From contig NC_060107.1 in NCBI RefSeq assembly GCF_021155765.1, positions 16,106,501 through 16,170,500 on the forward strand: a DNA stretch of 64,000 bases, read 5' to 3'. Position numbers and translations under genes: made by a program. Origin of the DNA: Diprion similis. Its lineage: Eukaryota > Arthropoda > Insecta > Hymenoptera > Diprionidae. Under the pieces are notes generated by a model. The model saw only the letters and a program-made list of their open reading frames with translations. It made no database searches and was not told the origin of the DNA. Positions 1-64,000 of this stretch are shown here, in pieces (position 1 is the stretch's first letter; each line of letters starts with the position of its first letter).

Positions 1-1131
1 TTCATTATTGCTCTGAAATAATATATTCGTCCATGTTTGTATCTATGAAACTCTATTGTTGAAGATATTTTTTTTTTTCCCAATTATTATTGAAATTTGA
101 TCAGATGTCAATCAAAATTAATATTTAAGTAAAAAATACCTGAGACATTTCGCTTGTTATATTTCACTCACCGAACTGCTGATGTAATTAATTGTAACCG
201 AAGTGGAGAGAGGTCTATCGGATCAAACTATGCAACTCAGAATTCATGTTTTAGCCTACAGAGATGATCCTAGAAGTTTGAGAAGAATCTATGGTCTAGA
301 GCTCTGATACTCTCCTTGTTAGTCAAAGATGTAAGATGATTATTTGGAGCGAAGCTCGCTGGAAGGCATATTGTGTAATTGTAAATCACTAATATCGAAA
401 ACATCCGCTGATATCCTGTTAATAAACAGCGTTTAGATATCATTGATTGTCACACACACACACGCAAAAACTTTACTATCGATGATCAACAACACCTTCC
501 ACAATTGTAAAATTACAAGAAACTTGTAGTATGGCAAAATACGTTGATTGTTTTTTAAATTATGACAATTGTACTTACTCCAACTTCATCGGTCATTTCT
601 CGATAATCATTATTTAAGCTGTTTAAGATAACGTCGATATATGTGAAAAGCGTTTTTCTGACTCTATTTGAAAGGTTTCAAATGCCAGAAACACTCGGAA
701 GTCGATGTGCAGTCAGCTTTGAACGTGATTCAACTGATGGTTAAGTGCACTAATACATAACGTAAACAATGACAACCTTAGACTTTAAAATTCTATAATT
801 TAATACAAATTTCACTGTACCTGGCTAACGGGCACGAAATATCCGTGGTCAGAAAATCATGGTGGTAACGAATTCTATGTAATAAGAAATAATCTTAAGA
901 GACATTTTTTCGAGTACACTACGAAGTATAATCGTCATCACCAATTTTACTTAGGCCCAATTTGTACAATAATAGCAATATAATCAGCATAATACCTGTA
1001 AAATACTATCATAGCTCATAGGATATATTAACTGGTTGAATGCAGAAATATTTTACTATTTGGAATAATTAACAACTAGAATACAAACCTTAAATAGGTA
1101 CTGTAACGTGGCATTTCTCGAGCTAGTCGAG
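1..1131. other. Non-genic AT-rich stretch
   Basis: I see no coding exon or RNA gene here. There is a short CA-rich microsatellite near 451-465. Open frames are short and have no recognisable protein character. Confidence 0.5.
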
Positions 1132-1134
1132 TAA

Positions 1135-1609
1135 GGGGCCATTCATTAGTTACGTAAGGGTCCGAGGGGGGGGGGGGGGGGGGGGGGGGCATTCTTGTGT
1201 AATATTTTACAAGTCGGAATGTGCATAATAGATATTTTCTATTGAGACAAAATATCCGTACAGCAATGTCTCGGGAAACAAAAATCGCAGAGAAAATTAA
1301 AGGGCAGTTTCAAAAACTATAAAAAATTTCTATTTACATGTTTCACAAACTATGAGATCTATTTGTTAATTTTTAATATACAATTTTATTTATGTATTGT
1401 TATTGTAAAAAATTTTATTTCATAACAAGTTTTTTTTAATCGTAAATGTGTTTATATTTGCACACTTTAAAGCTTATACATGAAAATTGTAGGTAAAATC
1501 TTACTTAAAAATTGAGAGGGGGAGACCAAGAAATCTTATGTGTTCTTGCCTAGGGGTAGAGGGGTTAAAAATGGCTAAAATCGTCCTTACGTCATTAATG
1601 AATGGCCCC
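1135..1609. mobile_element. PIF/Harbinger-like MITE with TAA target duplication
   Basis: The left end reads GGGGCCATTCATTAGTTACG (from 1135) and the right end is its near-perfect reverse complement, ending ATGAATGGCCCC at 1609. The element is 475 bp and is flanked on both sides by TAA (1132-1134 and 1610-1612). A 3-bp TWA duplication with G/C-rich termini is typical of PIF/Harbinger (Tourist-type) elements. No transposase frame is present, so it is non-autonomous. A run of 24 G (1166-1189) lies just inside the left terminus, and a second G-rich block (about 1515-1563) lies near the right one. A second element with similar ends is at 54238-54957. Confidence 0.75.
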
Positions 1610-1637
1610 TAACGGTCCGGAACGTGTTTTGGCAGCG

Positions 1638-1710
1638 GCCTGGGTAGCTTAGTGGTCAGAGCAGTCGTCCGGAAAGCAAAAGGTCCCCGGTTCGAATCCT
1701 GGTCCAGTCC
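1638..1710 (+). tRNA. tRNA-like sequence (tRNA pseudogene or head of a tRNA-derived SINE)
   Basis: A 73-nt segment has a textbook RNA polymerase III A box (TAGCTTAGTGG at 1645-1655) and B box (GGTTCGAATCC, 1689-1699) at tRNA spacing. The acceptor arms (1638-1644 with 1703-1709) pair except for one C-T mismatch. The T-stem also has a mismatch, and I could not form a convincing anticodon stem. A T-run follows at about 1725-1730, as in pol III termination. It starts 28 bp from the end of the MITE. A functional tRNA is unlikely; a SINE head or pseudogene fits better. Confidence 0.5.
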
Positions 1711-4700
1711 AATCCGTGAAACATTTTTTCCGGACCCGCCATAAATGCACGTCGCAGTACCAATGCAGTGCAAAAATACATGGGCTGAAATCCAAAAATT
1801 TAAACATCACACAGATTTTCGCTTATCTGACATGAATAATCCGAAATCTTGTTTTGAAATTGAAGTAAGCATCTTGAGTGAAGGTGTAGAGCTTTGAATG
1901 GATACCTTGCTCATTGTTTGTTATTTTGAAAACATAGGTGTGTATCAATATCCAGGATAATTGAGCGATTGCACAAACAATTTACATACTACAGCTTTGA
2001 TTTTGGTGCTACCAAATAATTTATCATCGCAATTTTTCCGTAATCAGTTCAACTGAGCTTTAAAATATTGAGGCCTATTTGACCACATTCCTAAAGAAAA
2101 ACTGTTTCATTTGTATTATCAGTACGAAGCCATCAATTTGGCTTTCATTGCAGAAATTTTTTCCAACAAATGTCGTGAAAATCTCTGAAATATCCCAAGA
2201 AAGTCTGAAACTTTTTCGTGAATTATAAGTTTTTAGAATGAATCAGAGAATTTTATTGTTAGAGAAATCAGTCTATAATATTCAATTTCGGGGATTTTCA
2301 ACTAAATTTGCGGGAATATTTTTTACCAGAATTGTTCACCACACAGTAGATCAGTAAAAGAGAAAAAGAAACAGATCTAGAGCTTTGATACCTAACTGGA
2401 ATATTAATTTTACTATCAGCAGGATCTTAATAAAAAATCATTTTTCATAGTTAAATTAGTCAATGAGCTGTTAAATTATGCAAAAACTGTCCACTCAAAC
2501 GTTCTCCAAATTTTTTTATTTTGTTACACGATGCTGCGGAGTAAAGCAAAAAGAATTGTTTCTCGAAAGTACAGATAAACAATTGTAGTATAATTTTTAT
2601 TAATTGGGCGAGGATATTTTATATATCACCAAATGGATTTATTGTTACATAATTCGTAAGGTCACAGTTCATAGCACCGCTACTACTTCGCTGTTTCTCA
2701 GACGGTTTTATGGTAGATGCGCAATTTCCAGCTTCAATTTAATCATTTGAAAAATAAGAAAGAAAAAATATATACTTATATCAAAATTCTGATCTAAGAT
2801 AGCAGTATTCCACACTATAAATAGTGTAATAATATGTTACGGTAATGCGTGAAAGAAAATTAACAGTGGTAGAAATAATCAGATCCTCCAAATTTGAATA
2901 CTACAGGACGTCTACCTTGTTGAATTCCTCCTTAATAATAGTTTGTAATCAATTGGGATTCTCAATTTGGAGGTCGTCACAGCAACATGGCGTTGAAGTC
3001 TGTGATCAATTGATCGTTTCAGGCGAATTTAAAAAATTCCAGAGTCCAGAATGGATCGTGCAAATTGTTGACCCATCATTTTCTGATATTGAGTCTATTT
3101 AGAGTAAAATATAAGGTGAATAATCGCTTTTATAATTATACACGACGGCTGCGACAGTTGATGTGGTACATTTACTGCCGCCAGATGGCATGTTCTGAAT
3201 TTGAGGATCCTAATTGAATTCAAAAAAGTAACAAAAGGAATAACGAAAAAAAAAATACAAAAACGATCTCATCAATTTAATGGAAATGCAGCTTAGGTAC
3301 AGCAGGCTAAAAAAATTTCATACGAGTTACAGATTATAGAAATTCACAGAATACAGATAATTCTTTTTTGCGCATTCAATTCATCGCTGACAACTCATGC
3401 ACTACTTTTCGTAATTTTTGGTACCCACGCTCCGAAGCAATACGACAAATAATCTCACATCTTATAAAGTAATGCCGCAGCGTTGTTATCGAAAAACGAA
3501 CCTAATTTTGTAATTTTCTAAGTACAATTCAACTCGCATGAAATTTCTTATTGGTCGAATTACACAAAGACATATAAATATATAATATATAATTATAATT
3601 ATAATGTCGTATGTATGAAAAATTACAAACATCTACGATTATATTAGATATAATTCGATTATAAACCGCAATACTCTGCGTATATTTGAGTATAATGAGG
3701 TTCAAACGATTGATAATCTTACTTGCAGTGTATAAAACAGATAAGAAATAATCACAAGAGACAATTGGAAAGCGACTAACATTAAGGATCCCAATAATGA
3801 ACGATGTTTAGCATCACGCTAATGGACGAATAGATGCCTTAATTATGTAAAACAGCCGAATGTTTCTTGTAATTATTTTCTGGCTATGGCGAAGACTGCT
3901 GATACGGTTTAAAGATATTGTTCGTGAATTGGCACTAAGACCTCGAAGACTTAAAACCCGGGATACCTATTCGCTACCGAAATGTAACAGAAACGCAATA
4001 TTTTTCTCGAATAGTAGAATAAATAATAAAAAACATTTTCGATTGTACGTAGATTTTATAAGTTCGACTGACAGAATTCAGAGCACAGGAAATCATTATG
4101 ATAATAGAATTTTACCATTAGAATGACATACACATGTTGATAATTTGGAAACTTTTTCTTGTCTGTCTTTATGCCGTATTGAGTGCAGATAGCTGAATAT
4201 GCATAATAATATCGATCAGTATAGAACTTATTATATAGTACGTGTAATAAATATCAAGCTATAAGCTTACAAATGATTTTATGTTAGTGTTAGTTATGTA
4301 AGTAAAAGTTTTATTAGATATAAAGATTAGTATATAATACGGTCGTCAGAGTTCGTTGTAATCTGAGACTGCAATTTCTGTATTCATCTGCAATTATGAA
4401 TGAAAATATGTTCTTTTACCAGTTGTTCGAATTGTAAGCAGGCAATTTTTTATGGGACATCTCTCGTGTTCTCAAAGTCGTCAATCTTTGTTTCATACCT
4501 GGATTTGGGGAGTAGAACTGTGCCACGTATTTCTCGGAAGAAAAGGGGAAAAGGATTAAGCAAACGTGAAGTCGATCGTTTACTATTTCGTGAACAAAGT
4601 GAACGCAAACTGCTGATTATTTGGCGTGGAAGTATTTTTATCTAATATTTACGAAGAGAAAGATTAATGTATTCATAAGTTGATTGACACACATACATAC

Positions 4701-6189
4701 ACACGTACACACACATACACACACACCTGCCGATGGTGGTGAATAATTACGATATACGACAATTTATCAAGGGGTAAAAGTGACATATTTTTGCAAATAG
4801 CAACTTGTTTACGTCGCTTTTCCATCGCGACGTGAATGACCTTGGGAGTAATTATTTCACCAATAAATAGATAATATTTAAATATATAATTGGACATGGT
4901 GGAAAGAAAATCAGAACATAGTTTTAAAAAATCTCATATTAACATATATTCATACTTATACATAAATATAGAGTTGTGTACATATATATAGTGTCTTTCG
5001 AATGATTATTGTTATTGATAAATATACATTAAGTTATACCATTAGATATATAAAGATAAAATTATAAAATGATAATATATTATACACACACATTAATTTT
5101 ATTAAACATTATATTTTATTAATTATTATATACAATATCATGTTACCTATAATATATGTTATTATATCTTCTATACGTTTTTAGTTCTTTTATTTCGATC
5201 CTCCTCAAAGTGAGTTTTTTAGGTTGAAAATGATTTTACCCCTGTAAGTACAGGCAATTATACTAAACGTTACTATATTAAATTTATATTCGCCTAAATA
5301 TGTTGTATAAAGTACTAGCTGACTCAATAGAAGAATCTCATACTATCACGACATGATTACTTTGATATTTTGCGCTCATTGAGGAAATAATTAGAGGATT
5401 TCACGTTGAATTGTAACATTAACAACAGTACTCATGCGAATATTCGATCATTTCTTGTAATCTGCTCGATACTAACAATAAGATCATAAGTTTAATAATG
5501 TATCACGATTGTCGTAAGAAAATATATACGAGTATTTTATCTTAGAAGAATTGTCTGAGATTATTTACGATTAGTATCATCAGATAGTGCTATTCTTATC
5601 ACGAAGAGATTTAAAGTTCTTTACTAGGGGTTTTGCTTCTGCGAGCTTCGCGCCACTTTTCTTTTGGATGTACTGTCACTTTGAATATGTTACATGACGA
5701 AATAATGGATTATCTGGAAATTGAGAACTTTTGTCTGATCGGCTGCTTAAGATTTATCAACGTCATATCCTTGATGGGCTTTTAACGGGATGAGGAATGT
5801 CTGAATTGATAGAAAACTTTTAGTAGTTTTATTACTTGTATAGTACACTACTCTGAATTTCGAATTAATCTACAAGATAACGCTTCAAAAATCCACTCCC
5901 GTTAGTTTGTCTATCATATGCGAATGTCAACCGCCTGTGTATAGACAATAAATGTTACTGTTGTAATTTAAAACTACTCCTTACGACGCACAATAAGCGT
6001 CGAGCCGACCCAGCACAATCTACCTAAGGAAGAAATATTAATGTCATTATCCTCTTCATGATACTTTACTCTTCATAATTATTGTCCGCCTAATAACACT
6101 GGTGGAATGATCCTCTTCAAGTTATCATGGCTATTACCTTGAAATTTTTTTTATTCTAGTTATAGAGGGGTAATGAAAGATGTCACGTT
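1711..6189. other. No recognised gene
   Basis: AT-rich sequence. Open frames of 80-88 codons at 2845-3102, 3860-4126 and 4400-4645 (plus strand) show no family I recognise and no clear splice context. They could be parts of an unknown gene or chance. A CA/TA-rich microsatellite lies at about 4684-4728, and very AT-rich DNA at 4970-5170. Confidence 0.4.
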
Positions 6190-7075
6190 GGCTCCTTCGG
6201 AGAAGCTTTTTGTCATTCAACCGACTGTTCCGTTGTAACGAACTGGAACCTCAGGAACTCGGAAAAGACATCCAGGGCGTGGTCGGATTAGACGCTGCGG
6301 AATTACGGCGAGTTCCGGCCGTTTTTCAGCTCCAATTTTTAAATCACGAATCCTAGGAACTTCAGACTGTGCGCAATAATTTTTTCTTGCAAAATAGCGC
6401 TTGAAGCATCCAAAGATAACCACGATTTTTGTACGGTTTTTGCAGACCAAGAATTTGACGAATTAAAATTGATTTTCAGGAACCTTTACCCGCTAATTGA
6501 ACCTTCTCGAAATGAAAAAGTCATCTAGAATATCGTGGGGGGTCATCAGCTAAGAAAATACAACAAAATTTCTCCGTTCATCGGACATAACTCTTTAAGT
6601 GTTGATTGCAGCGACTTCAAACTATGCGCAATCGTTTTCTAGAGCAATATGACGTTGATATAGGGTGTGAATGAATTGACTAGGGCCTTTTTTTTGGAAA
6701 ATCCATCGAAAATTGGGGAGAAAATGGAAAGGGCATTAGCTTCAGTTTTGTCACGATTTTTTGGGTAAAAAATTGTTCGTCTCAGAATCGATTTGTAGGA
6801 GAATTTTACCATTAATTGGGCTCGGGAATTCACAACCGACTTCTCGAACATTGTGGAATCTGCTGAAAAAATACGAAGAAAATAGAATACGAGAAAATTT
6901 TTCCGTTCTTCGGCTATATTCTTTGGTGCAGTGTTCCCAGCGATATGGGACTACGCACAATCGTTGTTTCTGGCAGAATCAGAATCACAAATTTTGACGT
7001 AAAAACTCAAAGGGGTTAGCTTTTAGCATTGAAAATGCTTCTACAATAGGTGGGATTACCGTAAATTGTGAAAGC
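6190..7075 (-). repeat. Decayed copies of the 312-bp satellite, inverted relative to the main array
   Basis: The segment contains about three degenerate units that resemble the reverse complement of the array at 15697-27087. Matching landmarks are: AAAGGGGTTAGC at 7009-7020, equal to the reverse complement of the array's GCTAACCCCTTT; the 'gcgatatgggactacgcacaatcg' type block near 6940-6963, parallel to the array's CGCAGCGTATTGGGACTGCG read on the minus strand; and CTCAGAATCGATTTGTA near 6781-6797, parallel to the array's TTGGAATCGATTTGTA. The landmarks recur near 6365, 6620 and 6945, at intervals of roughly 250-320 bp. Divergence is far higher than inside the array. Confidence 0.65.
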
Positions 7076-7177
7076 CAACCCAGAACAACTCGACAGTTGG
7101 GGGGGGGGTTATGGATTAAAAAAAAATTGCTACCACTCGGCATATATTTTAGACTTAAATGCAATAATAGCTATTTA

Positions 7178-7314
7178 TGTGGCATGCCTGTAAACCGCCT
7201 GTTCTTTTGGCAAGGATAAAGATTTCAGGACTAGCTGAAGGCGAGCCGGAAGCGAGCCGGAAGCGAGTACTGAAATTATCCGAGCCAAAAAACGGTTTAC
7301 GGGCATGCCACATA
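7178..7314. repeat. 137-bp foldback (inverted repeat)
   Basis: ATGTGGCATGCCTGTAAACC at the left is mirrored by the reverse complement ending GGCATGCCACAT at the right. The arms are about 55 bp and imperfect. The short centre carries a small tandem repeat (GCGAGCCGGAA twice). It could be a tiny non-autonomous element; no clear target duplication was seen. Confidence 0.6.
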
Positions 7315-7320
7315 CAATAT

Positions 7321-7488
7321 TTTTTACGGTATGCGCATTGAAAAGCAAAACGAAGAGTGAGGTTATGTCGTAATCTGTTCGACGAAGCTACTTTATTCGG
7401 CAGTTTGGGATGCGCAGTTCGAACTGCGCATCAAAACTGTGGAATAAAGACTTTATTCCGCAACTTTTCAATGCCCATGCCGTAAAAA
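7321..7488. repeat. 168-bp foldback with internal perfect palindromes
   Basis: Outer arms TTTTTACGGTATGCGCATTG and its reverse complement match over 25 bp with two mismatches. Inside are a perfect 24-bp palindrome (7409-7432; half site GATGCGCAGTTC) and a perfect 9+1+9 inverted repeat (7441-7459; GGAATAAAG/CTTTATTCC). The element ends only about 16 bp from the donor site of the orphan transporter exon (7505). Confidence 0.65.
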
Positions 7489-7504
7489 CTGAATTATCTC
7501 CAAC

Positions 7505-7744
7505 CTGTGTATATTCACTCCATTCGTAGGTGCCGCTGGTACTTGATATCGACGATGTTAAATCGGATGCTGAACAAGTATCGTTTGAGCTTGTGTCGTT
7601 CGATGATTCTGTCTTGGCAACCATCTCAATGACGGTAGCCGACAAGCAAGTTCTCATCATAAAGGCATTCGCGGCTGCTAAACATCCCATGAACGCCAAC
7701 ATCCATCGTTGCTGTACTTTTCTGCCTGAAATTGAGCCATACGT
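7505..7744 (-). pseudogene. Orphan duplicate of exon 1 of the SLC17-like transporter, start codon lost
   Basis: This 80-codon open segment aligns with exon 1 of the intact transporter (11891-11649) along its length with one codon missing. Shared blocks include GCLAAANAFMMRTCLS, EMVAKTE.SNDTS and STSGTYEWSEYTQ. The donor site after YTQ is conserved (CAG|GTTGGA at 7505/7504). The position of the initiator ATG is ACG (7744-7742); the nearest ATG, two bases downstream on the minus strand, is out of frame. No second or third exon follows within the remaining 7.5 kb on the minus strand. A foldback lies directly after the donor. I read it as a promoter-plus-exon-1 duplicate that has decayed. The alternative is a live paralogue with an intron longer than 7.5 kb that starts at an internal Met. 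Confidence 0.75.
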
Positions 7745-8100
7745 GACTTACCGATTTTTAACGAATGCCGGGCGTAGCCGATGGCGATTCAACTCACAGC
7801 AAATGTTCCAACCAAGTATCATTCTTGCGGTTCCCCAGACGAATCACACAATTAACGATTGCAAATTCACTCACTTTCGAGACGTTATACTAATGCAATT
7901 TCGATAGACTTCTGTTGTTGGCTTTCGGGCAGGAAAAGCTTATATGGAAGAGCCTTGCTACCTGCTAATCGTAAACCTGACTTACATATTATCAGCCACG
8001 TGTTCCTAATCGAGATATTAACTATTAGAATGCTAAGACCGTATCCAATTGTCAAGGGTTCGCATATCTCGATAAAGCTGCTCGACGATTTGACGTATTA
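7745..8100 (-). repeat. Duplicated 5' flank of the transporter gene
   Basis: The sequence upstream of the orphan exon is still alignable with the sequence upstream of the intact gene's exon 1 (about 11892-12280). For example, ACATATTATCAGCCACGTGT at about 7984-8003 parallels ACATATTGTCAGTCGCGTGT at about 12178-12197, and further short matches follow. The duplication therefore carried at least about 350 bp of 5' flank along with exon 1. Confidence 0.55.
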
Positions 8101-9360
8101 GGAATCTATTTTTTTATATCACTCATACTACAGTAACACGCACTACGATATCACTTCACTGTCGATTTGTTTTTTAAATATCAACAATCTAACTTTTCTT
8201 TCCAAATAATTTCTCGCGGAAAAATGGGTTCTGGTACCTCTTCTTCCCATCCGTGATTCTCACATTCGGTATCAAATTTCAGACAGAGAGATAGCGCGCC
8301 GTAAACGGGGGCGAAGCGTCGTGTTTGTGTGAGTCGGAATGTTTAGCTGAAGCCACTCTGCGGAAAGATGCCAACCGTAATAATAATCCAATAGAATACT
8401 CCGCAGCAATTAAAATTCCAGTCTAGTCTTAGTTTTAATATTCAAATTATTCACAATACGGATTTCACCAAATAATAGACCTTTTTGGTCCATTATTTAA
8501 ATTAAGATAAGCAGTCGTATTTTTTAAAACAAATTCGGCCTTTTTGCATGTAATTCAATTTAAAATTTCAGAGACTTAAAAAACGGCGTAACAAACAATT
8601 TAATAAAAAGAACTTGTGATTAAAACCATCCATTTATTCTAGTATAATTATACATGTTACTTATATTTGTTGTTTTTTTTTTCATTATACATTTCAATAG
8701 CATCTTGAGCACAGCGATACTACGTAGGCAAGTCACTCGATCTCAATTCTACATCGCGTTAAATATGCGTAAAGGATCGTACACTTTTTGTTTTTTCAGG
8801 GGTTACATTATATTGGTACTCGAAAAATAGATATAAAGGTAAAAATTTTCCCTTGATGCGACCATTGAATATTTGAAGAAAAAAAAAAAAAAAATTGTTA
8901 TGATCAGAAATCAAAAAAAAACGAGTGAAAAAAATCAAAAAATAACGAAAGTTAGCTTAGAATTAGTTTCGAAAAAACGCAAGGCTTTGTTCGCCTGCTA
9001 CCTGAGACGAACGCTTCTGCCATGCTGAGTTCAAATTGCTATTTTGACACGTTTGAACGCATAAAATATTTTCAAATGTATAAATAATGAGTGTAGCAAA
9101 TGAAAAAAGTCGTTTATTTGAAAATCTCAAGGTGCTGTGACTCCTTGATTGCGTTCATTTTGCAGAAGCTATCGTCTCGGAATCGTTGGTAGTAAATAAG
9201 AAGTCCGTCTGTCGTTCTCAGAAATACAGTTTAATCGTACGTGAACATTGAAAATCAGTAATAAGATGGAAAAAGTTACATTGGCAGATGAAATGACAGT
9301 TAAAAACTATTCTATTTAGACGGTCCAAGATGTCGGAAGAACTTGCTGGAGCTTTCGGAA
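8101..9360. other. Intergenic stretch, 3' side of the transporter gene
   Basis: No gene is seen. It holds an A-rich tract near 8878-8894 and the probable 3' untranslated region of the transporter, which reads on the minus strand. Confidence 0.45.
9113..9118 (-). terminator. Candidate poly(A) signal (AATAAA, minus strand)
   Basis: TTTATT on the plus strand reads AATAAA on the minus strand, about 245 nt past the transporter stop codon. It is a plausible cleavage signal, supported by position only. Confidence 0.35.
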
Positions 9361-11891
9361 TTATGAAGCCAGGGATTTCCTTTCTTCATCCGCTTGTTCT
9401 CCGCTTTCAACCTTCGTCCGTTTTCGATCGACGTAGTTCGGATGGTTCCAGGACTGAACTTCACCATCGCCCCAGATAACGAATATCAGCGCTCCCGTGA
9501 ACAATAAAATGACTGTGATCCAAAAGACGATTCTCCACTCCGAAAGTGTCTGATTCGGCGTTAGAACGCCGACAGCATAGGGAGCTGCGATTCCCGTGAG
9601 GGCAGTAACTGTGTTTATAGTGCCCATTAAGGTTCCCGCGTGATTTGGGCTCAGGTCAACGTTGTTAACTACGACCACAGAGATCAAGTTGCCCATCATT
9701 CCCATTCCCAAGGAAAAGAAGGTGACGACTAACGTCCGGTTGCACCCAGCATACGACGCACCGATTAGAAAAACTGCCATCCCAGGACCACCAATTGTGC
9801 CGAAGATTTTTCGCACTTTTGTCCTCGATAGCTTGCCCTCTTTTATCAGCCAATCCGACATCCAGGATGAGGCGTTGATTACTAACCATTTGATTAGGAA
9901 TGGCAGCGCCGAGAGCAGACCATTCGACTGGATTGAATATTTCAGGACGCTGCTCATGTACTTTGGCAGGTTCGTCAACATCATGTAGCCACCCCAGTCG
10001 TGACATACACTGGCCATCGTCAGTGCCCAGAACGGTGGGGAGGACAGTATTTGTCGCCACGGAATCGCTGGAGTCTCTCCGTGCTTCTTCCCTGTAGTCA
10101 AAGTATCAAAATTTTTTATAGAGAACTTCAGGATGGGGTCGGATTAAGTTCATTACTCAAAACCGAATGGGAAAAACGAGAAGTTCCTTGTCCAAAAACA
10201 CGGTTGTACGGTCGAAGCTGAGGATTCATGAAATTAGGTGACTCACCGAATCGCAAAAATAGCGAGTGAATTAAAATTATTTCATTAATCCCAACTGACA
10301 TATTCGTTCCAATTTACACTACTTCAAGGGGTTAAAAGTACCCAAAGTTAGGCTTACATATCAGAAAAAGTACCTCTAATTGACCTCAAATCGCTTCGTA
10401 TCTTCCAAAATAAAGTAGAGTCTCTTAGTTCGAATATGGCTGAAATTACTTCGAATCTTGTGAACTGACGCGAAGACGTAAATTGACGACAAAGGACGTA
10501 TTCAGGTTGGACCGATTTCAGGCTAGTCAAGTTCACTTGAGTTCGCGAAGCCTTTTGCACCCCCCCGCTCACAATGTAAATAAAGAAATATTTTAACCAG
10601 TGTTGAGTTGCATTGTGGTTTCCGCGAGGTGTTTCTTCTCCTCATCTGTAATGAAGGGGTGGTCCTCGGGTCGACTGTAGCAGAGGACTGTCCATACGAG
10701 AAACCAAATCACAGAGAAGCTTCCGAAGAAATAGAACACGATCGGCCAACCGATCGAGAAGTTTTCTATAAGCACTCCGGATAGTGCGTTTGCTATTACT
10801 ATTCCTAAGAATGCCCCGGAACTTATCGTGTTGCCAATTTTTGATCGCTCGTTTGGTGATGCCCAGTGCGCTGTGAGGAAGCCGAAAGAAGGTGAAAGCA
10901 CCCCACCGCTTAGCCCGATCAGGATACGGAGGGCTATCAAACCCTTGGCCTCGTAAGCCTCGACCACCGTTGGCGTCAGTAGCGTCAGCACACCAGCCAT
11001 CAAGAGACCGACACCAAGAGGCCATTTGCCTCCAAACTTGGCAACCATCATTGCACCTGGTATTTGAGCTACTATGTAGCCCCATGCATAACTGGATAGA
11101 ATGATTCCCTAAAATGTGGTTTTTGAAATAAGATTTGTCAGTGTTATAAAATCTGTGGAACCATGAAGTGTTCCATCAAATTAGCTCGTGAGTTTCGTGA
11201 AACTTAGTGGATGTCAATGAATTTACAAAGTGTTGTTACAATGTTCTACGAAGTTAATATCCCAGAAATTTAACAAAGTTTTATAAAGTCGTAAGTTCTG
11301 TGAGATGATGCAAAGTTTTATGGGAACGTTCAACTTCGCCATTATATCATACCAAATCTCGCGAAATTCTATACACATTTCATTGTGTCGAATTGAATTC
11401 CGCGAAATTCACGAACCGGTAATTAACTCTACTTCTCAGGGTCACTGTATGTAAAATAAATTCTGCAAAGAATCACTTAGTATCGAAGAATTTCATTGAA
11501 TTTAGAGAAGAACACATTCCACTTGGACCCAACCGGGCAATAACAGGAAAATTTCATTATGGGAGTCGTATGAAATGCCGATCAAGGATTCCGCACTCTT
11601 TCATAATATTTCTAATTTCAAACTCGGATAAAGTCATTTGTTTCGTACTTGCGTGTATTCACTCCATTCGTAAGTTCCACTGGTACTTGGCGTCGACGAT
11701 AATGTTGATTCGGATGCTGGGCAAGTATCGTCCAAGCTTGTATCGTTCGACGTTTCAGTTTTGGCGACCATCTCCGTGATGGCAACTGACAAGCAGGTTC
11801 TCATCATGAAAGCGTTTGCGGCTGCCAGACATCCCATAACTGCCAATATCCATCGTTGCGATATCCGCCCGCCTAACGATAATTCATACAT
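9361..11891 (-). CDS. SLC17-family MFS transporter (putative inorganic phosphate / sialin-like co-transporter)
   Basis: Three exons: 11891-11649, 11108-10598 and 10091-9361. They sum to 1485 nt, or 494 aa plus stop, the usual length for SLC17. Donors are CAA|GTACGA and G|GTTAAA; acceptors are TTTTAG|GG and CTACAG|GG; phases agree (0, then 1). Exon 1 encodes TM1 (LAVMGCLAAANAFMMRTCLS) and a glycosylatable Ser/Thr/Asp-rich loop. Exon 2 opens with GIILSSYAWGYIVAQIPGA and holds the family signature GGVLSPSFGFLTAHWASPNE. Exon 3 has HDWGGYMMLTNLPKYMSSVL and NGLLSALPFL, both family hallmarks, followed by the last six membrane segments and a hydrophilic tail. Members carry organic or inorganic anions with Na+ or H+ across plasma or lysosomal membranes; the substrate cannot be read from sequence. 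A duplicated exon 1 lies downstream at 7505-7744. The start Met is supported by alignment to family N-termini. Confidence 0.93.
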
Positions 11892-14800
11892 GATTCACTG
11901 AATGCGTATAAAATCAGAGCTTGGACCATGTCAATCGAACGTACAGCAAATTTTACAATTTAGCAACGTGTTCACAGTTTGTCCCCAAAAAAAGAAAATG
12001 AACGAATTTGAACTCATTAACGTTTGAAATATTTGAAATGAAAATGTTTTAATCTTTACTTGGGGATAAACGTGAATGTACATGCCTCGGATGAAATATT
12101 TCTCATTACTACTCCGTTATTCGCCAGATTTATATGAATGTAGGAGTCTTACTATCTAGTAATTGCAATTTCGACTGACATATTGTCAGTCGCGTGTTTC
12201 GTAATTGTTATATCATCAAGTGAAATATAAAGAACCTGCCAAATCGTTAAATATTCACATATCTTGATAACCCGTTTCGTAGATTCATTTTATTTTGAAC
12301 CCTCTGCTGGTTTGGTCGTAGGCTCACAATATCAGATTTGATAAATGTACTTTACTATGAATTTGTTCACGGGATTCATCAACATGGTGTTTCGTCTTTC
12401 TTGCTTTATCCTTTACCCACGCCAGTCATTCTCATACTTGCTTTCACACTGACAGATCGTGACATGATTCACATGACTAGAAAAAAGAACCAATTTTTCG
12501 GCAATAGAAATGCTCACCTTCTCGCCTGACAGTTCGACACCTAAGTTCATCTTGTCCGCGATCTATTTCCTCCGTCAGTACGTTTCTCATCATTTTGGTT
12601 CTCAGTAATCCCTCGGGCTAACTTCACAAGGAAGTATGATATACTTAACAGTTATCGTCGAGGAAAGACAGCAAACGAATACCAAATAGAACTGTATTTC
12701 TCGTCTACCGATAACAATTATCTAAGTATACGAGTGCTCTTTTATTTAGCTCTTTTTCTCAGGTTGAAACCGGTTGTTTGAGACTTTTCAACTCGTAGTC
12801 TTAAAAGGTCAGGATTTGAACCACGATTTCCCAGAGTCATTCGGCCAGACAGCCAGATAAAAACCGCGAATGTTACTGAACGTTTTTGTCGGTGGTTCTG
12901 TGTTTTATTTCAACTACCTGAATGAAAAATCTCACATTTATTTCAAGCAAAGAAATTCGTTTATCTTGGGGAACATATAACTGCTGTTTCCGCGTCACTA
13001 CACGTAGAGAAAATTTGGAATGACTTACATCGATACACGTTGACTGTATGTACGTCAATCACGATGACACGCCAAACACCAGGTGCAGAAGGCTTCCAGT
13101 TGTACAAACTCCTAACCCGGCGGATTGGTAGATTTCACTCCCATTTATCGAAGTACTTCGCTTTTATTATACACCTGCTGATTGATAATGACTTTCTTGA
13201 TGAATTCAGTTGGGACAATGGATGATAAGTAAGAGGTAGTTAACTGGTTTGACGCGAAATTCAGATTTTACACAATAACCAAAGATTTATTCAAAACGAA
13301 ATTGGCGGGCCAATGAGACCAAAAACAAAAATTACCTTTTTAAGGACCACTTTAGTGTGTATGTATGCATGAGATAAATTTCTTTGGTTCATTTTGATGA
13401 TTTTCGTCTCAATCGACGCGGCTTCTTCAAAGTCAGGACTGATTCTATTTTCACTGTAATCGGTTTGGTACTCCTTGAAGTAATTAAATAAAAAAATTCT
13501 TAAAAATAAATTAATAATGATGAAATTTTGAGAATAAATGAATGAATTTGAATGAAACTTGGTACCGGCAAGTTTTTCGGCCAATGATCACGAATCCAAA
13601 GTCAGAGTTGCAAAATATAAATTCGGTGTATTCAATAGGCTTAAAACAAACTAAAACGTTTGGATTTTTATGAAAATCGGTACTCAGAGGTTTGTTGGAT
13701 GGCTGATCACGATTTTGAGGTTAGAATGCCAAGGTTTGTAATGGTGGATCCATTATAATGCTTCAAAATGAAAAAGAAATGGTTATATTTTGGATATTTG
13801 TATCATAATTTTTAAGCCTGCGTGTGTAAACGAAAAGTTTAAGATCAATTCGAATGTGATTAACAACGTAATAACAAAAGACAATTTCTTACAAGTATTT
13901 ATCTTATGAATGATTTGAGAATGGGGCATGATTTTATGGGAAAATTTTATCTTGTAGGTGTATTCCGATTTCTTGTCCCTATGACAGCTTTCAATTGCAT
14001 TGAATAATGAGAAAATGAAATTAAAAACATGATATTTTCAGAAATGGATGTCGAAACGGTGGGCGTGGAATACAATCAACCCGGTAGCTGAGATTCGGTA
14101 ACTGATTTGACGACAACATGAAGATCTAAATACAACCAATATTATACACTTATCTGATGAAGTTTTGTAGAACGAATTTTGTGTACGAGCTCAGAGCTTA
14201 TAGAGCTTCTTAAGGACTGTTTATCTTGAAGTACGTAATGAAGAAGACATTGAAACGTATGAAAAACTATGAAATATGTATACAGGTGTCTGTCGTATCA
14301 AAAAATACGCATTAATTTCCACTTGAAAAAAAAAATATCAGATAGTTTAATGATCGTGCAATCACACGATATTTGGAACATCTTTGTTAAAATTCTAAGT
14401 ATTCTGTTAGTTGGAGAACGCTTCGAATAATAAATTCTTAGACGACATAGGATTAATCCCCGGAACCTGTGGAATAATATAAGAGGTTTCGTTGGATTTT
14501 TTTTCGCCAAATCTTACGTTGACTTATTAGTTGATTCAGGCCCTATACTGATGTAATTTTACAAGCGAAAATGGTAACCAAAGTCGAAGTAAACGGTAAA
14601 TAAAAGAAATGTAGCCGAAAAATCGAGATATTTTGTCCAATTTTCTTCGCATTTCTTCAGCTGTTTTTCGTAAGGTGTTCCAAATGTCTTTTTTCTTGTC
14701 CCTGTAAATGACTGTATGAACAAATTGAAATATTATAATATATACATAAGAATTATAGTACTAGAAATAAGAATGAAATGTGAGAATGACATCAAGGTCA

Positions 14801-15696
14801 GGATTCAATGATAAATTACACACAGAACCTTGTGAATAATCACGTGTATCCACGTTGGATTTATGACTCATTACTTCCCTATCCCTTTTGTATGTCATTC
14901 GAAACTACCGTGAGAACTATGCGTTTTTGTAGATAAGCAGCAAAAAACCCCTAATTATGGGCAATTCAGTACCATTGCAATTAGCAACAATAAATCCAAT
15001 ACAACTTTTGCGCTCTATCTAATCAACTCTGATGTTTATCGGATATACAATATGAAATTCGGAGCTAAAATTTTTAAGAAAGAACTGAGTAATAACGATG
15101 CCGAGGATGCAATCGATTGATGAACCAATCAACGAGCCTATATTCAAATCACGTGTACTGGAATGAACGCATCGAGGTATATTGAAGCAGATGCACAGAT
15201 AATCACATGTCTCAATATGAAAACCGTCATTCCTCAAACACACTTTGATACACCAATATACGCTGTGATATATTCGGATAGTATGACGCATGCGTTTTGC
15301 ATTGACGCTTGCGAATCAGATGTTCTGCTACTATCAGAAGCGGATTCACAGTCAAATTTTTCCGAAATGACTGATACTGACGATGTGAGATATCCAAGTG
15401 AGCATTTGCATGTTCCCATGACACTTCGTGGCATGGTGGTCCCTCAAAGGTACCGCCTGAATTTCGTAACCTTATTTCTTAAATAGGGCCATTTAATCTG
15501 TGATCACCGAAGTTCTGTTGGATCTTTTGCACTTGATTAGAACCTGGGACGTAAGAAAATCGAGAGAAGATATCCAGCAGACATGAATATTTATTGTTAT
15601 TATTTATTGACAAGAAAATGATGGGGATAAAGTGGTTTGTTAGTAGGAATTCATTTTGAAGGACTTTTCAGCATTCTTTCTTGGAAATCAGTACCA
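11892..15696. other. Intergenic stretch upstream of the transporter, up to the satellite
   Basis: No recognised gene. The first roughly 400 bp are the transporter's 5' flank (see its duplicate at 7745-8100). Short frames around 12338, 13040 and 14298 look like chance. The only frame with some protein character is at 15163-15486, listed separately. Confidence 0.4.
15163..15486 (+). other. Unassigned open frame, possible coding exon
   Basis: A 107-codon frame with acidic, non-repetitive composition (for example CESDVLLLSEADSQSNFSEM and DDVRYPSEHLHVPMTLRG). A donor-like site, AAG|GTACCG, lies after residue R at about 15450. I do not recognise the family and see no partner exon. Overlapping open frames on the other strand weaken the case. 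It could be an exon of an unknown gene or a decayed transposon piece. Confidence 0.2.
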
Positions 15697-18600
15697 TGAA
15701 GACGACTTTGCAAGGTAATGCGAAAGAATTTTTAGGGCACTATTCCGACGTAATTTCGCGAAAGGAATCGATTGGGCGCAGTCCCAATACGCTGCGAGCG
15801 ATAGCTGAAAAGTTACGGCCAAAAAACTCATGATTTTCACCGTCATTTCTCTACTGCGGGTCCTACGCTCTTTTTGATGTGTTTTCTGAGTTCCCAGGGG
15901 TGGAATTACCCCAGAGATAGTCATACAAATCGATTCCAAGACGACAAATTTTCGGCTCAGAAAATGACCAAAAAAGTAAGGCTAACCCCTTTGGATTTTT
16001 GGCGAAAATTTCGACGACTCTCAAAAGTGCTGCAATCAATTCTTTGAGGCACTATTCCGACGTAATTTCGCAAAAGGAATCGATTAGGCGCAGTCCCAAT
16101 TCGCTGCGAGCGATAGCTGAAAAGTTACGGCCAAAAAACGTATGATTTTCATCGTCGTTTCTCTGCTGCTGGTCCCACGCTTTTTTTGATGTGTTTTCTG
16201 AGTTCGTCGGGGTCGAATTACTCTGGAGATGGTCACACAAATCGATTCCAAGACGACAAATTTTCGGCTCCGAAAATGACCAAAAAAGTAAGGCTAACTC
16301 CTTTGGATTTTTAGCGAAAGTTTCGATGACTCTGAAAAGTGCTGCAATTGATTCTTTGAGGCACTATTCTGACGTGATTTTGCGAGAGGAATCGATTGAG
16401 CGCGGTCCCAATACGCTGCGAGCGATAGCTGAAAAGATACGTCCGAAAAACTCATGATTTTCATCGTCAAGTCTCTGCTGCTGGTCCTACGCTCTTTTTG
16501 ATGTGTTTTCTGAGTTTCTCGGGATCGAATTACTGTGAAGATGGTCATACAAATCGATTTCAAGACGACAAATTTTCGGCTCCGAAAATGACCAAAAAAG
16601 TAAGGCTAACCCCTCTGGATTTTTGGCAAAAATTTCGACGACTCTGAAAAGTGCCGCAAATCATTCTTTGAGGCACTATTCCGACGTAATTCTGGCAGAG
16701 GAATCGATCAAGCGCAGTCCCAATACGCTGCGAGCGATAACTGAAAAGATACGGCCCAAAAACTCATGATTTTCAGCGTCATTTCTCTGCTGCTGGTCCT
16801 ACGCTCTTTTTGATGTGTTTTCTGAGTTCGTCGGGGTCGAATTACTCTGGAGATGGTCATACAAATCGATTCCAAGACGACAAATTTTCGGCTCCGAAAA
16901 TGACCAAAAAAGTAAGAATAACCCCTTTGGATTTTTAGCGGAAATTTCAATGACTCTCGAAAGTGCTGCAATCAATTCTTTGAGGCACTATTCCGACGTA
17001 ATTTCGCGAAAGGAATCGATTGGGCGCAGTCCCAATACGCTGCGAGCGATAGCTGAAAAGTTACGGCCAAAAAACTCATGATTTTCACCGTCATTTCTCT
17101 ACTGCGGGTCCTACGCTCTTTTTAATGTGTTTTCTGAGTTCCCAGGGGTGGAATTACCCCAGAGATAGTCATACAAATCGATTCCAAGACGACAAATTTT
17201 CGGCTCAGAAAATGACCAAAAAAGTAAGGCTAACCCCTTTGGATTTTTGGCGAAAATTTCGACGACTCTCAAAAGTGCTGCAATCAATTCTTTGAGGCAC
17301 TATTCCGACGTAATTTCGCAAAAGGAATCGATTAGGCGCAGTCCCAATTCGCTGCGAGCGATAGCTGAAAAGTTACGGCCAAAAAACGCATGATTTTCAT
17401 CGTCGTTTCTCTGCTGCTGGTCCCACGCTTTTTTTGATGTGTTTTCTGAGTTCGTCGGGGTCGAATTACTCTGGAGATGGTCACACAAATCGATTCCAAG
17501 ACGACAAATTTTCGGCTCCGAAAATGACCAAAAAAGTAAGGCTAACTCCTTTGGATTTTTGGCGAAAGTTTCGATGACTCTGAAAAGTGCTGCAATTGAT
17601 TCTTTAAGGCACTATTCTGACGTGATTTTGTGAGAGGAATCGATTGAGCGCGGTCCCAATACGCTGCGAGCGATAGCTGAAAAGATACGTCCGAAAAACT
17701 CATGATTTTCATCGTCAAGTCTCTGCTGCTGGTCCTACGCTCTTTTTGATGTGTTTTCTGAGTTTCTCGGGGTCGAATTACTGTAAAGATGGTCATACAA
17801 ATCGATTCCGAGACGACAAATTTTTGGATTTGGAAGTGACCAAAAAAGTAAGGCTAACCCCTCTGGATTTTTGGCAAAAATTTCGACGACTCTGAAAAGT
17901 GCCGCAAATCATTCTTTGAGGCACTATTCCGACGTAATTCTGGCAGAGGAATCGATCAAGCGCAGTCCCAATACGCTGCGAGCGATAACTGAAAAGATAC
18001 GGCCCAAAAACTCATGATTTTCATCGTCATTTCTCTGCTGCTGGTCCTACGCTCTTTTTGATGTGTTTTCTGAGTTCGTCGGGGTCGAATTACTCTGGAG
18101 ATGGTCATACAAATCGATTCCAAGACGACAAATTTTCGGCTCTGAAAATGACCAAAAAAGTAAGGCTAACCCCTTTGGATTTTTGGCGAAAATTTCGACG
18201 ACTCTCAAAAGTGCTGCAATCAATTCTTTGAGGCACTATTCCGACGTAATTTCGCGAAAGGAATCGATTGGGCGCAGTCCCAATACGCTGCGAGCGATAG
18301 CTGAAAAGTTACGGCCAAAAAACTCATGATTTTCACCGTCATTTCTCTACTGCGGGTCCTACGCTCTTTTTGATGTGTTTTCTGAGTTCCTAGGGGTGGA
18401 ATTACTCTGGAGATGGTCATACAAATCGATTCCAAGACGACAAATTTTCGGCTCCAAAAATGACCAAAAAAGTAAGGCTAACCCCTTTGGATTTTTGGCG
18501 AAAATTTCGACGACTCTCGAAAGTGCTGCAATCAATTCTTTAAGGCACTATTCCGAAGTAATTTTGCGAAAGGAATCGATTGGGCGATGTCCCAATACGC

Positions 18601-21600
18601 TGCGAGCGATAGCTGAAAAGTTACGGCCAAAAAACTCATGATTTTCACCGTCATTTCTCTACTGCGGGTCCTACGCTCTTTTTGATGTGTTTTCTGAGTT
18701 CCTAGGGGTGGAATTACCCCAGAGATAGTCATACAAATCGATTCCAAGACGACAAATTTTCGGCACCGAAAATGACCAAAAAAGTAAGGCTAACCCCTTT
18801 GGATTTTTGGCGAAAATTTCGACGACTCTCAAAAGTGCTGCAATCAATTCTTTGAGGCACTATTCCGACGTAATTTCGTGAAAGGAATCGATTGGGCGCA
18901 GTCCCAATACGCTGCGAGCGATAGCTGAAAAGTTACGGCCAAAAAACTCATGATTTTCACCGTCATTTCTCTACTGCGGGTCCTACGCTCTTTTTGATGT
19001 GTTTTCTGAGTTCCTAGGGGTGGAATTACTCTGGAGATGGTCATACAAATCGATTCCAAGACGACAAATTTTCGGCTCTGAAAATAACCAAAAAAGTAAG
19101 GCTAACCCCTTTGGATTTTTGGCGAAAATTTCGACGACTCTCAAAAGTGCTGCAATCAATTCATTGAGGCACTATTCCGACGTAATTTCGCGAAAGGAAT
19201 CGATTGGGCGCGGTCCCAATACGCTGCGAGCGATAGCTGAAAAGTTACGGCCAAAAAACTCATGATTTTCACCGTCATTTCTCTACTGCGGGTCCTACGC
19301 TCTTTTTGATGTGTTTTCTGAGTTCGTCGGGGTCGAATTACTCTGGAGATGGTCATACAAATCGATTCCAAGACGACAAATTTTCGGCTCCGAAAATGAC
19401 CAAAAAAGTAAGGCTAACCCCTTTGGATTTTTGGCGAAAATTTCGACGACTCTCAAAAGTGCTGCAATCAATTCTTTGAGGCACTATTCCGACGTAATTT
19501 CGCAAAAGGAATCGATTAGGCGCAGTCCCAATTCGCTGCGAGCGATAGCTGAAAAGTTACGGCCAAAAAACGCATGATTTTCATCGTCGTTTCTCTGCTG
19601 CTGGTCCCACACTTTTTTTGATGTGTTTTCTGAGTTCGTCGGGGTCGAATTACTCTGGAGATGGTCACACAAATCGATTCCAAGACGACAAATTTTCGGC
19701 TCCGAAAATGACCAAAAAAGTAAGGCTAACTCCTTTGGATTTCTGGCGAAAGTTTCGATGACTCTGAAAAGTGCTGCAATTGATTCTTTGAGGCACTATT
19801 CTGACGTGATTTTGCGAGAGGAATCGATTGAGCGCGGTCCCAATACGCTGCAAGCGATAGCTGAAAAGATACGTCCGAAAAACTCATGATTTTCATCGTC
19901 AAGTCTCTGCTGCTGGTCCTACGCTCTTTTTGATGTGTTTTCTGAGTTCGTCGGGGTCGAATTACTCTGGAGATGGTCATACAAATCGATTCCAAGACGA
20001 CAAATTTTCGGCTCCGAAAATGACCGAAAAAGTAAGGCTAACCCCTTTGGATTTTTGGCGAAAATTTCGACGACTCTCAAAAGTGCTGCAATCAATTCTT
20101 TAAGGCACTATTCCGACGTAATTTCGCGAAAGGAATCGATTGGGCGCAGTCCCAATACGCTGCGAGCGATAGCTGAAAAGTTACGGCCAAAATTCCATGA
20201 TTTTCACCGTCATTTCTCTACTGCGGGTCCTACGCTCTTTTTGATGTGTTTTCTGAGTTCCTAGGGGTGGAATTACTCTGGAGATGGTCATACAAATCGA
20301 TTCCAAGACGTCAAATTTTCGGCTCCGAAAATGACCAAAAAAGTAAGGCTAACCCCTTTGGATTTTTGGCGAAAATTTCGACGACTCTCAAAAGTGCTGC
20401 AATCAATTCTTTGAGGCACTATTCCGACGTAATTTCGCGAAAGGAATCGATTGGGCGCAGTCCCAATACGCTGCGAGCGATAGCTGAAAAGTTACGGCCA
20501 AAATTCCATGATTTTCACCGTCATTTCTCTACTGTGGGTCCTACGCTCTTTTTGATGTGTTTTCTGAGTTCCTAGGGGTGGAATTACTCTGGAGATGGTC
20601 ATACAAATCGATTCCAAGACGTCAAATTTTCGGCTCCGAAAATGACCAAAAAAGTAAGGCTAACCCCTTTGGATTTTTGGCGAAAATTTCGACGACTCTC
20701 AAAAGTGCTGCAATCAATTCTTTGAGGCACTATTCCGACGTAATTTCGCGAAAGGAATCGATTGGGCGCAGTCCCAATACGCTGCGAGCGATAGCTGAAA
20801 AGTTACGGCCAAAAAACTCATGATTTTCACCGTCATTTCTCTACTGCGGGTCCTACGCTCTTTTTGATGTGTTTTCTGAGTTCCTAGGGGTGGAATTACT
20901 TTGGAGATGGTCATACAAATCGATTCCAAGACGACAAATTTTCGGCTCCGAAAATGACCAAAAAAGTAAGGCTAACCCCTTTGGATTTTTGGCGAAAATT
21001 TCGACGACTCTCAAAAGTGCTGCAATCAATTCTTTGAGGCACTATTCCGACGTAATTTCGCGAAAGGAATCGATTGGGCGCAGTCCCAATACGCTGCGAG
21101 CGATAGCTGAAAAGTTACGGCTAGAAAACTCATGATTTTCACCGTCATTTCTCTACTGCAGGTCCTACGCTCTTTTTGATGTGTTTTCTGAGTTCCTAGG
21201 GGTGGAATTACCCCAGAGATAGTCATACAAATCGATTCCAAGACGACAAATTTTCGGCGCCGAAAATGACCAAAAAAGTAAGGCTAACCCCTTTGGATTT
21301 TTGGCGAAAATTTCGATGACTCTCGAAAGTGCTGCAATCGATTCTTTGAGGCACTATTCCGACGTAATTTCGCGAAAGGAATCGATTGGGCGCAGTCCCA
21401 ATACGCTGCGAGCGATAGCTGAAAAGTTACGGCCAAAAAACTCATGATTTTCACCGTCATTTCTCTACTGCGGGTCCTACGCTCTTTTTGATGTGTTTTC
21501 TGAGTTCCCAGGGGTGGAATTACCCCAGAGATAGTCATACAAATCGATTCCAAGACGACAAATTTTCGGCTCAGAAAATGACCAAAAAAGTAAGGCTAAC

Positions 21601-24600
21601 CTCTTTGGATTTTTGGCGAAAATTTCGACGACTCTCAAAAGTGCTGCAATCAATTCTTTGAGGCACTATTCCGACGTAATTTCGCAAAAGGAATCGATTA
21701 GGCGCAGTCCCAATTCGCTGCGAGCGATAGCTGGAAAGTTACGGCCAAAAAACGCATGATTTTCATCGTCGTTTCTCTGCTGCTGGTCCCACGCTTTTTT
21801 TGATGTGTTTTCTGAGTTCGTCGGGGTCGAATTACTCTGGAGATGGTCATACAAATCGATTCCAAGACGTCAAATTTTCGGCTCCGAAAATGACCAAAAA
21901 AGTAAGGCTAACCCCTTTGGATTTTTGGCGAAAATTTCGACGACTCTCAAAAGTGCTGCAATCAATTCTTTGAGGCACTATTCCGACGTAATTTCGCGAA
22001 AGGAATCGATTGGGCGCAGTCCCAATACGCTGCGAGCGATAGCTGAAAAGTTACGGCCAAAAAACTCATGATTTTCACCGTCATTTCTCTACTGCGGGTC
22101 CTACGCTCTTTTTGATGTGTTTTCTGAGTTCCTAGGGGTGGAATTACTCTGGAGATGGTCATACAAATCGATTCCAAGACGACAAATTTTCGGCTCCGAA
22201 AATGACCAAAAAAGTAAGGCTAACCCCTTTGGATTTTTGGCGAAAATTTCGACGACTCTCAAAAGTGCTGCAATCAATTCTTTGAGGCACTATTCCGACG
22301 TAATTTCGCGAAAGGAATCGATTGGGCGCAGTCCCAATACGCTGCGAGCGATAGCTGAAAAGTTACGGCTAGAAAACTCATGATTTTCACCGTCATTTCT
22401 CTACTGCAGGTCCTACGCTCTTTTTGATGTGTTTTTTGAGTTCCTAGGGGTGGAATTACCCCAGAGATAGTCATACAAATCGATTCCAAGACGACAAATT
22501 TTCGGCGCCGAAAATGACCAAAAAAGTAAGGCTAACCTCTTTGGATTTTTGGCGAAAATTTCGACGACTCTCAAAAGTGCTGCAATCAATTCTTTGAGGC
22601 ACTATTCCGACGTAATTTCGCAAAAGGAATCGATTAGGCGCAGTCCCAATTCGCTGCGAGCGATAGCTGGAAAGTTACGGCCAAAAAACGCATGATTTTC
22701 ATCGTCGTTTCTCTGCTGCTGGTCCCACGCTTTTTTTGATGTGTTTTCTGAGTTCGTCGGGGTCGAATTACTCTGGAGATGGTCACACAAATCGATTCCA
22801 AGACGACAAATTTTCGGCTCCGAAAATGACCAAAAAAGTAAGGCTAACTCCTTTGGATTTTTGGCGAAAGTTTCGATGACTCTGAAAAGTGCTGCAATTG
22901 ATTCTTTGAGGCACTATTCTGACGTGATTTTGCGAGAGGAATCGATTGAGCGCGGTCCCAATACGCTGCGAGCGATAGCTGAAAAGATACGTCCGAAAAA
23001 CTCATGATTTTCATCGTCAAGTCTCTGCTGCTGGTCCTACGCTCTTTTTGATGTGTTTTCTGAGTTTCTCGGGGTCGAATCACTGTGAAGATGGTCATAC
23101 AAATCGATTTCAAGACGACAAATTTTTGGATTTGGAAGTGACCAAAAAAGTAAGGCTAACCCCTCTGGATTTTTGGCAAAAATTTCGACGACTCTGAAAA
23201 GTGCCGCAAATCATTCTTTGAGGCACTATTCCGACCTAATTCTGGCAGAGGAATCGATCAAGCGCAGTCCCAATACGCTGCGAGCGATAACTGAAAAGAT
23301 ACGGCCCAAAAACTCATGATTTTCATCGTCATTTCTCTGCTGCTGGTCCTACGCTCTTTTTGATGTGTTTTCTGAGTTCGTCGGGGTCGAATTACTCTGG
23401 AGATGGTCATACAAATCGATTCCAAGACGACAAATTTTCGGCTCCGAAAATGACCAAAAAAGTATGGATAACCCCTTTGGATTTTTGGCGAAAATTTCGA
23501 CGACTCTCAAAAGTGCTGCAATCAATTCTTTGAGGCACTATTCCGACGTAATTTCGCGAAAGGAATCGATTGGGCGCAGTCCCAATACGCTGCGAGCGAT
23601 AGCTGAAAAGTTACGGCCAAAAAACTCATGATTTTCACCGTCATTTCTCTACTGCGGGTCCTACGCTCTTTTTGATGTGTTTTCTGAGTTTCTAGGGGTG
23701 GAATTACCCCAGAGATAGTCATACAAATCGATTCCAAGACGACAAATTTTCGGCGCCGAAAATGACCAAAAAAGTAAGGCTAACCCCTTTGGATTTTTGG
23801 GGAAAATTTCGATGACTCTCGAAAGTGCTGCAATCAATTCTTTGAGGCACTATTCCGACGTAATTTCGCGAAAGGAATCGATTGGGCGCAGTCCCAATAC
23901 GCTGCGAGCGATAGCTGAAAAGTTACGGCCAAAAAACTCATGATTTTCACCGTCATTTCTCTACTGCGGGTCCTACGCTCTTTTTGATGTGTTTTCTGAG
24001 TTCCCAGGGGTGGAATTACCCCAGAGATAGTCATACAAATCGATTCCAAGACGACAAATTTTCGGCTCCGAAAATGACCAAAAAAGTAAGGCTAACTCCT
24101 TTGGATTTTTGTCGAAAGTTTCGATGACTCTGAAAAGTGCTGCAATTGATTCTTTGAGGCACTATTCTGACGTGATTTTGCGAGAGGAATCGATTGAGCG
24201 CGGTCCCAATACGCTGCGAGCGATAGCTGAAAAGATACGTCCGAAAAACTCATGATTTTCATCGTCAAGTCTCTGCTGCTGGTCCTACGCTCTTTTTGAT
24301 GTGTTTTCTGAGTTTCTCGGGGTCGAATTACTGTGAAGATGGTCATACAAATCGATTTCAAGACGACAAATTTTTGGATTTGGAAGTGACCAAAAAAGTA
24401 AGGCTAACCCCTCTGGATTTTTGGCAAAAATTTCGACGACTCTGAAAAGTGCCGCAAATCATTCTTTGAGGCACTATTCCGACCTAATTCTGGCAGAGGA
24501 ATCGATCAAGCGCAGTCCCAATACGCTGCGAGCGATAACTGAAAAGATACGGCCCAAAAACTCATGATTTTCATCGTCATTTCTCTGCTGCTGGTCCTAC

Positions 24601-27087
24601 GCTCTTTTTGATGTGTTTTCTGAGTTCGTCGGGGTCGAATTACTCTGGAGATGGTCATACAAATCGATTCCAAGACGACAAATTTTCGGCTCCGAAAATG
24701 ACCAAAAAAGTAAGGCTAACCCCTTTGGATTTTTGGCGAAAATTTCGACGACTCTCAAAAGTGCTGCAATCAATTCTTTGAGGCACTATTCCGACGTAAT
24801 TTCGCGAAAGGAATCGATTGGGCGCAGTCCCAATACGCTGCGAGCGATAGCTGAAAAGTTACGGCCAAAAAACTCATGATTTTCACCGTCATTTCTCTAC
24901 TGCGGGTCCTACGCTCTTTTTGATGTGTTTTCTGAGTTCCCAGGGGTGGAATTACCCCAGAGATAGTCATACAAATCGATTCCAAGACGACAAATTTTCG
25001 GCTTCGAAAATGACCAAAAAAGTAAGGCTAACTCCTTTGGATTTTTGGCGAAAGTTTCGATGACTCTGAAAAGTGCTGCAATTGATTCTTTGAGGCACTA
25101 TTCTGACGTGATTTTGCGAGAGGAATCGATTGAGCGCGGTCCCAATACGCTGCGAGCGATAGCTGAAAAGATACGGCCGAAAAACTCATGATTTTCATCG
25201 TCAAGTCTCTGCTGCTGGTCCTACGCTCTTCTTGATGTGTTTTCTGAGTTTCTCGGGGTCGAATTATTGTGAAGATGGTCATACAAATCGATTCCAAGAC
25301 GACAAATTTTTGGATTTGGAAGTGACCAAAAAAGTAAGGCTAACCCCTCTGGATTTTTGGCAAAAATTTCGACGACTCTGAGAAGTGCCGCAAATCATTC
25401 TTTGAGGCACTATTCCGACGTAATTCTGGCAGAGGAATCGATCAAGCGCAGTCCCAATACGCTGCGAGCGATAACTGAAAAGATACGGCCCAAAAACTCA
25501 TGATTTTTATCGTCATTTCTCTGCTGCTGGTCCTACGCTCTTTTTGATGTGTTTTCTGAGTTCGTCGGGGTCGAATTACTCTGGAGATGGTCATACAAAT
25601 CGATTCCAAGACGACAAATTTTTGGCTCCGAAAATGACCAAAAAAGTAAGGCTAACCCCTTTGGATTTTTGGCGAAAACTTCGACGACTCTCAAAAGTGC
25701 TGCAATCAATTCTTTGAGGCACTATTCCGACGTAATTTCTCGAAAGGAATCGATTAGGCGCAGTCCCAATACGCTGCGAGCGATAGCTGAAAAGTTACGG
25801 CCAAAAAACTCATGATTTTCATCGTCGTCTTTCTGCTGCTGGTCCTACGCTTTTTTCTATGAGCTTTCCGAGTTCCTGAGGGTCGCATTACTCTAGAGAT
25901 AGTCATACAAATCGATTCAAAGACAACTAATTTTCGACTCCGAATATGACCCCACAAGTAAGGCTTACCCCTTTGGATTTTTGGCGAAAATTTCGACGAC
26001 TCTGAAAAGTGCTGCAATTAACTGTTTGAGGCACTATTATAACGTAATTTTGCGAGAGGAATCGATCAAGCGCAGTCCCAATACGCTGCGAGCGATAACT
26101 GAAAAGATACGGCCCAAAAACTCATGATTTTCATCGTCATTTCTCTGCTGCTGGTCCTACGCTCTTTTCGATGTGTTTTCTGAGTTCCTCGGGGTCGAAT
26201 TACTCTGGAGATGGTCATACAAATCGATTCCAAGACGACAAATTTTCGGCTCCGAAAATGACCAAAAAAGTAAGGCTAACCCCTTTGGATTTCAGGCGAA
26301 AATTTTGACGACTCTCAAAAGTGCTGCAATCAATTCTTTGAGGCCTTATTCCGACGTCATTCCGCGAAAGGAATCGATTAGGCGCAGTCCCAATACGCTG
26401 CGAGCGATAGCTGAAAAGATACGGCCCAAAAACTCATGATTTTCATCGTCATTTCTCTGCTGCTGGTCCTACGCTCTTTTCGATGTGTTTTCTGAGTTCC
26501 TCGGGGTCGAATTACTCTGGAGATGGTCATACAAATCGATTCCAAGACGACAAATTTTCGGCTCCGAAAATGACCAAAAAAGTATGGCTAACCCCTTTGG
26601 ATTTTTGGCAAAAATTTCGACGACTCTGAAAAGTCCCGCAAATCATTCTTCGAGGCACTATTCCGACGTAATTTTGCGAGAGAAAACAATTAGGCGCAGG
26701 CCCGATACGCTGCGAGCAACGGATCTAAAGTTACAGCCAAAAAACGGAAGACGCATTTTCTCAATTTTTCTGCTGCTGGTCTTCACGTCATGATTTCACC
26801 GCTGTAGGTCCTACGCTCTTTTTGATGTTTTTTCTGAGTTTTTGGGGGTCAGATTAGTCCGGTAAGGTTTACACAAATCGATTCTGAGACAAAGGATTTT
26901 TGACCCAAACAAAAAGTAAGGCTAATCCCTGTGAATTTTGAGTGCAATTTTCGACAAATTCAAAAACGCTTGAAACAATTCTTTTAAGCACTTTTCTGAC
27001 GTAATTTTGCGAGAGGAATCGATTGAACGCAGTCCCAATACGCTGCGAGCAACGGATCGAGAGTTATAGCCGAACAACGAAAGATCT
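15697..27087 (+). repeat. Satellite array, about 36 tandem units of 312 bp with higher-order structure
   Basis: The unit recurs every 312 bp; the start of the block ATGTGTTTTCTGAGTTC falls at 18063, 18375, 18999, 19311, 19623 and onward. Two adjacent units (about 20.2 and 20.5 kb) are 311 bp because of a one-base loss. Variant units recur at exact multiples: AGTTTCTCGGG at 16513, 17761, 23063, 24311 and 25247 (steps of 1248, 5302, 1248 and 936), so 4-mer and 3-mer higher-order blocks exist. Conserved unit features are GGAATCGATT and its inverse AATCGATTCC, CAATACGCTGCGAGCGATA, AAAGTAAGGCTAACCCC, and the dyad ATTTTCGGCTCCGAAAAT. Units at the left edge are close to consensus; those after about 25.8 kb become increasingly divergent. 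No protein function is expected: open frames arise because 312 is divisible by three. Confidence 0.97.
26640..27087 (+). repeat. Degenerate right edge of the satellite array
   Basis: The last one and a half units keep only scattered landmarks: TACGCTCTTTTTGATG near 26811, AAAAAGTAAGGCTAATCCC near 26910, and GAGGAATCGATTGAACGCAG near 27013. Recognisable homology ends at about 27087. Decay toward an array edge is expected when unequal exchange homogenises only the interior. Confidence 0.8.
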
Positions 27088-30000
27088 TGATATGAATCAA
27101 CTTTGCTGAATTCGTCGGAGGAATGAATCGCCTCGAATATTCATAATAATATCCGACACTGCATTATCATTTGTGTACATCCGATGGTAACATTAGTTCT
27201 CGTCGTCTTTACGTACCGATGCGATCGTTTACCGACTTTGGTCGCGGGACGCTCAGGGCTTCGCATGCGAATGAATTTTTTTTTCTCACTTAAACCAGGT
27301 ATTGGTCCTCTGACCACGTCCTAAATACACTTTGGAGTCTATCGGTAGTAGATATCCATTTTCTTTCCGATGAATTTATTGCGCTCATTTTCGATTGCGG
27401 AAAGTCCTATTAGGCTAATAGTCTTTAACATCTTCAGTCAACGCATGTATGTATGGTCTGGTTCACGGTCCATGCCCGTAGGACACGCATGCGCGTCTAT
27501 CGTCATCTTTGTCAGACCGGGTATCCCTCGATCGCAGCGACGCTAGCGGCTTGGCACGTTAAGAGGCCCAAGTCGAAACCCGCAGCTGTAGGACTTGTGT
27601 GTAAGACCGTGGTCCAGGCAAATTCTGGGCAGATGGTAACACAAACAATGGGGGTACTAGCTAGATGAGCCCGTATACAGGGGTTCTGGCAGAGATATCA
27701 CATGTAAACGAGCGCACTGTGATTGCTCGAGCGCCTGCCCCACCAGTTAGCCAATGATTCTGATCGGTCTGATCGACTTTGTATACGATAAATGCGTGTT
27801 ACTTTATTCTGCTATTCCAATTCCTGCTGAATGTAGTAAAGTAAGGTCGAATTTTGCAACAATTCTGAATTCTGATAACGATATTTCGCAATCTGTGGGT
27901 GATAACAATCGAAAACACAAGGCCGATCGAATCCGTGACACGTCTATATTGGATGAATAGAAACTTCATTATTACGAATTGTTTTCACTGTGTTTAATCG
28001 GCGTGGATATACATGTATGTTCCTTGTTTATTAATAAAAGATAAAAAAAAATATTTGATGTTATGTTCATCTTCAATGTTTGATTTGCGCCATTTACGCC
28101 GTTTCTCTTACCAGTATAAAATATATATAAGTCTGTGTCCTGGTGGCTAATAAATGCAATGTAATCTGGTATAATGTTCATTCTCGGCCCTTGTAACTAC
28201 ATTTTTCATGTCTCCAATAATTACATCCTGTGCAATATCTGTAGATTTTTTGCGATTTTTCAGGCCAAAGAACTTTTCATCTTAGAATTTATTTACAGGA
28301 GTCATTTTCTACGAATTGGACTCACGGGAATCAAAAAAAGATATTCAAAACGTGGTAGGACCGTCTGCTGACGATGAGACAGTACGAACATATTGGGATT
28401 TTTAAAATTTTTTTTGCTGTATCTTCTGATCTGCTGTTCGCAGAAAGTTTAGACCATATAATACCGTTTTCACTCGATAAATTTTGACAATGTAGGGTCT
28501 GAAGCCAAACAATTCCAGCGTTTTTGGAATTAAAGCAAAATATACTCAGCCAAACATAAGTTTGTTCGCGTTTGGTATACAGTGGTCTTCCAAATCCGTG
28601 GTCCGCACGGCTGTCAGGTTTGTGGCATTCTCCAATGAGTAAGGAAGAAGACAAGGATACAATGGTAGGAGAATAATTAAAGGTGATTTAGTTTTGTTTT
28701 TTGCCGAAAACCGATTAATCTCATTCGTTGGATTTTTATTTGATTTTTATTTAGCAATCACTTTCCAAGTATGAATTTTAAATGTAGCATAATAAGATTT
28801 AGAGTGATCATGTATATATATGTATATAATATAATGTTATCATAATACTAAATATGATGGCCCGCATTGCATAAAATCTACTCTTTCTTTTTATCTTCAT
28901 ATTAGATTGAAATGAAATGTTTATATTATTTCTTCTTTTACCAAACATCTGTGATCAATAATATACAGACTTTTATACTTGTAACGTCTATGAAAAAATA
29001 AAAGTTGGATTTCACACAAAACGGTCCAGTGATTCAATTTACCTACAGGCAACTATTCAATTGAATATCTTGTTTTTTTTTTCTTTTTTTTATAATATTT
29101 TGAAATTTTCTTTTTTTTTTTCTTTTTTAATACATACTTTTTTTTTAACTTGTCTGCGCCAACTCAACTTCAGAGGCGTATTCATTATCAAGAATTCTTT
29201 AAGTGTTAATGTATTGGGAGTTATCAAATAATCATACTTAAAATCTAAAATAAAGTTGATTACTTCTAATAAAATGAATTGTAAACTAATACCTAGAATG
29301 AATAAAATACTCAACAATATGCTTGCAGTGTCCACAACATACAATAATTGCAATGAGTTCTGCAGATATATCTTAGCCAATGCTTTGCACCTAATACAAA
29401 TCACAAGATTGCATTACTTTCTGGTGATCTGTACGTAAATTATCGATTGATGGCGTCTATCAAAAGGCTTACCAAGTAACATTCAGGGAAGTGAGGAATG
29501 GTATTACATACGTCTTCACACAAACATGAAATAGTTGCCATTTGCTGAAAACTGTGTTCAAGTATTCAACACTTGCATATATGTTATATAAATCGTGTCG
29601 ATTGCTAAGATCACAAAAATTGTGCGACATATTTGAAAATTGGTAATAATTCATCAGCATAAAGCGCAAAGTGCAAGTATTGGTATATTTTAACTGATTA
29701 GCTGCATATGTTGTTAAAAAATTTGGTAAATCTCTGGTATTAATCACCTTCTAAGAACGAACGAAAAGTTGTTAATATTGCAATTTGATTGTATCAGCTG
29801 AAAAATGTTGAAGTAGCTAATGTATTATATCTTGTTTACTTACATGTAAGAATAACAATAACAATAACAATAATAATAATATATAATATATGATTAATAG
29901 TATAATAATAAAGTTTCATTAATATTCGGTGAAATGATAAATTATAATAACTCCCAACCTGCCACGATTAACGCAAAGTTTAATCAATAATAAATTTAAT

Positions 30001-32096
30001 ACTGCTAGCTCATCAATCTTACCATAACGTTTCTAGGATGTTACGACATGTTAAATGAGAATGGTCAAGTGTTCAAGCAGCATTCAAGACGTGGGATATT
30101 TTGTGAGCGTATAATAATTGGATGTTTCATCATTATTAACATTGTTCAAGAGAATGATAATTTAACAATTTGAATTTCTATCTTTGAAGCTCTAAGCATG
30201 ACTATCTTTGTTGTATACTTCAATTTCTTAAACTTAACTCATAGGTAACAGTATACATGTTGGTAGAAGGCTACAATAATTGAGCATTCACCAGTTTTGT
30301 AGCTGAACAATTTTAAATCGAAATAACGAATAAAATTAAAATTGCTGCTTAGCAATTTTCCAGAAATATCAAGAAAATTGCAGCATATGGCGCGGGCAGC
30401 AAACGAAAAACATTAATATAACAAATTATAACGAATTTTTCTTTCTCTTTTCAATTCCCTGCAATTGACTCCAACATGCCTTATCATTAATGAATAAAAC
30501 TGGTACCTGAAAATTGAAAAAAAAAGTTGTAAATTAAAATGAAGTATCAAACTGTTCAATTAAATCCACATTGCAACGAATTTTTCTGTCACTTCCCAGC
30601 AAGTATTTGAACTCGAAAAATAAAATTGGCTCCAAATTGTAGAATACTCAAGAAGAAACTAAAAACAGCATTAGTTTCAAAATATTTTGCAAGAGAAATA
30701 TTCTAACATAATCAGGTACAAAGTTTGAATTCCTAATCCGAGTACCGAAAAGTTTGAAATATCTTTGATAAGCATTTAGGTAAATTAACTAATGTATATA
30801 GAAGATAGTTAATAGATTACCAACATCAAATTTTACTTGCTGTAGACATTTGAAAAATTCTCACTGCAGACACGTGGAGTAAAATTATAGAAAAAAAATA
30901 TTTCATGAAAATAAAAATAATACATTTCAACTTATCTGATCATGTATTAATAAAATACATGAAGAAGTTTGTTGTTTGCATTTGTTTAAAGAAATAAAAG
31001 AAATAACACACGCTCAAAATGGGTACATCATGCTGTTTCATTATATTTCTAGTGTGAGCTTAAATTAGTAATTGTTTCGGAATCACAAGGCCTTCAATGC
31101 TTCTGCAATTGAAGTATTGAATCATGAAGTTCAATATACTTGACCTCCATTGAAAAATTCTGTCAATAAAATTCCCAGGAAGCACTCAAGTGGGCATGTT
31201 TAATGCATGAAACAAGAAACAATTCTCGTACGCAAACCCTGGTAAAAATTATGTTCTCAAACTCTAAGAAATATCTACAAAATTATTTAGAATTTGAATA
31301 TTTCTGTCAGTTTTCAGTTTTGCTGAAGAATTTCCGACAAATCACAATGATATACAGGAATTTTATGGTATAAATATCTCAATCTGTATCTAGAACAGAG
31401 ATTTCGGTAGATGTATGAAAAACTATAACGTTTCTTGAAAATGTCTGTGAAGAGTTGGAATAATTCTAGTTTTATCGAAAGTATTCCTTTACACATATGT
31501 CCCATTTTTTTCCACTGGCATGTCAGAAAAATGAATCTTAACACTTTACTAAAAATGACTAATTCCTGTCAGAACTCGATCCCATTGTTTACTAATGCGG
31601 TATTGTTAAAAAATATGCGGAAAAACCAGAATTCAAGTTTTTTCATATGCGTGATGCAAAATGATGGTCTCAAAAAATGAGTTTTATCATTTTCAAAACG
31701 ATTTAGTCAAAATTCGTCAGAAACTGGTAAACACAGAGTCTTTCAAATTTTCAATAGAAAATAAAAGTCCGCAAGAATGTTATTTTTTTTCATAAATTTT
31801 CTAGCAATTTTTCGCAATCCCCCAAACATTATCATCAGAATGATTCTAAGTTTTCCTGCAGAAATAACACAGATGACTGTTTTATGATTGACCTAAAAGA
31901 TGGTATAATGTTTCTGAGGAATTCCCAAGATTTTTCTTCACCAGATATGCATCGAACACACTCTTATTTGAATATACGTGAATGATAAATGTGCATTTTG
32001 ATGTTCGTTATCAATATTATAATAATATATTTATAGTAAAACATTGTTCAGTTACCTTTGAGTTAGATTTAAAAGTGAAGTGAAGTAGTTGGTGGA
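27088..32096. other. No recognised gene between the satellite and the antizyme gene
   Basis: A relatively GC-rich, unique block lies at about 27190-27740, with a 71-codon frame (27453-27668) of no recognised family. The rest is AT-rich, with an AAC/AAT microsatellite at about 29850-29890 and long T tracts near 29070-29150. The part nearest 32096 should include the antizyme 3' untranslated region. Confidence 0.45.
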
Positions 32097-35000
32097 TTAC
32101 TCGATAGCATAGAGCATGTAAAGATTGCCAGAATCATTGCCGGGTGGCACGAGTGCATGGGTTGGTGGTAAGACTGTGAAGCCAAGGAACATGAAGGTTC
32201 GAACGAGCATTGCTGAAATGATAAATACACAATCATCATACGTAGGAACTATCCACTGCAATTACCGGACGTCAAAAACATGACGCATGCTTACCTCGAT
32301 CGGAGCGATCCTTCCTCAGGCATACAACAACGTTGGTGCAGTTGAGAGTTTCTTCCGCATATTCGAGAAGAGAAACAAAGCCCTCTTTCGAACCCTCCGG
32401 AAGAAGACAGCTAGGAACTTGGATGTAGAGACAACCCTTCCACACGACTGTTTCCCACTTAACGCAAGTGCTTTCGGTCAATTGGAGCGCGAATGTTATG
32501 CGCATTGATTCATGCTTCTTTAATTCATTTAATAGTTCATTCTCCTGAAAAATTATAATGCTTGTCATTGAAAGATACGCAGTAGCACATTCAATTAGCG
32601 CAATAAACATTATTTTTATGGCAACTGCGCCCAAATTTTTCTGAAGGTATTTTGGAAAATTGTCTTGACAAATTCAAATATTTCCTGGAACCTTAGTATA
32701 AATATATTTCAATTTCTATGCAGAAAATTACTAAGAAAAATGGACCCTACCATCTAAATCAAGAGATGGAAAAAAATGAAAAACCGATTGAAAATCTCCA
32801 GCAATGTTATTTGCGCCATTGATAGTGACTAAGAGTTAAATAATGTCTCTGATATATAATAGAAATGAATCTAAGTAAATTTGAGTAACGTAAACTAAGA
32901 TGGCAACGATTTCAGAAAAGGTTTCATAATTGCAACATTCATAATGATTCGACAATGGTGATTTTTTTATCCACATTCTAATGTTTCTGCACAAATTTTC
33001 TATGCTGAGCAGAACTCTAAAAATTATCTGAACAATATTAAAGAAATTTTACAGTATAGTACAGTTAAAACCCATAAACGTAATTGTTAACAAATAGCTG
33101 TTGTACCTCACTTACGCAAACCCATTTTTATCGACTAAGGAGATAACTGTTCGCAAAAGTTTTCAGGTCATCTCTTAGAGATCTTTGAAGTGAACAAAAT
33201 ATACCTAAAAACATTAAAATCGGATCACAAACATCCGTGTCTAGGCATATTGAACATGCTTGTCACAGAACCTTTTCTCAAGTCATTTATATCATAGCCC
33301 ATGTTATTCGAATTTGCCCAGAATCATTGCTATTACATAGTAAGGATGTCGTTTCATTGGTGTTTATTATCATCGATTCAAGTAACAATGTTGGAGATTT
33401 ATTAATCAGAAATTCACTAATCAGAAATAATCAAAAGTACAAAAACTCCAAGATTTCGATATTTTCAGTACAAAAGGAAGTCTGGAGAGAATTTGAGTTG
33501 TTCCAAGAAATAAAATTTTTACCTTAAACTCGACTCAATCGTAAATATTCTGAATGTTGAAAACCTGGAGTTTTATCAGATTTTCAATAGGAAATGAAAG
33601 TCTGTAAGAGTAGGAGAATTTTACATAAACTTTCTAGAATTTCTTAAAATTGCTCACAATCAGACATCATTGGAATAGTTTAAGCACTTCCACCAGAAAT
33701 TATGTAGAATCTTTCTTGGTAGTCTTTAGAGATATGATAAATATCTGAGAAATTTCCGAAGTAAAAGTTGTACGAAATTTCTGAAAATTTTTTTCACTAG
33801 GAAATTCCTTAAACTTTCCACTTTTTATAGAATTGAGAAACGGTATTTACTTGAACAATTTGGGAGCTCACAGAGAGCTGACTCTGCTTAATCCCCACGC
33901 CGCGGCTCTCTGTGTTGACTGTTGAGACAGACAAGGCGGCATGGGGCGCATCAGGACCACCACAGAGGCCCCACGCCCAGCGTTATACAGTAGTGCTGCT
34001 GCTGTTGGCGCATTCCCTCATACATGCCTTCCTCCATGTACTTGCTCGACATCCCGCTTTGTGGAGAACGAAATAGTAAAATAAAGAGTCATAATTAGGT
34101 GCATATTCAAAGAAAATTCATTCATTATATGGGTCGATAATCACTATTAAATTCAAATTCGAGAAAAAAATAATCCCGCACCGGATTTTAAAAATATACC
34201 AAGAGTAGGCATGTTGTCAGAGAAGAATGTAAACACTCCAAAGCCAAAAATAAGACCTCAGAGGTACATGGACTGCTGTGCTTTAAATAGCGTAGGTTGC
34301 ACGAGTATGTGTGTGTGTGTGTTTTTTACCTAGTCATCCTGTATATCTCCTCTGTGTTCGTAAATGAGAGTTAAGAATTAAGAGAAGTTGATTTTATCTA
34401 CGTGCGTAGTACAATTCATTTTTCTAAGATAAGCTAATCTAGAAAATAATAAACACAGTTATGTAACTAGCTTTAAAAATTCTTCACATCACAAAAAACA
34501 TAAGTATTTAAAGTGACGAATGATAAATTGTGTTATAATATATTGTAAACTAAATGAAATTAGATCAACAAATTACATATTAGAAGTTGTTCACTCAAGA
34601 TGTAAATTATGTAAAATACAATCTATAATTTAACCAAATAAATGTATAAATGAGCCAACAAGAAGTAGAACAAATTAAGGAACAGAGTTTCGTTACGTAA
34701 ATCATGACCCAGATCAAAGAGGTTGTTATTTTTAAAGTAGAGATATGGAGGTATAAAATATGTCCTCTATAGAATTGTTGACATCGTTCGACTCCAAGTA
34801 GCCAAGAATATAAGCAGTATGTGTATTAGTAATGTTACACAATGTGTTCGTGAAGAAGCGGAATAGCTCTATTGCATGAGAGCAAAAAAGAAGAAAAAAT
34901 CAGAGCAATGTTTTGAACATAAAATGTATCACACTTTTATTTTTTGCGACGTAAGTTTGCTACAAGGAATCGAATCAGCGATCAAATGCAATCTTTTTTG

Positions 35001-38000
35001 TGTACTTATTCGTGAAGCTGTGACTTAAAACAACGAAGGGTTAAACAGTTAGTTGTGCAAATTATACCAAACAAATACCACAGAAAAATCGGAACATTTG
35101 GGCGTTGGTTGCAGCTTCCTAATCGCCTCTGATACGAGTAGCGAGAATGCCATGCATTGACCATCATCATCAAAGATTTTTTGCCCAGGGAAAACCCGTT
35201 AAATTCACAATTAGAATTATATTCAGTTGTTTAATAGATGTTAGATATTGAGGCATGATCAACGTCACGCTCCTGTTAATAAAAAATTATTCACCTCGGC
35301 TTTGGAACCATTATGATTCAGTAAACGGGAGGTTTAAAAATAATGTTGATGCAATGATTACGATTGTTGATAGCTGCCGGGAAAGGGCGTTGCCGTTGAC
35401 CGTTGTAGCGCGATAATTTTTTACAGGTAATTTTGTTCAGAGAAATAAACAATATCAAACTGGCAAAAGCCAAACGTTTCCGAACAGCTTTGCTTTTCCT
35501 TTGGTTGTTCTCTGTGCCCAGTAAAAAATCAACTGATCATTACCAGGCCTTGCGTTCCAAATTTATAAGACTGAAACTGTACATAGCGTGAAAACATTGT
35601 TGAATGCCCAAGCCGTCATCATTGAGATGGGCAGGAAGCCAAATCTGACAATCGCGAGCAAAGTGAATTGACTTGTATAGTATCTCTAACTGTGAGAACA
35701 TCGCAAAAAGTACTTGTTTTTAATCAGTTAAAGCACAACATTCTACCGTTGGTTATTGAGCATTTAAGGTTGAATGGGTTGCACTGTCTGAATCAAAAGT
35801 TAGGAAAAAAAAGAGAAAAAAAAAACGTTTAAAAAATCTCCGTCAATGCTAATGACATATGCACCAATGATGGGATGAAGACTAATGATTCTGAGCAAAT
35901 TCGAATAACACAAGCTAAGCGATATGAACAGTTTGAAAAAAAGCTTTATAATTACAATGTTCAAAATGCATAAACTCAGATGTCTTTCATGAGATTCCGA
36001 TATCTTCAGGCTTATTTTGTTTACCGTATAGATAAATTCTAAAGATAGCCTGAACACAATGCCACTCATAGTCATCTCTAGAATGAATAAATGCGGGTGA
36101 AGTTAGTAACGTTAACGTAACGAAACATCAGGGAAAGAATCATTGCTGCGCAATTTTAGAATGTCTTTCAAGAAGTTGACTTGACTTTGCAAAATATGAG
36201 TATATTTCATTTATCACGGGGTTTACTAAGTTCTAGAAATTCTGAAAGGTGCGAAGTAATGATTTTTCCTGAAGTTGCAACGTTACAGTAACGTTATTAA
36301 TTTCATCCTCAAATGAATGAATGTAGATTCGTATAGCTAAGACTGAATGGATGTTGAGTTCATAATTGTACTTGCATTTTGCGAATCAGATAATTTGTGG
36401 AGGTTTGGTCAGCAAGCGAAATGAGCCCAAAAAAATTCAAATTAATTGAAAAACACCAGAGTTTAATCATTTTCAAGATACTAATTATAAAACCTTGCCT
36501 TAAACTGTTGATCGCTCAGCATCATTTCTATTACATATTACGATGTTTCATCTGTACTGACCATTACAGACACAAAGAACATTGCCAGAGATTTCTAAAA
36601 CATTTTTTTATACCTAATTTTTGATTCTGTTGGTTTATCCCATTCATCCATTAAGCTAAGCTTACAATGATATACTCCATAATTTAATTACCTAATACCA
36701 TTTTATCTCAATACATTGAGTCATCAAATTCAAAGTTCAATAGCCATAGTACGAAGTGAATAACTTGCAGTGTTGCAGCTCTTACAAATTCAATTTATTT
36801 GCATACTGGGGAGGGTGCGATTAGTTTAAGAAATTTATATCTAAATTTATATAATGATGTACGATGTCAGATAAAAGTATATCGATGCAAGATACACAGA
36901 AGTCAGATAAGAACCACATAGACGGAACAAATAAGCAGGTAGTACCCAACTGACAATTTGAAAGTAAATATTTGTCAATTGATGGTCTAAAATGGTTCAC
37001 AATGAAAAGTCTAATATTTGTTTTAAAACGAAATCCTGAAAACCTACTTAGAAAATCATTACTTAAGTAAAATACTACCTTAACCTCTTACCGTATACCA
37101 AACCATATTTGGCTGCAAAAGCCTCATAATTTTTTTTTAGTATGTTAAAAGACTTTTTTTTCCAAAACCAACTTTGAATACTAAATGTACATTTCTTCGT
37201 GTAATGGAGCGTATTTTTTATTGTCTTGTAAGTATGTGCAAAGATGATGTCAGATCTTCCTGTTTTACCGATCTATTCAGCAAACTGAATTTTTACATCT
37301 TCTTTTCTGTTCCCGGATGTTGAAATCATTCAAAATTATATGAGATGCCAAAGTTTACAACTGAACTTATGTGAAAAAGGAAAAACCATAGTAAAAAGAT
37401 TTATATGATTGAAATAGAATAAGAATATTGAAGTCAGCTGCTGACTCGGCTTTTGGCTTTTTATTCATATTTACTCTCAATTGCAAGAAGTTTTTCAAAT
37501 TACCACAGAAGTATCTGTCATGAACAATCATAAGCTATCGTTTTGAAGATTTTGGAGTGATTTTAACAATCAGGAGGGGAAATTGTAAAATACAGTTTAC
37601 TGACTCGATCGATAAGATTGTCTAAATATCTTCCACTTGGCCTTAATTTCTGATAAGCAGTACCATAATTATTAGAATATGACTAAAAAATCTTTCATAT
37701 TTTTGTCAATACTATAGCTAACATGCTTTTACATATGTGAATATTCTCTGATACGTTTGAAATTATAAAATACAACAAGTCGCACAAAGTTTACACTTAG
37801 GAATACATATACAGTTGACATTGGTAGATCAGTATCAAAACATCTGGGGAATATGGAAAAACCAATAATATTTGAATTTGTAGATGTGTAGACGATTTTA
37901 GTGACGTGGTCAACATAACATATAAGCAGAGGTAAAATGAAAGTCATATGAATGAGTATAAATTATCATTTCTATGAGTTCATTTACAAACAAATTAGAT

Positions 38001-38694
38001 ATTCAGTAATTTGATATTAAATGTAAAAAAATATAATATAAATAGATTATAACAACAGACACAATAAAGAAAAGTAATTTAATAGATTGGCTAACATGAT
38101 GGAAGAATGGAACTAACTGATAAAAAAAAAAAAAAAAACATCAATGGACGAAAACAAAACAGTTAGAAACATTCTGGAATTTTATTATCATAAATTGAAA
38201 AGTTTAAATCATATTATATCAACAATTGACGACATCACGAGCCAGTAACAATTATGGTATTAGTACATAAAATGTTAAGCAGGCGAAAAACTGTTCTCTG
38301 TACATACGAGATATTTCATTATCTCATCACATGACAATTATGACTGTGAAGAACAGAGAAGAAAAGAGAGAACCAATGGCAGACATCGAAAACGAAATAC
38401 TTTTTGTTATACTGGCAAACTTAGCCTTTAAACGAAGAGACGAAAATACGATCTAACTTAATAATTGTGAATAGATGCGAATTTGTAGTGGATATGAACG
38501 AAAAGGAGTCAGGGGTTGGTAGAAACAAATTATATTGGCAACGGAACGATATAACGGAGTATGCAAGATGGCGTCTAACGTTAAATAAAAATGGCGCATA
38601 GGTGAACTTACCAATTACTGGAAATTAAACTTGGCATGTCTTCGTTTTTACTACGTTCACAATTACTTAACGCCTGACTGGCTCTAATACTCAT
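32097..38694 (-). CDS. Oaz: Ornithine decarboxylase antizyme (programmed +1 frameshift)
   Basis: Four exons: 38694-38612, 34056-33872, 32544-32295 and 32212-32097. ORF1 (62 codons) runs from ATG 38694 through GVGPLWWS to the stop TGA at 33953-33951. A +1 shift at TCC-TGA enters ORF2 with SDAPHAALSV, exactly where antizymes recode. Counting the skipped base, the exons give 210 aa plus stop. Exon 3 (WKGCLYIQVPSCLLPEGSKE, GFVSLLEYAEE) and exon 4 (MLVRTFMFLGFTVLPP) form the conserved domain that binds ornithine decarboxylase monomers and sends them to the proteasome; antizyme also lowers polyamine uptake. Polyamines raise the frameshift rate, closing a feedback loop. A second in-frame Met (residue 20, MPSL) could be an alternative start, as in vertebrate antizyme 1. 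Intron 1 is about 4.6 kb. The exon 1 join (TG|C) keeps frame but is the least certain part. Confidence 0.93.
33871..33946 (-). promoter_or_regulatory. Predicted stimulatory RNA pseudoknot 3' of the frameshift site
   Basis: Four nt past the TGA, CCCCATGCCGC (33946-33936) can pair with GCGGCGTGGGG (33903-33893) as an 11-bp stem with one U-G wobble. Within its 32-nt loop, CAGAGAGC (33912-33905) can pair with GCTCTCTG starting at 33878. The last G of that arm is the first base past the exon junction and is also G in the spliced mRNA, because exon 3 starts with G. Together these form an H-type pseudoknot. Vertebrate antizyme 1 mRNA is known to use such a structure; here it is inferred from complementarity only. 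Confidence 0.6.
33951..33956 (-). promoter_or_regulatory. Antizyme +1 frameshift site (UCC-UGA)
   Basis: On the minus strand the ORF1 end reads TGG TGG TCC TGA TGC. Slippage of one base at TCC-TGA makes the next codon GAT (33952-33950) and continues as SDAPH, which matches the amino-acid sequence around the shift in known antizymes. The motif UCC UGA U is the canonical antizyme shift context. Confidence 0.92.
34057..38611 (-). other. Large first intron of the antizyme gene
   Basis: About 4.6 kb bounded by TTG|GTAAGT (38612/38611) and CACAAAG|CGGG (34057/34056). AT-rich with no recognised nested gene; a GT microsatellite lies near 34307-34321 and an A tract near 38125-38139. Confidence 0.6.
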
Positions 38695-38849
38695 ACTTCT
38701 TCTTTCGTAAAATCTTGGCGGATTGAGTTTCACTGCGTCGAGCAGAATTTTGATTTTTTCTGGAGACACTGAGTCGGTACTTTACTTGCTTGCTGATTCG
38801 GAGCGATTGTTAAATTCTCCCCGAACATTCTATCCTTCTACGTGTACTT

Positions 38850-38857
38850 TGACGTCA
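38850..38857. promoter_or_regulatory. Candidate CRE palindrome (TGACGTCA) in the antizyme promoter or 5' UTR
   Basis: A perfect TGACGTCA lies about 155 bp upstream of the antizyme ATG, in a locally GC-richer stretch (38820-38960) that has the character of a promoter. This octamer is the CREB/ATF consensus. The transcription start is unknown, so the role is inference. Confidence 0.35.
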
Positions 38858-38960
38858 TCGTCCGATTACGAGACTGAGACTGCGCGTCGCGCATGCGCCT
38901 AAAACAAGTCGTTTGCAAACTACGACTCATATGACGGAGGGCACTGCCGTGATCATCGAT

Positions 38961-39924
38961 AAAGTTACAAGTGGTAAATGGCGGAAATATTATGAAAAAC
39001 TTTCTGAATTTTTTTCAAATTTATGATCTACGATCGCATCTGGATGTTGCATTCGACTTAGACAATACAGATGTCGGCGTGTATCATTGAAGTATTTCGT
39101 TAGAAACTAGTCCAATGGTAGAAACTAGGTACCAAAGTCCTCTAGTAGTAACAGTCTTTGAACATCTTTACTAAACAAATAGAAACTAATGAAGATGCAC
39201 GGCATAAGCTAACTGTTGTCAAGCTTACATATGAACCACAGAAGTTTAACAATCCAATATATGAGAAGCGTAATGTTTTGTATTTATCTTACATCAGATA
39301 AATTTTCTCTGCTTCACCCTTGTACAGAGATATGAATTGGCAAAAATGAGAATTTCTATATGCATACTATTAGTTTATTATAAATATTATAACAGCTAGA
39401 GATATTTGAATGCAGAAACGAGATGTTTTACAATCATCTTGAGTTAAGTTTTTATTCTATTAAGATAGATTTAAATATTACGATTATACATTGCAAATGA
39501 GGAGCACCTGAGAAATGCTCCTATTGATGGCTGCATCTCAGCCACTAAGAATATGTACGATTCAGTTTCCATCATTTGAATTATAGCATGGAAGATTGGT
39601 TTGAGATGAAGGGTATTCGGTCAAGGCACCATACTTTATTAGCTAGGTTACTAGTCAAATAATTGAAATGATTTTCTTTCTTATTTGTTTTTTTTGTTTT
39701 TTTTTGTTTTTGTTTTTTATATAATATAAAAAAGTTCATTTTACTTATGATACAATAGCAACCGATAAATGATATCTATAAATCGTTATTGCAACATTTG
39801 TATCTGCTTCGAATATAACACATAAATAAAAATCAAAGATATTATTTCATTTTAAATACTTTTGGAAACAATACGAAACTAATCAAAAATGGGTAAGTAA
39901 TTACTGCATAAAAATATAGTGCAT
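38961..39924. other. Intergenic stretch between antizyme promoter and myosin light chain 3' end
   Basis: No gene seen. It contains T-rich runs near 39682-39718. Part should be the 3' untranslated region of the myosin light chain gene. Confidence 0.45.
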
Positions 39925-41659
39925 TCAGCCGCACATGATTTGACGAACGAAGTCTTCATAATTAATGTTTCCTTGTGAATCCTCATGGCCAGCTAACAGG
40001 GTCTCAACTTCTTCGTCGCTGAGTTTCTCTCCTAGATAATTATGAACCATTAGTAAATATCATGCTTCTCAAATACACGAATAGATAAAAAATTAGTACC
40101 CAGATAAAATACACTTTTTAGTCAGAATATTGTTTGAACAATTGTGTTGACGTTGAAAATAACGAACCGTTCTAACATAAATCTCGATATTTCATTTTTG
40201 TATGAGCAATCATTCCCGCCCAAAATTATTTTCAGAACCTGTCAGAAATATCTACGAATCGACATATTTCTGACGAATTTCTAAAAAATTAGGTGGAATC
40301 TCTGAAACAAATTTTTTCTTCACGGCTAACTGAACATAGGGCAATAGTTTACATACCAAGTGTGGTTAGCAGATGCCTGAGTTCAGCGGATGAGATGTAA
40401 CCATTTCCATCTTTATCGAAGTGTCTCAAGCCCTCGATGAAGTCATCAGCAGTATCGGAGGTACGAGACTTACTAATGGCCTGATAAATGGGCAAGAATA
40501 CCTCAAAGCTAATTCTCTCATCAGGCTTATGCTGGTGAGTGAACTTTTTGACGTCCGATTCAGTCGGATTTTGACCCAAAGCTCTCAGGGCGTCGCCAAT
40601 TTGAGCGATGTGAATTTTTCCATCCCCGCGGCTGTCAAAAAGCTGGAAAGCCTCTTGGAATTCTAAAATATGATTAAAAAATGACAACAAACAAATCAGA
40701 TGAGATAAAAAGTAATGTCGCAAATTTTTACCTACAAATCCTTCAATTTCTTTTATTGTTACAAAAATAAATACTTCTACATAGACAGCAAAGAAATTTG
40801 CTATTAGATTTTACAAAATCAACAACGGTTGAACCTAAATCTGATAAGTACAACGTTATGTTCATCCTCAGAAGACAAGATTGGAATTTTATCAATGCTA
40901 ATGACGTCACTGAGCGTTACAAATAAGGTAAAATTATTAAGATATATGATTTACCCTCAACAGATGACATCATCCTGTTGGAAAGTTCTTGATAACTATA
41001 CCCATACATCTTTGTATGTTTATGTATATCGTGAAATATTAGGAAAAAGAATAGAAACAAAAAATGAACAGCAAAAACGATAAATTTGTCAGATATTTTT
41101 TGTAAATTCAAGTCACTGTTTGAGGAAAAAGATCATGGGTGATAAAATTTAAAATCTGCGTACAAATTCGCGCATATAGAACGATTATTGAAAATTGAAT
41201 AAAAACGTGAAATTATGGAATAATATAAGGCGAAAAAGATAGGTGTGGCTTTTTACGTTCTCAGCCTCATGAGATAATCGCGAAAACTGAACGCTCGAGC
41301 CAGAAATGAGAATAAATTGTCAATGTAAGGAAGAATATGGGAGAAACGTCGGTACAACAGAGGAACGTTCACTTTCAAAAGTCGAGCCATAAAAGGTAAT
41401 CCTCAATAAATAGAACCGGGGCGTGTCTAAAAAGGCGAAGGTATTCTTGACCTGAATTAACGTAAAGAAAAAAAAGGAGAAAAAATATCTGCCCTCCTTA
41501 GCGTGATACAGAGAGCTTCAGTCACTCACCGGCCAGCTGATCCTCTGAATACGAAGCCTGGAACAAGGGCATAATTTTTTTATAAATATTTCGTGCCTAT
41601 TTCAAACGGGTTAGTCGATTATTTTTTTTACGTCAATATGTCAAAGCGTTCCTTACCAT
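39925..41659 (-). CDS. Mlc-c: Myosin essential (alkali) light chain, cytoplasmic/non-muscle type
   Basis: Four exons: 41659-41657 (only the ATG), 41557-41530 (28 nt), 40662-40357 and 40031-39925. They total 444 nt, or 147 aa plus stop, the length of fly Mlc-c. The ATG ends exactly at a GTAAGG donor, a layout shared with vertebrate MYL6. The protein begins [20 protein letters not shown] and contains [37 protein letters not shown] and [20 protein letters not shown], all diagnostic of essential light chains. It has four EF-hand folds; the first and last loops lack key ligands, while the third ([12 protein letters not shown]) has an acceptable residue at every ligand position. The protein clamps the first IQ motif of myosin II or unconventional myosin heavy chains in the cytoplasm. 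Confidence 0.95.
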
Positions 41660-42582
41660 TGTGCAAAGTACAAGTTCCTGACGCGGAATACACACTTACT
41701 ACCAGATGCGTGTCGTCGTGCTGACTAACCGCCAACCGCTCGTTTCTTGCAGTCTCAACGAAGCGTTCGTGACGTAGGCAGAATTCAACGCGATATTCTT
41801 TATCACCGGAAGTGACTAATCCTAAGTTCAAATTGCTCTAAATATTATACAATTTTTAGTTAAATTACTACAAATATTCGATGGAAATACCGGCGTAAAA
41901 CTTTTTATCGTTCAGAATACTTCAAGCCGCTCCATGTAATGCTAATCATTCCCTGACGAAAGGAATTCATTTCCATCGCACGCTTGAATTTTGATTTGCA
42001 GAGCATTTAACCAATCGCAACATCGTAAGCTAACGCACCAATGCGAAGTTCGCTGCACGAGTTCGAATGTTTGGTTATAATTTTTTGATCACCTCGCTCT
42101 TAGCAGTCTCAAAGTATTTTAAAACAGTTTTTGAACAAACCCATTCATAATTCAAGGTAGTACCCGGAAAATGTCCTGCTAAATTCACAAGCTCAAATGT
42201 TCCCACGGATTTATCGTATTTCATCATATACCGAGAGATTCTCTGAAAGGATTTGCTCGACAATTGCAACCTTAGAGCATATAAACATGGAGGAAGCATC
42301 GATGCTGAAAAAATATTCGAGTCGGGGACAGAGAAGGACGTAGTATGACTGGATGCCCTCTCCTTCTACTATCTTTCTACAGGTGCGTTAGACAAAGAAA
42401 CGAAAGAAAGTCTTACTACTTTCTTCTCTATGCCGTTTTCGACTTACCATCCTCAGTCAACGCCTTACAGCATTATAGAGATATACTATGTAGTACGCGG
42501 TCTGTGCACCAAACTGAAACCGTAATAAAAGGGAGAAAGAGTAATAGCTGGGACCGGCTCTCTTACTCTAATGTAAACATCT
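41660..42582. other. Upstream region of the myosin light chain gene
   Basis: The probable 5' untranslated sequence and promoter lie just above 41659. Open frames at 41628-41831 and 42075-42299 (minus) match no family I know. A CCTCAGTCAACGC motif at 42451-42463 recurs in the adjacent transposon cluster. Confidence 0.4.
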
Positions 42583-42597
42583 ATGGAGGGTAGAGAC
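42583..42597. mobile_element. Solo TIR end related to the 50001-50307 element
   Basis: TATGGAGGGTAGAGAC matches the terminus of the TIR element at 50001-50307 (TGGAGAGTAGAGAGAAGG and TGGAGGGTAGAGAGAAGG at its two ends, each preceded by TA). The homology stops where the next foldback begins, so it may be a remnant cut by that insertion. Confidence 0.35.
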
Positions 42598-42937
42598 GTT
42601 GACTGAGGATATCCCATAGACTTATAAGATAGACCGAGCGCTTCTGTAAGAGGCACTGACGCTTACATATGAAGGACAGAGATATCCGGGAGTACTGCTC
42701 TCTCTTTTCAATCGGCGTCATGGTGGGAGACAACGGAGCAGTGGAAGTGGACAGCTTTGCGCCTGTCATAAGCGTATTTCTCCTCGTTCTCCTCTACCAC
42801 TCAGTCCCCACCACTAATATCGCCAGACAGAGAGAGAAATACTCCGGACATATCTCTGTCCTTTATATCCTTGGTTCAAGCGACTCATAAGAGCGCTCAG
42901 TCTATCTTATAAGTCTATGGGATATCCTCAGTCAACG
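42597..42937. mobile_element. Foldback TIR element (about 341 bp)
   Basis: CGTTGACTGAGGATATCCCA at the left is matched perfectly, as reverse complement, by the right end at 42900-42937. Perfect pairing runs about 38 bp and imperfect pairing about 20 bp more. There are also inner inverted blocks around GGACAGAGATATCC (about 42673) and GGACATATCTCTGTCC (about 42846). No coding capacity. Target duplication is not clear because other elements adjoin on both sides. Confidence 0.75.
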
Positions 42938-42941
42938 CATA

Positions 42942-43285
42942 CAGGTCTGGGGACTCGTCGAAATTTGCGTGGTGGGGGAAGTACGCTTACGCTGCAGTTT
43001 TTGTTTTTTGCAAACATAACCTCAAACTTCTCAAACAATAAGTGGTGTGCGATGACGAAGTGTGCGTAATGGCACACGTTATTCTTAAAAATAAATAACC
43101 ATGTACGACTTATGCGATTTTCACTATTTTTACGTACATTTAGACCACGTCATTTGTAAAGTTTGAGAAATTTGAGGTTATGTTTGCGAACGTTACTTTA
43201 CCATTAGTGCCAACTAACGGTAGCGCTGAAAAACAAAAACTACAGCGTAAGCGTACTTCCCCCACCACTAGAGTCCCCAGACCTG
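42942..43285. mobile_element. TA-flanked TIR element (MITE, about 344 bp)
   Basis: Ends CAGGTCTGGGGACTC and GAGTCCCCAGACCTG are exact inverse copies and are flanked by TA (42940-42941 and 43286-43287). Longer inner arms share GTGGTGGGGGAAGTACGCTT and ACGCTGCAGTTTTTGTTTTT, with a few bases of indel near the left tip. TA duplications point to Tc1/mariner-type mobilisation. There is no transposase. It abuts the previous foldback. Confidence 0.75.
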
Positions 43286-44013
43286 TATGTAAGACCGTGA
43301 TCTGAATTGGCCGTTGTAGGTGAAGTGAAGTATATCAAGGGGAAGTAACAAAATATAGAAGTAGTTGTAATGACTAGATTGTTGATAAAATTGCGCTAAA
43401 TGCATGGTCTACTGCTAACGTAGTGATAAGAAAATATACTCAATATAACCTGAAAACTTGTCCCAAGGCAATTGTATGGAGTTGGAGGTTATGGACGTAC
43501 CCCTACTCTCCATATATGGAACAATATGGTTAGATTTGTGCTGTAAAGAGTTGTTATTTTTTATTAAAAATATTATTAAAAATTTCAATCTTCACAAAAA
43601 AATTTCAATCCTGAATTTCAAAAGTAATAGCGATAGCTTTAATAAATGGAACAAATAACTTTATTCGATTGGGACTTGAAAATGTCATTTTATAAGTTTT
43701 TTAAAAAGAGCGCATTTAAAAGCAGATATCTATCTTTTTCCATTGAATTCTGTTCTGCTTCACCGATTCTTGGCGCTTTCTTTTAAGCGTGTTCCTTTTG
43801 CTACAGCAACGTCATCTCGTATGTATTCTTCATTACGGACACTTTCGATTTACGGAGACGGTCCTCCTTACCTCTACCCGCCATACTTGGAGGGGTAAAC
43901 ACATAGACTTCCCGGCCTTAAGGTGCTTATAAAGACGTGTTGTACACCTCGAAAACGCGGGGATGCAAAACTCCTATACAGCTCAAGCGATCACAGTGAA
44001 ACTTGGGCAGTTA

Positions 44014-44570
44014 ATGCCTTATTTTGGCAAAAAGTAGAGCGTCTTTTTAATTTTTCAAAATTTGGAAAAAAAATTTTACAGATTGGTTACCACCTACAGA
44101 AATTTGCCAAATTTTCACAGTTGCACTGAATGGATCGAACTCTTCAGTATGATGCCACTCAGCGGTGATGAAACACACATTTTAAGCTAAGTCCCATGAG
44201 ATTTGATGGTGAAATTATGAAATGGCAGCTGATCTGGTTTTCGATTACGAAGAACACCTACATTTCATTTTGGTGACATTTTTATGCTTGTAAGGTCCGT
44301 AAAAAATGTCGCCAAAACGAGACTTCAGTATTCTTTGTAATCGTAAAATCAGATCAGCTGCCATTTCGTTATTTTACCATCAAATTTTATGGGACTGGGC
44401 TCAAAGTGTGTGTCTTGTCAGCGCCGAGTGGCATCATACCGGATAGTTCGATCCTTTTAGTGCAACTGTGAAAATTTTCCCAATTTCTGTGAGTGATAAC
44501 TGATCTGTAAATTTTTTTTCCATATTTTCAAAAAGTCATGGGTCGCTCCACTTTTTGCCAAGTAAGCCAT
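44014..44570. mobile_element. Long imperfect palindrome (foldback element, about 557 bp)
   Basis: The left half, from ATGCCTTATTTTGGCAAAAA, is the imperfect reverse complement of the right half, ending TTTTTGCCAAGTAAGCCAT. Paired internal blocks include GCACTGAATGGATCGAACT/AGTTCGATCCTTTTAGTGC, TGATGCCACTC/GAGTGGCATCA and AATGGCAGCTGATCTG/CAGATCAGCTGCCATT. Nearly the whole length is self-complementary, so the unit looks like a decayed foldback transposon with no coding capacity. Confidence 0.75.
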
Positions 44571-46164
44571 CAAGCGGTTGAGCGATATTCAATCAAAATT
44601 CTTAAAAATCATGTTCAGTAGAGTCCATACATTTGCTGAATTACCGCCATGAAGTAGTGAAGTGTTACCGCTAAGTCCGTGGTTACCGCTCAACCGCGCT
44701 CCGCGCCACCGCGGCCATGTGAAGCCAGTCTAATTGTAAGACGCGGGAAGTTACGGTTGAGCACTAAAATATGATAATACTGGAACACTCACTGGTGGGG
44801 GTTCCAGAGCGAGATAGTTCGGAGGTGATGTGCTATTTCTTTCTAATAGGGACTGCGCATGCGCGGGACAGTCTAAGCAAAAATGTAATGACACTGATTT
44901 ACAAAAGAAAACACGTGTGAAAGAAACACTGATACACTGATCTCTGGTGCGTACATATCCTCAGTCAGCGTTTGGTGTATATACTCTTTGTATAGACTGT
45001 TTGAAGGACTGTATCGGTGCAAGAGAAACAGCACTTTACCTCTAGGCTATCTCTCTCCGGAAGCCAGCCGTATACTGAGCCATGCAGTGTGCGTTCCAGT
45101 ATTATTGTATTTCAGTCATCACTTGTCAACCAGTCGATTCTAGAGAATTTGTTAGTGTCAGTGAAAGTTTGCTTCAGGATTCGAGCACGGATGTCAGCCA
45201 ATCAGAATTAATAAACAAGTTAAAACACGCGCGTTGCGAGCAGGTCCTTTCAAGAGAAACTCTTGGTATATTATAATTGTAAGCATCGCTAGGAGCATAT
45301 TTCTTCAATTTCGTTTTTATTAACAATATAATTGATCGATTAAACGTATAAATACCGGCTATAATTTTATTGAAAAATTCTTAAGGTCAATACAACTGTA
45401 GTTCACATATAAAGAACATCTCGATTTAATCGATGTTTTATCACAGAGATACAGACTTCAATTTTTCGTGGTTTGAAAAGACACGTTGAAAAAACAATCA
45501 CTCGGTGTAAGTGAATATAGTGCAAAACAAGCTCAAAATATGTATACAGATATAGAGGTACAGTAATCAGTTTTACTTTACCTTAACTAAACTCGTACGA
45601 AATACATTTTGCATTAGAATAGAATTAAATTATCCTCATTTCTCTACAATCTTAACAACAGTGTAGATTTATCCAAATGCGGATGATATTGGAAATGGAA
45701 TATTTTTCCAGTTGTTGTACAGGTTAGTGAGGCAATTATTTTGTGGTGAAATGTGATAATCGAAATAAAGGTGGGAGATTATAAATGTTTGCTTGTATGT
45801 CTTATCAATTACCTTTTGTAAGAGAATTGTAAAAAAAAAAATTGAGGACGTTGAGATTTTTTCTCGCCTCATTTATTCGTTTAATTTAACAGGCTGATTA
45901 TGGCCATCTTTACGGAAATAATTATACAGAGTGTCTTTAATTTAATGGGTCCACTCTCAGCACATCTTCTCTGTTTCTATCTATTCACAAAATTGAGTGC
46001 ACAGTGTTTCTTACATCATAAGTTGACAGTATACGGGATACCACTCTATCCGCGATTTCTCAAGCAATTCTCATATACATATATCAAGTAGAATAAACAA
46101 AGAACTAAATTATCCAACATAAACAAGTATAATTGATCGCTGCGCTCTTCTGCTTTAAGCTCAG
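44571..46164. other. No recognised gene; 3' side of the WDSUB1-like gene
   Basis: A plus-strand frame at 45082-45276 has some protein-like character (DSREFVSVSESLLQDSSTDV) but no family assignment or clear splice partners. A TATCCTCAGTCAGCG motif at about 44956-44970 resembles the end of the 42597-42937 foldback. Confidence 0.35.
45872..45877 (-). terminator. Candidate poly(A) signal of the WDSUB1-like gene
   Basis: AATAAA on the minus strand, about 290 nt past the stop codon at 46165. Supported by position only. Confidence 0.3.
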
Positions 46165-49100
46165 TCACTCTTCTTTCTGGTCACCGAACAAAAGAGAGCA
46201 GATTTTGTTCTTCAAGAAAACATTTGTAACAAACTTTGTATCACGTAGCGGCGCATTTGTCATAGGGCTTGAATATTTGCCACTTAACAACCATTCGTTG
46301 ATTGCAGCTCGTTCGTAAGTGAATCCATCTGAAAATCATGCAAATAAAAAATTACACGTAACGCTGTCACACGTTCTTTAAAACTGAAACTGTGCTGTAA
46401 TATGGACAATAGCAGACCTGAACATTGTACCGGTTCTCGCATAACTTCGTGCGTTATTGGGCACAGGAACTCGTGTGGTATTTCAAGATCCTCAGGAATG
46501 TTCCACGTATAGCTGTCTTCCCGTCTCAACCAGTACAATTGTTTCACAAAGGTTTCCATAGTCTGATAAAACATACGACATACAAACGATTGAAATTCGT
46601 AACTAGAAGGAGGTTCGAGGAGGGGGGGGGGGGGGGGGAGGGAGTCATAACTCGTTAAAATGAGCAAACACTTAAAGATCAGATACCTCTTCATCCTCAA
46701 TTTGTAAACCATCAACCAAAGTCTGTTCAGGCATCGTTAATAGGTGACGTCCGCTCAAAGACGTGCCTTGAATTTTTTCGGCTAAACGGGGCAATTCTAT
46801 TTCCCTGAACCATCTTGCTACTTCTTCGAATTTCCAGTCAGCCACCTAACATTATCAGTACTGCATTTTACTATCTTTTCGGATTGAAAATGCAGTATCT
46901 ACAATTCATAAAACACACACGAAATAAAATACTTACTCTCTTTTTCGCTTTCCTAAGTCTATCTGCTAGAATACTTTGCGACACCAATTGTTGAGGTAAT
47001 TTCCATACTAGTACAGTCTTATCTAATGCTCCTGTAAACAAATGTCAATATTTTTTGCTAAAGCGATAAAGCAATATACCGTCCAATAATGCCGTTTGAT
47101 GATGAAAAATAAAATACAACGACCGCCACTCGAGTATTAAATATTAAAAGTAATTAACAGCCCGATACGACGCCATTTTACTTCAGGCGTTAACATGTGC
47201 GATTTGAATAGTTCTGACGGTGGAAAAATCTGCAATAACAATTTTTTGCTTACTACTTATGTATCATGCAATACTCCGTTTTGGATGCTGATTTTTGGAT
47301 ATTCCACAAACAAGCCCGATTTTTGTGCACGCTACACAATATTGCATTGTTTTAGAACGTACCTGTAACAAACAGTGACGAATCTTGAGCAAAGGCACAT
47401 GCGGTCACAAGGCTGTCGTGATTTTCCAGTACGTGTAGACAGACTCCTGAATACTAAAGAAGCGCGACAATTATTCGTATTATCGTCTATAGTCGTTTCT
47501 AACTTCCCGCTCTTTTAAGAACGAAAGTTATTATCATCCCAAAATTAACAATTTAAGTTTTCACTAGATCTCGATCACATATTTTACTTAAAATTACTCT
47601 ACGGTATATCTTAAAAATCACTCACCACACTCCACAATCTAGCGGTTCGGTCAGTAGCAACGCTGCCTAGAATTTCCCCGTTGATAGGTGAAAATCTCAC
47701 GCTCATAACGTTACCACCATGTCCCGCCATCGACTTCCACAGCTTATAGGTTTGTCCCGTGACGTTGCTTGTACTTATGGAATTATATAATTCTTCGTCG
47801 CGGGATACAGGTACGACGTCGATGAATATCGTAATATGCCATAACTTAACCAAGGAATCATTACCACAAGTTGCCAATAAGTAGGAACGACGATTGATTC
47901 CGCCTGGATCCGTAAGCGGCACTTTGTGAAAAATTGTCAATTAATTAACGTTACTATCTGACAAAATTAGTCACTTTCTTTAATCAGCTGCATGCAGGCT
48001 CAATCTTTTCTAGTGTTGAATTCAAAAGCTGCGTATTCAATACTAATTAATCCATTGACACCTAATTGTCTAGCTAGGTATGCCTAATTTGCACATAGGG
48101 AAGGGTGGGGCAAAGTGGGCCCCTTAAGAAAATAATACCTAAAATCAGAAAAAAATATATTGCGAATAATTCATGTTCAATAAAAAGTTCAGGTGATTAA
48201 TTTTATCCCTTGTTATTCAAAAAATGTCAGGGGACCCACTTCGCCCTCAAATTTTTTGATATATCAAAAATTTTAAGATGCCCACTTTTCCCCCAGGGGC
48301 CCTCTTTGCTCCACCCTCCCCTACTAATCCACTCTTGATTTCCACACCGATTGAAAAGACTATTACAGTATATACGGCATTTTTTTCAATCAATTTTCAA
48401 AAAACGCTCATGATTGCATGACAATATTGTATTATGCACCAAGTGCTTCCAATGCGGTTTTTGACATAGTATGCGTGGAATATATGCGAAAAATATCGTA
48501 TGAAACATGTGCGTTTTACGCAAGCGTAGCGGTCGAATAGTACTCTTGGCCGGTAGAATTAATTATTATTGGTGGGTAGTGCTGGGTTAAATGGCACTTT
48601 TCGATGCGCTGCCTAAAATCGAATTTTACGCATACTGTGTCGAAAACGCACTTACGGAACTGAATATTGCATTTTCGTGTAGTCACTTATTTGAAATCCT
48701 TAAACTCGAAAAGGCGTCATCTGGTAGCAGTAAAAATACTGCTCCAACTAGCTCGGGTTTAATTATAAAGGTAATTTTTAGCACATATTTTACTCTGCAT
48801 TGACTTCATGTTCCAAAATCAAAATTTAACAGCTTGCACGCTGTATTCTGTGCCTTGGAATTAGTGAAATTCCTGTGAAATGATCAGCTAATTGTCCATC
48901 GCAACGCCTTTTGCCAGAATAACGCTTCCATTAAGGATGCCAATTCTTTCACCGTGCACAGAAGTGAATGCGAATTTACCTGCAGATGCCACGGGTTCTA
49001 AAACAGGGCTAAAATCAGAATCTTGTACCCCTAAATCATGTCCCTGTTCGCAAAAAATTAACGGACATTGAGTGTGCGTATTTATATCGTCAAATAGCCT

Positions 49101-52100
49101 CCATGTTCCTTCGCTGCAGGCCGTCACCAAGTAGCTTGAGTCTGGGGTAAAGGCAATGGCGGTAATTGCATCTGAGTGACCCTCAAAAACCCTGGGGGCA
49201 TCAGGGTTGATATATATAAATGTTGCTTATATGTCATAAACAGAATTTACCGTTCATTATATTAAATTAGCTGTGAGAAACAAATAATCAAGTCAGATTT
49301 GATAATTACTGCATTTCTTCCATGGTATCCACATTCCATAATGTCGTTTTCTCGTCATCCCCCGCCGTAGCAATCATTTTCCCATTTGGAGACCATCGGC
49401 AAACGCGAATCCCTGATCCAGAGTTTACAAAATTTGCCTTTGCTCTACCCCCCATCTGTACAAAATCAACATGGTTTTGTACACAAATTTCTTACTCTAG
49501 TATATTAGAATCCTTAACGCGATGTAGCAGTTCTACCTTTACCGACCGAGCGAACTCATCCGTTTTCTGCTTATAATCAATGAACAAACGATCGGAATGG
49601 GTTGAAATTTCGACAGTGCATAGTGCTTTTGTAGTGGAATCGGACGTTCTTTGGTTAGAATGTTCTTCGTTGGGACACTCGACCGTGCTCCCAGCTGATC
49701 GCGAGAGTATCTTTTATTTACGAAATTATTGTAATTACTAGTTTTCTTTTAGCGGTTTCAATATTGCATGAAAACAGTCTCATAATAGCTCATTTTACTC
49801 TTCATTCTTACCAGAATCGGAAGGTTCCTCCAATATGCACTTCTTTGCCCCTGAAATGCGGGAAATGTGGGAATAGCGACACGTGTCAAAAAACCACACT
49901 TTTTTCTGACGATTTTCGGAATATGAGTAACCTTCCTCGATTCCGCTATAAAAAAGCTATGCATCGTCGAAATTTCAACCCATTTCGATCGTTTGTTCTA
50001 TGGAGAGTAGAGAGAAGGAGGCTCAACTCGGCGCTTCTTACATGAAACTAACATTTATCTGCGAACAAAATTTCGGCAAATAATAGTTCTAATTATTGCC
50101 GACGGCAGCGCTGGCGCGGATTATTCTTGAATTAGTAATTCGAAGTGGGGGTAACATTGTGTTCTTTAATCTACAGACATATATGTATATGTATATCGAG
50201 AACAAGCGTTGTGAGTGCCACGTAGCGGCGAAAAGAACAGTTACTATTTTCATGAGTTTTGACATCACGTGTAGCGCCGAGTTGAGCCTCCTTCTCTCTA
50301 CCCTCCATAGATACGACGATGACTATATTTAAGTATCAATGCAATATATTTCACAAGAGTCGATAAGGTTTATATAAGAGTTTATAATTGCCAGGAGAAG
50401 AAAAATCTCGAAAATCGTTTCATAAGTAAATGGAATGTCACAACGTAAGGTTAAGTTCTTGTGTTCAAACATGTTAACATTCATAATTAATTGATATAAA
50501 AAAAAAAAGTAAATAAACTAGTGTTTGGTAATTAAGATAAATATAATAAGAAAAATACATTTTTCATATTCAATACTCAATGTCTTTTCTTAAACCACTC
50601 TCGAAAAAAAACTTCATACCAGCGGCGCTTAATATTCGTCAGTTTCTAGTTAGAAAGAACCAGATATTGGTCGCGTGCTTAGAGCATATAAGGTCGCGTG
50701 TGTCTCTCTATGCTATGCCACTAACACCGCCATATCGCCGTAGCTAGGGCCGAAACTAATGTATGGAGAGTGTGGAGACCTACACACAAGAAATTTTTTT
50801 GTGTCAGCAAAAAACTTGGGAAAATTGATTTCATACATAGATTTGCAACCTAATTATGAATAATATGCGTTATACAATATTATACCCCGCTATATTAGCC
50901 TCGCTCTCCCTGTATAGCTTTGCTGTTTAAGTCGACACTCGAAATTCATAGAAGTCGAAAGTTCAACAATCAAATTTTTCAAAATCAAATTTTTCAAAAT
51001 AGTACCTAGATTTTAAAAAATTCGGGTATGTGAACTCTTAATCTTTACCAATAAAGGATCGCATGAATATTGATGTCTCGCTACAATCCGATTATAAAGA
51101 ATTTCCTGTACAAAGTTTGAGAACTTTGTGCACACTTGTACAAAATATCGTAAACCCCTAATTTTTTCCTTAGCATCATAGTGAAATCTAAATGCTTTGT
51201 CTCTGTTGAGCATAGAAAGTGAAATCGCTCGTGATTTAGATTTTTGAAATATAAAAAATGATTTCACCAGCGTTAAGACGCAAAAAAATATTAAATATAA
51301 TTTCTCAATTAAGAAATATTATAATAAAATTTTTACGGCTTTTTAAATTTAACCTATTGGATCATTTTGCAGCACCGACATTCGACCTTTTCTTGTAGAG
51401 CAGCCTTAGGTATCGTACCCCCTTAATCCGGACCTAGGCCTAGCTACATCCAAAATGTGGATCCCAAAAATCTAACCATCATTTGAAAAGAGGACTGCGT
51501 ATCTTCACGTTTGTTCTCAAAAAAAAAAAAAAAAACTGCAACGTTAGGGATACACAGCAATTTATCTACTACTAATAAAAGAAGTTGAGTACCTCTGTAT
51601 CCCACACGATTGTTGTACCGTCTAAAGAGCAGGAAGCGAGCATAGTGCCACATGGGCTAAACTCCACGTGATTTACGCTGTACTTGTGACCCTCCAATGG
51701 GCCGAAGCTTTTTTCTTCAAACTTCACCTCACCGCCGTAAGTTTCGCCATCAATTTCCACAGCTTCCCAAATACGAACAGATTTATCCCTAAATATGGGG
51801 ATCAATTATTACATGCCGAGACCACATTAGCATGAATGTTCTACACCACATTAGGACTTCTTATTTATTTCCGTGATATAAAATTGCGACATTCAAGAAT
51901 TGTATTATAAATCGTATGTGCAGTACATATTTTCCTCGTTTATCTATTTTTTACTCACCCTGACCCCGACGCTAACAGGGTGTTTCCGTAAAAGGCAACG
52001 CTATTAACTGCCCCACCATGATCATCGATTCTTTGTATCAGGCTAACTTTGTTGTCAGTGCACTCTGCTTGTTTCACGACTTCGTGCTCTCCCAAAATAA

Positions 52101-55100
52101 TCTGTAATCGCATTTTCATTCACAATTATACTAATTTAGTAATTAGCGTGGCCATGCATTGGAATGGTCGGACTTAAAAAACGCCTTTTAATGGCAGTAA
52201 ATATACTGCACTAGCTATGACGTGGCTGTCGATCATATTTATTTATTAAAGTGATTTTATCGCATATTTTACTTTTAATTGATTCGTAACAAAATTACAG
52301 TCCAACAGCTTGCACGATGTTTTCTGTGCCTTGAATATTTGTCAAATTTACTCAAAACAATCAGCCGATTATACACAATGCGACGCACTATTGAATTTCA
52401 AACACCACACTTAGTTCGCTTGTCTATTATTCTTTTTTGAAAACACAAGCTTTGATAACGTGAGGAAAAAAATCACAAGTTTTCCTGCTTGCGCGCATTC
52501 AGCACTGCAAGAATGGACTTATTGTATACAGCAAATAGCTTATTCCACTTTCAATCACAAATTGAAAGAAAATAACTGAGCGTTGTTGTGGTTCCATTGT
52601 TATTGAAATTCATACCGGAAGTGTGTCTGTCTTGATTCAATGAGATTCAAGATTTGATTACGTACCTCACCGCCATAAGTATAATGCCTTTTGGGGCTAC
52701 AACGTTTCACTAGATCAGAGTCAAGGCTCAAGTTCCCATTTAAATCCCAAACGATAACGGACTTGTCGTTGGACCCTGCGATATAAAAAAGAAATTTTTG
52801 AATGTTACTTCTAGTGAATTCAATAGAAAATTCAATTTTTCCGAACGGTGCTAATTTCTTCACGTTTATAGATAATTCACATAAGTACACTAACTAAATG
52901 AACCAGCCTCACCCGTAGCAATCAAATTACCATCTCTGGAAAAGGCGCAGCAAGCAACGTATCTTTTGTGGCCTCCAAGAACTGCAAGTATTTTTCCAGT
53001 CCTCTGAAACAGTGTTTACATGACAGAGTTTGAGTTTCCAACACTGATAATTAGCGGGTTGCACATGATATTAAAAAACTTACTGTTTCCCAAATAACCG
53101 ACGTCTTATCCAACCCACTGCTGACTATATAAGAACCATTCGAATTGAACCGAACGCACGTTAAAGCACTGCTATGTTTTTCCATAGTTCTACACAAATT
53201 TAGCGACGCGATCGATGGGTGCGTCTCACATTTGTTTTGCACCACAAACACCTCCCAAAACTTAACCGTATGATCATTTCCACATGTTACCAAATGATAC
53301 AACTTTTTGAACGGTTCGTTATCTGCAAAGTCAAAAGTTCCTGTGCAAATGGTCGAAGGATGTTGGTAGAAACACATAAGGAAGATTATTAGACTCTGCG
53401 AGAAGAACGTTTTAAAGACACTGAGAATTGGCATCATCTTGGAAAATGCAAAGATGTTTTACAATTAGGTATATTGTTTATGATGGACTTACCCCTTACT
53501 TCTTGATAAGATGAGAAATCGCAAGAAACAACTCCCAAGTCATGCGCATCGTCTACGGAAGTAAGGGCGGAAATAACTTGATTGTCTGAGGTACAAGTAT
53601 CGCTCAATTCAGCCGAAGAAAATAACTTCAGAACACCAAATGTGCAAGATGTCACAAGCCAACAGGAGTCAGGCGAGAAACACACGCTTTGAACAGCTCC
53701 TTCATGTTGCTGGAACGAGCTACAAAGACGAGATCAAATTTTTTTGAAGCCTTTTCCACAATCTTTACCAAATTAGAGTTAGGCATGACTCTTGAGATCT
53801 GCCATGCTCAGCACATTTCTACATATCCCTAACAATAATGTATAATTAAAAAATCTGTAAATAATTATTGATTCTATGTTTATCACCTTGGAGAGTAGTA
53901 TAATTAACGAACGAACATGATGCATTATTAAGAATAATTCACGGTCACCAGATTTATTATATATTACTTGTTAGCATGTGTTGTGAGGATCAATAGTTAG
54001 TCCCCAGAATGAATACACCTCCTGACTTAGTGTTTTTATCGCACGTAAACGGCTGTAATCACAACCATATCGTATATGTTTGATACGTCAATATTTTTCC
54101 ATAACAAGATGTTGTATTTAGAATATATCGTTTGCCAGAGTTATGAACACTGTGTACGCAAACATAGTGGGTACATGCCCTATGCATGCACGAACGGGAA
54201 TTTTTTCGGCGATAAGTATTGGCCATATCAACGATAAGGGGTCATCCATAAATTACGTCACATAAATCATATGAGTTCTTATCTTACTCACTTGTTGTGG
54301 CATCACTCATTTAGTAATTTTTTATTCAGGACTTGATTAAAACAGCTCTCCTAATACTATCCTCATTTCTTAATATCTTCAAATAAAGTAACAATATGTA
54401 TGTACATTATCAAACAATAGATAGTAATTAGAGCCAGCGAGAGTTCAATAGTTTTAATCCTAGAAGGTTGTCGAAAGGAAAAGGGGTCTTAAAATGCGTG
54501 AAGATCGAAATAAAGAGGGATACAAAGAAAAAGAAGAAAATACAAAGAAAGAGACAGATATAGCTACACGGGTGACAACGAGATTTTGAATTTTCGAGCA
54601 TGTGAGAAATACATTACAGATACATGTAGTACATACATACATCGCGACATACATGAGACATTTGCCGAAACAGATAGATACTCAAAATCAATAGAAACAA
54701 AAAACGTATATTCTTATATTGTTTTTGGCTGAAAACAATTACTCATCCTGTGTCCATGAACTTTCAAACCATTCTCTTACATTATTCATTACCGAGATAG
54801 TACCTACTTCGTTATCTTTTTGGATGGCGATGGGAAAATTGGAATTGTCAATATTTCAGATAATATGTGACGTCCTGAAGCTTATGACGGGGTCTTGTCA
54901 CAATTTGTGAACCCCCTCTCTCTCCCTTTGCGTGTGACATAATTAATGGATGACCCCCAAGAGCGGAAGTACATCTATATATATATATAACCCATAACGT
55001 GGGTACAATGGTAAATACGTCAATTAAGGACACCAGAAGTATTTTCCTGCAATTAGAATGTGAAATATCGATACGTCTGCTGGTGGCCCTGGAATAAATT

Positions 55101-57155
55101 GTTTTCGAAAACTTCCGAAAATTCCTATGAATTTACTTGGAATATATATTTTCAATAATTCTTATTATTACATAAGAATCTATGACGATGTAATATATTC
55201 TATCGAATTTACAAAATAAATCATATAACAAGTTTCTTGCTGATTTCTTTCAAAGAGTTTTATGATTTTTCACATGATCTTTTTCACTAGGTAATCAAGG
55301 GCGAAAATAATGCGATCCCACGAGTGAAATTGCATTTCACCCGTGACGTACACGACTTTTTTGTTCTCAACCTTTGAAAAATTCGCCTCCAACCCACGTG
55401 GAGCGAGCGCAAAAAATTCCTGCTTTTTTTTCAGTTCAATTTTTCTTCAACCCGCTGCGAATTCATTACGAAAGCGGCAATTTTGTGGCCACCTTACGAG
55501 CGCGAAAAGACGTTTTTTCAAGGTTGCGCAAAAAATTAATTACATTCGTTTTTTAAGATGATCTGCTCAGAAAACCATCTCAATTTAACGAAAACTAAGT
55601 TTCGAATGCAAGTTCTAAACAGAATAATTCCAACTGTTCCATAATGTGGAATTTTTCTCAGAGCTGCCCGAAAACATGGCATGTTTCTGATAAATTTCGC
55701 AGAATTATTTCACCAACAAGTATACAATATACATCACGCTGACCGATAAGTATCTAATCATAAAAATATATTGTATTTCACTTTTTACTAATTAAACAGA
55801 ACACAGGAACAGTGTAACCGATTGAACAAAGCTTTTTTGTCTCTTCATATTCGTATAATTTAGTTAAAATCGAGCCCGAAATGATCAGCTGATAACGCAA
55901 TCTGACGCCATATTATTCCTTATAGTCACGTCCACATTCTAAATGAACACTCAATTTTGAAAAAAAATTTGAAACGTTACCTGCGGATGTCTTAAACGTG
56001 ATTTTTTATGAGAGTGGGAGGCTTTTAATTGAAAAAAAACTGCAAATTACCGAATCAAATTGCGATGCACCAAATCCCAAACACAGACTTGGCCACTGTC
56101 GCCAGCGGTAACGAGCAGAGTAGAGTCAGGTGAGAATCTGCAGGCTCTAACAGCTTCACCGCCAGCTTGAACCATCGTGTGTATCCTGGCCCCAGACTGT
56201 TGTTACGCATCGGTATAATAATTAGTAATATTTTATAAACTTTAGACGCTTTCTATCAACTCTCTTTATTTCGTGACGCACTAAGAATAGAGAAGGTAGA
56301 GAAAAAAACGTACCCTCAAATTCCAGAGGTGCGTCGTTCCATCTATGCTGGCCGAAGCCAGCATTGTGGACTGCGGACTGACTTTAACGGAAGTTACTCC
56401 GTACTTGTGACCCATCAAAGGCGAATATGGAGCCTCTACATAACCTAAACCCTTTTGCCATTCCCATACTCGGACTCGTTTGTCTCTTTTAGGTACAGGG
56501 GCAGAAAATAGATAAAATAGTTAATATTCGTTGATCCCTTGCATCTTACTGCAAAGCCTGCGAAACTCCTACACAAATATTGCAGTAATATATATAAAAT
56601 ATTCGTAATATACTTGAAAAATTGTTTTGATCAAAAATTATAACTACACTATGGAAGTATAAGATTATATAGTGGAGTTCATTTCCCAGAATATAATTTG
56701 ACTATTGAAATACCATTGGTATCCCAAATATGGAAAAATGACATTTAGTGGTAGAAAATGCACTATACTATTTGGTTACTACGAAAAAATCACATTTTAT
56801 TCCAAATGCAGGTCCTAAACCGATTGGTTAATTTTTTTTTACGTAACGGAAGAAAGGAGTGTATCTTAATCTGCTGATTTCCTCAAGCTAATTTGTAGTA
56901 GGAACCAGTAGCTGTTCATTCGAAATTGGAACAGGTCAAATAGAAACTGGCTGAAGAAAAAAGTTTTCATTTAATTCTAAGGGCTGGGTGAATGTATTTA
57001 TAAGATTTACTTTGAATAGAAATAAAATTTTACTAAATTATTTACCCAGAAGCTGTGACTAGTATGCAATCCCCTGCAAAGTCAACACTGTTTACATCAC
57101 TTGTATGAACTTTGAGAGTTTGTAGGACTTGGACATCTGTTGCGAAAGCTGTCAT
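46165..57155 (-). CDS. Wdsub1: WDSUB1-like protein: two WD40 propellers, SAM domain, C-terminal U-box
   Basis: Seventeen exons: 57155-57046, 56485-56314, 56196-56051, 53719-53493, 53322-53084, 53003-52913, 52775-52666, 52101-51959, 51788-51593, 49455-49310, 49191-48980, 47921-47626, 47453-47363, 47031-46937, 46845-46687, 46562-46418 and 46328-46165. They sum to 2742 nt, or 913 aa. Residues 1-365 and about 366-758 are each a full WD40 set. A SAM domain follows (about 759-827, with WKFEEVARWFREIELPRLAE), then a U-box (about 838-907, with IPHEFLCPITHEVMREPVQC, DGFTYERAAINEWL and SSPMTNAPL). U-boxes recruit E2 enzymes, so it is a probable ubiquitin ligase whose propellers choose substrate; the target is unknown. 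Vertebrate WDSUB1 has one propeller and is about half as long. The acceptor of exon 12 has an in-frame alternative 18 nt downstream. Several introns hold TIR elements. Confidence 0.9.
46622..46638. repeat. G17 homopolymer (C17 on the transcript strand) in intron 15
   Basis: A run of 17 G sits about 60 bp upstream of the exon 16 acceptor (46563). On the transcribed RNA it is a C tract. It is probably a length-variable simple repeat. Confidence 0.8.
48098..48321. mobile_element. TA-flanked MITE with GGGCAAAGTGGGCCCC-type ends
   Basis: The left end GGGAAGGGTGGGGCAAAGTG and the right end, read in reverse complement as GGGGAGGGTGGAGCAAAGAG, are inverse copies continuing through GGGCCCC. TA flanks both sides (48096-48097 and 48322-48323). 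It is 224 bp long, non-coding, and lies in intron 11 of the WDSUB1-like gene. A TA target suggests Tc1/mariner mobilisation. Confidence 0.75.
48695..48905 (+). repeat. Intronic segment duplicated at about 52178-52390
   Basis: ACAGCTTGCACGCTGTATTC followed by TGTGCCTTG (from about 48830) matches ACAGCTTGCACGATGTTTTC followed by TGTGCCTTG near 52308. Flanking matches include GCAGTAAAAATACTGC versus GCAGTAAATATACTGC and CATATTTTACT in both. An open frame begins at 48591 (MALFDALPKIEF) and ends in an AAG|GTAATT donor-like site, but its coding status is unknown. It lies in intron 11 on the opposite strand. Confidence 0.6.
49582..49998. mobile_element. TIR element (about 417 bp)
   Basis: The left arm GAACAAACGATCGGAATGGG and the following TTGAAATTTCGAC are matched by the reverse complement at the right end (CCCATTTCGATCGTTTGTTC, ending 49998). 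The arms continue imperfectly for about 60 bp. No coding capacity. It lies in intron 9 and touches the next element. Confidence 0.7.
50001..50307. mobile_element. TA-flanked MITE (307 bp)
   Basis: Ends TGGAGAGTAGAGAGAAGGAG and, in inverse, TGGAGGGTAGAGAGAAGGAG continue into GCTCAACTCGGCGCT on both arms, giving nearly 35 bp of TIR with one mismatch. TA flanks both sides (49999-50000, 50308-50309). The interior has no transposase. It lies in intron 9 of the WDSUB1-like gene. Confidence 0.8.
52178..52390 (+). repeat. Second copy of the duplicated intronic segment
   Basis: Homologous to 48695-48905 (landmarks given there) but without its open frame. It lies in intron 7, which is not the intron equivalent to intron 11 in the duplicated exon series, so it was probably copied separately from the exon block. 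Confidence 0.6.
54238..54957. mobile_element. Second PIF/Harbinger-like MITE (about 720 bp)
   Basis: The left end GGGGTCATCCATAAATTACG is mirrored at the right end by TAATTAATGGATGACCCC. The termini resemble those of the element at 1135-1609 (GGGGCCATTCATTAGTTACG). The flanks are TAA (54235-54237) and CAA (54958-54960), consistent with a TAA duplication carrying one change. It lies in intron 3 of the WDSUB1-like gene and has no transposase frame. Confidence 0.7.
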
Positions 57156-60100
57156 ATCTTTCTCCCTTTAGTCTGTTCAAAAGAGAAAAACATACATATA
57201 TGACAAACAATCCTGAAAACCAGTACGCCCTATTGAATTTTCACGGTGACACTGTGGCCACTTGAGGCGATAGAAGTTAATAGTACTGGTGAATACTCAT
57301 TTATAATTCGATATCGGAGTATACTCATCGCAGTAGCAAATCATAACAACCTTGCGTTCTAGATGTAATCAGTATAACGATAATAAAATTGTTTTCTCGC
57401 GGACTCTTTGACAACAGATAAAACATACATATAATATTTGAAAAATATCATACAGTGAACATAGGCACAAAATTTATGAAGAATATTGCAAGACTTGTAC
57501 AATGGTTTCGATTAGGTGTATGATAATCATTTCTTGTTATACTTTTCACCTAGGTCCACCTTGTAAACTGTTTTATTCATGTACCAATTCATCATTTATT
57601 CAAAACTTTCACAGTTGTATGCTCGTGATTTGAATAGTAATGGGAAAGGCAAAAGAAAACCCCGAATGACGTGGAGCTTACTATTGATTCTACGTGCAAT
57701 TGCAAAGGTCATAACGAGCGAACACAAGAGGTTCACACGTGCAAGTACATATTTATAATTCAATATTTCTGAATTTTGAGCTCAAAAATGGCGCACTCTT
57801 TTGGATCTCTTTTTTTGTTACTCACAAATTAGCGAACTTTCTTAAAGTGGATTTCAAAATGTTCATTCGTTAAAATTAGATCCATTTGATACTTATATTC
57901 GTCTGTCCAATAATATAATTTAATTCAAATATTTATCTACAAATAGAAACCAGGTAATGGCAATTATTCGAATATTAGAGTGCTATTGAAATATAATGAT
58001 CGATATTTTTATTGAAAAGAAACCTAGATTTATTTTATATAAAACAGGGTGTCTATATTATCAACCGCACTTAATATGATCGAAAAATAAATTATCACCC
58101 TCACACTAATTTTAAAAAATGTAAAAATTTACACAGGATATAGTTAATTAATACGTTGTACCATATCTTGAAGATGTAAAGAACACGGTGATCACGAGGT
58201 GCAAAAGTAATTCGGGCTTTCAAATAAGATGTATACATTGAAATAGTTGTTAAAACCATACAGCTAATGTAAATAAATAAAGATACATGTGTTCAATCAT
58301 CGTATAATACTCACCTAATAAAGGCACATAATTTTTGAGAATATCGTTGAAATACTTCCGAACTAAAATGAGGTTCACCTTGAATTTTAAATTCTGCGCT
58401 TTAAGGCTGTATTCAAAGCGTGTAATTTTCACCGTACATGACAATTCGGCACATTCTACTTGACATGTTTATCCGATAAAAACTAAGTTCATTGAAACAA
58501 ATTTTACTATGAATGATTATTAACAATTATGATTTACGTAATCAATTGTGGTCTGCTATAAGATTTTTTATAAACATTTGGACAGAGCAGTACAGCGAGA
58601 GCTTCAGAAACAACATCCCCCAAAGAGTACAACTATCGTTATGAACGTGGAACGCATGTCTGGCAGTGAATCGATATTTTGATATAGTCTGACGGTTTGT
58701 CAGAACGCGTAAATATATACTTATAAACTACGTTTCAATCGCCCTTACATTACGTGTCGCCAATATACGCATAATAATGTAAATAATCCATAACGCCCGA
58801 TTATAATTATAATTTCAGACAGAATATCAATAATAATAACTTTGGAATATCATCTTTTGAACTATTTAATATCGTTTTCTAATCATACATACATGCCTAT
58901 GAAAACCTGCCACGAAATAAAGCATTACAAATTTATTTTCATACAATATGTGGTGCCATGAGCGATTACCATCTTATATAATCCTATTTTCCTTCCTTTA
59001 TTTTTTTGTTTTTTGACCAACCCATGTTATATGGCCTGTGAATTAATTAAAGTAGAATAATACTCATTTGGAGTGTATCATTTTTTTTTATATTTACCCG
59101 ACTTCCATACTGTCATGAAAATTTAGAAATTCTTATTGCGTAAATAATAAACCTGTGTAATGTTTTTATTCTGTCACCTAACAGTAAAACGAGTCTTACA
59201 GAAATTATTTTTCGAAATCTGTAATAAATTACACCCAATATCAGCATCATGAACCAAAAATTCATACTTAATATTGTTTACACGTATTATATAATTGCTA
59301 AAAATAATCTAAAATACACGAACCTCTAGTTCTTCAGCAGCCTTTCTTGGAATGCAATTTTCGTAAAGCGTAATTTAAAAAATTGGGAACCTTTCCATAA
59401 CCGTTGACTGGTTAAATATCCTATCTCAAACGGCACGTGGCAAAATTGGGGTAAGGATCTAATTGTGGCGTGTTGCTAATCCATTAGGCGCATTTTACGC
59501 ATGGGCTGTTGGTATTGAAAGAGTCCCTAAAAATTTCATGTATGTATGTATGCCTACCTTAGAGCATAGTTCCAAAAATAGCTGTCAGCGCTAAAAACTC
59601 CCTAGAACAGAAGCAGACCAGTCACGAACTCAGCAGCGCAAAAGGGATACAAGATGGTCAACGGCATCAATTACTCGGCTTCTCTCCAACAGTATCTTTG
59701 TTCAATGATGACGTCATAAACCCAACTTTGCAATTTTATAATTTTAATAAATCAGAAATAGGGGTCAACTATCAAACAATTGCAACAATCAATTTTTGCC
59801 TTACAAACGATTCTCTCTCGATACATGATGGAATTTATTGAAAATATTGAACTTTATACATGATTGTCGGCTAGATATATCTAAAATTTTTTTTTTTTTT
59901 TTTTTTAAAGTTCAGTTCACTATCAAACAATTCCAACTGCACTGCAATCATCTACAGACGAATTGCAAATGATTCCATTAATTAATTTAGATTAGTTTGA
60001 TGGTTTGTCTGCTAAATTCATATTAATGGAGATGGAAGCAATTTAATTTGTCACGATCGATGTTATTGTTGTATATATCTATATAGTCCATTCTTACCAA

Positions 60101-60385
60101 CTTCACTTCGGAACTTTGCGATGACAGCGCTGCTTTTGTTAAAATCTAAAACTACTATACGACAAATTTTCGAGGATGAATTTTTCGTATGCTTCCCATT
60201 AGAGATGAGTCTTCTTTACTCTAGTCTCCGTGGGTTAGTGGACGAGCGGGGTTTTAAAAATGGCGACAATTGCCAGAATTCAGTGTAACCTTAAAACAGT
60301 GATGTCACGTTAATAAAATCCATGTATATACGTACGTAAGAACATTTTTATGCATTCTGTTTCTATACAAACAAGTGGCTTCAAC
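57156..60385. other. Divergent intergenic region between the WDSUB1-like and AP-3 sigma genes
   Basis: About 3.2 kb between two outward-facing start codons, so it should contain both promoters. No coding exon seen. A T20 tract lies at about 59887-59906. Confidence 0.5.
60260..60313 (+). promoter_or_regulatory. Possible upstream ORF / AAAATGGCG motif before AP-3 sigma
   Basis: AAAATGGCG (ATG at 60260) opens a 17-codon frame ending TAA at 60313, 72 bp before the AP-3 sigma ATG. The ATGGCG context resembles the YY1-type element found near starts of animal housekeeping genes. Whether it is transcribed is not known. Confidence 0.25.
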
Positions 60386-63349
60386 ATGATTAAGGCAATT
60401 TTAGTGTTCAACAATCATGGCAAACCCAGACTGTCGAAATTTTATCAGTACTTTGTGAGTATTCGGTAATAAACGTTTGCATTCTCCAAAATTTGACAGC
60501 TGTCAGTGTCAAGTATGATTCTTACAACTGAATTTCATGTGTACAATTTCATATCATCAAACGAACTTATGGGAGAGTATGACGGATAGACCGAGAAAGG
60601 AGTGGAAAAATATTCCACTTGTAAATTGATGAGTTCACATTTTCATATTACTTTGTTTTCTTTAGAATGAGGACATGCAGCAACAAATAATCAAAGAGAC
60701 GTTCCAACTCGTGTCAAAACGAGACGATAACGTCTGCAATTTTTTGGAAGGAGGCAGTCTGATTGGGGGTTCGGACTACAAACTAATCTACCGACACTAT
60801 GCGACCTTGTACTTTGTTTTCTGCGTCGACAGTTCAGAATCAGAATTAGGAATATTGGATCTCATACAAGTATTCGTTGAAACGCTGGACAAATGCTTTG
60901 AGAACGTCTGTGAATTGGACCTCATTTTTCACGTGGACAAAGTTCATTACATACTAAATGAGCTGGTGATGGGTGGCATGGTACTCGAAACAAACATGAC
61001 TGAAATTCTGAGCCGAATCGAAGACCAAAACAAGCTAGAAAAACAAGAGGTGAGGAGTTCTGTTATTTCATTATTGCATTTTTTTCTTTTCTATTTACTA
61101 AACGGTCTTCAGGGTTTACCAGTTTAGCAAACATCCTATAAATTTTCTAACTCACATTACATTGTAACCGTCAAAGTTTTTAAAGTTCGAACATGACTAG
61201 ACATCTTAACGGTGAATGGGCTCTACCATCTAAATCAAAAATTAGGAAAAGAGAAGAAACCATTTAAAAAATCTCCAGTAATGTTGTTTGTGCCAATGAT
61301 GGTGAACTAGAATAAAACGATCTCCTTATTATGTATTAGAAATGATTTTGCAAATTCGTGTTACACAATCTAAGATATCAACAATTTGATAAGTTTTATA
61401 GTTAGAATTTTTAAAATCATGAAACTTTACTGGTTTTTACTATTCCATTCTAATGTTCCTGGACTTCTTTTATTTACCTCAAAGGAACATCTCCAGAAAT
61501 CATCTAAAACAAAAAATTGACGGATCGTTATCTCTAGATAGAATTAAATAAAATAGATTCGTGTAACGGTGCAATAGATATTGGGTGAAAATTGAATTTG
61601 TGTGTTATAACTGTACCATGATGTAAGATTTCTTGACAGTCTTCCAGACAAATTGTTGGGACTTGGTCAGCTAGCAAAATGAGTCCATAAACATCAAAAT
61701 CTCGTATAAAATACCAGAGTTTAAGAGTGAACATTCTAAATACAAATCCTCTTCTAAAATTTTAGATATCCTAGTTTGTATTATTCAGATTTGTTTCTAA
61801 TACATAGTAGGAATATTGTTTTCTGTGTTCATTATCATTGGCACAAACATAACAATAACAATAACATTGCCAACAATTTTTTAAGCAGTTTTCTTTTTCT
61901 TCTCATTTTTGATCAAAACGATATGGCCCGATGGTCCTTAACTTTGACATATACAACCAAACTACTGAGCTAGGGACCAAAAATTCAGCAGGACTCACTT
62001 TTTCATCTGTCAAAGTACAACTCTATTATATTAAAGCAATATCCATATTATCCATCAATAAGGGATATTTCAGACTTCAAAGATGGTTATAAAGAAAAAA
62101 ATGCAGTTTGACACTTGCTGCAAACAAGACCAAAATTTTCTTATCACAAACTAACACTCAATGCTTGTTTCATGCCTGCTTTATTTCATAGTTGCTAAAT
62201 TTGAAGAAAAATATTCTCGAATTCGATAAAGTGTACTTACTTTGGTTGCATACAATTTCTCATAACTGCGTAAAGAATTTGAGCAGAGCAGAAATAATTC
62301 GATACATTATTTGTTGTGTTCATTTTGTTTTTAGTGTTCTTTTCTTTTCAACACTGCCTATACGCCAACAATTGCTCCTGAACATGTCCTTGTAGTTATG
62401 GCTTTTTACACCAGAGAACTGACTTAAACTCAATTTTAGGGGGCTTACAAATCAGTGCGATCTTACTCACCTCGTCAGATTGTTCTTCTGGGACCTCCTC
62501 CCTAAAAGTTGAATAGTAATAAGATTTCTTTGTTTTGACTTGAATATCATTCCTGCTAAACATGTGAGGTGAACATTCCTATTTCGTCTGTGATCGTTTC
62601 TTGTTTTTTTTTTTTTTTTTTTTGATACTTCAATGATATTCATCGGTTTTCTACATAATTATACATTTATATATAGTCAAATTTTCATGTAATATTCTGT
62701 ATGATATTTTGCATGAATTTTGTAACGTATGATTTATTTCAAAAGAGCTGGTGCCTTACAATTAGTAAAAATGTAATTAGCAATAACGTAAATAAAATGT
62801 AAACCATATATTTACATCTATCTCCCTGATTACTCCTCTACTACTCTTTTTCATGTACCTATCTAAATTTAGATACATCAATCACATCTTTAGTCTTATT
62901 CTTACACTATTATTAATATTATTGGCGCATTTGTATATTATGCATTATATTATGCATAATTAAAACAAACTATCTGCACAAAATATTTCATACATTACAA
63001 ACTTATCATTATTGGTTGCCCACTTCAATGTTAACGTGATGAGATCAATTTAGAACAACATTTTTCATGTCCAAATCAGTCTAAACTGTAAGAGTTTGAT
63101 ATTCGATTATACAAAATATCATTGTTATACACTTGAATGAGAATATGAGCACATTCAACGGTAAATGCCCTAGTGATTACGCTGATAAATCTACCTGACT
63201 AATTGATGAATTATTTTTCCTGGCAGGCGGGAATAACGGCAGCTCCAGCTCGGGCTGTATCAGCAGTTAAAAATATGAATATACCGCAGCAGTTAAAAGA
63301 CATGAAACTACCCGACCTACCACAGGCAATAAAGGACCTCAAGTTCTGA
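60386..63349 (+). CDS. AP3S: AP-3 adaptor complex subunit sigma
   Basis: Three exons: 60386-60454, 60666-61049 and 63227-63349. They encode 191 aa plus stop, as expected for sigma-3 (about 190). Splice sites are TTT|GTGAGT, TTCTTTAG|AAT, GAG|GTGAGG and TGGCAG|GCG, all phase 0. The protein starts MIKAILVFNNHGKPRLSKFY and has the small-chain adaptor fold, with ETFQLVSKRD, LIYRHYATLYFVFCVDSSES, LGILDLIQVFVETLDKCFEN and LNELVMGGMVLETN. Its C-terminal tail, with AAPARAVSAVKNMN, is typical of AP-3 sigma rather than AP-1 or AP-2. It is part of the AP-3 heterotetramer that sorts membrane cargo from endosomes to lysosomes and pigment granules. Together with delta, the sigma subunit forms the hemicomplex that reads dileucine signals. 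Intron 2 is about 2.2 kb and holds no recognised gene. Confidence 0.96.
62604..62623. repeat. T20 homopolymer in AP-3 sigma intron 2
   Basis: A run of 20 T, possibly the tail of a decayed retroelement, but no element body is recognisable next to it. Confidence 0.6.
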
Positions 63350-64000
63350 CCAGCGGTTACATCGCTTTCGCCTACTTGACTAGACAGTCCTTCAGCTGAG
63401 GTTGTTTCCTCTGTCCAGTTAACGGCGTCTCTTTCCACTGACCAAACAGATGAAAATGCCCGGATGCTCCCAACGGTGTCAAACCAGGTTTCTTGTTCTG
63501 CGATCCATCGTTATCAAGGATGGAAATGAGACGTTCCTTTTTTCCGATTATAACAAGGATATCAGGCTTCTGAATCGCGAATTCTGCTGAAACTTGACGG
63601 TACGTTTCCTTGGCCTAATATGTAGAGCCTTGTAACATATAGTTTATTGTAATAGGCTTGCTTTAATCCGGTTACAATTGGTTATATAACCAATTTGCTG
63701 AGTGAAACGTCTTTATAAAAGAAACCTGTACGGATTTATTGCCTTAAATATTACTTTCATTGTCTTTTGATGAAGTTATAATGATAGGATCTCATTGACT
63801 CAAGTGTGAACAAATATATGAGCTCAGAGTAATATTGAAGTGACTACGAATTTTCTAATATCTGATATATTGTAAATTAAGAGAAAAAAGGCCAAACAGA
63901 TGAAACCTCTAGAGCTCTATATTTTGGGTCAAAGAATCACCCCTAGAAGTTTCAGTAGAATCCGTGATTCGAAGGGCTAGTAATTTCCTAATTTCTTAAT
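63350..64000 (+). other. 3' flank of AP-3 sigma
   Basis: Probable 3' untranslated region followed by AT-rich sequence. No other gene is seen before the window ends. Confidence 0.45.

Follow-up and report, generated by a model that had tools for sequence, protein, structure and literature searches.

The antizyme gene and its surroundings

Antizyme is a protein that keeps polyamine levels down, and it is made only if ribosomes skip one base. A gene for it was found on the minus strand of the window (the whole 64-kb stretch of DNA analysed), with its second open reading frame, ORF2, in the +1 frame after a short ORF1. The exon borders were derived from sequence signals (AG/GT) and the reading frame, without transcripts, and the 5' edge of the first exon listed here was placed by the AG at 34058-34057.

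33872..34056, minus strand: exon of the antizyme gene in which ORF1 ends, the shift site lies and ORF2 begins (AG/GT signals and reading frame)
33950..33956, minus strand: +1 shift site TCC-TGA-T, the TGA of which closes ORF1 (from sequence)
32295..32544, minus strand: second antizyme exon, +1 frame, from ENELLNEL... to RSDR (frame and PF02100 match)
32097..32212, minus strand: final coding exon, ending MLYAIE-TAA (frame and PF02100 match)

ORF1 ends in ...LGVGPLWWS before the TGA of the shift site; read from the first ATG of the exon (34052-34050), it gives MSSKYMEEGMYEGMRQQQQHYCITLGVGPLWWS. The +1 frame of ORF2 spans three exons, running up to 33872, then from 32544 to 32295, and finally from 32212 to 32097, where it is closed by TAA. 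Joining these exons and skipping one base at TCC-T yielded an uninterrupted protein of 181 aa, which matched PF02100 (ODC_AZ) with 74.1 bits (curated cut-off 24.2, E=1e-20). Among PDB sequences, the four listed matches were all antizyme or antizyme 1, with a best E of 1.1e-26. The ODC_AZ domain sits in the +1 frame relative to the TGA-terminated ORF1. Frame, shift site and protein matches thus bear out the antizyme +1 recoding signal of the original prediction.

The pattern used to search for the shift site occurs only once in the window. Codons -8 to -5 of the site encode G-V-G-P, the same residues that are given at these codons in the Drosophila entry in Table 2 of PMC5009743. When viral contigs were searched, a protein pattern returned 20 stretches, with no relative among them, and the shift-site pattern returned 0 matches; a protein search of phage sequences likewise revealed no relative. 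Among genome contigs, in a search from which records of the source genome were possibly excluded, the shift-site pattern gave four matches, all four in bacterial records. These were rejected as relatives and are regarded as chance matches, given that the best tblastn hit with the ORF2 protein had an E of only 0.24.

Other features were also identified in the window. About 5 kb downstream from the end of the antizyme coding sequence lies a tandem array (15736-26745) comprising 35.3 copies of a 312-bp unit with 91% matches; its GC content is about 0.44, compared with 0.30-0.36 alongside, and the one open frame tested within it (20201-20575) had no Pfam match. The minus strand also carries frames of a major-facilitator transporter (9361-10143 and 10593-11108, spanning 9361-11108), a frame of an EF-hand protein (40349-40810), two WD40 frames (48888-49226 and 53051-53458) and the start of a U-box (46284-46736), the last of which scored just below the curated cut-off. 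The WD40 and U-box frames, at 46284-53458, may represent one gene or several. A clathrin adaptor small chain is encoded on the plus strand (60666-61127, E=2.7e-40), and a tRNA match at 1638-1710 reached 38.8 bits in Rfam and was not called by ARAGORN.

Geometry of the candidate pseudoknot

Two complementarities follow the shift site, and their strands interleave in the manner of an H-type pseudoknot.

33936..33946, minus strand: stem 1, 5' strand, 11 nt, CCCCATGCCGC (complementarity; nested-ensemble pair probabilities of at least 0.994)
33893..33903, minus strand: stem 1, 3' strand, 11 nt, GCGGCGTGGGG (complementarity; nested ensemble)
33905..33912, minus strand: stem 2, 5' strand, 8 nt, located within the stem 1 loop, CAGAGAGC (complementarity; chance controls)
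33871..33878, minus strand: stem 2, 3' strand, GCTCTCTG, of which 33878-33872 are exonic (complementarity; chance controls)

Stem 1 comprises 11 bp, ten of them Watson-Crick and one G-U. It is separated from the end of the TGA by a spacer of 4 nt (TGCG, 33950-33947), or of 3 nt if the count starts at the T of TCC-TGA-T. Stem 2 comprises 8 bp, every one of which is Watson-Crick. The loops measure 23, 1 and 14 nt, and with 1 nt between the stems the arrangement is that of a stacked H-type pseudoknot. It agrees with what was predicted from the sequence, both for TCC-TGA-T followed after 4 nt by an 11-bp stem (33946-33936 with 33903-33893) and for an 8-nt loop block complementary to the end of the exon plus one base.

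Chance controls

Among possible H-type pseudoknots close to the shift site, the best has a summed stem energy of -43.9 kcal/mol. This value was reached in none of 400 dinucleotide shuffles, in one of 400 synonymous-codon permutations and in none of 400 random synonymous recodings. The same three sets contained stem 1 or better in 0, 48 and 0 sequences, respectively. We assume that the 48 cases reflect the small number of codons in the permuted region, permutation of which would often restore stem 1. The wider controls comprised 1500 sequences each, and stem 1 was reached in none of the dinucleotide shuffles, in one of the recodings with ORF2 codon usage and in none of the uniform recodings.

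These counts bear on the proposal that the complementarities are a by-product of coding and composition, the shift resting on TCC-TGA and the upstream sequence while the 3' region is idle. The 48 permutations that retained stem 1 are in keeping with it, whereas the near absence of stem 1 from the wider controls, and of the whole pseudoknot from the sets of 400, argues against it, and we regard it as very improbable.

With regard to stem 2, four controls of 5000 sequences each were generated with the place of stem 1 fixed: dinucleotide and mononucleotide shuffles, and synonymous recodings with ORF2 usage and with uniform usage. In that order, stem 2 was reached in 20, 6, 24 and 16 sequences when the inter-stem loop was held to at most 6 nt, and in 79, 12, 26 and 18 when any inter-stem loop was allowed. 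Both stems are complementarities above chance in most controls and, as such, were observed directly, as were the frames, the shift site and the protein family.

Competition with a nested fold

Stem 1 dominates the nested ensemble of 82 nt, in which its pair probabilities are 0.994-1.0. The surrounding region of 106 nt has a folding z-score of -3.09, and none of 200 shuffles was equally stable. The nested minimum-energy fold of the spliced RNA, at -35.2 kcal/mol, is about equal to the pseudoknot estimate. In it, the 5' strand of stem 2 is largely paired inside the loop of stem 1, and five 3'-strand bases pair with a CAGAG located a few bases upstream. The strands of stem 2 are CAGAGAG and CTCTCT runs, for which alternative partners lie close by.

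Penalties for pseudoknot formation range from 7 to 13 kcal/mol. The energy of the pseudoknot was calculated as the sum of the stem energies and one of five penalties within this range, which gave -36.9 to -30.9 kcal/mol for the spliced RNA (-34.3 at a penalty of 9.6). The pseudoknot is more stable than the nested fold only if the penalty is below about 8.7 kcal/mol; among the five values tried, it was ahead only at 7 and 8. As the penalised energies straddle that of the nested fold, energy does not decide between the two.

On an alternative reading, frameshifting would be real, and the long hairpin of stem 1, together with nested inner and downstream hairpins, would act as the stimulator, stem 2 being incidental or an alternative conformer. 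The energy of the nested fold, which equals or betters that estimated for the pseudoknot, and the other nearby partners of the stem 2 strands are consistent with this reading. Moreover, as stem 2 was reached in 6-24 of 5000 sequences (12-79 with any inter-stem loop), it is rare, yet within reach of chance. Against this stand the eight perfect Watson-Crick pairs of stem 2, an inter-stem loop that allows the stacked geometry, and the scarcity of stem 2 in the synonymous-codon controls (24 and 16 per 5000). On balance, we consider the hairpin reading unlikely.

The H-type pseudoknot of the original prediction stands as a geometry and in comparison with the chance controls, whereas its claim on both strands of stem 2 is contested by a nested fold of similar energy. 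Because that fold uses the same bases at about equal energy, the formation of stem 2 in the mRNA, as judged from known antizymes, is plausible, short of proven.

The splice junction and the unspliced RNA

The exon ends at 33872, position 33871 is the first G of the intron, and the next exon (32544-32295) also starts with G. The exon supplies both bases of seven pairs of stem 2, and the eighth uses either the intron G at 33871 or, after splicing, the G at 32544. The last base of stem 2 is thus G in both the intron and the next exon, as had been noted. The proposal that the pseudoknot is completed across the splice junction holds for this one terminal pair and not for the other seven, which are internal to the exon. 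Since introns start with G, as do many exons, the G at this position needs no special explanation, and the idea that the shared base is meaningful was set aside.

In the unspliced RNA, stem 2 can be extended by two further pairs.

33869..33914, minus strand: full extent of stem 2 before splicing, 10 bp (two further pairs, 33914-33913 with 33870-33869)

This longer stem pairs CACAGAGAGC with GCTCTCTGTG and covers intron bases 1-3. Taken alone, the two extra pairs could well be due to chance. When the five penalties used for the spliced RNA were applied here, the pseudoknot came out at -41.2 to -35.2 kcal/mol, compared with -36.4 kcal/mol for the nested fold (82 nt), and it was ahead at penalties of 7, 8, 9.6 and 11 of the five tried. 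The 5' splice site, TCT/GTGAGC at 33866-33874 with TCT on the exon side, is weak: its pairing with U1 was scored at -4.4 kcal/mol, compared with -11.8 for a consensus and -9.6 for the gene's following donor. Pairing was scored in the usual register over GTGAG, against the 5' end of U1 with unmodified bases. If the intron after this exon is retained, the frameshifted product would end at 80 aa.

Given that the longer stem 2 takes in intron bases 1-3, that the donor is weak, that intron retention would give a product of 80 aa and that the pseudoknot is favoured more in the unspliced RNA, one knot might conceivably do two jobs. The 10-bp form of stem 2 would hide the weak 5' splice site in the nucleus, and the 8-bp form would stimulate the +1 shift after splicing. 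We think it highly doubtful that this is the case. If it were, the stability of the knot, perhaps in a polyamine-dependent manner, would set both intron removal and frameshifting. Among the titles found in the literature on antizyme, pseudoknot, exon and intron, none referred to a splice-site pseudoknot of antizyme, and among the antizyme titles listed none concerned a gene that could be matched to the one in the window.

Proposed mechanism

ORF2 is probably expressed through programmed +1 frameshifting at TCC-TGA, with the pseudoknot formed by stem 1 and stem 2 as a polyamine-responsive 3' stimulator. The TGA would enter the ribosomal A site, the peptidyl-tRNA on TCC would slip one base forward, and reading would then continue with GAT GCG. 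The stimulator would be the 11-bp stem 1, located 4 nt past the TGA, which stem 2 would extend to an H-type pseudoknot. A rise in polyamines would be expected to increase frameshifting, and the resulting antizyme would in turn lower ornithine decarboxylase and polyamine uptake. It is from known antizymes that we infer the slippage, its stimulation, the polyamine response and the formation of stem 2.

Comparison with known systems

The textbook example of regulatory +1 frameshifting is antizyme, whose 3' stimulators vary by lineage. Another well-formed invertebrate pseudoknot would help to map where such structure was gained or lost. As this knot would terminate at a 5' splice site, a connection between splicing and recoding can be put directly to the test.

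The Rfam family Antizyme_FSE (RF00381) presumably represents the frameshift pseudoknot of vertebrate antizyme 1. In contrast to that element, the present structure matched no antizyme family of Rfam: none was among the four matches in 8001 bases (E up to 5), among the six matches in 131 bases (E up to 10), or at gathering score in the window, where there was one match. To our knowledge, covariance models of the Rfam type hold no pseudoknot pairs. Weak Rfam matches were dropped because they scored far under their cut-offs, as in the case of mir-205 in the 131-base search, with 19.9 bits for a gathering score of 55. In common with vertebrate antizyme 1, the locus has UCC-UGA with a candidate pseudoknot close by, at 4 nt after the TGA here; the pseudoknot of mammalian antizyme 1 starts at 3 nt (PMC5009743).

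The -1 pseudoknot of the coronavirus IBV likewise has a long stem 1, which comprises 11 bp here. The present case differs in the direction of the shift (+1), in its cellular host gene, in the stop codon that occupies the A site and in the lack of the slippery heptamer that is a feature of IBV. For the stem 1 of IBV, 11 bp is the functional minimum, about one turn of an A-form helix (PMC5009743).

Pseudoknots of the present kind have already been described, a point that the original prediction had left open for insects. An invertebrate antizyme pseudoknot was reported in 2004, as cited in a 2015 paper; this report, by Ivanov et al. (J Mol Biol), is listed among the references of both PMC4505036 and PMC4551804. 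According to the legend of Figure 14 in a 2016 review (PMC5009743), the antizyme pseudoknots of the oyster Crassostrea gigas and of an aphid show compensatory changes and are unlike the mammalian ones. The present candidate resembles them, as far as the legend describes them, in lying in an antizyme mRNA and in following the shift site as a putative pseudoknot of non-mammalian type. As the oyster and aphid pseudoknots are in print, the kind is known, an insect included, and the structure reported here is probably a further case of it, either as a new member or as the same structure in another species.
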